Assembly: GCA_017958225.1 (NCBI GenBank)
Contig: JAGDDD010000027.1
Location: forward strand, 1-40,709
Direction: 5' to 3'
DNA from: Alphaproteobacteria bacterium
Lineage (GTDB): Bacteria > Pseudomonadota > Alphaproteobacteria > CAAHEQ01 > UBA3637
Length of the DNA stretch: 40,709 nucleotides
The notes below the pieces were generated by a model. That model ran no database searches. It was not told the DNA's origin and was given only the letters and a program-made list of their open reading frames with translations. The translations under genes and the position numbers were made by a program. This document shows, one piece after another, positions 1-40,709 of this stretch. The first letter of the stretch is position 1, and every line of letters begins with the position of its first letter.

Positions 1-39
1 CAATCATATGTTCTATGGTAGATACAAGGGCGCGTTGCC
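1..39. repeat. 39-bp direct repeat, copy 1 (at window edge)
   Basis: Bases 1-39 are identical to 451-489; identity stops at base 40 versus 490. The left limit cannot be seen. In both copies the minus strand encodes the same peptide in the same frame. The distance between copies is 450 bp, a multiple of three. Confidence 0.95.
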
Positions 40-415
40 GGTCGGCTTCATAGTCGCTGGCCAAATCTTCAATAATGGGCAACACTTTTTCTGCCGCCAA
101 ATCATACACCGCCTGCGCTTGTTTGTTGGTAAAGCCCAAAGCGCACAGTTTGGCATTGACTTCCGGGTTACTGGCCAACAACTTATGTTTGACTTCTATT
201 TTATACTCTTCGGGCGTATCGGGCACACCGAGAGCGTGATAAAAAGATCTTTTTTCTTCTTCGGGAGCATCATCTGCCGGTGGCGTCATACGCTGTGCAA
301 ACTTTTTCTCCAATTCCAAGTAAGATTTTAATAATTCTTGTGTTTTCAAAGAGCCATCTTCGTCTTTAAACTTCAATGGTACTTCTGGGGTTTGTTTCAT
401 AAGATTTTCAGTCAT
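1..415 (-). CDS. Phage capsid assembly scaffolding protein (partial, runs off the left edge)
   Basis: The frame is open from the ATG at 415 to the window edge, about 138 residues, with no stop reached. The ATG follows a clear AGGAG. The N-terminal part (DGSLKTQELLKSYLELEKKF, then LGVPDTPEEYKIE) has the look of podovirus scaffolding proteins, which guide capsid assembly and sit next to the portal gene. A later stretch, AQAVYDLAAEKVLPIIEDLA, also fits that family. The last 13 or so visible residues (QRALVSTIEHMIE) are identical to the C-terminus of the gene just upstream, because bases 1-39 duplicate 451-489. They do not look like scaffold sequence, so the extreme left edge may be a recombination joint or an assembly artefact. 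The product call is from pattern recognition only. Confidence 0.65.
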   Translation of the reverse strand, partial: MTENLMKQTPEVPLKFKDEDGSLKTQELLKSYLELEKKFAQRMTPPADDAPEEEKRSFYHALGVPDTPEEYKIEVKHKLLASNPEVNAKLCALGFTNKQAQAVYDLAAEKVLPIIEDLASDYEADRQRALVSTIEHMI

Positions 416-427
416 AATCGCTCCTTT

Positions 428-673
428 TTATTGACCGTTGATACCGCGTTCAATCATATGTTCTATGGTAGATACAAGGGCGCGTTGCCCTTCCAAAGTG
501 CGCAGTTGCGCATCCGAGGCATCGCTTCCTAACACGCGGTTTTTTGTTATTTTTTGTAAAAAAGCTAAAACATCTTTTCCATCGGTTGTTCGAAAACACC
601 GCGCAAAAGATTTGGTAATGCGTTCTTCAAAAGAACTGACGACCGGCGCCGGTTTTGTTTTAAATAAAGACAT
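428..673 (-). CDS. Bbp19-like small phage protein
   Basis: An 81-residue protein with GGAG 6 bases before the ATG. The core (ITKSFARCFRTTDGKDVLAF, then EGQRALV near the C-terminus) resembles the Bbp19-like phage domain, a short helical protein of unknown role usually found between portal and scaffold genes in podoviruses and related prophages. That is where it sits here: 3 bases after the portal gene and 12 before the scaffold start, so it is probably translated from the same phage mRNA. Its last third includes repeat copy 2. The family call is from memory of the motif, not a search. Confidence 0.6.
   Translation of the reverse strand: MSLFKTKPAPVVSSFEERITKSFARCFRTTDGKDVLAFLQKITKNRVLGSDASDAQLRTLEGQRALVSTIEHMIERGINGQ
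451..489. repeat. 39-bp direct repeat, copy 2 (inside the Bbp19-like gene)
   Basis: This is the exact partner of 1-39. Here it lies in the 3' part of the 81-codon gene and encodes QRALVSTIEHMIE. That peptide fits the C-terminal helix expected for the Bbp19-like family, so this copy is probably the original. Confidence 0.95.
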
Positions 674-676
674 TTG

Positions 677-2128
677 TTACTCCACACACTGTATCGGGTT
701 ATTTAATAATTCCATTGGCACATTGAGTTGTTGAGCCAACCAACGCACAAAAGCCTGGACATTGACACAACTGGACGCCTCGGCACCCAACTTAGACACA
801 TTGGTAATCCAATCCAGCGCTGACTGCGCATCTGCCGCCTGTTGCTGACGTGCCAAAGGTGATTTGTATTGAACATCTATCAGGCGACCGTCAATATACA
901 GTTCGGGAATCTCTCCGCGCCGCTTCAAAATGGAAATCGCACGTTCCAATAACGGATTGAGCAACTCGGTCTGTAAGCGACCATAGGTTGCCCCCAACAC
1001 GCGCACCATATCTTGCGAACGCTCGATGACTTCTGTGGCGGTCATGGGGTTGTTTTCACTCAATTGTCCCAACTTATCCACCAACAAAGCGTGGCGAATA
1101 CGCGAGCGCAAATCGTTGAGCACCAACTGCGAAATATCAAAATTGCCGGCGGCTTCCAAGGGCGTCAGGCCTTTTGACCCGACCGCTTTGGGAATAATCG
1201 CACCCGGGGTCAAGCGAATATTGGCGGGGTTGAGCACGCCATCGTCTTCGGCCTGCCAAATACCTGTTACCGCGATGGTGGCGTTTTTCAAAATCAGTTC
1301 CACAACCTTGTTAGCGGTTTTAATATCCGGCAAAGCCTTCATCACAGGCGAACGCCCGTAAATCTCGCCGGCGGCTTTCAACCAACGGAACACCAACAAA
1401 GGCGCTGTCGCAAAAAAGCCTTTTTGAATAACCGCGCATTTTTCAACGCCTAGCACACGATCCGGATCTTCAGGCACAAAGACAATATAGTCATAACCGC
1501 CCTTCTTCGCGGGCAAAATAGCCTCAACCACAGCAATCTTGGTTTCCTTTTTGTCGTTTTGAACCGGCACTTGCGGAAAACGCTTGGTCAAGATACTCAA
1601 AGGCATGTGAGAATAGCGAAAGACCGTATCCAGCCGGCCGGAATAGCCTTCATCCGCATACAGTTCGGAAATAGGCACCGCGGTAAAGTGGAAGGCGCTT
1701 TTTTCGCCAATGGCACTTTCTTCAAACAACAAACATGCCGTTCCAACGGTAATCAGGTCCAAAAAGCACTGGTGTATTTCAACGGACAAGCCGGAGTGAT
1801 CAAAATGCGCTTGTATCGTATCCGATATCTGCTCCAAAGCCGGCATAACCTGCGCAGCCTCATCGCCGACGACATCCGACCCAACGGTCAAATCAAACCA
1901 TTTAGACCAAGGCGGCATCAGTTCTGAAAGCATAGAGGCGGCCAATTGATCCACGCTGTCCGGCGCCGTTCCGTCAAACAACTTGTTTGTGGAAGACGAC
2001 AGGCCGGAAAACAAGCCTTCCGATTGAGGCAATGCATATTCGTAACACTCACGCCAGGTAGATTCGACCAAATCGCGTCTGGCTTTCACGCGCAAGAAAT
2101 GCTCATAAAGTTCGGGCACAGTTTCCAT
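677..2128 (-). CDS. Phage portal / head-to-tail connector protein (T7-like)
   Basis: A 483-residue protein with AGGAG 6 bases before the ATG. The N-terminus (YEHFLRVKARRDLVESTWRE, then LFDGTAPDSVDQLAASML and LMPPWSKWFDL) matches the head-tail connector family of podoviruses. That protein forms the dodecameric ring at the capsid vertex through which DNA is packaged and ejected. The stretch SENNPMTATEVIERSQDM near residue 365 is also typical. The usual family length is about 480-550, so the gene looks complete and has no stops or frameshifts. It follows a 63-codon gene with one base between, and precedes the Bbp19-like and scaffold genes, the normal order for this module. Whether it belongs to an inducible prophage or a remnant cannot be told, because terminase and capsid genes would lie beyond the left edge. 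Confidence 0.85.
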   Translation of the reverse strand: METVPELYEHFLRVKARRDLVESTWRECYEYALPQSEGLFSGLSSSTNKLFDGTAPDSVDQLAASMLSELMPPWSKWFDLTVGSDVVGDEAAQVMPALEQISDTIQAHFDHSGLSVEIHQCFLDLITVGTACLLFEESAIGEKSAFHFTAVPISELYADEGYSGRLDTVFRYSHMPLSILTKRFPQVPVQNDKKETKIAVVEAILPAKKGGYDYIVFVPEDPDRVLGVEKCAVIQKGFFATAPLLVFRWLKAAGEIYGRSPVMKALPDIKTANKVVELILKNATIAVTGIWQAEDDGVLNPANIRLTPGAIIPKAVGSKGLTPLEAAGNFDISQLVLNDLRSRIRHALLVDKLGQLSENNPMTATEVIERSQDMVRVLGATYGRLQTELLNPLLERAISILKRRGEIPELYIDGRLIDVQYKSPLARQQQAADAQSALDWITNVSKLGAEASSCVNVQAFVRWLAQQLNVPMELLNNPIQCVE

Positions 2129-2129
2129 A

Positions 2130-2321
2130 TTATTCTCCTAACAGTTTTTTACGTTGAGGGATTTTGTCATTTTCGGAGAGCAGCCCACGCATACTGGTGG
2201 CTACAGTTCCCAGGCCGGCGTGTCGTCTCAAATAACTGGTATCCGGCTGCTCTTGCGGAAAAGAGGCCGAATCATTGGACACAGGCACATCCAAGCCAAC
2301 GATTTCTTTGACTTTTTTCAT
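2130..2321 (-). CDS. Small phage protein upstream of the portal gene
   Basis: A 63-residue protein with AGGAA before the ATG. The middle (GLGTVATSMRGLLSEN) and the end (QRKKLLGE) match a pattern I recall in short proteins just upstream of connector genes in T7-like phages: a T-S-rich loop, then a basic tail ending in LLGE or LLGQ. No function is established for that group to my knowledge. It is the first gene after a promoter and an internal hairpin (2389-2481), so it opens the phage structural operon. Confidence 0.6.
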   Translation of the reverse strand: MKKVKEIVGLDVPVSNDSASFPQEQPDTSYLRRHAGLGTVATSMRGLLSENDKIPQRKKLLGE

Positions 2322-2357
2322 AGTAATTTCCTAAAAATGATTGCAAAGTGCGTTAAA

Positions 2358-2438
2358 AGGGAAACGCGCTAACAAAAGGAGGAAAAAAATAGCCTTCTTT
2401 TGCAAGAAGGCTATGTAAGAGAGGGCACACGTTTCCCT
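2358..2438 (-). ncRNA. Structured leader or small RNA: outer 9-bp stem enclosing a terminator-like hairpin
   Basis: Minus-strand transcription from the 2453-2481 promoter would begin near 2446. It would first make AGGGAAACG (2438-2430), then a perfect 11-bp hairpin with a TTGC/GCAA tetraloop (2414-2389) followed by seven U, then CGTTTCCCT (2366-2358), which can pair with the first segment. The inner hairpin alone would stop transcription and give an RNA of about 65 bases. Read-through would reach the phage genes. The pairing is read directly from the sequence; function as a small RNA or attenuator is inference. Confidence 0.45.
2383..2414 (-). terminator. Rho-independent terminator
   Basis: Arms 2404-2414 and 2389-2399 pair perfectly over 11 bp around a 4-base loop, and the minus strand continues into a seven-U tract (2389-2383). 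It ends transcription from the two accessory phage genes to the right. It also lies downstream of the 2453-2481 promoter, so it may act as an attenuator for the structural genes. Confidence 0.8.
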
Positions 2439-2452
2439 AATAACTGGATTCG

Positions 2453-2481
2453 TGTATAGCATACTTTTTTATATTTGTCAA
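2453..2481 (-). promoter_or_regulatory. Sigma70-type promoter for the phage structural operon
   Basis: On the minus strand there is a perfect -35 TTGACA (2481-2476), a 17-base spacer and a -10 TATACA (2458-2453). Expected start is near 2446. It lies in the gap between the accessory gene ending at 2493 and the structural genes starting at 2321, with a terminator hairpin just downstream. Confidence 0.7.
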
Positions 2482-2492
2482 GGAATATTTTC

Positions 2493-2873
2493 CTATTTTT
2501 TGATTAAATGCTTAAAAAGTTGGTAAGGTGTAAGCATAAAAGCCGATGGCAAGCCCAGCACACGCCGCACCGTTTCCACACAGGTAAAGGGACGAATCGC
2601 CATCCCCGGCTCATCCGATTCGCGCACCTGCGTTTCCACTGTCCGATAACCCTTCAAGTGCAGATATTCCTTTAATTTCGTATCATGCAGCACCATCACA
2701 TCCAAACAGTTGGCCAACGGGTCCAGCAAGATCCATTGGTCGCCCTCACCCAACGCCACCAGACAGTGATAAAAGCCTTTTTTCAGGAAGCGTTGCCACC
2801 AAAAGTGCGGCGTTCCACCAAACGCAACCAGGGCTTTTGGGTAACGAAAACCGTTCAGGCGCACCCCGATCAT
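2493..2873 (-). CDS. Phage-associated conserved protein, possible permuted papain-like fold
   Basis: A 126-residue protein whose ATG overlaps the stop of the upstream gene (ATGA, 4-base overlap), indicating coupled translation. The segments FYHCLVALGEGDQWILLDPL (residues about 34-53) and FTCVETVRRVLGL (about 96-108) are, as far as I recall, conserved in alphaproteobacterial phage proteins of unknown role. A His in a beta strand, followed by an Asp and later a Cys at a helix start, is the order expected for a circularly permuted papain-like (NlpC/LRAT-type) hydrolase. I infer this from motif order only. It is the last gene before the terminator at 2383-2414. Confidence 0.5.
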   Translation of the reverse strand: MIGVRLNGFRYPKALVAFGGTPHFWWQRFLKKGFYHCLVALGEGDQWILLDPLANCLDVMVLHDTKLKEYLHLKGYRTVETQVRESDEPGMAIRPFTCVETVRRVLGLPSAFMLTPYQLFKHLIKK

Positions 2874-3274
2874 TTGTCATACTCCATCGCCAAGGCCAAG
2901 CCAAACGGCGCCACAGAGGACAACCCGCGCACGATTCCCTTGTTAAACAAAGGCTGCCACAGGCGCGTCATCGCCTCACGCCACAGATTTTTGTCCTCTT
3001 CGGTGCTGTCGTCAGCCATATAGGGCGACACCTGCTTCAAGCCGTAGCGGCTGAGCACACGCAAATGCTTCTGCATCAGGCACTTGTCAGCGACGAGGCG
3101 TTTGATGACAATAAAGATATCAGAGGTTTCGCAGGGCGGAACTTTGGCAGAGGTCGCATGCGCACGCCCGACTCCTTTGTGCATATCGCAAAAACAACAC
3201 CAAAACCAAGCGTCTTCCACACTTTCAAAAGGCTCGGCCACGCGAGAGTCAATACAACCCGATGGATGAAACAT
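2870..3274 (-). CDS. Phage-associated conserved hypothetical protein
   Basis: A 134-residue protein. I choose the ATG at 3274 because GGAGG lies 5-6 bases upstream; a longer reading from 3355 would cross the promoter. The segments RVAEPFESVEDAWFWC, PCETSDIFIVIKRLVADKCL and LWREAMTRLWQPLFNKGIV match a conserved family seen next to phage genes in many Alphaproteobacteria; its function is unknown to me. The last codons overlap the next gene by 4 bases. It is the first gene of the leftward transcript from the regulator-phage divergent region. Confidence 0.55.
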   Translation of the reverse strand: MFHPSGCIDSRVAEPFESVEDAWFWCCFCDMHKGVGRAHATSAKVPPCETSDIFIVIKRLVADKCLMQKHLRVLSRYGLKQVSPYMADDSTEEDKNLWREAMTRLWQPLFNKGIVRGLSSVAPFGLALAMEYDK

Positions 3275-3310
3275 ATATACCTCCGTTGAATAAAATACAA
3301 TGATAAGTAG

Positions 3311-3340
3311 TATATATTTACATTGTATGTATATTGTCAA
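3311..3340 (-). promoter_or_regulatory. Leftward phage promoter with embedded palindromes (operator candidate)
   Basis: On the minus strand: -35 TTGACA (3340-3335), an 18-base spacer and a -10 TATATA (3316-3311). The spacer contains the palindrome TACAT-TGT-ATGTA (3319-3331). An inverted pair ATACAATG (3295-3302) / CATTGTAT (3321-3328) spans the expected start. Such symmetry over a promoter is typical of repressor operators; the divergent regulator at 3556 is the obvious candidate ligand. The binding itself is inference. Confidence 0.6.
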
Positions 3341-3391
3341 GAGAAAAATAAGCAAATATTCCTATTTATTTTAATTTTTTTCATAATACGA

Positions 3392-3422
3392 TTGCAAAAA
3401 GAGAGAAAAATATGTATGATAC
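3392..3422 (+). promoter_or_regulatory. Promoter of the regulator gene with a palindrome over the -10
   Basis: -35 TTGCAA (3392-3397), a 17-base spacer and -10 TATGAT (3415-3420). The -10 sits inside the perfect palindrome GTAT-G-ATAC (3414-3422), which could be an autoregulatory operator. The leader to the ATG at 3556 would be about 130 bases. Confidence 0.6.
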
Positions 3423-3555
3423 ACTTGAAAAATTGATTTCGGATGTGCGTGCGTAGGAGCGGCCGGACAAACAAAGCGTCGCAACCCGCACCAAAAACGA
3501 ATCGCAACGGAACATAATATGCAGATAACACAAACAACAAGCAAGGGGGAACACA

Positions 3556-4170
3556 ATGTATTTTAATATTTGGCGTGGCATAGACAATTTGGCCCTGCAA
3601 AAAGGCGTGTCGCTTTCTAAATTAGCGCAGAAAGCAGGTTTGAACGCGTCTATATTCAATAAAAGCAAGCGTGTCGGTGCTGACGGTCGCCCTCGCTGGC
3701 TTTCCACAGAGACATTGGATAAGGTGCTGTCGGTAACGCATACCACTTTTTTAGATTTTATGGTGCTGTGCGGTGAAGAGGTCCATAATTCCGCGCTCGT
3801 GCCTTTAATCAAGGACTCACAACTGGCAAAGGACAAAGTGCTTGATTCGTTTGGCAATCTTATCAAATCAAAGGACGCCCTAGCCTTTCCGGGCGTGCTG
3901 CCGGCGCATTGTTATATGTTAGAGGTTACAACGGACAAGTTACAGCCCTTTTATCGCCCGGGCACATTGTTGCTCATCAGCCCGCAACAAGAATTACGCA
4001 ACAAAGACCTCGTGATTATGAAAACGCGGCAAGGCGATATCGTATTCGGCATGCTGAAACACCGTTCTGCCCTTAAAATCACGCTAACAAGCTTTTTGGG
4101 CACACGCGCCAAGCATTTTGACAGCCGGAACGTGTCCTGGATGGCGCGCATTATGTGGGCCAGCCAATGA
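3556..4170 (+). CDS. C2/LexA-like transcriptional regulator with degenerate S24 peptidase domain
   Basis: A 204-residue protein; a GGGGG tract precedes the ATG. Residues about 15-50 form a helix-turn-helix (GVSLSKLAQKAGLNASIFNK, then PRWLSTETLDKVL) and residues about 110-204 an S24 signal-peptidase-like domain ending in WMARIMWASQ, as in a common alphaproteobacterial regulator family. In active members the nucleophile Ser is in G-D-S-M-x-P; here the matching stretch is TTDKLQP, with Lys at 128. The usual catalytic Lys in MAKEL also appears lost (VFGML, around 163-167). Self-cleavage is therefore unlikely, so it would be a repressor insensitive to SOS cleavage or a dimerisation-only domain. 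It is transcribed away from the phage genes across a region with palindromic operators. Its stop directly abuts the stop of the convergent gene at 4171. Confidence 0.8.
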   Translation: MYFNIWRGIDNLALQKGVSLSKLAQKAGLNASIFNKSKRVGADGRPRWLSTETLDKVLSVTHTTFLDFMVLCGEEVHNSALVPLIKDSQLAKDKVLDSFGNLIKSKDALAFPGVLPAHCYMLEVTTDKLQPFYRPGTLLLISPQQELRNKDLVIMKTRQGDIVFGMLKHRSALKITLTSFLGTRAKHFDSRNVSWMARIMWASQ

Positions 4171-7100
4171 TTAGTCTATACAGAAGGCTCTTGTGCTAGT
4201 TCTGTTTCGCGCCCAACCACCACATATATTACCGTCGCTACCATTAACAGCCGAACGATAGCTGAAATAAGCGCAAGCATAGTTGCCGGTACAATTATAG
4301 GGCTGTAAATAGACATTATAGGGCTGATCCCATCCTATCAGGTCAGGACACATTAAATTGAGCTGTATAGCATCTGGGCAACTATGTCCGGATTCTGAAT
4401 AGGCATTTTGACACTCATAAGGCTTTTTACCGAAGGCGACACACCAGTTACGCGCGCTCCAAAAATCCAAAATGGTATTGGAAAAATAAATATCTTTATT
4501 CGTGGGCAGGTGGTCAACAGTGTGCCCACCGATAGGCTTACACGTGCCAGCACCAGGTTCTTTGGGTTGCGGGCTGGTGTAATAGCAATAATAGCCCGAA
4601 TCGTAGCCGCCGCAGTGATCTTGGGTTGTACAAGGCAGATCTTCGCAATGAGCAGCTGAGTTTTTCGTGCAGGGCTTGCATTGGTTATTTTCTATGTAAC
4701 GCCCCATTTCGCATTGAACGCAGACATTATTTTCCGAATAATAACCGGTCGGACAGGCAACGCAAGTTGCTGTGGCTGCATCCCACTCATAGCCGGCCGG
4801 ACATTGACACTCGGTCCCGTCTTTAATAGCGGTGGAGCCTGTCGGACAAGCGACACAAGCCCCGTCATGCAAGATCGTGTTGCCTTGACAGGTTTTGCAT
4901 TGACCCGATTGACAGGTCATCCCCAATTCAGCGCAACAATCAGCCGAAGTGGAACAAGTCGCCGCACAACATTTATGGGCAAGATCACTGTAAAAGCCAT
5001 TGGAACAATCGCACGTTCCGTCGGCTTTCAGTGTCATACCCACCGGACAGGCTTGGCACACACCGTTTTCTTCCACTTGATCGGCGCGCTCACAGGATGT
5101 GCATTTGCGCAAGAAACTGTTCCAGAAATGCGCTTGTGGGTTATAAAAGGCGCACGACGGACAATCGGCGGTTTTGTTTTCAGCCAAGGCCACACAATCA
5201 ACACAGGCGGTGCCTTCGTCATTGGCGCGCTGACCGGGGGCGCAACGCTTACAAGCGCCGTTGCTCATGTAATGAGATGACGCGCAACCTTGACACACTT
5301 GCTCAACATCATTCCAGTAAGGCTTATGCGGATCGGCCGCCGCACAGGACGCACAAGACGCATTGACATTGGTGCAACGCACTTGCTTTGTCTGTGTTGA
5401 ATCCGGCTCGTTGCCCAAGGTGCAATCAACGCATTGGAAGGCCGAGTTCATATATTGGTTTGGTGCGCAACCGCACGTTTCCGGTGTCGTGCAATCGGTC
5501 GTTACGCATTGTTTGGTATCTGTGTTCAAGGCCGAACCGTCATTGCACACGCACTGGCCATTTTCCAAATGCGCCTCGGTCGCACAAATGTCATAGGTGC
5601 AGGTGTTCGTGGTGGCATTATATGTGCCCGAGCCCAACACATTACACAGGCAGGTATCGCCCGATTTGTTGGCATTTTCCGGACAGGTAACGCACGTTCC
5701 GTCGTTCAGCATGACTTGATCCGAACGACAATTAGACTTTTTGGCTTGACAATACACGCCAACAGTAGATGACGCTCTTTTCCCGACACGGTTTCGCCCA
5801 TAACTACTTCCCGCAGTTATACTGACACGCCGTGCACAACATTTATTCACATTATCGCAATCGGCCTCTATTTGACCACCGGCCGTCCATAAAGGACCAC
5901 CCGGACCATTCCAAAAGTTAGCCGCGGCTTGGTAATTTGCTTCAAGCTCGTTATAGTTTATCAGTGTCATCCCCATAGCATCACACAGATTCCACGCATC
6001 ATACCAAGAAATATCATTTGTGGTGCGTATAGGATAAAATCCCTTATAAGGCTCAAATGACAATTTTGGTAATTTCACACATTGTGGATTTAAATCACTA
6101 CCATCTGGGCAAATGCTGGCTTTACTGGAATCGACGGCATGGCCCCGACAATAATACCCTTTTGGACACAGCTCATTACATTTCCATGGGTCAGACAGGC
6201 AGTATTTACCGGCATACAATGTTTTACCCGGTGGGCAATCCGTTACTAAACAAGTATTCGTTCCGCGATCCCATGTTGTGCCGTTGGCACAAATACAGGT
6301 ATCGCCGGTCGGGTCTTTGGTGGCATTGTCCGGACAAGTTTGACAATCGCCCTCGTTTGTGTGAACTTGGTTATCCGGACAGGTCTTAATGTCGTTTTTC
6401 ATACATACGATACGTTCACCCGGAGATGATTTATTCAACTCTTTATTTTGTGCGCTATAAACTCCGTTAAAATAAGCAAACCTGCCGGCAAAACAAGGTT
6501 TAGCCTCTGTATTTATTTCATTAGCTTTCCAATAATATTGCGCTTGTAGAACAGCAATTAAGTCGTCTTTATATGCGGTTGTTTCAGCATCCGTGAGTAA
6601 ATGTCCACCAATTGAATCGCAATAATTCCACGCGTCATACCATGAAAACTGACCATGACGGGCATAAATACCATTACGTATTGTTTCAGACCCGCGCGTT
6701 GCGCACGTTTGCGTCGCCGCCCCCGGTGTTGGGCAAACATTTGTCGCACCATTTGTTGGTGTGGAACCAACTTTGCAGAACTGATAACTTGTGTCGCACA
6801 GTGAGTTGCATTTCCAATCGGGGACGCAACGGGATGTTTCCTCGTCAAACTTATACCCGTCCTCGCAATTGTCCGTATAGGTGCAGGTATTATTTGTTTT
6901 ATCAAAAGTGCCCTCACCGCCTTCGCAAACACAGGTGCGCCGATCTTCCGACGGATGAGAGCCCGACGGGCAATCGCGACAGGTCATATCATGCGCATAG
7001 GCCTGATTACCGGTGCATTGTTCCGTAGGATCCTTGATACACAACCCATGCAGGCGGTTACCATCCCCATTGGCATTTGCAGAGTTTCCCCAAGTTTTAT

Positions 7101-9135
7101 GATTTTTGCTCCAAACATTTCCAACATAACCAAAATATGCCTTACATCCGTCTTCATCCGCCAACCAATAATAAGCAATGTTTTTTACAAGTTGTTTGAC
7201 ATGCGTGTTGTATTGCGCATGTTCTGCTCGGGTTGCCAAGCGCAAACCGGCCGCGTTACAGCGGTTCCAGGCATCCCACCAACTATGGTTATTGCCGTTT
7301 GTCAAGGCAAACCCTTCGTAAAACGATCCTACACCGCCTGTGGTACAAGTATATGTTATATCCGTTACACCGCAAGCGCCATCCACATTACCGGCCGGGC
7401 TATCATTGACACGACAATACTTACTACCCGTGCATAAATTGTTGCATTGCCACGTGGCTGCCACACATGCCCCGGCAACGCACTCAAACCCGTTACAGCA
7501 ATCTTCTTTTGTTGAACACGCATTCGGACAACAGGTCGTTTGTCCGTCCTGCGTGCTTTCGGTAAATCCCTCGGCGCAGACGCAACTGTTATCACTGGCC
7601 ACCTGATGTTTTTCAGCATCACAGGTAATACAAGCGCCGTCCTGTAAATAACTGTTGCTGAGGCATTCGCAGGTGCCATGGTTACACACAGCCCCTGTCG
7701 GCGATGTGCAATCGTTATCCCGTGCGCATTGCCACAAGTTTTCGCCTGCACACACGACCTCAAAACCGGTGGCGTTGTTTTTCGCTGCGCCCGTCGCGTT
7801 CTTTTGGCAGTCCATGGTGTAACTCCAACATGACCCCGTTCCCGAGCCAAATGCGGTGGATGTCCATGCCTTGGCGTTCAGGTTACGACAGGCGGTTTGT
7901 ATGGGGATCTGACTGGTGCGGGCGGTTGCCTCATCAAGCAGTGTTCCGTTCAGCGCAGCGCAAATGTTCTCTGCGTCGTATTTGCTATATACGGTCTTTT
8001 TGGAGCATGCCCAACCGTTGTTAAACTTCATATCGATTCTTTGGCATCTGCCGGTGGTCGGCGTGGTGCAAGAGTCACTGCTTTCTGCCATGTCGCAGAA
8101 ATATCCGTCGCAACAATCGTCGTTGCTGTCGCAGGCGGTGCCTTCTCTGGCCTGGCAGAACTCGGTGCATTGGTTGCCGCCGCATTGGCCATAACCATAG
8201 GCTTCGCACGTTTCATCCGTTGTGCAAATACAGGTCGTTCCGTCCCAATATGGCCGCCATGGCGTTTCCATTTCGCACGAGCCGCACAAGCCCACAGAAC
8301 ACGCCTGACAGGTGCCCGCTTCGGTGCAATATTCGCCTAAATCACAATGGCTATCAATAATACATGCTTGGCAGGTGTTCGTTTTGTTGTTCCAATAAGG
8401 TTGAGCGCCTGTGCAACCGGTGTTTTCCACGCAGTCTTTGGTCTCTGAGTCCCATTTCATGCCTTCCGGGCACACACAGACATTGTTAAAGCAACGATCC
8501 ACCGGGCAATCTTCCACATACCTGGTGCACATCGTGCCGTCCGGCGCCGGATAAGTTTCCGGTTTGCCGCAAGGAATCATCTCGGACACAGGGCAAGAAT
8601 CGTCTTGCGGTGTATAGCCGCCGCCCTCGCCCGATGTATCCACTGTTCCGTCGCCGAACACCAAAGTCAATGTATTGCCATTGCCCTCTTCGCACAAGGT
8701 GCCGTTGTGTTCTAATGGCGACTGGCAACCCGAAAAATTGCCGTTTAACCCACCCGAACAGTTGATGTAAAAGTAATTGGCCGATGATGAGGATGCGACA
8801 TGCTCCAACTGCTCACACACGCGCTGTTGAATATTCGACACATAAATCGAAAAATCTTGAGGCCCTAACTTTTTGTGAATAAAGTGATAACGCCCGCTTT
8901 GGCTGGCAAACCCGACAACAGAAAAGTTTTCGTTGATGGGCTTTGCTTTGAACGAGGGCGAGGTTTCTATCAGCACCGCACGCGCGCCGACGTCCTTAAT
9001 CAGTTGAATCGCCTGCACCCGCGACAGCCCCCAGGCTAAGCCCGTTGTGCCGCCGATTGCCAAAAGGCCCATCAAAGAAATGACCGCCATCATCTCCAGT
9101 AAGGTGCGTCCTTTTTGTGTGTGTGAAACCTGCAT
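4171..9135 (-). CDS. Giant prepilin-like Cys-rich protein with five C-type-lectin-like modules
   Basis: A 1654-residue protein. I prefer the ATG at 9135, since GGGAG lies 6 bases upstream; the ATG at 9141 touches it. Residues 1-9 are a basic prepilin leader, cut after Gly9 (KG|RTLLEMMAVISLMG), with Glu at mature +5 and a hydrophobic helix to about 35. A pilin-head region follows (to about 165), with paired Cys around SIYVSNIQQRVCEQL and a LTLVFGDG strand. The rest is rich in Cys, with EGF-like and GCC-type repeats, and at least five modules centred on YDAENIC (about 375), WWDAWNRC (620), WYDAWNYC (832), WYDAWNLC (1043) and FWSARNWC (1560). Each has the layout W-x-x-A-x-x-x-C, a G-x-x-L strand and a final W...C, as in C-type-lectin folds. 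The protein is probably exported through a type IV pilus/type II machinery and displayed outside, with many disulfides. Ligand unknown. No pilus genes are nearby. Family assignments are by eye. Confidence 0.8.
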   Translation of the reverse strand: MQVSHTQKGRTLLEMMAVISLMGLLAIGGTTGLAWGLSRVQAIQLIKDVGARAVLIETSPSFKAKPINENFSVVGFASQSGRYHFIHKKLGPQDFSIYVSNIQQRVCEQLEHVASSSSANYFYINCSGGLNGNFSGCQSPLEHNGTLCEEGNGNTLTLVFGDGTVDTSGEGGGYTPQDDSCPVSEMIPCGKPETYPAPDGTMCTRYVEDCPVDRCFNNVCVCPEGMKWDSETKDCVENTGCTGAQPYWNNKTNTCQACIIDSHCDLGEYCTEAGTCQACSVGLCGSCEMETPWRPYWDGTTCICTTDETCEAYGYGQCGGNQCTEFCQAREGTACDSNDDCCDGYFCDMAESSDSCTTPTTGRCQRIDMKFNNGWACSKKTVYSKYDAENICAALNGTLLDEATARTSQIPIQTACRNLNAKAWTSTAFGSGTGSCWSYTMDCQKNATGAAKNNATGFEVVCAGENLWQCARDNDCTSPTGAVCNHGTCECLSNSYLQDGACITCDAEKHQVASDNSCVCAEGFTESTQDGQTTCCPNACSTKEDCCNGFECVAGACVAATWQCNNLCTGSKYCRVNDSPAGNVDGACGVTDITYTCTTGGVGSFYEGFALTNGNNHSWWDAWNRCNAAGLRLATRAEHAQYNTHVKQLVKNIAYYWLADEDGCKAYFGYVGNVWSKNHKTWGNSANANGDGNRLHGLCIKDPTEQCTGNQAYAHDMTCRDCPSGSHPSEDRRTCVCEGGEGTFDKTNNTCTYTDNCEDGYKFDEETSRCVPDWKCNSLCDTSYQFCKVGSTPTNGATNVCPTPGAATQTCATRGSETIRNGIYARHGQFSWYDAWNYCDSIGGHLLTDAETTAYKDDLIAVLQAQYYWKANEINTEAKPCFAGRFAYFNGVYSAQNKELNKSSPGERIVCMKNDIKTCPDNQVHTNEGDCQTCPDNATKDPTGDTCICANGTTWDRGTNTCLVTDCPPGKTLYAGKYCLSDPWKCNELCPKGYYCRGHAVDSSKASICPDGSDLNPQCVKLPKLSFEPYKGFYPIRTTNDISWYDAWNLCDAMGMTLINYNELEANYQAAANFWNGPGGPLWTAGGQIEADCDNVNKCCARRVSITAGSSYGRNRVGKRASSTVGVYCQAKKSNCRSDQVMLNDGTCVTCPENANKSGDTCLCNVLGSGTYNATTNTCTYDICATEAHLENGQCVCNDGSALNTDTKQCVTTDCTTPETCGCAPNQYMNSAFQCVDCTLGNEPDSTQTKQVRCTNVNASCASCAAADPHKPYWNDVEQVCQGCASSHYMSNGACKRCAPGQRANDEGTACVDCVALAENKTADCPSCAFYNPQAHFWNSFLRKCTSCERADQVEENGVCQACPVGMTLKADGTCDCSNGFYSDLAHKCCAATCSTSADCCAELGMTCQSGQCKTCQGNTILHDGACVACPTGSTAIKDGTECQCPAGYEWDAATATCVACPTGYYSENNVCVQCEMGRYIENNQCKPCTKNSAAHCEDLPCTTQDHCGGYDSGYYCYYTSPQPKEPGAGTCKPIGGHTVDHLPTNKDIYFSNTILDFWSARNWCVAFGKKPYECQNAYSESGHSCPDAIQLNLMCPDLIGWDQPYNVYLQPYNCTGNYACAYFSYRSAVNGSDGNICGGWARNRTSTRAFCID

Positions 9136-9157
9136 ACTCATCTCCCAAAATATTTAT

Positions 9158-9188
9158 TTTATATTAGCGCGCTAAGACTTTCTGTCAA
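9158..9188 (-). promoter_or_regulatory. Promoter of the giant prepilin-like gene with a 12-bp palindrome
   Basis: On the minus strand: -35 TTGACA (9188-9183) and -10 TATAAA (9163-9158) with a 19-base spacer, or TAATAT (9166-9161) with 16. The spacer contains TTAGCGCGCTAA (9164-9175), a perfect 12-bp palindrome placed where a bound repressor would block polymerase. The regulator is unknown. Confidence 0.6.
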
Positions 9189-9271
9189 TACTTTTTTGTT
9201 GTTTTTTGCTATGATTTTTCCTGTATGTCGTCGGTCAAGCGGCGGCAGGCTGCCCACGACAAAAAAAGTCC

Positions 9272-9299
9272 TTGACATTGGGGCGGATATGCTTATAAT
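9272..9299 (+). promoter_or_regulatory. Consensus sigma70 promoter of tRNA-Lys
   Basis: Perfect TTGACA (9272-9277) and perfect TATAAT (9294-9299) with a 16-base spacer. The tRNA begins 11 bases after the -10. Confidence 0.85.
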
Positions 9300-9310
9300 G
9301 CCCTTTTATC

Positions 9311-9386
<76 letters not shown>

Positions 9387-9390
9387 TTTA

Positions 9391-9421
9391 AAAAAGCCAC
9401 TTTTCACAGTGGCTTATTTTT
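9391..9421. terminator. Bidirectional terminator between tRNA-Lys and sufE
   Basis: Arms AAGCCACT (9394-9401) and AGTGGCTT (9408-9415) form a hairpin with T-rich sequence on the right and A-rich sequence on the left. It can therefore serve tRNA-Lys on the plus strand and sufE on the minus strand. The sufE stop codon lies inside its right arm. Confidence 0.75.
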
Positions 9422-9818
9422 TGTCCTGCGACACGCGTTCTTGAAGTGTTTTCCACATCGCGAAAAACCCGTTTTGCCTGTTTGGCGACAAGTGCTCGGC
9501 CAAACCTAAACGCGTAAATATCTCTTTAATATCCGTTGTCAAAATCGTGTCTTTATCGGCGCCCTGCACGGCCGACAAAACTATGGCGATCAACCCGCGC
9601 ACGATAGCGGCATCACTGGTCGCACGAATATCATACCCGTCCGCTTGCCGGCTCACCGTCAGCCACACGTTGCTCATACAGCCGATGACCTTGTTTTGTT
9701 CGGTTTTGTCCGTTTCCGGAAAGGCGGGCAACTTGTCGCCCAACTCTATCAGGTAAGCGTATCTGTCCTCCCAATCGGGCAACAAATCAAATGTTTCGAC
9801 AAGTTCCTGAACAGACAT
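9414..9818 (-). CDS. sufE: SufE-family sulfur acceptor for Fe-S cluster assembly
   Basis: A 134-residue cytosolic protein of the usual SufE length. SufE takes the persulfide sulfur from the cysteine desulfurase SufS and passes it to the SufBCD scaffold. The active-site Cys is Cys47 in NKVIGCMSNVWL, the family signature. The N-terminus (LVETFDLLPDWEDRYAYLIE) and the ALAEHLSPNRQNG-like stretch (here GLAEHLSPNRQNG) are also typical. It is the last gene of a run that starts with the DUF3126 gene, 17 bases after the preceding stop. No other suf genes are in view. An organism with PFOR, ferredoxin and rubrerythrin has a high Fe-S demand. Confidence 0.92.
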   Translation of the reverse strand: MSVQELVETFDLLPDWEDRYAYLIELGDKLPAFPETDKTEQNKVIGCMSNVWLTVSRQADGYDIRATSDAAIVRGLIAIVLSAVQGADKDTILTTDIKEIFTRLGLAEHLSPNRQNGFFAMWKTLQERVSQDKK

Positions 9819-9835
9819 TTGACCCGTTGTCGCCT

Positions 9836-11404
9836 TTACATTTCTACATCCGGGAACAGTTCCGTATTAAACTCGGCCTCGGCGGGCACATTTAACACAG
9901 GCTCGGCGGCAGGCGCTTGTTCGGCACCTATACTGTCCGCAGGCGCAGCCGTGTCTGTGGCCGCAGCCGGCTCAATCTCGCCCGCTTCCTCGTCCACAAA
10001 CTCAATCACTTCCTCGTCAGATTCGACCGGCAAAGGTGCGCCGACTTCCGTTACTTTGTGCTTATTGACAAACAGGCCTAACTTATACGAATACTGAATA
10101 TCAAACATCAGCATATCGCGCCCTTTGGCATCCTTTTCCTGACGCGCGGTGCCTTTATAAGGCCGCAACACTTCCAACAGGCCGGACGTCACATCCGCCT
10201 TGTTTTTCTCTGGTGAAATGACATCAAAGTTATGCACACCGACTGTGCCGGAGAAACCATCCTCGGACACAACACCTTTTACCAAAATGGCATAGTTTTG
10301 ACCCTCTATCGTCAAAGCCTCTATATTCAAAGGCAAAGGCGGCAAGAAATCGTGCATTTGCGATGTAAATTGCTCTTGCTGATCTGCCGACACAAACAAG
10401 GTTTTGTGAATCTCGGACGCCTGGCGCAGCACCTGGGTCAATTGGACCGCCGAAATATCGATGAACGCACCCTTGAAAGTAATTTCATTCGGCCATTTTT
10501 CCAACATAGGTTGTTGTAACAGGTCGCTCAACGGGCTGTTCTTGATATTGTAAATACGCCCTTCCATATCAATGCGCATAGCGTCTAAATCTGTATCGGT
10601 CGAGGTATCCAATTTCGCCTGCGCGTCAAATGAAACTTGAGTAAAAGGCATAAACAGGGATTGCACCTGCGCACCCGATACGGACAAAGACCAGGCACCT
10701 TCCGGCGACATCACATAACGTTCCATATCATCGGATGCCATACGCGCTGTCGGGATACGCCCTGTCAGATTGGCTTTGTTGATGGACAGGCTCACCAACG
10801 GCAACTTGGAATATTCGGCCTTTTCAACGGTAATCGTGTCGTCAATTTGCGCAAACTCATCCGACGTCGGCTTGAGTGTCTCTTCAGCGGTTATGTTCTC
10901 CGCTGTCCAACCATTGTATGTTTTCAACTGTTGAATATTGAGTGCTTTTTGCAAGAATATTTGCCAGTCGGGCACAAGGCGCGCCGAAAAATCAAACTTA
11001 CCGACAGAATAAGGCTTCTGGACAGGAATCAACAACGCTTTTGGCAGCAAGGCCTTCGGCTCTGTCAAATTAAACTTGTATTGTTTGTGATTGCGAATCG
11101 GGTGCTCTTCCGTCAGCACAATGCGATAGGCCGGCACCTGATGCGTCTCATCCAACTCCAACACCGGCATTTCCAAGGCATAGCCCATACCCTTGGGCTC
11201 GATGGACAACAACTGCTTATACATAGCGCCATCAGGCAAGGTAATACCTTTAACCATATCAATGATTTGTTTTTCCACATTAGACGCCAACGGAGCCATC
11301 AACTGCGGCTCAATTACATCTACAGAATCCAAGGCTTGTGCCGGCACGGCCATGCCTGCCAGACCACCCATGAGCGCTAACGCCGTATATAATTTCTTTT
11401 TCAT
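9836..11404 (-). CDS. Large secreted or periplasmic protein of unknown function
   Basis: A 522-residue protein with GGGGG before the ATG. Residues 1-24 (MKKKLYTALALMGGLAGMAV then PAQA) are a signal peptide with an AQA cleavage site. The mature part is mostly alternating beta strands with few Cys. The last 80 or so residues are very acidic and rich in Ala and Pro (EEVIEFVDEEAGEIEPAAA), ending near FNTELFPDVEM, and look disordered. The arrangement of amphipathic strands, with short lines such as LPPLPLNIEALTIEGQNYAI, loosely resembles YdgA/DUF945 or AsmA-like envelope proteins, but I cannot assign a family. It sits between the DUF3126 gene and sufE, in the same direction and with short gaps. 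Confidence 0.75.
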   Translation of the reverse strand: MKKKLYTALALMGGLAGMAVPAQALDSVDVIEPQLMAPLASNVEKQIIDMVKGITLPDGAMYKQLLSIEPKGMGYALEMPVLELDETHQVPAYRIVLTEEHPIRNHKQYKFNLTEPKALLPKALLIPVQKPYSVGKFDFSARLVPDWQIFLQKALNIQQLKTYNGWTAENITAEETLKPTSDEFAQIDDTITVEKAEYSKLPLVSLSINKANLTGRIPTARMASDDMERYVMSPEGAWSLSVSGAQVQSLFMPFTQVSFDAQAKLDTSTDTDLDAMRIDMEGRIYNIKNSPLSDLLQQPMLEKWPNEITFKGAFIDISAVQLTQVLRQASEIHKTLFVSADQQEQFTSQMHDFLPPLPLNIEALTIEGQNYAILVKGVVSEDGFSGTVGVHNFDVISPEKNKADVTSGLLEVLRPYKGTARQEKDAKGRDMLMFDIQYSYKLGLFVNKHKVTEVGAPLPVESDEEVIEFVDEEAGEIEPAAATDTAAPADSIGAEQAPAAEPVLNVPAEAEFNTELFPDVEM

Positions 11405-11415
11405 AATACCCCCTA

Positions 11416-11628
11416 TTATTCTATATCTTCCGGTAAGATAGACATATTCAAATCGTATGAGATCTCGCCTTCATCCTCATTTTTATAGATAACCGCAATA
11501 AACTCTCCGCCCAACGACACTTCCGCCGGCGCGTCCTTTGAAAAAGGCTCTTTCAAGGTAATACCTTGATTTTTAAAGAGTTTTTGCAAATAACCTTCCA
11601 CTTTTTGAAGTTCGGTTTTTACCCACAT
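11416..11628 (-). CDS. DUF3126 family protein
   Basis: A 70-residue protein with AGGAG 6 bases before the ATG. The pattern (VEGYLQKLFKNQGITL, AEVSLGGEFIAVIYKNEDEG, SYDLNMSIL) matches DUF3126, a short alphaproteobacterial family of unknown function. It is first in a leftward run with the secreted protein at 9836 and sufE. Confidence 0.8.
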   Translation of the reverse strand: MWVKTELQKVEGYLQKLFKNQGITLKEPFSKDAPAEVSLGGEFIAVIYKNEDEGEISYDLNMSILPEDIE

Positions 11629-11708
11629 CTCTATCTCCTTACATGAATTATTTTCAGCCTAATTTATTTTTTACCTTTTGACAAGATTTTTTTTGTATGA
11701 TGTTTTTT

Positions 11709-12647
11709 ATGACGAAAGAAATTGAAATTGCGCCTATGTTAGATTTGACGGATAAGCACTTTCGCTTTTTCCTGCGACAAATCTGTCGGCACGCCACCTT
11801 ATACACCGAGATGATATCCGAGCAAGCGCTGTATCATGGCGATTGCAAGAAACTTTTGGCGTATCAAAGGGTGGAACAACCGTTGGTGTTGCAGGTCGGC
11901 GGCTCTCATCCGGACATGATGGCGCAGGCCGCCCACCTAGCCGAAGATTATGGCTATGCCGCCATAAACATCAACGCCGGTTGCCCATCTGAGCGGGTGC
12001 GCATGGGCGACTTTGGGGCCTGCCTTATTCCTTTTCCCGAAAAGATTGCCGATTGTGTAGCCCAAATGAAGGCGCGCACACATCTTGATATCACCGTTAA
12101 AACGCGTTTAGCCCTAGACAGCGCCGAAGATATAGAACAAGCGCTGCACAGATTCGTTGATATTCTGTCTCAAGCCGGCGTCAATAAGTTTATTATCCAC
12201 GCGCGTGTAGCTCGCCTTTCCATGTCGCCTCTGCAGAACAGAACGAAACTGCCGCTGCACTATGATTATGTGTATCGCCTAAAACAAGCCTTTCCGCAGT
12301 TGCGTATTTTCATCAACGGGAATATTACTTCTGTGGAGCAGATACAAGAACATTTACGCCATACAGATGGTGTGATGATTGGGCGGTGGGCCTATACACA
12401 GCCCTTTGCGCTGAAAGATATTGATTCTGTGTTCTATCAAGACAGCCACCCCTGCCCTTCGCGTGAGGATGTGGCCTCGGTTATGCTCGATTATATCGCT
12501 CAAAATGCGGATGTCAGCCCGTCTTGTATCATGCGACATATGATGGGGCTTTATTTTGGCACACCTTGTGCTAAAAGATGGCGTGCCGCGCTGACGACAC
12601 AAGATCCCGCCGCCATCAAAGCGTTTTTAGTTCAACTTGACGCATAA
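11709..12647 (+). CDS. dusA: tRNA-dihydrouridine synthase A
   Basis: A 312-residue FMN-dependent TIM-barrel enzyme that reduces uridines in the tRNA D-loop. Seen in order: EIAPMLDLTDKHFRFFLRQI at the N-terminus, ATLYTEMISEQALYHGD, ININAGCPSERVRMGDFGAC with the catalytic Cys, IIHAR, INGNITS and MIGRWAYTQPF. These are DusA-type features. Two in-frame ATGs lie at 11697 and 11700; I choose 11709 because it matches the usual N-terminus. No Shine-Dalgarno is visible. A TATGAT at 11696-11701 would put the transcript start at or next to 11709, so it may be leaderless, though no good -35 is seen at the right distance. It overlaps convergent xthA by 21 bases. Confidence 0.9.
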   Translation: MTKEIEIAPMLDLTDKHFRFFLRQICRHATLYTEMISEQALYHGDCKKLLAYQRVEQPLVLQVGGSHPDMMAQAAHLAEDYGYAAININAGCPSERVRMGDFGACLIPFPEKIADCVAQMKARTHLDITVKTRLALDSAEDIEQALHRFVDILSQAGVNKFIIHARVARLSMSPLQNRTKLPLHYDYVYRLKQAFPQLRIFINGNITSVEQIQEHLRHTDGVMIGRWAYTQPFALKDIDSVFYQDSHPCPSREDVASVMLDYIAQNADVSPSCIMRHMMGLYFGTPCAKRWRAALTTQDPAAIKAFLVQLDA

Positions 12648-13412
12648 AGGCACATGATCCGACGGTTTTTCGGCTGCACGCAATTCCTTTTGCAAATAAG
12701 CGTCTTGTAATCTGTCTTTCACATCAGCCGAGACAAACACCGCATCCAGTAAGATACCGTTATTGCGTTGCCATGCGCCCCCTTGGAAATCCCAAAAGGA
12801 ATACAAATGCGGCTCTTTATGGAAGCAGCGTAAAGCATTGACCATGGGCAGTTTTTGCAACCTGTCAAAACGTTCCAAGACCTCGTCACACATCAGCACG
12901 CCACCGGCAAAAACATCCGGATTATACACATCCGTCGGCTGCGCAATCACATTGAAATCGCCCCCTAAAATCACCGGCCGACCCTCGGCTAACAACGTTT
13001 TCATATAGGCATTGAAAGCGTCAAACCAGGCCAATTTATAGGCTAAGCGGGATGTGTCTTCCGGCTGGTTCATCGGCGGAGCGCCATTGGGCACATACAC
13101 GCACACAACCGTATAATCGTGCCAACGCGCCTGTATAAACCGCGCTTGCGTTTGTGGCATATCGTCAAACGCAGTTTTGACTTCGGTCAAAGGCTCTTTG
13201 GCCAAAATAGCCACACCGTTAAAGGCTTTTTCTCCGCTTAAAACAGCCTGATAGCCCAAATCTTTTAGTTGTTCCCAAGGGAACTGTTCCGGCAACGTCT
13301 TGACTTCTTGTAGCAAAACAATATCCGGTTGCTGCGTTGATAGCACTTGCGATAACAAGCCCATGCGCGCACGAATCGAAGCCACGTTCCAAGACATCAA
13401 CAGACAACTCAT
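12627..13412 (-). CDS. xthA: Exodeoxyribonuclease III (AP endonuclease family)
   Basis: A 261-residue DNA-repair nuclease that cuts at abasic sites and removes 3' blocks. Motifs seen: SWNVASIRARM near the start, DIVLLQEVK with the metal-binding Glu, VCVYVPNG, GGDFNV, LLDAVFVS and KPSDHVPL with the catalytic Asp-His. I choose the ATG at 13412, as AAAGGAAAAG lies just upstream; the ATG at 13430 has none. It overlaps the 3' end of dusA tail to tail by 21 bases. Its upstream region is shared with the divergent HExxH gene, whose -35 lies only 12 bases from this ATG. Confidence 0.92.
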   Translation of the reverse strand: MSCLLMSWNVASIRARMGLLSQVLSTQQPDIVLLQEVKTLPEQFPWEQLKDLGYQAVLSGEKAFNGVAILAKEPLTEVKTAFDDMPQTQARFIQARWHDYTVVCVYVPNGAPPMNQPEDTSRLAYKLAWFDAFNAYMKTLLAEGRPVILGGDFNVIAQPTDVYNPDVFAGGVLMCDEVLERFDRLQKLPMVNALRCFHKEPHLYSFWDFQGGAWQRNNGILLDAVFVSADVKDRLQDAYLQKELRAAEKPSDHVPLCVKLN

Positions 13413-13423
13413 TTTCTTTTCCT

Positions 13424-13451
13424 TTGACATTATTGCGATTTATCGTATAGT
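13424..13451 (+). promoter_or_regulatory. Promoter giving a probably leaderless mRNA for the HExxH gene
   Basis: -35 TTGACA (13424-13429), a 16-base spacer and -10 TATAGT (13446-13451). The expected start, near 13458, coincides with the ATG at 13459, and there is no Shine-Dalgarno. Confidence 0.65.
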
Positions 13452-13458
13452 AGTTGTT

Positions 13459-14100
13459 ATGAGACATTATAACTACTTTTTCATCATTAGCCTACTTATT
13501 TTTGCACAAAGTGCCTGGGGACAATGTGCTTTTTATGACCGGCGGCCACGCACAGAGGTGGTTATTGAAACGGGGCACGCTGTTGTAGATAATTCCAAAG
13601 CGCGCAAAGACTTCCCTGCCACCACCAAAGAAACGACCATGGGCTTGACGGTTGCTCATATCTCACACCAAGTCGAATTGACAACAGAGATCAAAGAAGC
13701 GGCACGCCAGCAACTGTGCATGCGCGTCAATTTGGTAAAACTGATTGTGTCGATACCTAAACTGGATGTGTATATTGATAAGAAATATAAGCCAGGCTCT
13801 TGTCAGTATTCGGTCATCAGTCAGCACGAACAAAAGCATGTGCGCATACATCAGGAAACGCTCCGTTCTGCACGCGCTAAACTGCAAACCGCCTTAGATG
13901 TGGCAATAAGAAAGATCCAGCCTGTAGCGTTGCATCCTAACGAGGACCCGCAAGAGCCGACCAACAAGTTATTAAAGACGATTACGCAGGCCTTGAAACC
14001 GACCATCGACGAGATTCAAAAGGAAACCGACCGCAAAAACCAACGGTTAGATACCGATAAGGCCTATGCCGCCGACACCCGCAAATGTAAAAAGTGGTAA
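13459..14100 (+). CDS. Secreted putative zinc metallopeptidase (HExxH)
   Basis: A 213-residue protein starting with a signal peptide (MRHYNYFFIISLLIFAQSAW then G|QC), so it is probably periplasmic or secreted. Residues 123-127 are HEQKH, an HExxH zinc-binding motif, preceded by SCQYSVISQ and followed by VRIHQETL. The Cys-x-Y-x-x-x-x-x-HE layout recalls a small alphaproteobacterial family related to DUF922-type predicted zinc proteases. The C-terminal third is a charged helix, DEIQKETDRKNQRL. The start is set by the promoter and signal peptide; a longer frame from 13300 runs through xthA. The stop directly abuts that of convergent ispA. Substrate unknown; activity inferred from the motif. Confidence 0.7.
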   Translation: MRHYNYFFIISLLIFAQSAWGQCAFYDRRPRTEVVIETGHAVVDNSKARKDFPATTKETTMGLTVAHISHQVELTTEIKEAARQQLCMRVNLVKLIVSIPKLDVYIDKKYKPGSCQYSVISQHEQKHVRIHQETLRSARAKLQTALDVAIRKIQPVALHPNEDPQEPTNKLLKTITQALKPTIDEIQKETDRKNQRLDTDKAYAADTRKCKKW

Positions 14101-14988
14101 TCAGTGATTGCGGGTGCGCACAAAGCGCGTCAAATCTTCCAAGACGGCCGCTTTTCCCTTAAAATAAGTCAGTGTATCTAACGCCTGTTGCGTCAAGTCA
14201 TCGGCCACCGCTTTGGCCTTTTCCAAACCCAATAACGACACATAAGTTACTTTATGCTCTTTTTCATCTTTATGCAGCGTCTTACCCATTTGCGCCACAG
14301 AGCCTTCCACATCTAAAATATCATCCGTAATTTGGAACAACAGCCCCAGGTGGTGCGTGTATTCTTGTAACACTGCCCTATCTTCCGGCGAAGCGTCGGC
14401 CAAAATCGCACCGGCCTCACAGGCATAGGCCAACAATTGCCCTGTTTTCAAAACCTGTAGGCGTTGCAGTTCTTCCACCGACATGTGCGGTTGATTTTCG
14501 CTCATCAAATCTAACATCTGTCCGCCAATCATACCCTGGCAACCGGCAGCACGCGCCAACAGCGCCACCAACTCGCAACGTTTTTCAGGCGCAATTTCCG
14601 TGTTTTGCGCTATCACTTCAAAAGCGCGCGTCAGCAAGGCGTCGCCGGCTAACAAGGCGGTTGCCTCATCAAACTGTTTATGGCAAGAGGGCCGACCACG
14701 CCGCAAATCGTCATCGTCCATACAGGGTAAATCGTCATGGATCAAAGAATAAGTATGCACCATCTCTAAAGCTGCCGCCACGACCCAACCGGCCTGCGTA
14801 ACGGGCGCAAACATTTCCATGGTAGAAATCAGTAAAAAAGGACGAATTGCCTTGCCGGCATTTAAACTGCTGTAGCGCATGGCCTCGACCACGCGTTTTT
14901 CCTGTGTCTTTGGTAAGGCTAACAGTTGGTCTAAAATAACATCCAGTTGTGCGCGCACATCTTTCAGTTTATTTTGTAATATCGGCAT
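14101..14988 (-). CDS. ispA: Polyprenyl (farnesyl/geranylgeranyl) diphosphate synthase
   Basis: A 295-residue class I isoprenyl diphosphate synthase that joins IPP to allylic diphosphates for quinone and undecaprenol precursors. The first Asp-rich motif is DDLPCMDDDDLRRGRP (about residue 84) and the second is FQITDDILDVEG (about 220). GKAIRPFL near residue 45 is the substrate-binding Gly-Lys-x-x-Arg-Pro. I choose the ATG at 14988, with GGAGG 4 bases upstream; it lies inside the 3' end of xseB (20-base overlap). The xseB-ispA order is common in Proteobacteria. The chain length of the product cannot be fixed from sequence alone. The dxs gene that often follows is absent. Confidence 0.92.
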   Translation of the reverse strand: MPILQNKLKDVRAQLDVILDQLLALPKTQEKRVVEAMRYSSLNAGKAIRPFLLISTMEMFAPVTQAGWVVAAALEMVHTYSLIHDDLPCMDDDDLRRGRPSCHKQFDEATALLAGDALLTRAFEVIAQNTEIAPEKRCELVALLARAAGCQGMIGGQMLDLMSENQPHMSVEELQRLQVLKTGQLLAYACEAGAILADASPEDRAVLQEYTHHLGLLFQITDDILDVEGSVAQMGKTLHKDEKEHKVTYVSLLGLEKAKAVADDLTQQALDTLTYFKGKAAVLEDLTRFVRTRNH

Positions 14989-15199
14989 TTTCCTCCACCC
15001 CGACAACCTGCCCGTCTTGGACCATCAGTTTATCTATGCGGCTTTTGGCATCGGCCAACTTCTTTTCACACAAAGCATACAGGGCGCAGCCTTTTTCATA
15101 CTTGGCTACCGCCTCGTTCAGTTTCACTTGTCCGCTTTCCAAAGCGCGCACGATTTCTTCCAGTTGCGCCATTGCCTCTTCAAAAGTTTCTTCTGCCAT
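14969..15199 (-). CDS. xseB: Exodeoxyribonuclease VII small subunit
   Basis: A 76-residue, mostly helical protein, the small subunit that binds XseA to form the single-strand-specific nuclease. The segments FEEAMAQLEEIVRALESGQV and LNEAVAKYEKGCAL are family hallmarks. AAGGAG precedes the ATG. It follows the glycosyltransferase by 12 bases and overlaps ispA by 20, so all are probably on one mRNA. Confidence 0.93.
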   Translation of the reverse strand: MAEETFEEAMAQLEEIVRALESGQVKLNEAVAKYEKGCALYALCEKKLADAKSRIDKLMVQDGQVVGVEENADITK

Positions 15200-15211
15200 T
15201 GGTCCGTCTCC

Positions 15212-16411
15212 TTATTTCATCAATTCTTTATAAACTGCCCACGTCTTTTTACACATGGTCTCAACCGTGTATCTCTTCAACACTTCTTTTTGTGCGACAT
15301 TGCGCATAAAGTCTTTCCGATTTTCGGGCAAATCAAGCAAAGCGTCTAACTGGCGCGCTAAATCGTCCGAATCGTTGGGCTTGAAATGAAAGCCCGTTCT
15401 GCCATGCTGGATAGTTTCGGCCGCTCCGCCATGATTGGCTGCAATAACCAGGCATTTGACCAGTTGCGCTTCAGGAATCGTGCGCCCAAAGGCTTCCGGC
15501 TTGGTAGTGGCCGAAATCACGACATCTGACGCACCATAAGCGGTCAGCATATCTGCGCAGTGATCAATCAATTTGACCTGTTTTTGCAGGCCAAGTTCCT
15601 TGATTTTCTCTTTCAACAAGTTGGTATAATCTGTCCGCCCCTGATCCGAGCCCACAAAGAAACATTGGACATCCTTGTGCTTCATCTTTTTCAACGCTTC
15701 CATGACCAACAAATGACCTTTGATTTTTGTGCGGCGACCAGGCAACATCAAAACAACTTTACCTTTTTCCACGCCCCAGTCTTTTTTTAACGCCTCAACC
15801 TTCTTTTTATCCAGTTGGCGCGCATCAAACGTTTTCGCATCTGCGCCGCGCGGAATCAAGCGAATCTTGTCCGGATTGACCTTATAATTTTCCAAAATAT
15901 GACGCGCAATATGTTCGGAAACAGCGATGACTAAAGCGCCGGACACCATCACTTGGTTATACCAACGCTTAAAAGGTGCCGGCTTCAAGCCATAGGTGCC
16001 ATGAAAGGTCGTCAGCATCGGAATCTTCAAGCCCCACAACGCCATTTTCACCGTCCAAGCAGGCGCACGAGATCTGACATGCACCACACAAACATTCTTT
16101 TCCACAAATAATTTATGGAGCCTATAGGCGGTTTTAATCATCACAAACGGGTTTTTGGAATGCACGGGCAAGCAAATATGCTCCACGCCCAGCGCCTTCA
16201 AGTCCGCTTCTAAACGACCACCGGATGAAATAACCATATTCTGCTGCCCCTGGGCTGTCAAAAAACGGGCAATTTCCAGTGTGCCTCTTTCCACCCCGCC
16301 GGAATCCAGCGAAGGCAGCACCTGGCAGACAGTCTTGTCAGGATGAGACGCCAAGAAATGAATAATCTTTAAGAACTCACGTTTAGATTTGCGTTTGTGC
16401 GAGATGTTCAT
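15212..16411 (-). CDS. Family 4 glycosyltransferase
   Basis: A 399-residue GT-B fold enzyme of the GT4 type, probably acting on the cytoplasmic face of the membrane on cell-surface glycans. The N-terminal domain has LPSLDSGGVERGTLEIARFL, the acceptor loop of retaining GT4 enzymes. The C-terminal domain has GRRTKIKGH (donor phosphate-binding Lys) and the E-x7-E motif in KPEAFGRTIPEAQ. Donor and acceptor sugars are not predictable. The first 28 bases overlap the 3' end of nifJ, and no strong Shine-Dalgarno is seen, so translation may be coupled to nifJ. It is an unusual operon partner for PFOR. Confidence 0.85.
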   Translation of the reverse strand: MNISHKRKSKREFLKIIHFLASHPDKTVCQVLPSLDSGGVERGTLEIARFLTAQGQQNMVISSGGRLEADLKALGVEHICLPVHSKNPFVMIKTAYRLHKLFVEKNVCVVHVRSRAPAWTVKMALWGLKIPMLTTFHGTYGLKPAPFKRWYNQVMVSGALVIAVSEHIARHILENYKVNPDKIRLIPRGADAKTFDARQLDKKKVEALKKDWGVEKGKVVLMLPGRRTKIKGHLLVMEALKKMKHKDVQCFFVGSDQGRTDYTNLLKEKIKELGLQKQVKLIDHCADMLTAYGASDVVISATTKPEAFGRTIPEAQLVKCLVIAANHGGAAETIQHGRTGFHFKPNDSDDLARQLDALLDLPENRKDFMRNVAQKEVLKRYTVETMCKKTWAVYKELMK

Positions 16412-19400
16412 ATAATTTCAACCTACTCTTTATATTCTCTTGCGCTTTCTTTACCAAATAAGCATAGCGTTCTTTGTCCGTTTGCGCAACCACTTTGAAA
16501 CGCGTTTCTGACGCCATAAAGTCAGCAATATCAGCCGTCGGTTTCGAATCCAGTTGCAAAGGATTCTGACCGTTGGCTAGCAAGCGCGGGTCAAATCTGT
16601 ATAAGGGCCACAGGCCTGTATCTACTGCCATTTTTTGATGCACCAGCCCGTTTTGGCCGATGTCATAGCCATGTGAGATACAATGCGCATAGGCGATAAT
16701 TAACGACGGACCTGGGAAAGAGACAGCCTCATTAAAGGCCTTCAAAGTCTGCATATCTTTTGCGCCAAAGGCCACTTGTGCGACATAGACTTGTTCAGAG
16801 CTCATGGCAATCATACCCAAATCTTTTTTGGGCAACTCATTACCGGCCACCGCAAACTTCGCAGACGCACCAATCGGTGTCGCTTTTGAGCGCTGTCCGC
16901 CTGTGTTAGAATACACGCCCGTATCCAGCACCAAAATATTGACATCCAGGCCAGAGTGCAACACATGATCCAAGCCACCATAGCCGATATCATAGGCCCA
17001 ACCGTCGCCACCGACGATCCACACCGTCTTTTTCACAAAAGCATCACTTAAAGCCAACAACTGCTGGGCTTGTTTATCTTTCTTCAAGCCGGCCAATTTC
17101 TTTTTCAATTGAGCGACGCGCTCTCTTTGCGCTTTAATATCTTGCGCGGTCACTTGCGGTGCCGTAATAATCTCGGTTGCCAATTTCTCGCCCACTTTAC
17201 CGGACAAGGCTTTTAACAATGTCGTAGCAAAAGCCAGTTGATCGTTTAAGGCATAGCGCATACCTAAACCGACCTCGGCATTATCTTCAAACAGGCTGTT
17301 GATCCACGCTGGCCCCTGCCCCTGCGCATTTGTCGTGTAAGGCGTAACAGGCAAGTTGCCGCCATAAATTGACGAACAGCCCGTCGCATTGGCAATCAGC
17401 GCTCTGTCGCCGAACAATTGAGACATCAAACGAATATAAGGCGTCTCTCCGCAGCCGGCACACGCACCTGAAAACTCAAACAACGGTTGAAGCAAACTGA
17501 CATCCTTCACATTGTTTGTATTGACGTCGGCGGCCGACAAATCGGGCGCTTTTTTGAAAAAGTCAAAGTCACGAATATCTTTTGCCAACTCTGTTTGAAT
17601 CGGCTTCATTTCCAACGCTTTGCGTTCCGGATTATCTTTGGCACGCGCCGGACAAACCTGACGACACAAAGTACAGCCGGTACAATCTTCCGGTGCGACC
17701 TGAACAACAAACCCGCAATTGGGGAACTCTTTACCGCGATACGGCACAGACTTAAAGCCCTTGGGTGCTTTCTTCAACAGGTCATTTTTGATAATCTTTT
17801 GACGAATAGCCGCGTGCGGACATACAAACGCGCACTTGCCGCATTGAATACACAATTCCGGCGACCAATTCGGGATGTTGTCTGCAATACGCCGTTTTTC
17901 ATAAGCGGCTGTGCCTGTCGGCCATGTGCCATCCACCACAGGCGCAAACGCCGACACCGGCATCAAATCGCCGCGACCTTCAATAATCGGCGCAGTAATT
18001 TTGCGCAAGAACTCGGGTGCATTAGCGGCCACACCAGGCTGACGACCTTGTTTCGCAGTCACCTTTTTGGGCACCTTCACTTCATGCAAGTGCGCCAAAG
18101 CCGCATTCACAGCGTTGATGTTGGCCTGGACAATCTCCGGCCCTTTCTTCATATAGGTTTTTTCAATCGACTTTTTAATGCGCTCAATCGCTGTTTTCTG
18201 TGGCAAAACGCCAGAAATCGCAAAGAAGCAAGTCTGCATAATGGTATTGATTCTGCGTCCCATGCCGGCCTTTTTCGCCACATCCAATGCGTTGATAACA
18301 AACAAGCGGGCATGCTTATCAATCAAATCTTTTTGAACTTGTGAGGGCAAAATATCCCACACTTTATCGGGCGCGGCCAGCGTATTTAACAGCACAACAC
18401 CTTTATCTGCCAAACAGGAAGTCATATCAATTTTTTCCATAAAGGGCATATGGTGAATAGCCACGAAGTTCGCCCGATCGATGATATAAGGCGCCTTGAT
18501 GACCTTTTTGGCAAAGCGCAAATGCGAGGTGGTCATCGCACCAGACTTTTTGCTGTCATAGACAAAATAGGCCTGCCCGTATGTGCCCTCATCGCCCGCA
18601 ATAATTTTGATAGAGTTTTTGTTGGCGCCCACCGTTCCGTCTGAGCCCAAACCATAGAACACACAGCGACTAACCTCTGGCGAATCAATATTAAACGAAG
18701 CATCCACCGGCAACGATAAGTGTGTCACATCATCTTCAATACCGACTGTAAAGTGCTTTTTCTTTGTGTTGTCCAACACCGCTTTGGCCATCGCCGGCGT
18801 GAAATCTTTTGAAGACAGGCCATAACGCCCACCAAAGACCGACACCGTGCGTCCGGCTTGCGCCAAAGTCGCCACGACATCCAAATACAAAGGCTCACCG
18901 ACCGCACCGGCTTCTTTTGTTCTGTCCAGAACAGTGACCTGTTTGACTGTTTTCGGCAGCGCTTTTAACAACGCTTCCTGCGGGAAAGGACGATACAAAT
19001 GCACTTTGGCAACGCCGGCTTTATAGCCCTTCTTATTCAGATAAGCCACCGTCTCTTCCATGGTTTCAGCCGCCGAGCCCATTACAACGACCACATGCGT
19101 GGCATCTTTGGCACCGACATAATCGACTAGATGATACGCCCTGCCCGTAATTTTCGCAAAGCGATCCATACTGTCTTGAACATGTTGAGCGGCCGCATCA
19201 TAGAAAGGATTGCAAGCTTCTCTGATTTGGAAGAATACATCCGGATTTTCGGCTGTGCCTCTTAAAACAGGATGTTCCGGATTGAGCGCGTTTTTGGCCG
19301 TAAATTGTGTATCTACGTCTTCCATAAAGGTGCGCAATTCATCGGAAGATACTGCCTCAATTTTATTGATTTCATGCGATGTTCTAAACCCGTCAAAGAA

Positions 19401-19907
19401 ATGCAGGAAAGGCACGCGCGCCTTAAAGGTCGCATGATGAGCAATAGCCGCCATATCTTGCGCCTCTTGCACAGAGTGAGATGACAACATGGCAAACCCC
19501 GTCTGACGACAGGACATCACATCCGAATGATCACCGAAAATAGACAACGCATGCGTTGCCACTGTTCGCGCTGCCACATGCATCACAAAAGGCGTCAATT
19601 CGCCGGCAATTTTGTTCATATTGGGGATCATCAGCAACAAGCCCTGCGAAGCGGTATAGGTCGTTGTAATCGCGCCCGCCTGTAAAGCGCCATGCACCGC
19701 CCCGATAGCACCGGCTTCAGATTGCATTTCCAACACAGATGGCACTTTGCCCCAAATGTTCTTTTCGCCTTGGGCGCTCCATGCGTCAGCCCACTCGCCC
19801 ATAGGAGATGATGGTGTAATCGGATAAATAATCGATACGTCTGTCAGTTGAGAAGCCACATACGCGGCGGCTTCGTTTCCATCTACCATTTTCATTGTTT
19901 TTTTCAT
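16383..19907 (-). CDS. nifJ: Pyruvate:ferredoxin (flavodoxin) oxidoreductase
   Basis: A 1174-residue single-chain PFOR, the usual full length. It decarboxylates pyruvate to acetyl-CoA and reduces ferredoxin or flavodoxin. Seen in order: the N-terminal pyrimidine-binding domain (IIYPITPSSPMGEWAD), the central gamma/CoA region, two 4Fe-4S motifs (CIQCGKCAFVCPHA near 686, CTGCTLCRQVCPAR near 742), and the TPP domain with CAGCGE (814), ATGCSS (841), VGGDGWAYDIG and AYAHCISHG (1071), which supply the four Cys of the proximal cluster. I choose the ATG at 19907, with AAGGGG 6 bases upstream. A good promoter lies at 19939-19967. The ferredoxin at 25176 could be its partner. PFOR marks an anaerobic or microaerobic lifestyle and is uncommon in aerobic Alphaproteobacteria. 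Confidence 0.96.
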   Translation of the reverse strand: MKKTMKMVDGNEAAAYVASQLTDVSIIYPITPSSPMGEWADAWSAQGEKNIWGKVPSVLEMQSEAGAIGAVHGALQAGAITTTYTASQGLLLMIPNMNKIAGELTPFVMHVAARTVATHALSIFGDHSDVMSCRQTGFAMLSSHSVQEAQDMAAIAHHATFKARVPFLHFFDGFRTSHEINKIEAVSSDELRTFMEDVDTQFTAKNALNPEHPVLRGTAENPDVFFQIREACNPFYDAAAQHVQDSMDRFAKITGRAYHLVDYVGAKDATHVVVVMGSAAETMEETVAYLNKKGYKAGVAKVHLYRPFPQEALLKALPKTVKQVTVLDRTKEAGAVGEPLYLDVVATLAQAGRTVSVFGGRYGLSSKDFTPAMAKAVLDNTKKKHFTVGIEDDVTHLSLPVDASFNIDSPEVSRCVFYGLGSDGTVGANKNSIKIIAGDEGTYGQAYFVYDSKKSGAMTTSHLRFAKKVIKAPYIIDRANFVAIHHMPFMEKIDMTSCLADKGVVLLNTLAAPDKVWDILPSQVQKDLIDKHARLFVINALDVAKKAGMGRRINTIMQTCFFAISGVLPQKTAIERIKKSIEKTYMKKGPEIVQANINAVNAALAHLHEVKVPKKVTAKQGRQPGVAANAPEFLRKITAPIIEGRGDLMPVSAFAPVVDGTWPTGTAAYEKRRIADNIPNWSPELCIQCGKCAFVCPHAAIRQKIIKNDLLKKAPKGFKSVPYRGKEFPNCGFVVQVAPEDCTGCTLCRQVCPARAKDNPERKALEMKPIQTELAKDIRDFDFFKKAPDLSAADVNTNNVKDVSLLQPLFEFSGACAGCGETPYIRLMSQLFGDRALIANATGCSSIYGGNLPVTPYTTNAQGQGPAWINSLFEDNAEVGLGMRYALNDQLAFATTLLKALSGKVGEKLATEIITAPQVTAQDIKAQRERVAQLKKKLAGLKKDKQAQQLLALSDAFVKKTVWIVGGDGWAYDIGYGGLDHVLHSGLDVNILVLDTGVYSNTGGQRSKATPIGASAKFAVAGNELPKKDLGMIAMSSEQVYVAQVAFGAKDMQTLKAFNEAVSFPGPSLIIAYAHCISHGYDIGQNGLVHQKMAVDTGLWPLYRFDPRLLANGQNPLQLDSKPTADIADFMASETRFKVVAQTDKERYAYLVKKAQENIKSRLKLYEHLAQTQI

Positions 19908-19938
19908 AGGCATCCCCTTGGTTATTGTTATTGAGTTT

Positions 19939-19967
19939 TTTATACTCTGCTTTCAGTGAATTGTCCA
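19939..19967 (-). promoter_or_regulatory. Promoter of nifJ
   Basis: On the minus strand: -35 TGGACA (19967-19962), a 17-base spacer and -10 TATAAA (19944-19939). The start codon is about 30 bases downstream. Confidence 0.6.
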
Positions 19968-20009
19968 GACATTTTGAAAAAATATATTCCCTGACATTTG
20001 ATGATATGA

Positions 20010-20036
20010 AAAACCCCGCCAAAACAGCGGGGTTTT
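20010..20036 (-). terminator. Terminator of groESL
   Basis: Arms AAAACCCCGC (20010-20019) and GCGGGGTTTT (20027-20036) form a 10-bp hairpin ending in four U on the minus strand, 20 bases after the groEL stop. Confidence 0.75.
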
Positions 20037-20055
20037 ATCGTTCCACTCGGTCAGA

Positions 20056-22004
<1,949 letters not shown>

Positions 22005-22060
22005 AAGAACTCCTTTCTAAACTTCTGTAAAAAACGACCTATGTTTCAGGTTATGCTCAT

Positions 22061-22090
22061 TAGATAGTATGATTTTGGCATTTCGTCAAG
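22061..22090 (-). promoter_or_regulatory. groESL promoter, sigma70 with sigma32 (RpoH)-like features
   Basis: On the minus strand: TTGACG (22089-22084), a 17-base spacer and TATCTA (22066-22061). The same stretch reads CTTG-N18-ACTATCT, one mismatch from the alphaproteobacterial RpoH pattern CTTG-N17/18-CYTATNT. No CIRCE inverted repeat (the HrcA operator) is visible before groES, so RpoH control is more likely than HrcA control. Confidence 0.55.
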
Positions 22091-22169
22091 TATCTTGTGT
22101 ATTTTTTTCTTGACTTTCGTAGTATAAATAACAAAAATGCGTAGTAACAGACAAAACAAGGAGTGCCTT

Positions 22170-23093
22170 ATGATAGAAAATATAGAGTTTGTGCTGGCTT
22201 GCGGCGGGCAAAGCACCCGCAATTATCCTCAATCAAAAGGGTTAGCGCATAAAGGGTTCTTGCCCTTTGGCTCTGTGCGCCTGATTGATTATATTTTGCA
22301 ACAGATTTTTGCGGTAGGTGGTAAGTATATCACCATCGTGTGTCGTTCTGAAGACGTCAAAAAGTCCTTTCAAGAGGCTTTGGCGCCCAGCCCGGAAGTT
22401 GAGCAAAAGGTTGAAAAGCGCGGACATCCGAAAATTGCGCAGGCAATCCGGAGCACGCGAATTCCGGAAGGTGTGCAAATTCGCTATGTGATTCAGGAAC
22501 AACCGTTGGGAACAGCGCACGTGCTGGCTTTGGCGCACGAACAATCGCCGGACAGACACATGGCCTTGATTTTTCCGGATGACGTGCATTTGCCCGAACC
22601 GGGACAGCCCCTGCTCTTACAGGCTCTGGCGGATGCCTTCTTGGCTGACCCCAAACAGATTCTTTTGACGACGATTCCTTGTAAGGATGTCAGCGCTTAC
22701 GCCATTGTGCATAATAACCGCATTATCGAAAAGCCTTCGGTGGCCTATAACCTGATGGGCGTGTTTTCGCCGATGTTCTTCCCAAAGGCTTGTTTGGATC
22801 ACATTGTGGCCAAGTGGAAGACCTATCGTCCGGAAGAACCGTTTTTCAAGGGCGAGTGGTTTTACACCGACGCATCAAACGACTTTATGGATGAGGAAGG
22901 CCTGGCAAACGGGTATAAGATTACCACTTTTGCCCGTCCAAACGCTTTGTATTATATGGATGTCGGCAACCTGCCCAACTATGAGCACGCCCTGCTGTTT
23001 TCCTTGCTGACGATGTCGTTGTATAAAGATGAGCACATCCAATTTATCAAGCAATTTCTAAGCGATTTGGACAAAAAAAACGAATCGGAATAA
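22170..23093 (+). CDS. GalU/GlmU-like sugar-phosphate nucleotidyltransferase
   Basis: A 307-residue protein. I choose the ATG at 22170, with AAGGAG 7 bases upstream; an in-frame ATG at 22137 has none. The nucleotide-binding loop is ACGGQSTRNYPQSKGLAHKG then FLPFG, a variant of the usual G-G-x-G-T-R-x-x-P...P-K motif. Further on are QPLGTAHVLALA, FPDDVHLP (metal Asp) and MDVGNLPNYEHAL, as in UTP-glucose-1-phosphate uridylyltransferases. It probably makes a nucleotide sugar for surface glycans. The G-to-S change in the loop (GGQS instead of GGxG) and the AHKG in place of a PK motif make the substrate uncertain. It diverges from groES. Confidence 0.75.
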   Translation: MIENIEFVLACGGQSTRNYPQSKGLAHKGFLPFGSVRLIDYILQQIFAVGGKYITIVCRSEDVKKSFQEALAPSPEVEQKVEKRGHPKIAQAIRSTRIPEGVQIRYVIQEQPLGTAHVLALAHEQSPDRHMALIFPDDVHLPEPGQPLLLQALADAFLADPKQILLTTIPCKDVSAYAIVHNNRIIEKPSVAYNLMGVFSPMFFPKACLDHIVAKWKTYRPEEPFFKGEWFYTDASNDFMDEEGLANGYKITTFARPNALYYMDVGNLPNYEHALLFSLLTMSLYKDEHIQFIKQFLSDLDKKNESE

Positions 23094-23100
23094 AAAACGC

Positions 23101-23129
23101 TTGCCTTTTGTTGCGAAAAGAGTTATACA
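23101..23129 (+). promoter_or_regulatory. Promoter of tRNA-Pro
   Basis: -35 TTGCCT (23101-23106), a 17-base spacer and -10 TATACA (23124-23129). The tRNA begins 15 bases later. Confidence 0.6.
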
Positions 23130-23143
23130 TAGACCCTGACCTT

Positions 23144-23220
23144 CGGAGTGTAGCTCAGCCTGGTAGAGCACTACGTTCGGGACGTAGGGGTCGTGGGTTC
23201 AAATCCCGCCACTCCGACCA
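23144..23220 (+). tRNA. tRNA-Pro (anticodon CGG)
   Basis: A 77-base cloverleaf. The acceptor arms CGGAGTG and CACTCCG pair fully. The anticodon stem is CTACG/CGTAG with loop TTCGGGA, giving CGG. The T-loop is GGTTCAAATCC, and CCA is encoded. A strong terminator follows. Confidence 0.95.
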
Positions 23221-23225
23221 TTGAG

Positions 23226-23256
23226 AAAAGAACGCCCATTTGGGCGTTCTTTTTTT
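23226..23256 (+). terminator. Terminator of tRNA-Pro
   Basis: Arms at 23226-23238 and 23241-23253 pair over 13 bp around two bases (in practice a 4-base loop), core AACGCCCA/TGGGCGTT, followed by a U tract to 23256. Confidence 0.85.
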
Positions 23257-23431
23257 AATCGTGTGTATGGGATTTTAACCCACGGAAAAGTGGGTTCAAC
23301 CGCAGGGCAAAGGCGGGCGCAAGCGCGCCGGTTCATTGCCCAAGGTCAGCGCCACGCGCAAAATCCCGCCATATAAATCTCTATCCCCCGTCCAACCCTT
23401 TGCCGAGCGTGGATTACCTATATCTTTCCTA

Positions 23432-23460
23432 TTGACAAAGGCTCTTTTTTATGTTATTGT
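23432..23460 (+). promoter_or_regulatory. Promoter of the unknown gene at 23501
   Basis: -35 TTGACA (23432-23437), a 17-base spacer and -10 TATTGT (23455-23460); start expected near 23467. The stretch 23257-23431 between the tRNA-Pro terminator and this promoter shows nothing I can identify. Confidence 0.55.
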
Positions 23461-23500
23461 CGCATACTATTCTATGTCCGATATGGTAACGAGAGAGCAA

Positions 23501-24442
23501 ATGACAGATTATACCTTACCTGAGATCCAAGTCCTGCACCAAGTCGGTGCGCCTGTTGCGACAGATTATGCCGTTTTGTCGGGGGCTTATACATGGACCG
23601 ACGCGCATTGTGCCGTCTTGTCTTCATCCGGCACAGAAGATGGCGGTGTGCTTTATATCGATTGCGATGGGGTTGAGGACTGGTGTTGTTCGACCACGCG
23701 CGATGTAGCGCTCTGCCCGGTCATGCCGGCCTCGGAAGTCGCTAAATATTGCCCGGAAGGCGCTAAAGCGGGCGATGTCTTCACTTGCCAGGACAAAGAA
23801 TACCCTCAAGATGCGACAGACGAAAAAACAGGCGCCGAGTTAGATGCTTTGGAAAAGGCCGGACAACTGACCTATACAGGTCGAACTTTCCGGCGTGATG
23901 CGCGTGGCTTGCGCGACTATGACAAAGGCTTTCAGCCCAAACAGTTTCCAGAAGTTATCTACCGGAACAAAAGATTTATTCATGTGCCGGCCAAACTGTG
24001 CGACGGAGATACCCGTCTGTCCAATGGTCAGGCTGTCAGCAACGGGCAATTGGTCTGGGTAGAAGTTCAACCGACGCAATGGCGTGTATTAAAGGACGGA
24101 CGCGCTATATCGCTCAAAGCCTTAGCCGCCGGCTTTCAATTGGACAGCGCCCGGGACTATGACGGCCATTTTCACAAAACGGATATGAGCCGACTGGTGC
24201 TGCCGGCAATCTCTCAAGATCTAGAGCCGCGCCGAGCCAAAACCGCCGCGCAGGCCAAAACGCAGGCCACTGCGCAACCGGCCGGACCGCGCAAAGTGAC
24301 CGAATGGAGCATCGAGCCCGATGAGGTGCATGTGGCGCGCCAAAGATTAAACGCGTTGGAAAACGAAAAACGCATGTGCTTGGCGATTATCCGCCGATAT
24401 GAGCAAGACCTGAAAAAAAGCGAACAACCGGAACATTCTTAA
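23501..24442 (+). CDS. Unrecognised protein with a WVEVQPTQWRV-type domain
   Basis: A 313-residue protein from the ATG at 23501, which has a weak GAGAG upstream; the ATG at 23474 would add nine residues and sit 7 bases from the predicted transcript start. No signal peptide or membrane segment is seen. The first 110 residues hold several Cys (CDGVEDWCCSTTRDVALC). The segment VWVEVQPTQWRVLKDGRAIS, followed by LKALAAGFQLD, then DYDGHFHKTDMSRLVLPAI (about residues 185-240) looks like a compact beta-rich domain that I have the impression recurs in gut bacteria, but I cannot name it. Then comes an Ala/Gln-rich linker and a C-terminal helix (RLNALENEKRMCLAIIRRYE), probably a coiled coil. Function unknown. 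Confidence 0.65.
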   Translation: MTDYTLPEIQVLHQVGAPVATDYAVLSGAYTWTDAHCAVLSSSGTEDGGVLYIDCDGVEDWCCSTTRDVALCPVMPASEVAKYCPEGAKAGDVFTCQDKEYPQDATDEKTGAELDALEKAGQLTYTGRTFRRDARGLRDYDKGFQPKQFPEVIYRNKRFIHVPAKLCDGDTRLSNGQAVSNGQLVWVEVQPTQWRVLKDGRAISLKALAAGFQLDSARDYDGHFHKTDMSRLVLPAISQDLEPRRAKTAAQAKTQATAQPAGPRKVTEWSIEPDEVHVARQRLNALENEKRMCLAIIRRYEQDLKKSEQPEHS

Positions 24443-24450
24443 AAATAAAC

Positions 24451-24480
24451 CACCCCGCCAGATTGACGGGGTGTTTTTTT
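24451..24480 (+). terminator. Terminator; hairpin repeated in reverse at 32580
   Basis: Arms CACCCCG (24451-24457) and CGGGGTG (24467-24473) are followed by seven T. The 23-base hairpin 24451-24473 is the exact reverse complement of 32580-32602. It separates the gene at 23501 from the convergent carD/tRNA-Ser transcript. Confidence 0.8.
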
Positions 24481-24491
24481 AATTGAAGTGA

Positions 24492-24579
24492 TGGCGGATG
24501 GGGAGAGATTCGAACTCCCGGAGGGTTGCCCCTCAACGGTTTTCAAGACCGCCGCAATAGACCACTCTGCCACCCATCC
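24492..24579 (-). tRNA. tRNA-Ser (anticodon TGA)
   Basis: An 88-base tRNA with the long variable arm of type II tRNAs. The acceptor arms GGATGGG and CCCATCC pair fully. The anticodon loop is CTTGAAA with TGA at 24545-24543, and CCA is encoded. Its 5' end is only 6 bases after the carD stop and no promoter is visible between, so it is probably cut from the carD transcript. Confidence 0.95.
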
Positions 24580-24585
24580 TGGATG

Positions 24586-25092
24586 TTATTTCAACTTTTG
24601 AACCGCCAAAACGTCGGTCAATTGCTGGCTGGCATCTTCAAAAGAGATGTTCTTTTGCGCCGCATACTCGGATGACAAGCGGTTAAACGCCACCTCGAAC
24701 ATTTGATGTTCGCTGTAAGATTGCTCGCTTTTTTCGTTTGTCTTGTGTAAATCGCGAATCACCTCGGCAATTTGGCACGGGTCGCCGGAATTGATTTTGG
24801 CTTCATATTCCATAGAACGACGGCTCCACATGGTCTTTTTGACCTTGGGTTTGGCACGCAAAGTTTCCACCGCCTGCGCCATAATGGCTTCAGAAGCAAT
24901 CGGACGCAAGCCCGACTGAGCCGCCTTGCCGCTGGGGATCTTCATATCCATTTTATCCTTATCAAAGGACACGACAATCATATCTAATTTTTGGCCGGCA
25001 ATATCATAACTGGCGATATCTTTGACTTTCCCGACGCCATGAGCCGGATAGACAACAAAATCACCCGGGTTAAATTGACAGGTTTTAGACAT
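24586..25092 (-). CDS. CarD-family RNA polymerase-binding regulator
   Basis: A 168-residue protein of the CarD/CdnL type. The N-terminal RNA-polymerase-interacting Tudor-like domain reads GDFVVYPAHGVGKVKDIASY. The C-terminal helical domain contains TMWSRRSMEYEAKINSGDPC with the Trp that props open the melted promoter, then QIAEVIRDL. These proteins stabilise open complexes, notably at stable-RNA promoters. The ATG follows AAAAAGGTG. The promoter is an extended -10 type. The adjoining tRNA-Ser seems to be co-transcribed. Confidence 0.9.
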   Translation of the reverse strand: MSKTCQFNPGDFVVYPAHGVGKVKDIASYDIAGQKLDMIVVSFDKDKMDMKIPSGKAAQSGLRPIASEAIMAQAVETLRAKPKVKKTMWSRRSMEYEAKINSGDPCQIAEVIRDLHKTNEKSEQSYSEHQMFEVAFNRLSSEYAAQKNISFEDASQQLTDVLAVQKLK

Positions 25093-25125
25093 AGTTACAC
25101 CTTTTTTCTCTTACAATGTGGGGAG

Positions 25126-25134
25126 ATTATACCA
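25126..25134 (-). promoter_or_regulatory. Extended -10 promoter of carD
   Basis: On the minus strand TGG directly precedes a perfect TATAAT (25131-25126), an extended -10. No good -35 is seen, only T-rich sequence. Confidence 0.6.
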
Positions 25135-25175
25135 CAAAAAATGATAAAAATAAAGCAAAAAATGCAGGCGGCGGA

Positions 25176-25415
25176 TTAGCCTTTGGCTTCCGGCCACTCT
25201 TTTGCCTTTTCGGCGTTGAACTTCACCCATTTGGCATCGGCTTCATCGGCCGGTTTAATCGCAGATTGCGGGCAATCGCCAATGCAGATACCACAGTCAA
25301 TGCACTTATCCGGATCAACGACAACCATCGCCTCGCCTTCATGAAAAGCGCCCACAGGGCACACAGACACGCATGTTTTGCACAAAATACATGAATCATT
25401 TACAACTGACGGCAT
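25176..25415 (-). CDS. 2[4Fe-4S] ferredoxin
   Basis: A 79-residue electron carrier. Two cluster motifs are seen: CILCKTCVSVCP (Cys 9, 12, 15, 19) and CIDCGICIGDCP (Cys 38, 41, 44, 48). The C-terminal extension (KWVKFNAEKAKEWPEAKG) is like that of proteobacterial FdxA ferredoxins, but both sites here have the full CxxCxxCxxxCP spacing, so two 4Fe clusters are expected rather than 3Fe plus 4Fe. AAAGGA precedes the ATG. It is a plausible partner of the PFOR at 16383. It diverges from htpG. Confidence 0.92.
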   Translation of the reverse strand: MPSVVNDSCILCKTCVSVCPVGAFHEGEAMVVVDPDKCIDCGICIGDCPQSAIKPADEADAKWVKFNAEKAKEWPEAKG

Positions 25416-25562
25416 AATTTTTTCCTTTCATATATGCATTGATAACTTTGTCTATATTGTGCTTGAACACAAAAAATTGCAAGTCTTTTTTTTCAAAACA
25501 GGTTGATTTTTTTGCACCCCTATCCCATATAGCATATATAAGTATTACAAAAGGAGTTTATG

Positions 25563-27412
25563 ATGACAAAAGAACAGCACTCATTTCAAGCTCAGGTTGA
25601 GCAAGTTTTGAACATTGTAATCAACTCAATGTATTCTCACAACGAGATTTTCTTGCGCGAGTTGATTTCCAACGCGTCCGATGCCTGTGATAAATTGAGA
25701 TACACCGCGCTGACCCATCCCGAGTGGGCCGGCAGCGCCAAGGACTTCAAGATTCTGCTTGTTCCCGACAAAGCCAAAGGCACACTAACCGTAACGGACA
25801 ATGGTATCGGTATGGACAAAGAGGACTTGATTCACGACCTGGGCACGATTGCGCAATCAGGCACGCAAGAGTTTATGAGCCGTCTGACCGGCGACAAGCA
25901 AAAAGATATGGCGCTTATCGGCCAATTCGGTGTCGGTTTTTACTCAGCCTTCATGGTGGCAGACAAAATTACCGTTATTTCAAAGAAAATCGGTCAAGAC
26001 AAGGGCTATATGTGGGAATCGGACTGCAAAAGCGGCTTTGAAATCAGCCCAACCAAAGACGCCGAACAAGGAACAAAGATTATTCTTTCATTGAAAAAGG
26101 ACTTTATGGAATATACAGACCCGACGCGCTTGCGCTTTGTGGTGCAACAATACTCCAACCATATTGATATCCCTATTGTGCTGAAGGCCGGCACGCAGGA
26201 AGAAACCGTCAATGCAGCCTCTTCGCTATGGACACGCCCCAAATCAAAGATTACGCCCGAGCAGTATTTACAATTTTATCGCCATATTGCGCACGCATTT
26301 GATGAGCCTTGGGATACCATACATTACAGTGCAGAAGGTGTGGTCGATTACACAGCATTGCTGTTTATTCCTACCCAAGCGCCTTTTGATTTGTTCCAGC
26401 CGGAGCAAACGCACGGGCTTCACCTGTATGCGAATCGGGTCTTTATTTCGGACGAAATCCCCGACTTGCTGCCGCATTATCTGCGTTTTGTCAAAGGCGT
26501 CATTGACACCAATGCCCTGCCCTTGAACGTATCTAGAGAAATGCTGCAACACACGCCGGCTTTGGCCAAAATCAAGACAGGCCTGGTGCGGCGTTTGCTC
26601 AAAGAATTGAAGGACAAGTCCAAAGATGAGGCTAAATACAAGACCTTTGGGAAAACTGTGGCATCGTCTTTAAGGAAGGCCTGTATGAAGATCATGAAAA
26701 TGCCGAAGCGATTGCCGACCTATGCCGCTTTGATACCTCTCATGGCAACGAATTGACGACTTTAGAGGCCTATGTCCAGCGTATGCCAAAAAAACAGAAA
26801 AACATTTATTTTATTACCGGCGACAACAAGGAAATGTTGCAAAATAACCCGCAACTGGAAGGCTTTACCGCACGCGGTATTGAAGTGTTGCTGTTATCAG
26901 ATCCGATTGATGAGTTCTGGACACAGGTCTTTACCGCCTATAAAGGCCACCCCATTTTGTCCATTGCGCACCCTGGCGACGATTTGGACGATATCAAAGG
27001 CGCAGATACGAAGGATGGCAAGCCATTGGATGCGGCCACGCAAGACCTGTTGATTGGCAAAATAAAAGGCCTGTTGCATGATGAAGTGGCCGATGTGCAA
27101 GCAACTAACCGCTTGCATAAAAGTCCGGTCGCCCTGATTAGCACTTCACCGCAAATCAGCCTACATCTGGAGCGGATGATGAAATTGCACAAACAGCCGA
27201 TGCCACACAATGATCGCCTGTTGCAAATCAATCCTCAACATCCGTTGATCAAGCATTTGGCGAACAATATTACGCACAATAAGAATGTGGAACAAACAGA
27301 AGATACCATTTTCTTGCTGTATGAACAGGCGCGAATCTGCGAAGGCGAAGGTGTGAAAGACCCTGCCCGCTTTACAGAAAGGCTCAATCGTCTGTTAGAA
27401 AACCAGTTATGA
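25563..27412 (+). pseudogene. htpG: htpG (Hsp90 chaperone), interrupted by a single-base frameshift
   Basis: HtpG is a dimeric ATP-dependent chaperone of about 620 residues. The first part (to 26648) has the GHKL ATPase motifs FLRELISNASDACDKLRY, DNGIGM, LGTIAQSGT and GQFGVGFYSAFMV, and the middle domain with PLNVSREMLQ. At 26646-26651 the frame breaks: reading ACC TTT GGG gives nonsense and a stop at 26756. Adding one T (TTT TGG GAA AAC TGT GGC) restores the expected F-W-E-x-C-G-I and joins the second frame, which runs to 27412 with TTLEAYVQRM and a normal C-terminus. The corrected product is about 616 residues. AAGGAG precedes ATGs at 25560 and 25563; I favour the second by spacing. The cause is either a real mutation or an indel error in a T run. 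The last 6 bases overlap the convergent gene. Confidence 0.88.
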
Positions 27413-28795
27413 AAACAGGTTATTGAAGATAGAGTTTGACGGCTCTTCCTCTTTCTTGGGTTGCTGGCGATTTTCTTGTTTCTTCAAACCTGCCTGGATA
27501 TCTTCCGGCGCCATTTGCGATTCAACCGCCTGCAAGGTTTGATCCACAAGCAATCTTAACTGCCCTTTGGCTGTCTTTTCCGCCTCTTTCAACCACATAT
27601 AGCATTCTGACGGATTTAAGGGGAATTGTTCGCCTTCACAGTAACCTTGCGCCACACGATATTGTGCCTCGGCATTGCCGGCTTCGGCCGCCTTCAAATA
27701 CCACTGCATAGCGGTTTGCTTATCCTGCAAGCGCACTTCCACTAATTTACCCCAATACAAATACGCATCCGGATGACCGCTGGAGCCCCATTGATTGATT
27801 TTTTCTTCAATAGCGGACACATCTCTGGTCAAAATCGCCTTTTCAATTTCATCCGAGTTGATAGCGTAAGCCGAGCCACTGGACAACTGCATTAGGCTGG
27901 AGCCTTGTAGAGTTGCCAACGTCGCTTCATCATTAAAGCCGGGAATGGTCGGCGTCGGCGCCGTCAGCTCTTCAGGCGGCACTGTCTCTTGCGGCTGACG
28001 CACAACCCATTTGCGCACAGCCTCTTGCATGATATCCAAATCGACAGCCTTTTTAACCAATTGCGCTGCTTCATCACGATGTTTTGCTGCTTCCACACCA
28101 ATTTCGTCCGTGTTATACGCGGCAACAATGCTAAACCAGATATAAGCGCGCCCGATGTTTTTCAAACGCCCTTCCATCAAGGACAAGGTGGCTAAATCGT
28201 ATTGAGCTTGCACATAACCTTGTTGCGCGGCGCGTGTAAACCAAGTTACGGCCATTTGGTGATCTTGCGGAATACCACGTCCGTATAAGTATAACGTGGC
28301 CAGCTTGTATTGCGCAGGAGCAAAGCCCTGCAAGGCCGACAGCTTATAAAAACCGGCAGCATAAACATAGTTTTGTTCCACCGGATCGCCTTGCGCATAC
28401 AGCTCACCCAAAGTATATAACGCTTCTTTTTCACCGGCACGACCGGCAGAACGCAGCAATTCCAAAGCAGTACGTGTATCTTTTTCCACACCGTCGTTGT
28501 TGAGCAACATCACCGCCAACTTGGTGGCTGCCAACGTATTGCCTGCATTGTAAGAATCCAAGAAGAACTGCGCCGCACGCATTTTGTTTTGCGGCACACC
28601 CTGACCTTTTTGGTGCATCAAGCCCAAATAATACAGGGCAATGTTGTCACCGGCCTCGGCAGCGGTTTGGAACTCGGTATAAGCCATATCATAGTGCTGA
28701 TATTTGTAAAACTCCAAGCCTTTTTGCAAATCAGCCATCGCGGCAGTTGCCACAGACAAAGCCAACAGGGAACCTAAAAAAAGATGTTTCTTCAT
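27407..28795 (-). CDS. Secreted Sel1-repeat (TPR-like) protein
   Basis: A 462-residue protein. I choose the ATG at 28795, with GAGG 8 bases upstream; the one at 28801 is too close to it. Residues 1-22 (MKKHLFLGSLLALSVATAAM, then AD) form a signal peptide. At least six Sel1-like repeats follow, such as AGDNIALYYLGLMHQKGQGV, AQYKLATLYLYGRGIPQDH and AEAQYRVAQGYCEGE. A Pro-rich linker near residue 270 splits two repeat groups, and a Lys/Glu-rich tail ends the protein. Sel1 proteins are adaptor scaffolds for protein contacts, often in the envelope or at the host interface. The partner is unknown. It overlaps htpG by 6 bases tail to tail. Confidence 0.85.
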   Translation of the reverse strand: MKKHLFLGSLLALSVATAAMADLQKGLEFYKYQHYDMAYTEFQTAAEAGDNIALYYLGLMHQKGQGVPQNKMRAAQFFLDSYNAGNTLAATKLAVMLLNNDGVEKDTRTALELLRSAGRAGEKEALYTLGELYAQGDPVEQNYVYAAGFYKLSALQGFAPAQYKLATLYLYGRGIPQDHQMAVTWFTRAAQQGYVQAQYDLATLSLMEGRLKNIGRAYIWFSIVAAYNTDEIGVEAAKHRDEAAQLVKKAVDLDIMQEAVRKWVVRQPQETVPPEELTAPTPTIPGFNDEATLATLQGSSLMQLSSGSAYAINSDEIEKAILTRDVSAIEEKINQWGSSGHPDAYLYWGKLVEVRLQDKQTAMQWYLKAAEAGNAEAQYRVAQGYCEGEQFPLNPSECYMWLKEAEKTAKGQLRLLVDQTLQAVESQMAPEDIQAGLKKQENRQQPKKEEEPSNSIFNNLFS

Positions 28796-28860
28796 TGTCA
28801 TGTCCTCACATTGTTTTTTTTCAGTTTATAACAAAATCTTGCCCGCGTCTAGTTTATTTT

Positions 28861-29718
28861 TTATTTCATATACGATAAGGGGTCAACCGCCTTGGAGTTC
28901 TTACGAATTTCAAAGTGTAATTGAGGTTTATTCACGTTACCCGTAGAGCCGACTTTGGCAATCGTTTGCCCCTGCTTGACCACATCGCCGCGTTTGACCA
29001 GCAGAGAATCGTTATGCGCATAGGCAGTCACCCAATTGTTTTCGTGTTTTACCAAAAGCAAGTTACCGAAACCTTTAATTTCATTACCGGCATAGGCCAC
29101 AACGCCATTATCGGCCGCTTTCACAGGCGTTCCCTTGGCCGCTGCTATGTTGATACCATCGTTTTTCTGTCCGTTGCCCGAAGCCCCGAAGTGCGAGACC
29201 ACCTTGCCGGAAGCCGGCCATGTGAATTTGCCCGTTCTTTTAGGCGCTGTCAAAGCGGGCTGTTTCTTTTTGGCCGCCGCCACACGTGAGGTTTGTGCCG
29301 AACTGCTTGTTGAGGTTGAAGAAGGAGTCGATAAATCGGCAACCATTGTCTGTCCGTTGTGTGTCGGAATACGCAACTTCTGGCCGATTTTCAAAGTCCA
29401 AGGGGCCCCAATACCGTTGTATGCGCCCAAGGCCTTAAAACTGACCTTGTATTTTTTGGCAATGCTATAGATTGTATCCCCTTTGCGAACGGTATGCGTT
29501 TTCACAGAAGGAATAAACAGTTTTTGATTGACGGACAGGCGATACGGCGGGCGCAAGTTGTTGCGGGAAATAATCTGCTGCATCGGCACATCAAACTGAC
29601 GGGAAATAGAATACAGAGTATCCGATTTTTTCACCGTATAGGTATCCCCGCGGACAAAGGCTTGACAGCCCGTCAGGACACATACCAACAAACAACAGCC
29701 GATCCACCAAAGTTTCAT
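28861..29718 (-). CDS. LysM-LysM-M23 lipoprotein, NlpD-like murein hydrolase activator
   Basis: A 285-residue protein. The ATG is at 29718, with GAGG 9 bases upstream. The signal peptide ends in the lipobox LTGC, so Cys18 is lipidated. Two LysM domains follow (YTVKKSDTLYSISRQF near 28, HTVRKGDTIYSIAKKY near 76), then a Ser/Thr-rich linker and an M23/LytM domain (165-285). The first zinc-binding position of active M23 enzymes (HxxxD) reads NDGINI here, while AYAHND and LHFEIR remain. A degenerate site is typical of NlpD and EnvC, which activate amidases at division rather than cutting murein. It is the third gene of birA-rnj-nlpD, with 3 bases after the rnj stop. Confidence 0.88.
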   Translation of the reverse strand: MKLWWIGCCLLVCVLTGCQAFVRGDTYTVKKSDTLYSISRQFDVPMQQIISRNNLRPPYRLSVNQKLFIPSVKTHTVRKGDTIYSIAKKYKVSFKALGAYNGIGAPWTLKIGQKLRIPTHNGQTMVADLSTPSSTSTSSSAQTSRVAAAKKKQPALTAPKRTGKFTWPASGKVVSHFGASGNGQKNDGINIAAAKGTPVKAADNGVVAYAGNEIKGFGNLLLVKHENNWVTAYAHNDSLLVKRGDVVKQGQTIAKVGSTGNVNKPQLHFEIRKNSKAVDPLSYMK

Positions 29719-29721
29719 CAA

Positions 29722-31398
29722 CTATAACCTCAACAAATGAATCTCAATCAAGGGCTTTTTGCCATAATATTCCGAGATAAACTGACGAATAGCCGACCGC
29801 GCGGTCTCGTTAATCATCTGATCTTTTTTCAGGTTTTCTTCCGATATCTGCCCGATTTTTTCTTGGACAAAGTCAATGAGTTTCTGCTGATCGTCCTGTT
29901 CATTTTCAATCAGGCCAAAGGAAGAAATCTGAGGCGTCGTCAAGAAATGGCCGTCTTTATCAACCACCAAGGTAGCCACAACGGTGCCACCTTCCAACAT
30001 CTTGCGCCGCTTTTTAATCACTTCTGATTTCAGCGGAATAATCTTTTTGCCGTCCACCGCCATACAGCCCACGGGCACTTGCCCTAAAATATTCGGTTGC
30101 CCGTCGTTGAGCTCGACAACATCGCCCTCTTCCACAGTGATAGCCACTTTGGCGCCCCACGATTGAGCCAACTTTTTGTGTTCGGCAATCTGCAAAGGAT
30201 CTCCATGCACAGGAATAGCGATTTGCGGCTTTAACAGGCGGTATAGATACGCCATTTGATCGGCCGAAGGATGCCCGGACACGTGGACCAGTGTTTCCTG
30301 GTTGATAATAATGCGACAACCCAACGACATCAGGCGCTTTTGCACACTGGCAATAGCCAATTCGTTGCCGGGTATCACACGCGATGAGAAAATCACCGTG
30401 TCTCCCGGGGACAGTTGCGGCTGATTAGGCAAAGGCGCCGGCACCGCCAAACGCAACAACGCCGAGTGCGATTCGCCCTGACTGCCGGTGCAGATATAGA
30501 CAATTTCTTCCGGCTTGCACTGCAAAGACTCTTCTTCCGTCAAAAACTCAGGAACACCCTTCAAATAGCCGGTAGCGCGCGCCGCGCTGTCGATACGCCA
30601 TAAGGAACGTCCCATCAGACACACCTTGCGCTTCACACTTTTCGCCGCTTCGTAAATGCTCTCAATACGCGCGACATTCGAGGCAAAGCACGTCACAACT
30701 ATTCTGCCCTTTTGTTCAGCAAAAATCCTTTTCAGGTTTTCGCGCACATCCAACTCGGTGTTCTGATTTTCTCCCACAAAGACATTGGTCGAATCGCACA
30801 CCAAGGCCAACACACCTTTCTTGCCGATTTCTTTGAGCAAGTCCTCATTGTCCAGTTTGCCGCTTTTCAAGGGCTTGTCAAAGCGCCAATCGCCCGTATG
30901 GACAATGCGCCCTTCTTTTGTTTCAATCAGCAGCATATTCGGCTCGGGGATTGAGTGATGAGAGCTGACCATACGCACCTTAAAAGGTGGCAACTCCAAT
31001 TCGGCATCCATATCTACAATATTCAGGTCCGCACGCCCTAACAGGTTGGCCTCATCCAACTTGCCCTCAATCAGTTCGCCCGTAAAGGCGGTGGTGTAAA
31101 TCGGGCATTGCAGGTCCTTCCACAAATACGGAATAGCGCCGATGTGATCTTCATGCCCATGGGTAATCAGCAAAGCGACAATATCTTTCTTGTATTGTGC
31201 AATAAAACTGGCGTCCGGCACAAGCAAATCGACACCCGGCAGGTTATCGCCCGGAAAGCCCAAGCCACAATCCACAATCAGCCACTTGCCCTGATAGCCA
31301 TAGGCAAAAAAGTTCATCCCGATTTCCGAGCTGCCGCCCATAGGGATAAACACCAACGAATCTTTTGGTAAAACCAACTCTTGTTTTTCTTCTTCCAT
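29722..31398 (-). CDS. rnj: Ribonuclease J
   Basis: A 558-residue metallo-beta-lactamase/beta-CASP RNase with 5'-exo and endonuclease activity in mRNA decay and RNA maturation. The zinc motif HGHEDH is at residues 80-85. SSHHSIPEPN, IVHTGDWRFD, the beta-CASP region (VVTCFASNVARIESIYEAA) and VHVSGHPSADQM are all present. AAGGAA precedes the ATG. One base separates it from birA, an order seen in many Alphaproteobacteria. Confidence 0.95.
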   Translation of the reverse strand: MEEEKQELVLPKDSLVFIPMGGSSEIGMNFFAYGYQGKWLIVDCGLGFPGDNLPGVDLLVPDASFIAQYKKDIVALLITHGHEDHIGAIPYLWKDLQCPIYTTAFTGELIEGKLDEANLLGRADLNIVDMDAELELPPFKVRMVSSHHSIPEPNMLLIETKEGRIVHTGDWRFDKPLKSGKLDNEDLLKEIGKKGVLALVCDSTNVFVGENQNTELDVRENLKRIFAEQKGRIVVTCFASNVARIESIYEAAKSVKRKVCLMGRSLWRIDSAARATGYLKGVPEFLTEEESLQCKPEEIVYICTGSQGESHSALLRLAVPAPLPNQPQLSPGDTVIFSSRVIPGNELAIASVQKRLMSLGCRIIINQETLVHVSGHPSADQMAYLYRLLKPQIAIPVHGDPLQIAEHKKLAQSWGAKVAITVEEGDVVELNDGQPNILGQVPVGCMAVDGKKIIPLKSEVIKKRRKMLEGGTVVATLVVDKDGHFLTTPQISSFGLIENEQDDQQKLIDFVQEKIGQISEENLKKDQMINETARSAIRQFISEYYGKKPLIEIHLLRL

Positions 31399-31399
31399 C

Positions 31400-32086
31400 T
31401 TATTTTTCCTTCAATGCCGGATTAACATCACCGGCCATAATCACTTTAATTTGTCCTGTCGGCAAGCGCAAGCGCAAAAAACCGTCTTCTGACAGGCCTT
31501 CAAACTCACCTTCTAATGTTTCGTTTGGCAAGGCCACGCGAATGTGTTGCCCAATCCCTGTGGCGTATTCAAGCCACCGTCGGCGCACCGGGCCAAAGCC
31601 CATATCCATCAACTGTTGAATATTCTTTTCCAGGCAGGCCAGGCAAACGGACAGCAACTGTTCCACCGTGGGCACAGGTCCAACATCTTTCAGACATACT
31701 GTCTCATACAGCATATTTTTCTTGGGCGAAGAGACAATATTGACACCGATGCCCAAAATCACTTTCTCATCCGCATGCTCCAGCAACAGGCCGCACACTT
31801 TCTTGTTCTGTAAAAGGACATCATTGGGCCATTTCAAGCGTGGCGAATAAGACGCCAACGCGTCGGCAATGGCCAAACTGGCTGCAAAACCGTATAAATA
31901 AGGCTTATCATATTCGGGCAAAACCACAGAAAAGAACAGGTTACCCGGCTCGCTGACCCAGGTGCGCCCCATACGCCCGCGCCCCTGCTCTTGCCGGCGC
32001 GCCACAATGACCGAGCCGACAGGGTACGACTTCGCCACATCCTGCGTGCTACCGACACAATCAAAAAAATCAGGGGTTTCAAACAT
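31400..32086 (-). CDS. birA: Biotin--[acetyl-CoA-carboxylase] ligase
   Basis: A 228-residue, single-domain biotin protein ligase that adenylates biotin and attaches it to carboxyl-carrier protein. The GRGRMGRTW motif (biotinyl-AMP loop), LKWPNDVLLQNKKVCGLLLE and ILGIGVNI are the family signatures. There is no N-terminal helix-turn-helix, so it is not a repressor like E. coli BirA. The C-terminal SH3-like cap is present (LEGEFEGLSEDGFLRLR). AAGGA precedes the ATG. First gene of the birA-rnj-nlpD run. Confidence 0.93.
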   Translation of the reverse strand: MFETPDFFDCVGSTQDVAKSYPVGSVIVARRQEQGRGRMGRTWVSEPGNLFFSVVLPEYDKPYLYGFAASLAIADALASYSPRLKWPNDVLLQNKKVCGLLLEHADEKVILGIGVNIVSSPKKNMLYETVCLKDVGPVPTVEQLLSVCLACLEKNIQQLMDMGFGPVRRRWLEYATGIGQHIRVALPNETLEGEFEGLSEDGFLRLRLPTGQIKVIMAGDVNPALKEK

Positions 32087-32251
32087 TATTATATCCTTCT
32101 AGGGCTTAAATTACCAACATTTGACGCTAAAATCAAGCGTTAATTCCACCCCTTGGACATAAAAAATTGAAAAATTGTGTATTTTTTTCTTTTCTTTTGA
32201 AAAAAAAGTGTTACACTTGTCTTAATGGTGATTTAGAAAGGAGAGCCGACT

Positions 32252-32563
32252 ATGGTTGAAACTGTTGTGATTCCTGAAGGTGAATACGACCTTTTGCAGA
32301 ATGAAGACAACGAGATTTTGATGGCGATACGTGCTCGCATGGGTAACGTGGAAGATCCGCATATCTTGTATGATGGCGGAGACACCGTCCTTTTTTACAG
32401 AAACAACGAAACCAATTTCTTTATTGAAGCTATTCCGACAACGGTGCGCAAGTTGTTGTCCGAGGTCACGCAGTTGTTGATGATTGAAGTTCACGACGAC
32501 CAGATTGTGTCCGAATATACGGTGCCTGTGCGCAAAGTGGCTAAACTGCCCAGCCGTTCATAA
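32252..32563 (+). CDS. Small protein of unknown function
   Basis: A 103-residue acidic protein with AAAGGAG 9 bases before the ATG. No signal peptide, membrane segment or Cys is seen. The pattern of short strands (ETVVIPEGEYDLL, DTVLFYRNNETNFFIEAIP, QLLMIEVHDDQIVSEYTVPV) suggests a small alpha/beta domain. I do not recognise a family. It is monocistronic, diverges from birA and ends in the bidirectional terminator at 32580. Confidence 0.65.
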   Translation: MVETVVIPEGEYDLLQNEDNEILMAIRARMGNVEDPHILYDGGDTVLFYRNNETNFFIEAIPTTVRKLLSEVTQLLMIEVHDDQIVSEYTVPVRKVAKLPSRS

Positions 32564-32573
32564 ACAGATTATC

Positions 32574-32614
32574 AAAAAACACCCCGTCAATCTGGCGGGG
32601 TGTTTTGTTTTTTA
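32574..32614. terminator. Bidirectional terminator; reverse copy of the hairpin at 24451
   Basis: Arms at 32580-32586 and 32596-32602 (CACCCCG/CGGGGTG) have an A run on the left and a T run on the right, so the hairpin can stop transcription from both sides. The 23 bases 32580-32602 are the exact reverse complement of 24451-24473, loop included. Confidence 0.8.
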
Positions 32615-32618
32615 AGCG

Positions 32619-35330
32619 TTACGGAGCGGGATAGGTAAAGTCACCTGTGGATTGACTGCCCTTATAGAACATTGTGCGTGTTACCGCATCAAACATACCC
32701 GGTTGTCCCGACGAATCTAATGCCGGAAGGAAATACCCTTTCAAAGTCGAATCCCACAACATTTTCACCCAATATATCTTAACATTGGCGTATTGCTTAA
32801 CCGTTGCAGCCGCTTTATTTGCAAACAACACGGCCGTATACCTGTTATCTTCAACATAATCTGCTGAGCTTGTCCATACGGTTGCGTAATCCACCAAAAA
32901 GGTTTTCAAAGCCATAATCATCGTATGATCTGCTGTATCCACATTCCAATTGCTTACGCAACTTGTTGTTGAACAGTAATTGGTTTTGCCACCCCAACCT
33001 ATGAAAGGTGTTTTGGAAAAGGAAAACTGCGATCTTGTTGTTCCGACAACATCTCCACCGTCAACACCGAAAACATAGCAACGCCGCTTAGATGTATCTG
33101 TGTTTGCAAATTTGGCTTCAACATGGTTATAATCAGCGGTGGAAAGCCCAGTTTCAATGTACTGACCTTTTTGCGCATCTCCCTTATTATCAGGGTCAGA
33201 ACCAGATGATTGCAAATAAGCCACTGGTGTATAGAACGTGCATAAATGCGTGCTTGTGTTGCAAGACGAATAGACCTGATCGCCACAGCTTTCACCCGGC
33301 AAACACAGCGCACAATCAGCATGAGCCAAGCATGACGGGGGATCACACTGTCCGGCTGTTGCGTCCCAAGTCGAGCCTGACGGGCATGTGCATTCGCGGG
33401 AATTGGCCTGCGATGTCGAGCCATTGGGGCACGCCACACATTCGTTGTCTTTATAATAGGTATTGGCCGGACAAGCCTCGCACGTGCCGGAGCCGGCATT
33501 TAAGACATAACCTTCGGCGCACATTTTGCCACATAGTGCCGAATAAGTATTGTTTCTGGCGCGCAATAAATATCCGCCCGAGCCATCCAGATAATACCCG
33601 TCGTTGCCCGAGTTGGAGCCTGTCCAACCGGCCAATTGATTCGTATAGTTCGCGCAACCTGCTACCCCCACTGATGGCACTGCGCCACACAAAGCGGACG
33701 AGGCAACGATGGCGCCCTGCTCTTCTTGGCCGGCTGTCGCTACAGCACACCAGTTGGCCGCGCTCCACCAATCCATTGTTTGCGCACTTTGAAAGATTCC
33801 GTAATTGGCGGCACCATGATTCCTGTCGCCTAACATGCGACATGTGCCAGTGCCTGCTGACGAGCTGTCTTGCGGTTGATAGCGACAATAAGTCAAGTCC
33901 GGACAGCCTGAGTTCGCTGTGCAACTGATCGGCCCGCACACACCGTTATTACAAACGCCCGGCGTTGTCAAATTGCCTAATTCGCTATCTTTAAAAACAC
34001 ATGAGCCTTCGTTGGCCTTTTGTATAATACCTTCATCGTCCAGGTAATGGCAGTTGTCCAGTTTGCATGTGCCGTTAGAACATTGACCGTGGTTGTGGCA
34101 CGCGGTTCCGTTCTCAACATTGGCCGAGGTGCAAGTCGTCTCATCCGTAATAGTCTTACAAGGATTGTTTGCCGCCGGGCAGATACAGACCTTTAAATCG
34201 CCACACACTTTCGGATTGACACAGGACGCATCCGACGCACATCTCGGCTGACACGTGCCGGAATAGCAATAACCGTTTTCCCCGTCTTGTGTTTCGCATT
34301 GTGTTCCGTCCGGTTTGTCCGAAAACTCACATCTTTGGGAGTTCACTTGTCGGCAAGGCCCTTGATTATCGCAATCGTTGGTCGGGCACAAGGGCAAATG
34401 ATACGCGGTCTTTTTGTCCGTCGCGGTCGAAGTGCCCTGTATGTAAGAGGCTTTGTGACCAATCTCTTCACTTGTCCAGGCTCCGTCGTAATCGGCCGAG
34501 GCTACTCCAGCCGGCAACGCCGCAGATTTGTTGGCCGCTTTGCAAAAGTTCATCGCATCCCACCACGTCATCGTCGTGGTCGCTGACAAATAAACACGCC
34601 CGGCCCTGCCTTGGACATAGACTGTTTCAATGGGTTTACACTCGGGGCGCGCCTTTAAGGACGATTCTTCCTGGCTGCCCGCCCACTGTTGCACCGAGCA
34701 CATATATCCGTCTTGGCACTCACCGCATATTGTCGAAAAAGAATCGACGGACACACATCGTTTATGATACGGATCCCAAACAGTGCCGTCTGCGCAATCT
34801 TCTTCATCATCAGATATCGGGTGGCACTCATCGCCTGTGCAACCTTCCGGAAAATTGACCTGTGCAGCGTCAAAGTAAAAGACCAAATTCACTGTGTCGT
34901 TGTCGCCGCAGTCGTCGGCTTCCGGGCTATTCCCATTTTTCTTCGCGCCATTGACGCTGACAGCGCCTAAAGGCACGATGGAATAGTTTTGACTGAGCAG
35001 GCGGCGGCAGATACCATTGCCAATGCTGGATATACCGATACTAAACTGAACAGAAGAGTCCGGGCTGGTCACACGACGGATGGTATAACTGACCCCGTCA
35101 GATTGCGCCGCAAAGCCGCCCAAAGTCACTGTGTTACCCACCTCTGCTTTGGCAACGGTTGCGGATGTTTGTGCCGCTATGGCTCGCGTTGTAACCCCGT
35201 CATAAATCTTACGTGCCAAGGCTGTATTGACCGCCCAATCAAAGCCGGCCAAAGCGCCTAGCGTGGCTACGCCTATCAAGGCTAGCCCTGCCAAAAAATC
35301 TGTCAAAGTTACGCCACGCTGTGTTTTCAT
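32619..35330 (-). CDS. Prepilin-like Cys-rich protein with two lectin-like modules and a C-terminal jelly-roll domain
   Basis: A 903-residue paralogue of the proteins at 4171 and 36185. The leader is cut after Gly6 (MKTQRG|VTLTDFLAGLALIG); mature +5 is Asp, not the near-universal Glu. A hydrophobic helix follows, then a pilin-head region with ISSIGNGICRRLL, a second Cys (EADDCGDNDTVNLVFYFD) and a strand pattern shared with its paralogues. Two modules with WWDAMNFC (about 256) and WWSAANWC (about 518) resemble C-type-lectin folds. They are separated by EGF-like Cys-rich units. Residues about 700-903 (YIETGLSTADYNHVEAKFA to GQPGMFDAVTRTMFYKGS) look like a concanavalin/LamG-type jelly roll seen in gut bacterial surface proteins. 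Probably a secreted adhesin on a pilin anchor. Roles inferred. Confidence 0.78.
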   Translation of the reverse strand: MKTQRGVTLTDFLAGLALIGVATLGALAGFDWAVNTALARKIYDGVTTRAIAAQTSATVAKAEVGNTVTLGGFAAQSDGVSYTIRRVTSPDSSVQFSIGISSIGNGICRRLLSQNYSIVPLGAVSVNGAKKNGNSPEADDCGDNDTVNLVFYFDAAQVNFPEGCTGDECHPISDDEEDCADGTVWDPYHKRCVSVDSFSTICGECQDGYMCSVQQWAGSQEESSLKARPECKPIETVYVQGRAGRVYLSATTTMTWWDAMNFCKAANKSAALPAGVASADYDGAWTSEEIGHKASYIQGTSTATDKKTAYHLPLCPTNDCDNQGPCRQVNSQRCEFSDKPDGTQCETQDGENGYCYSGTCQPRCASDASCVNPKVCGDLKVCICPAANNPCKTITDETTCTSANVENGTACHNHGQCSNGTCKLDNCHYLDDEGIIQKANEGSCVFKDSELGNLTTPGVCNNGVCGPISCTANSGCPDLTYCRYQPQDSSSAGTGTCRMLGDRNHGAANYGIFQSAQTMDWWSAANWCAVATAGQEEQGAIVASSALCGAVPSVGVAGCANYTNQLAGWTGSNSGNDGYYLDGSGGYLLRARNNTYSALCGKMCAEGYVLNAGSGTCEACPANTYYKDNECVACPNGSTSQANSRECTCPSGSTWDATAGQCDPPSCLAHADCALCLPGESCGDQVYSSCNTSTHLCTFYTPVAYLQSSGSDPDNKGDAQKGQYIETGLSTADYNHVEAKFANTDTSKRRCYVFGVDGGDVVGTTRSQFSFSKTPFIGWGGKTNYCSTTSCVSNWNVDTADHTMIMALKTFLVDYATVWTSSADYVEDNRYTAVLFANKAAATVKQYANVKIYWVKMLWDSTLKGYFLPALDSSGQPGMFDAVTRTMFYKGSQSTGDFTYPAP

Positions 35331-35359
35331 GACATCTCACCCAATTCCTTTGATTTGTA

Positions 35360-35389
35360 ACTATAAACGCAAAGACAAGATGATGTCAA
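35360..35389 (-). promoter_or_regulatory. Promoter of the 903-residue prepilin-like gene
   Basis: On the minus strand: -35 TTGACA (35389-35384), an 18-base spacer and -10 TATAGT (35365-35360). There is no palindrome here like the one in the promoter at 9158. Confidence 0.6.
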
Positions 35390-35410
35390 GAGCCTAAGCG
35401 AAAAAAATCA

Positions 35411-35434
35411 TAAAAAAACCGCCCGGGTGGGCGG
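35411..35434 (-). terminator. Terminator of tRNA-Arg
   Basis: Arms CCGCCC (35419-35424) and GGGCGG (35429-35434) around a 4-base loop are followed on the minus strand by seven U. Confidence 0.75.
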
Positions 35435-35446
35435 CTTTGATAATTC

Positions 35447-35523
35447 TGGCGATCCCGGCAGGATTCGAACCTGCGACCCACAGCTTAGAAGGCTGTTGCT
35501 CTATCCAGCTGAGCTACGGGACC
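35447..35523 (-). tRNA. tRNA-Arg (anticodon TCT)
   Basis: A 77-base cloverleaf. The acceptor arms GGTCCCG and CGGGATC pair with one G-U. The anticodon loop CTTCTAA gives TCT (35489-35487). The T-loop is GGTTCGAATCC, and CCA is encoded. It has its own promoter whose -35 overlaps the rubrerythrin stop. Confidence 0.95.
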
Positions 35524-35535
35524 TTTTATTGCGCT

Positions 35536-35564
35536 ATGTTAGCACGTTTTCTTGCCGAAATCAA
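35536..35564 (-). promoter_or_regulatory. Promoter of tRNA-Arg
   Basis: On the minus strand: -35 TTGATT (35564-35559), a 17-base spacer and -10 TAACAT (35541-35536). The TGA inside the -35 is the stop codon of the rubrerythrin gene. Confidence 0.55.
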
Positions 35565-36103
35565 TAATTCTCTGCGCGAACAAAGAAATAAGATTGAGGA
35601 TGTTTGCACACCGGGCAGACCATCGGGGCATTTTCTCCGACATGTAAGTGGCCACAGTTGCCACATTCCCAAACAACAATTCCTGTCTTTTTAAAGACCT
35701 CTTCTTTGTCGATGTTGGCCAACAGTTTGCGATAGCGTTCTTCATGCGCCTTTTCAATCTGCGCCACCATTTCAAATTGCTTGGCTAATTCGGGGAAGCC
35801 TTCTTCCTGCGCATCTTTAGCAAATTGAGCATACATGTCTGTCCACTCGTAATTTTCGCCTTCGGCAGCGGCTTTCAAGTTAGCAATGGTCGCCGGCACT
35901 TCGCCATTTTCTTGCAGGGCTTTAAACCACAATTTCGCGTGTTCCTTTTCGTTGTTGGCGGTCATTTCAAAGATATCGGCGATTTGATTAAAGCCTTCTT
36001 TGCGTGCCTTACCGGCAAAATATGTATATTTATTGCGCGCTTGCGATTCGCCGGCAAAAGCGGCTTCCAAGTTCTTTTGTGTTTTTGTTCCTGCGTATTT
36101 CAT
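35561..36103 (-). CDS. Rubrerythrin
   Basis: A 180-residue cytosolic peroxidase that protects anaerobes from hydrogen peroxide. I choose the ATG at 36103, with AAAGGA 6 bases upstream; the ATG at 36145 would add a non-conserved tail. The di-iron four-helix domain shows [17 protein letters not shown] (Glu19), NNEKEHA (Glu52, His55), YEWTDMY and IEKAHEERY. The C-terminal rubredoxin-like site has Cys147, Cys150, Cys163 and Cys166 (CGNC, CPVC). All metal ligands are in place. Electrons would come from a rubredoxin or ferredoxin reductase not in view. Confidence 0.95.
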
Positions 36104-36149
36104 AGCTTTTCCTTTCAAAATAGTTTGATATGCGTCATAGGCCATAACA

Positions 36150-36174
36150 GAAGCGAGGGTGTGACCCTCGCTTC
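36150..36174. other. Perfect 11-bp hairpin between rubrerythrin and the third prepilin-like gene
   Basis: Arms 36150-36160 and 36164-36174 pair perfectly around three bases. On the minus strand no U tract follows, so it is a weak terminator for the gene ending at 36185, or an mRNA-stabilising 3' hairpin. Confidence 0.5.
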
Positions 36175-36184
36175 ATATTGTGAC

Positions 36185-39100
36185 TTATTCCGGATCATCC
36201 GAAATGGCATCATCATCACAATGGACAGCTGCAATATTGTGATAACACAACGGATACAGCATACCACCATCGACGAAGATCTTCTTTCCACCGGCCTTGA
36301 CGACCCAAGTCCCCGCCACAAATCTATCTTCAATGGCGTTCAACTTACGGATCTTGTATTCGTTTTGAATGACACCGGAACGGACATCATGTGTATCAAT
36401 CATACACTGTCCGCCTTCCGGAGCTGTATTTGACTCCCAAACACGACGCGGCGTATTCGGACCGGACAGGTAGCTGTTAGCATTTTTCAACGCAGAACGA
36501 ATACGACGCGGATGCTTACAACCTTTACGACGACGAATTTCGGTATTGGATGGCATCTTAAAGCTAGAATCAGCCTGTTTCATGACATTACAGATAATCT
36601 GTGTGTCATACCAGTTGGTCGGTGTCGCACCGGCATAGAACTCACCACCGTTCTTTTGGTGTTGACGATGCATTTCAATCATCTTGAAGGTACCTCTAAT
36701 CAGACCTTTACCGTCGTTGCCCGGGGTTGTGCCCACCGCGCAGTATTTAACGGTAATTACCGCATCGCCAGCCTTACCGGACACAGACGGTTCTCCGTCG
36801 CAAACGACATCCAGGAAGGCTTTATCGGTACAACCTTTACCACGAATACCCGCAGGATCACATTGTTTCGTTGTGTCGTTCCAGACATAGCCCTCATCGC
36901 AGACGCAAGTGCCATCAACGAATTGACTATGCAACGGGCAAACACAACCACTCATGCGGGGTTTGAACAACCATTTATCCCAAGGTTCAGGCACCTTCGC
37001 ACCCTTCTTCGCATCGCATTTCAAGCAAGTCGCACCCTGCTCGTCATGCCAACCAAGGCAAACACACATCTTGTCGCCTTCCGGTATCTGATAGCAAGTC
37101 GGATAAGCCGGATCCGTGCAGTCGTCGTCAGTTTCGCAGAACTGATTCGCCTGACATGTATTGGTCTTCGGATCCCAGACTTGCGTTTCGTCGTCGCAGA
37201 TACAGACATCCGCTGATGTCCAATCCGGACGAGACGAGCCCTCACCGCAAGGATTACATTTCGCGCCATCCCAGTAAGTATCTATATCACACTTACAGTT
37301 GTTGCTTTGGTGCCAAATCTTACCCGGATCTGTGCAGGTGCAGCCTGTTAAACGGCTGGTTTTCCAACGCTCTCTGATTTTTTCCCAAACGGAGCCCGCC
37401 GTTTCGTTACAACGGATACAAGAATCCGGACCATGGAAGCCTTTGCAAATGCATTGGCCGGTCGCAGCGCCCTCTTCTTTATAACAATCAGGATACGGTT
37501 CGGCACAATCAGCATCCGAAGAACAGGTTTCACCGCAAGAGTTGGTCTTCGGATTCCAGGTTTGCGATTCGTCATCACAGATACAAACATCCGCTGATGT
37601 CCAATCCGGACGAGATGAACCCGGTCCGCAAGGATTACACTTTGCGCCATCCCAATAAGTATTGACATCGCACTTACAGTTGTTGCTTTGGTGCCAAATC
37701 TTACCTGGGGCTTTACATGTGCAACCCGTCAAGAGTTTTGCCAACCATTTGGCCTTAATCTTTTCCCATGTGGCACCCGCCGATTCGTTACAACGGATGC
37801 AGGAGTTCGGACCATGGAAGCCCTTACAGATACAATAACCTGTCGCTTCATTGGCGTCTTTGTAGCAGTCGGGATATGGTTCATCACAATCAGCATCGGA
37901 TGAACACGGCTTGCCGGCACCTTTACATGTATTGGTTTGCGAATCCCATGTCTGTGATTCGTCGTCGCAGATACAGACATCCGCTGATGTCCAATCCGGA
38001 CGAGATGAGCCTGCACCGCAAGGATTACATTTCGTGCCATCCCAATAAGTGTCGGCTTTACATTTACAATTGTTGCTTTGATGCCAGATCTTATTCGCGT
38101 CTGTGCAGGTGCAACCTGTTAAATGATAGTTTTTCCAACGGGCTTTAATCTTCTCCCATGTAGCGCCCGCCGATTCGTTACAACGGATGCAGGAGTTCGG
38201 GCCATGGAACCCTTTACAAATGCACAAGCCGGTGGCACTGCCGTTTTCTTTATAACAGTCAGGATACGGTTCTGAACAGTCGCTATCTGTCGAGCACGCA
38301 GCCGCACAGGTATTTGTCTTCGGATCCCAGACGGAAGTCGGGTCGTCACAGATACACACCGCACTACCCGCCGGTGAATGTGCGTTGGACGGGCAAGGCA
38401 AACACTGTTCAGGGCCCCCATTACCGCCATTGGAATAGGTATTGGCCGGGCAAGGCAAGCATTTTTCGCCTTCTAAATAATACCCCGGCAAACAAATACA
38501 TTTACCGGCGCCGTCACACTCGCCATTTTCATAGCAACGTGTGCCTTTATCAGCCCAACGAACCTTCAACGGACAACCGCACTTGTCCTTATCCAGCGCA
38601 ACTTCGCATACCTTTAACTTACGGCAACTGGATGTGCTGCAACTGCCGATGATGGTGCCACCACCATCGCCGCCCCCACCTATACCACGACCAGCCAAAC
38701 CGAGTGCCCGATCAAAGTAATACACAACCTTGTTGTCGGCTTCTAAGCACGCTTCAGCCATTTTCTTGTTGTCCATGCTTTCAACGGACACATAACCTTT
38801 CTCGTCGTTCAAGGCGATACCCTTGACCGGTGTTTCTTGATAGTCCATATCCAACAATTTTTGGCAGGCTAATTGGTTAAAATCTGATACCGCGATGCTG
38901 TAACTGTTCGCGTCCGCCTTATAATGATCAAACTTCAGACCGCCCGATGTTTTGGCAAAGCCCATCGGCGGATCGATAATGCCATTGGCCTCTGTTTCAA
39001 AAGTCGCAGAACTGGCAATGGCTGCCGAACGCAACATCACATCCTTAAAGGCGCGTTGCGATTTGGCGCTGGCCATAGCATACCGATATCCGAACAAAGC

Positions 39101-39196
39101 CGTCAATGTCAAGATGGCTACCAGGCCTAAAACAGCCAGCATTTCCAACATTGAACGTCCATTTTGTGTATGATTACATGTGTGCTTATTAAACAT
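36185..39196 (-). CDS. Prepilin-like Cys-rich protein with long tandem repeats
   Basis: A 1003-residue protein with AAGGAG before the ATG. The leader is cut after Gly13 (NG|RSMLEMLAVLGLVAIL), with Glu at mature +5 and a hydrophobic helix. The head region holds SIAVSDFNQLACQKLL and ACLEADNKVVYYFD, matching the paired-Cys layout of its two paralogues. A Gly-rich linker (GRGIGGGGDGGG, about 170) leads to EGF-like units and then four tandem repeats of about 128 residues starting at Cys301, 431, 558 and 687. The first three are nearly identical (DWTSADVCICDDE, KGFHGP-SCIRCN, KIWHQSNNCKC) and the fourth is divergent. The C-terminal part has NWYDTQIICNV and a late GGQCMIDTH, a divergent lectin-like module. 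Probably secreted by a pilus-type machinery and rich in disulfides. Ligand unknown. Confidence 0.8.
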   Translation of the reverse strand: MFNKHTCNHTQNGRSMLEMLAVLGLVAILTLTALFGYRYAMASAKSQRAFKDVMLRSAAIASSATFETEANGIIDPPMGFAKTSGGLKFDHYKADANSYSIAVSDFNQLACQKLLDMDYQETPVKGIALNDEKGYVSVESMDNKKMAEACLEADNKVVYYFDRALGLAGRGIGGGGDGGGTIIGSCSTSSCRKLKVCEVALDKDKCGCPLKVRWADKGTRCYENGECDGAGKCICLPGYYLEGEKCLPCPANTYSNGGNGGPEQCLPCPSNAHSPAGSAVCICDDPTSVWDPKTNTCAAACSTDSDCSEPYPDCYKENGSATGLCICKGFHGPNSCIRCNESAGATWEKIKARWKNYHLTGCTCTDANKIWHQSNNCKCKADTYWDGTKCNPCGAGSSRPDWTSADVCICDDESQTWDSQTNTCKGAGKPCSSDADCDEPYPDCYKDANEATGYCICKGFHGPNSCIRCNESAGATWEKIKAKWLAKLLTGCTCKAPGKIWHQSNNCKCDVNTYWDGAKCNPCGPGSSRPDWTSADVCICDDESQTWNPKTNSCGETCSSDADCAEPYPDCYKEEGAATGQCICKGFHGPDSCIRCNETAGSVWEKIRERWKTSRLTGCTCTDPGKIWHQSNNCKCDIDTYWDGAKCNPCGEGSSRPDWTSADVCICDDETQVWDPKTNTCQANQFCETDDDCTDPAYPTCYQIPEGDKMCVCLGWHDEQGATCLKCDAKKGAKVPEPWDKWLFKPRMSGCVCPLHSQFVDGTCVCDEGYVWNDTTKQCDPAGIRGKGCTDKAFLDVVCDGEPSVSGKAGDAVITVKYCAVGTTPGNDGKGLIRGTFKMIEMHRQHQKNGGEFYAGATPTNWYDTQIICNVMKQADSSFKMPSNTEIRRRKGCKHPRRIRSALKNANSYLSGPNTPRRVWESNTAPEGGQCMIDTHDVRSGVIQNEYKIRKLNAIEDRFVAGTWVVKAGGKKIFVDGGMLYPLCYHNIAAVHCDDDAISDDPE
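37139..38296 (-). repeat. Three near-identical tandem coding repeats (130, 127 and 129 codons)
   Basis: Units begin at 38296, 37906 and 37525 (minus strand). The plus-strand block beginning ccgctgatgtcc recurs at 37981, 37591 and 37210, spacings of 390 and 381 bp. DNA identity is high as well as protein identity, so the duplications are recent or kept alike by gene conversion. Confidence 0.9.
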
Positions 39197-39230
39197 CTCA
39201 ACACTCCTTTTTTAATAACAACTGGCGCCC

Positions 39231-39259
39231 ATTCTACGCCTATTTGTTACAAATGTCAA
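39231..39259 (-). promoter_or_regulatory. Promoter of the third prepilin-like gene
   Basis: On the minus strand: -35 TTGACA (39259-39254), a 17-base spacer and -10 TAGAAT (39236-39231). Confidence 0.65.
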
Positions 39260-39286
39260 TAAAAAAAACGCGCCCTTATTTCAGAT

Positions 39287-39315
39287 AGCAAAAACCCCTC
39301 CGCTGTGGAGGGGTT
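39287..39315 (-). terminator. Terminator of rpmB
   Basis: Arms AACCCCTCC (39293-39301) and GGAGGGGTT (39307-39315) form a 9-bp hairpin that runs into a short U tract on the minus strand, just after the rpmB stop. Confidence 0.75.
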
Positions 39316-39323
39316 ATGAACTC

Positions 39324-39611
39324 TTAGGCTTTGCTTGTCGCTTTGACAAGTTTTTGCTTTATCTTTTTTGCTTCATCTGTCAAACGAGAGTTCGGCGTAT
39401 TCAATAAATAAGCATCTAATCCGCCATTATGCTCAATTGTCCGAAGACCGCGGGCAGACAAACGTAAGTGGAACATCTGTCCCAACTTTTCACTCAACAA
39501 AGAAACCGGTTGCAGATTCGGCACAAAACGGCAACGTTTCCGATTGTTCGCGTGGCTGACCGTATTGCCGGCTAACACGCCTTTTCCTGTAATTGGACAT
39601 CTTTTTGCCAT
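39324..39611 (-). CDS. rpmB: 50S ribosomal protein L28
   Basis: A 95-residue protein of the large ribosomal subunit. MAKRCPITGKGVLAGNTVSH is the standard N-terminus, and NNRKRCRFVPNLQ and RLSARGLRTIEHNGGLDAYL follow. I choose the ATG at 39611, with AAAGG 7 bases upstream; the longer frame from 39680 adds a non-conserved stretch. The promoter (-35 TTGACT 39687-39682, -10 TACAAA 39664-39659, 17-base spacer) and a terminator make it a single-gene unit. Confidence 0.96.
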   Translation of the reverse strand: MAKRCPITGKGVLAGNTVSHANNRKRCRFVPNLQPVSLLSEKLGQMFHLRLSARGLRTIEHNGGLDAYLLNTPNSRLTDEAKKIKQKLVKATSKA

Positions 39612-39658
39612 AGTCAAAACCTTTCTAAAAAAGACCAAAAAAATGAACTTGAGGTGTA

Positions 39659-39687
39659 TTTGTACCCGTTTTTCAAACAAAAGTCAA
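39659..39687 (-). promoter_or_regulatory. Promoter of rpmB
   Basis: On the minus strand: -35 TTGACT (39687-39682), a 17-base spacer and -10 TACAAA (39664-39659). It lies immediately before the 3' end of the upstream gene at 39695. Confidence 0.55.
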
Positions 39688-39694
39688 GTACAAA

Positions 39695-40291
39695 TTATAA
39701 ATATTTTATTGCATAGAACCCGGCGACCAGCAAAATGAGCGCTGCAAGCGTCAGCCAGCCCAGCTTTTTCTCGATAAAATCTTTCATAGGCCGGCCCCAT
39801 TTCCAAATGATAAAGGCCACAATAAAGAATCGTCCGCCACGCGCCAAAACAGACGCTATGGTAAAAGACAACAGATCAAGCCGCGTTACACCGCTGGCAA
39901 TCGTAATCACCTTATAAGGAATCGGCGTCAGCCCCGCGATAAAGACCAACCAAGAGCCATACACATTATATTGTTGGCACAGCGCATCAAATTGTTCTTG
40001 GTAATGATAGAACTCGACGATTTTAACACCGACCGTATTGTATAAGACCGCGCCGATAAAATAACCGAAGAAGCCACCCAAAATGCTGGCGATGGTACAA
40101 TAAAGTGCCAAACGAAAGGCCTTTTGCCTATTTTCCAAAATCATAGGCAACAAAATCACATCCGGCGGAATAGGAAAACAAGAGCTTTCCAGGAACGACA
40201 CGCCGACCAATGCCCAAACGGCTTTTGGGCTGGCCGCTAAGCGACAAGTCCATTGATAAAGAGCATGCAACCAATCATGAATAAAACGCAT
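39695..40291 (-). CDS. YqaA/DedA-type (VTT domain) inner-membrane protein
   Basis: A 198-residue membrane protein. I choose the ATG at 40291, with AGGG 8 bases upstream; the ATG at 40297 is also possible. The segment FLESSCFPIPPDVILLPMIL is the YqaA/SNARE-associated (VTT) signature with a re-entrant Pro-rich loop. FIAGLTPIPYKVITIASGV is the second conserved loop. Three to four hydrophobic helices follow, and the C-terminus is WLTLAALILLVAGFYAIKYL. VTT proteins are implicated in lipid carrier transport and membrane homeostasis. The exact substrate is unknown for this branch. It follows the TPR gene by 10 bases. Confidence 0.85.
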   Translation of the reverse strand: MRFIHDWLHALYQWTCRLAASPKAVWALVGVSFLESSCFPIPPDVILLPMILENRQKAFRLALYCTIASILGGFFGYFIGAVLYNTVGVKIVEFYHYQEQFDALCQQYNVYGSWLVFIAGLTPIPYKVITIASGVTRLDLLSFTIASVLARGGRFFIVAFIIWKWGRPMKDFIEKKLGWLTLAALILLVAGFYAIKYL

Positions 40292-40301
40292 ACACATGAC
40301 C

Positions 40302-40709
40302 CTACACAATTACATCCTTTTTGTCAAAAAGTTTTGCATAGGTCCTTTGTGCTAAGGCGTTGTCGGGAAAATTTTTCCACCATCCCAAAGCATATTGTTG
40401 CGCCTGTTTTTTATCCTGTTGAGCCCAGACCGGCAACAATTTGGCCAATGCCTGATGGGCTTGATCCTCATACAGGTGCTTGGACAGCAACAACACAAAC
40501 AGACCGGCGGCCGTTTCATAATCGCCGACATCCGACACAATAATGGCCATATTGAGCAAGGCCTCGCCATCATTGGGATTTTCGCGAATCAACTGCCGAT
40601 ATAACTCCAACGCCTCGACAGAGACTCCCTTCTTATGCAGTAAAATCGCCAATTTATTCACAGACGGAGCAAATGACGGGTTCAGACGCAGGCTGTCGCG
40701 ATAGGCCTG
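40302..40709 (-). CDS. TPR-repeat protein (partial, runs off the right edge)
   Basis: The frame is open to the window edge; 135 residues and the stop are visible. Repeats such as AYRDSLRLNPSFAPSVNKLA, VEALELYRQLIRENPNDGEA and DYETAAGLFVLLLSKHLYE are tetratricopeptide helices. The true start lies beyond the right edge. A GTG at 40661 is internal. TPR proteins mediate protein contacts, and no partner can be named. It is followed closely by the YqaA-type gene in the same direction. Confidence 0.8.
   Translation of the reverse strand, partial: QAYRDSLRLNPSFAPSVNKLAILLHKKGVSVEALELYRQLIRENPNDGEALLNMAIIVSDVGDYETAAGLFVLLLSKHLYEDQAHQALAKLLPVWAQQDKKQAQQYALGWWKNFPDNALAQRTYAKLFDKKDVIV

Follow-up and report, generated by a model that had tools for sequence, protein, structure and literature searches.

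A single uninterrupted frame in the stretch of alphaproteobacterial DNA analyzed here (the window, 40,709 nucleotides) probably encodes a giant modular minor pilin of a type IVb pilus, in which five C-type-lectin modules mounted on disulfide-rich linkers would form a multivalent adhesin (Table 1). More broadly, we lean toward the reading that one family of small-genome gut Alphaproteobacteria, with up to ~30 module copies per genome, uses the type IVb pilus to display a repertoire of C-type-lectin receptors that is diversified by reverse transcription and stabilized or multiplied into giants, making it a retroelement analogue of the PilV shufflon. The frame, its homologies, the fold prediction, the machinery, the distribution within the lineage and the targeting of relatives by diversity-generating retroelements (DGRs) are computational results and are set out below.

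Table 1 Features of the window discussed in the text.
Feature	Position	Strand	Basis or remarks
Phage head-tail connector gene	677-2128		
S24-like repressor gene	3556-4170		
Giant modular pilin ORF	4171..9141	-	1656 aa, 160 Cys; alternative start ATG 9135
C-type-lectin-like module 5, residues 1532-1656	4174..4548	-	E 2.2e-7 with outside profile; closest in type to the DGR targets of relatives
C-type-lectin-like module 4, residues 1021-1133	5743..6081	-	pairwise scores, profiles
C-type-lectin-like module 3, residues 803-913	6403..6735	-	predicted structure, pLDDT 82.4; PDB fold matches
C-type-lectin-like module 2, residues 591-703	7033..7371	-	pairwise scores, profile
C-type-lectin-like module 1, residues 361-466	7744..8061	-	profile and model of residues 1-470
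Type IVb pilin domain: long N-terminal helix and head with conserved Cys109 and Cys150	8647..9108	-	profile matches; model helix 13-60
Prepilin leader, predicted cleavage after G11 (KG/RTLLE)	9109..9141	-	sequence; weak N_methyl and TIGR02532 matches; G11 invariant among relatives
Sigma-70-like promoter TTGACA-16-TAATAT	9161..9188	-	consensus match only
Paralogue P0002 (903 aa): shares the pilin domain; two lectin-like modules, at 34386-34655 and 33528-33860; C-terminal domain unrecognised	32619..35330	-	
Paralogue P0003, 1003 aa: same pilin domain, Cys-rich repeats, C-terminus at most weakly lectin-like	36185..39196	-	

The first-pass annotation, made from the letters of the window, had placed the giant gene at 4171-9135. 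The frame is real and intact, but counting from its first ATG moves the upstream end to 9141; a second in-frame ATG, at 9135, has better spacing to a GGGAG ribosome-binding-like sequence than the first. The size given there, more than 1500 residues beyond the leader, and the richness in Cys were accurate. The gene stands alone, with a tRNA-Lys upstream and a convergent S24-type repressor gene ending at 4170. Window positions 1-4170 form a contig-end prophage fragment, comprising the head-tail connector and the S24-type repressor, that adjoins the giant pilin gene. These phage genes are what would speak for a phage-borne (moron) gene instead of a chromosomal pilus gene. We give this origin almost no credence, as no relative occurs among 50,697 phage records, no attachment-site repeat accompanies the nearby tRNA-Lys, and paralogues are present on other contigs and throughout the bacterial family; a search of plasmid collections likewise gave no match. 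Elsewhere in the window, an HSP90 gene is split into two overlapping frames (25560-26756 and 26753-27412), reflecting a frameshift, an assembly error or a pseudogene.

Searched whole, the giant protein has almost no matches in Pfam, NCBIfam or PDB sequences, and a scan of the genome collection with the full protein returned nothing; relatives came up only with an alignment of the modules. Its two halves are described separately here. The prepilin leader and helix recognized at first pass are present: the motif QKG/RTLLEMM (the slash marking predicted cleavage) has Gly at -1 and Glu at +5, and a helix is predicted at residues 13-60. Position +1 is Arg, as it is in most of the bacterial family (mostly GRSMVEML), and this residue is unusual for a prepilin. 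Generic prepilin models fall just under their own cut-offs (N_methyl, 0.0011 on the N-terminal domain). HMM searches for a PilS-type head had been proposed at first pass. When N-terminal domains from 17 family members are combined in a profile, its matches include type IVb pilins of solved structure, namely TcpA (3.2e-5), PilS (0.01) and the CFA/III pilin (0.04), as well as further type IV pilins. Cys109 and Cys150 of the head are invariant in the family alignment. An AlphaFold2 model of residues 1-470 has a mean pLDDT of 69.6 and a pTM of 0.40 and, apart from the pilin helix and module 1, is weak; its Foldseek match to PilS is also weak (E 0.16). The sequence profile and the predicted structure together support assignment of the N-terminal half as a type IVb pilin domain.

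The source genome (0.91 Mb in 42 contigs, 85% complete) encodes the apparatus that such a protein would need. A type IVb cluster on contig C16 contains TcpQ, a PilN-type secretin (TIGR02520, 2.8e-78), PAP_PilO, a PilP-like protein, an assembly ATPase and T2SSF; a 227-residue prepilin peptidase (A24) is encoded on contig C19, a PilT-like ATPase on C1 and a VirB11-like ATPase on C34. A genome without prepilin peptidase and pilus machinery had been named at first pass as evidence against a pilin, and both are encoded here. The motif and the peptidase gene suggest that the A24 enzyme would cut after Gly11, and homology to TcpA and PilS suggests that the N-terminal helix and head would pack into a type IVb pilus, with the giant pilin most likely sitting at its tip. 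Alternatively, the prepilin-like helix could hold the protein in the inner membrane, outside the pilus, with the Cys-rich part in the periplasm or displayed by a pseudopilus-like complex. Both the Arg at +1 and the bulk of the protein depart from the norm and would suit this arrangement, which we nevertheless regard as unlikely: genomes that retain the type IVb pilus operon are rich in relatives of 400-500 residues that share the leader, the Cys pair and the module, and modular pilins elsewhere reach the filament (PMC8179133).

Five modules of ~105-125 residues, separated by Cys-rich linkers, follow the pilin domain, and they exist and are mutually related as first proposed. Pairwise scores connect them by way of one another and of paralogues, and an alignment-based profile recovers each of them in the genome. 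A profile built exclusively from sequences outside the source genome matches module 5 (E 2.2e-7) and modules 3 and 4 (0.005-0.007), and with this profile all 200 shuffled proteins and the reversed protein went unreported at E ≤ 10. For modules 1 and 2 the connection runs via modules 3 and 4 and a paralogue on contig C42, described below, and not through the outside profile. The W-x-x-A-x-x-x-C motif that had been ascribed to all five is literal in modules 2, 3 and 4 but not in modules 1 (KYDAENIC) and 5 (FWSARNWC); a fourth strict match, at residue 1453, lies in a linker and was discarded as a chance hit. The linkers are small disulfide-rich repeats, and the proposal that they are EGF-like was not confirmed, as EB, TNFR-like, CC and EGF matches all remain below threshold and no curated Pfam cut-off is reached.

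Structure prediction, proposed at first pass as a check and run on module 3 and on residues 1-470, points to C-type lectins. Modeled with 48 relatives, module 3 (pLDDT 82.4) has the strand-helix order of the C-type-lectin fold, and nearly all of its PDB neighbors are C-type lectins or their kin: bitiscetin (1.4e-4), mannose receptor CRD4 (3.4e-4), CD94/NKG2A, the Bdellovibrio Bd2740 C-terminal domain and the TSG-6 link module. TM-scores of the fold matches are ~0.5. The best fold matches of the 1-470 model are DEC205, snake lectins and the Legionella Lcl C-terminal domain (8q4e). The module sequence profile alone matches animal C-type lectins, such as mosGCTL-1 at 0.0033, and weakly matches Lcl_C and Xlink; the Lcl_C model in turn matches 6 of 49 modules, also weakly. 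No curated family exceeds its cut-off for the module, Lectin_C (0.065) and FGE-sulfatase (0.016) both falling below theirs for module 3. A C-type-lectin fold for this half of the protein is thus well supported by prediction from sequence profile and model, but the fold does not imply glycan binding. Predicted structures lacking such a fold were the other outcome named at first pass as refuting, and the module 3 model answers this in favor of the lectin assignment. From the predicted fold, the modules could nonetheless bind ligands of some kind, and ~1,500 residues of disulfide-rich linker would hold all five out from the filament. Five divergent modules would allow multivalency and the use of several ligands, and a role as a multi-ligand adhesin would be the most likely one for the giant pilin.

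The giant pilin has company in its own genome. The pilin domain is matched at 13 places (E < 1e-6), some of them at contig ends; among these are a 1443-residue relative encoded on contig C42 and two paralogues in the window. The last ~200 residues of P0002, ending GMFDAVTRTMFYKGSQSTGDFTYPAP, have no Pfam match and form a domain that we take to resemble concanavalin-A-like domains. In P0003, about three tandem 381-bp repeats with 77% matches (window 37160-38272) represent an expansion of the Cys-rich repeats.

Beyond the source genome, the module-bearing pilin architecture belongs to one alphaproteobacterial family. Homologues of the N-terminal domain occur in 31 of 32 relatives from this family and in 0 of 24 other families of the class; the lectin module occurs in 35 of 43 family genomes, where a genome has as many as 30 copies, and outside the family in 1 of 397 Pseudomonadota. 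TcpQ is encoded in 39 of the 43. These relatives are assemblies of uncultured Alphaproteobacteria, many of which point to rabbit, rumen, abomasum or rectum samples; the relatives live in animal guts, and the source organism is itself a small-genome alphaproteobacterium. Three architectures recur: a secreted single module of 130-170 residues; a leader and Cys-rich linker followed by one module, 400-500 residues in all; and giants. The largest of the giants, encoded by a yak-rumen relative (L109:7186-18999), is a single frame with a prepilin leader, eleven lectin modules and 430 Cys in at least 3938 residues. In four genomes (G013, G016, G017 and G025), many of the genes for lectin modules lie at the ends of contigs, which suggests that this repetitive family interrupts assembly and that its true copy numbers are higher than those counted. 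In another relative, an LptF/LptG permease and LptD are apparently fused in a single 1079-residue frame (L053:1822-5061).

Relatives also connect the module to DGRs. Reverse transcriptases (RTs) are encoded in 10 of the 43 family genomes, and at four loci (L098, L099, L100 and L101) an RT lies within ~2 kb of a secreted single-module gene whose 3' end is matched by a template repeat. In the best 70-base windows, which were selected by a scan demanding that ≥85% of mismatches fall at A, all 40 of 40 mismatches are at template adenines (7/7, 12/12, 8/8 and 13/13); a separate ungapped comparison had placed the same template repeats beforehand. The template strands are rich in AAC, as those of known DGRs are, and further template-like matches occur elsewhere in genome G002. 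With an RT nearby and template mismatches at adenines, the secreted single-module relatives are, by sequence, evident DGR targets. A second DGR type, at L102, L103 and L105, has a different RT and a different template (translated ...SASSNENENVRCVNY...) and comes with a partner repeat of its own; its template is identical in two genera, and this type is probably mobile.

Pilin-mounted modules appear to bear a DGR mark of another kind, hypervariable codons of AAC type with a fixed third base, in two genomes. In G004, which has eleven pilin paralogues, 12 codons of the C-terminal region vary in the amino acid encoded and keep an identical third base in 11/11 copies, and one further hypervariable codon has the same third base in 10/11; in the rest of that stretch, variation is greatest at the third base. 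Ordinary divergence would not be expected to produce this pattern. Among eight pilin paralogues of G025, the last five codons before ALCR vary freely at bases 1 and 2, with C as the third base in 7/8, and a truncated RT lies ~70 bp after one of the eight genes. An RT and template acting on the G004 and G025 pilins were not found; a template search in G004, G025 and G019 that used a guessed, idealized AAC pattern as query gave none. The RT at L103, in genome G004, has its own template and partner repeat and is thus not a demonstrated source of the pilin variation there. No third-base signature can be seen in the pilins of MAG CANQUX, which are more diverged, or when secreted copies from different genomes are compared.

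How does the giant pilin of the window fit this picture? Its module 5 resembles the DGR-target type of relatives in alignment, and third bases in the tail of this module are C or T in 77% of codons, compared with 60% overall. These features, together with the incompleteness of the assembly, could be read to mean that a DGR is actively diversifying the gene, with its RT and template encoded in the ~15% of the genome that the assembly lacks. We rejected active diversification as a candidate and judge it very improbable: the source genome, at 85% completeness, has no RVT_1 match and no template match, the module 5 tail contains codons (AGA, CGA and ACA) that could not arise from an AAY template, and the five modules differ by insertions and deletions. 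For the same reasons, the five modules look fixed, as diverged descendants of the family lectin that were multiplied within one pilin. Elsewhere in the family, that lectin domain is mounted singly on pilins of 400-500 residues, or secreted alone, and serves as the variable region of DGRs. We infer that a DGR may have acted on the giant gene in the past, and the protein may be one of a set of variable receptors displayed on pili.

There are several implications of the architecture's lineage-wide distribution and of the DGR targeting of its module family, neither of which featured in the first-pass annotation. First, if pili of this family do carry retroelement-diversified lectins, attachment specificity could shift much more quickly than ordinary mutation allows, and the fate of such lectin domains once variation is fixed would be seen in the giant fusions. 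Second, this reading predicts that strain-to-strain variation is confined to the listed codons and that binding differs between paralogous pilins. Finally, modular type IV pilins and DGR lectins, each a well-studied system, would be joined in a lineage for which the literature searched describes neither. In the open-access full texts searched, we found no type IVb pilin as large as this that carries C-type lectins, a union that the first-pass annotation had called little described, and the main text of a global DGR survey mentions neither pilins nor Alphaproteobacteria (PMC8144416). Modular pilins, lectin-like tips on type IVb pili, variable type IVb adhesins and DGR-varied pilus tips are each known separately. 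In the open-access literature searched, we did not find them described in combination, as here, where a type IVb pilin this large carries repeated C-type lectins and belongs to a lineage with a DGR-targeted module.

The closest architectural parallels are modular type IV pilins such as Streptococcus sanguinis PilB, with a vWA module, and PilC, with a ConA-like lectin (PMC8179133). Like the giant pilin, these proteins have a small N-terminal pilin module with one or more adhesive modules grafted C-terminally, and bulky modular pilins are thought to be tip-exposed (PMC8179133). In that survey, however, the extreme is a protein of 860 residues with 12 motif copies, and no C-type lectin is among the functions discussed, whereas the window protein has 1656 residues and five C-type-lectin modules; the yak-rumen relative also lies beyond the survey extreme. 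The type IVb minor pilins TcpB and CofB, which are placed at the pilus tip (PMC9565799, PMC5207764), likewise combine a type IVb pilin domain with a C-terminal lectin-like domain, but theirs is a single H-type lectin-like domain without repeated Cys-rich C-type-lectin modules. Legionella Lcl offers another C-type-lectin-like bacterial adhesin domain, one that can bind glycosaminoglycans through its C-terminal DUF1566/Lcl_C domain (PMC11162425); Lcl has a collagen-like stalk and no disulfides in this domain, in contrast to modules on Cys-rich linkers.

As in known DGR C-type-lectin proteins, the relatives described here combine a variable lectin domain, AAY codons and a nearby RT and template; pilus display would be a further shared feature. 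DGR-diversified tip pilins are reported for Bacteroides type V pili (cited in PMC12632263), and DUF1566 DGR targets are reported to be linked to 'putative pilin structures' (PMC6642488). Unlike in these cases, the carrier here is a type IVb pilin in Alphaproteobacteria, and the window protein is without a detected RT or template. A further comparison is with PilV of R64 and TP114 thin pili, likewise a type IVb minor pilin adhesin, from an operon of PilN/PilO/PilP type, with a switchable C-terminus (PMC9045228). The shufflon varies PilV by DNA inversion (PMC9045228), whereas the variation among relatives of the giant pilin carries the adenine-templated signature of reverse transcription.
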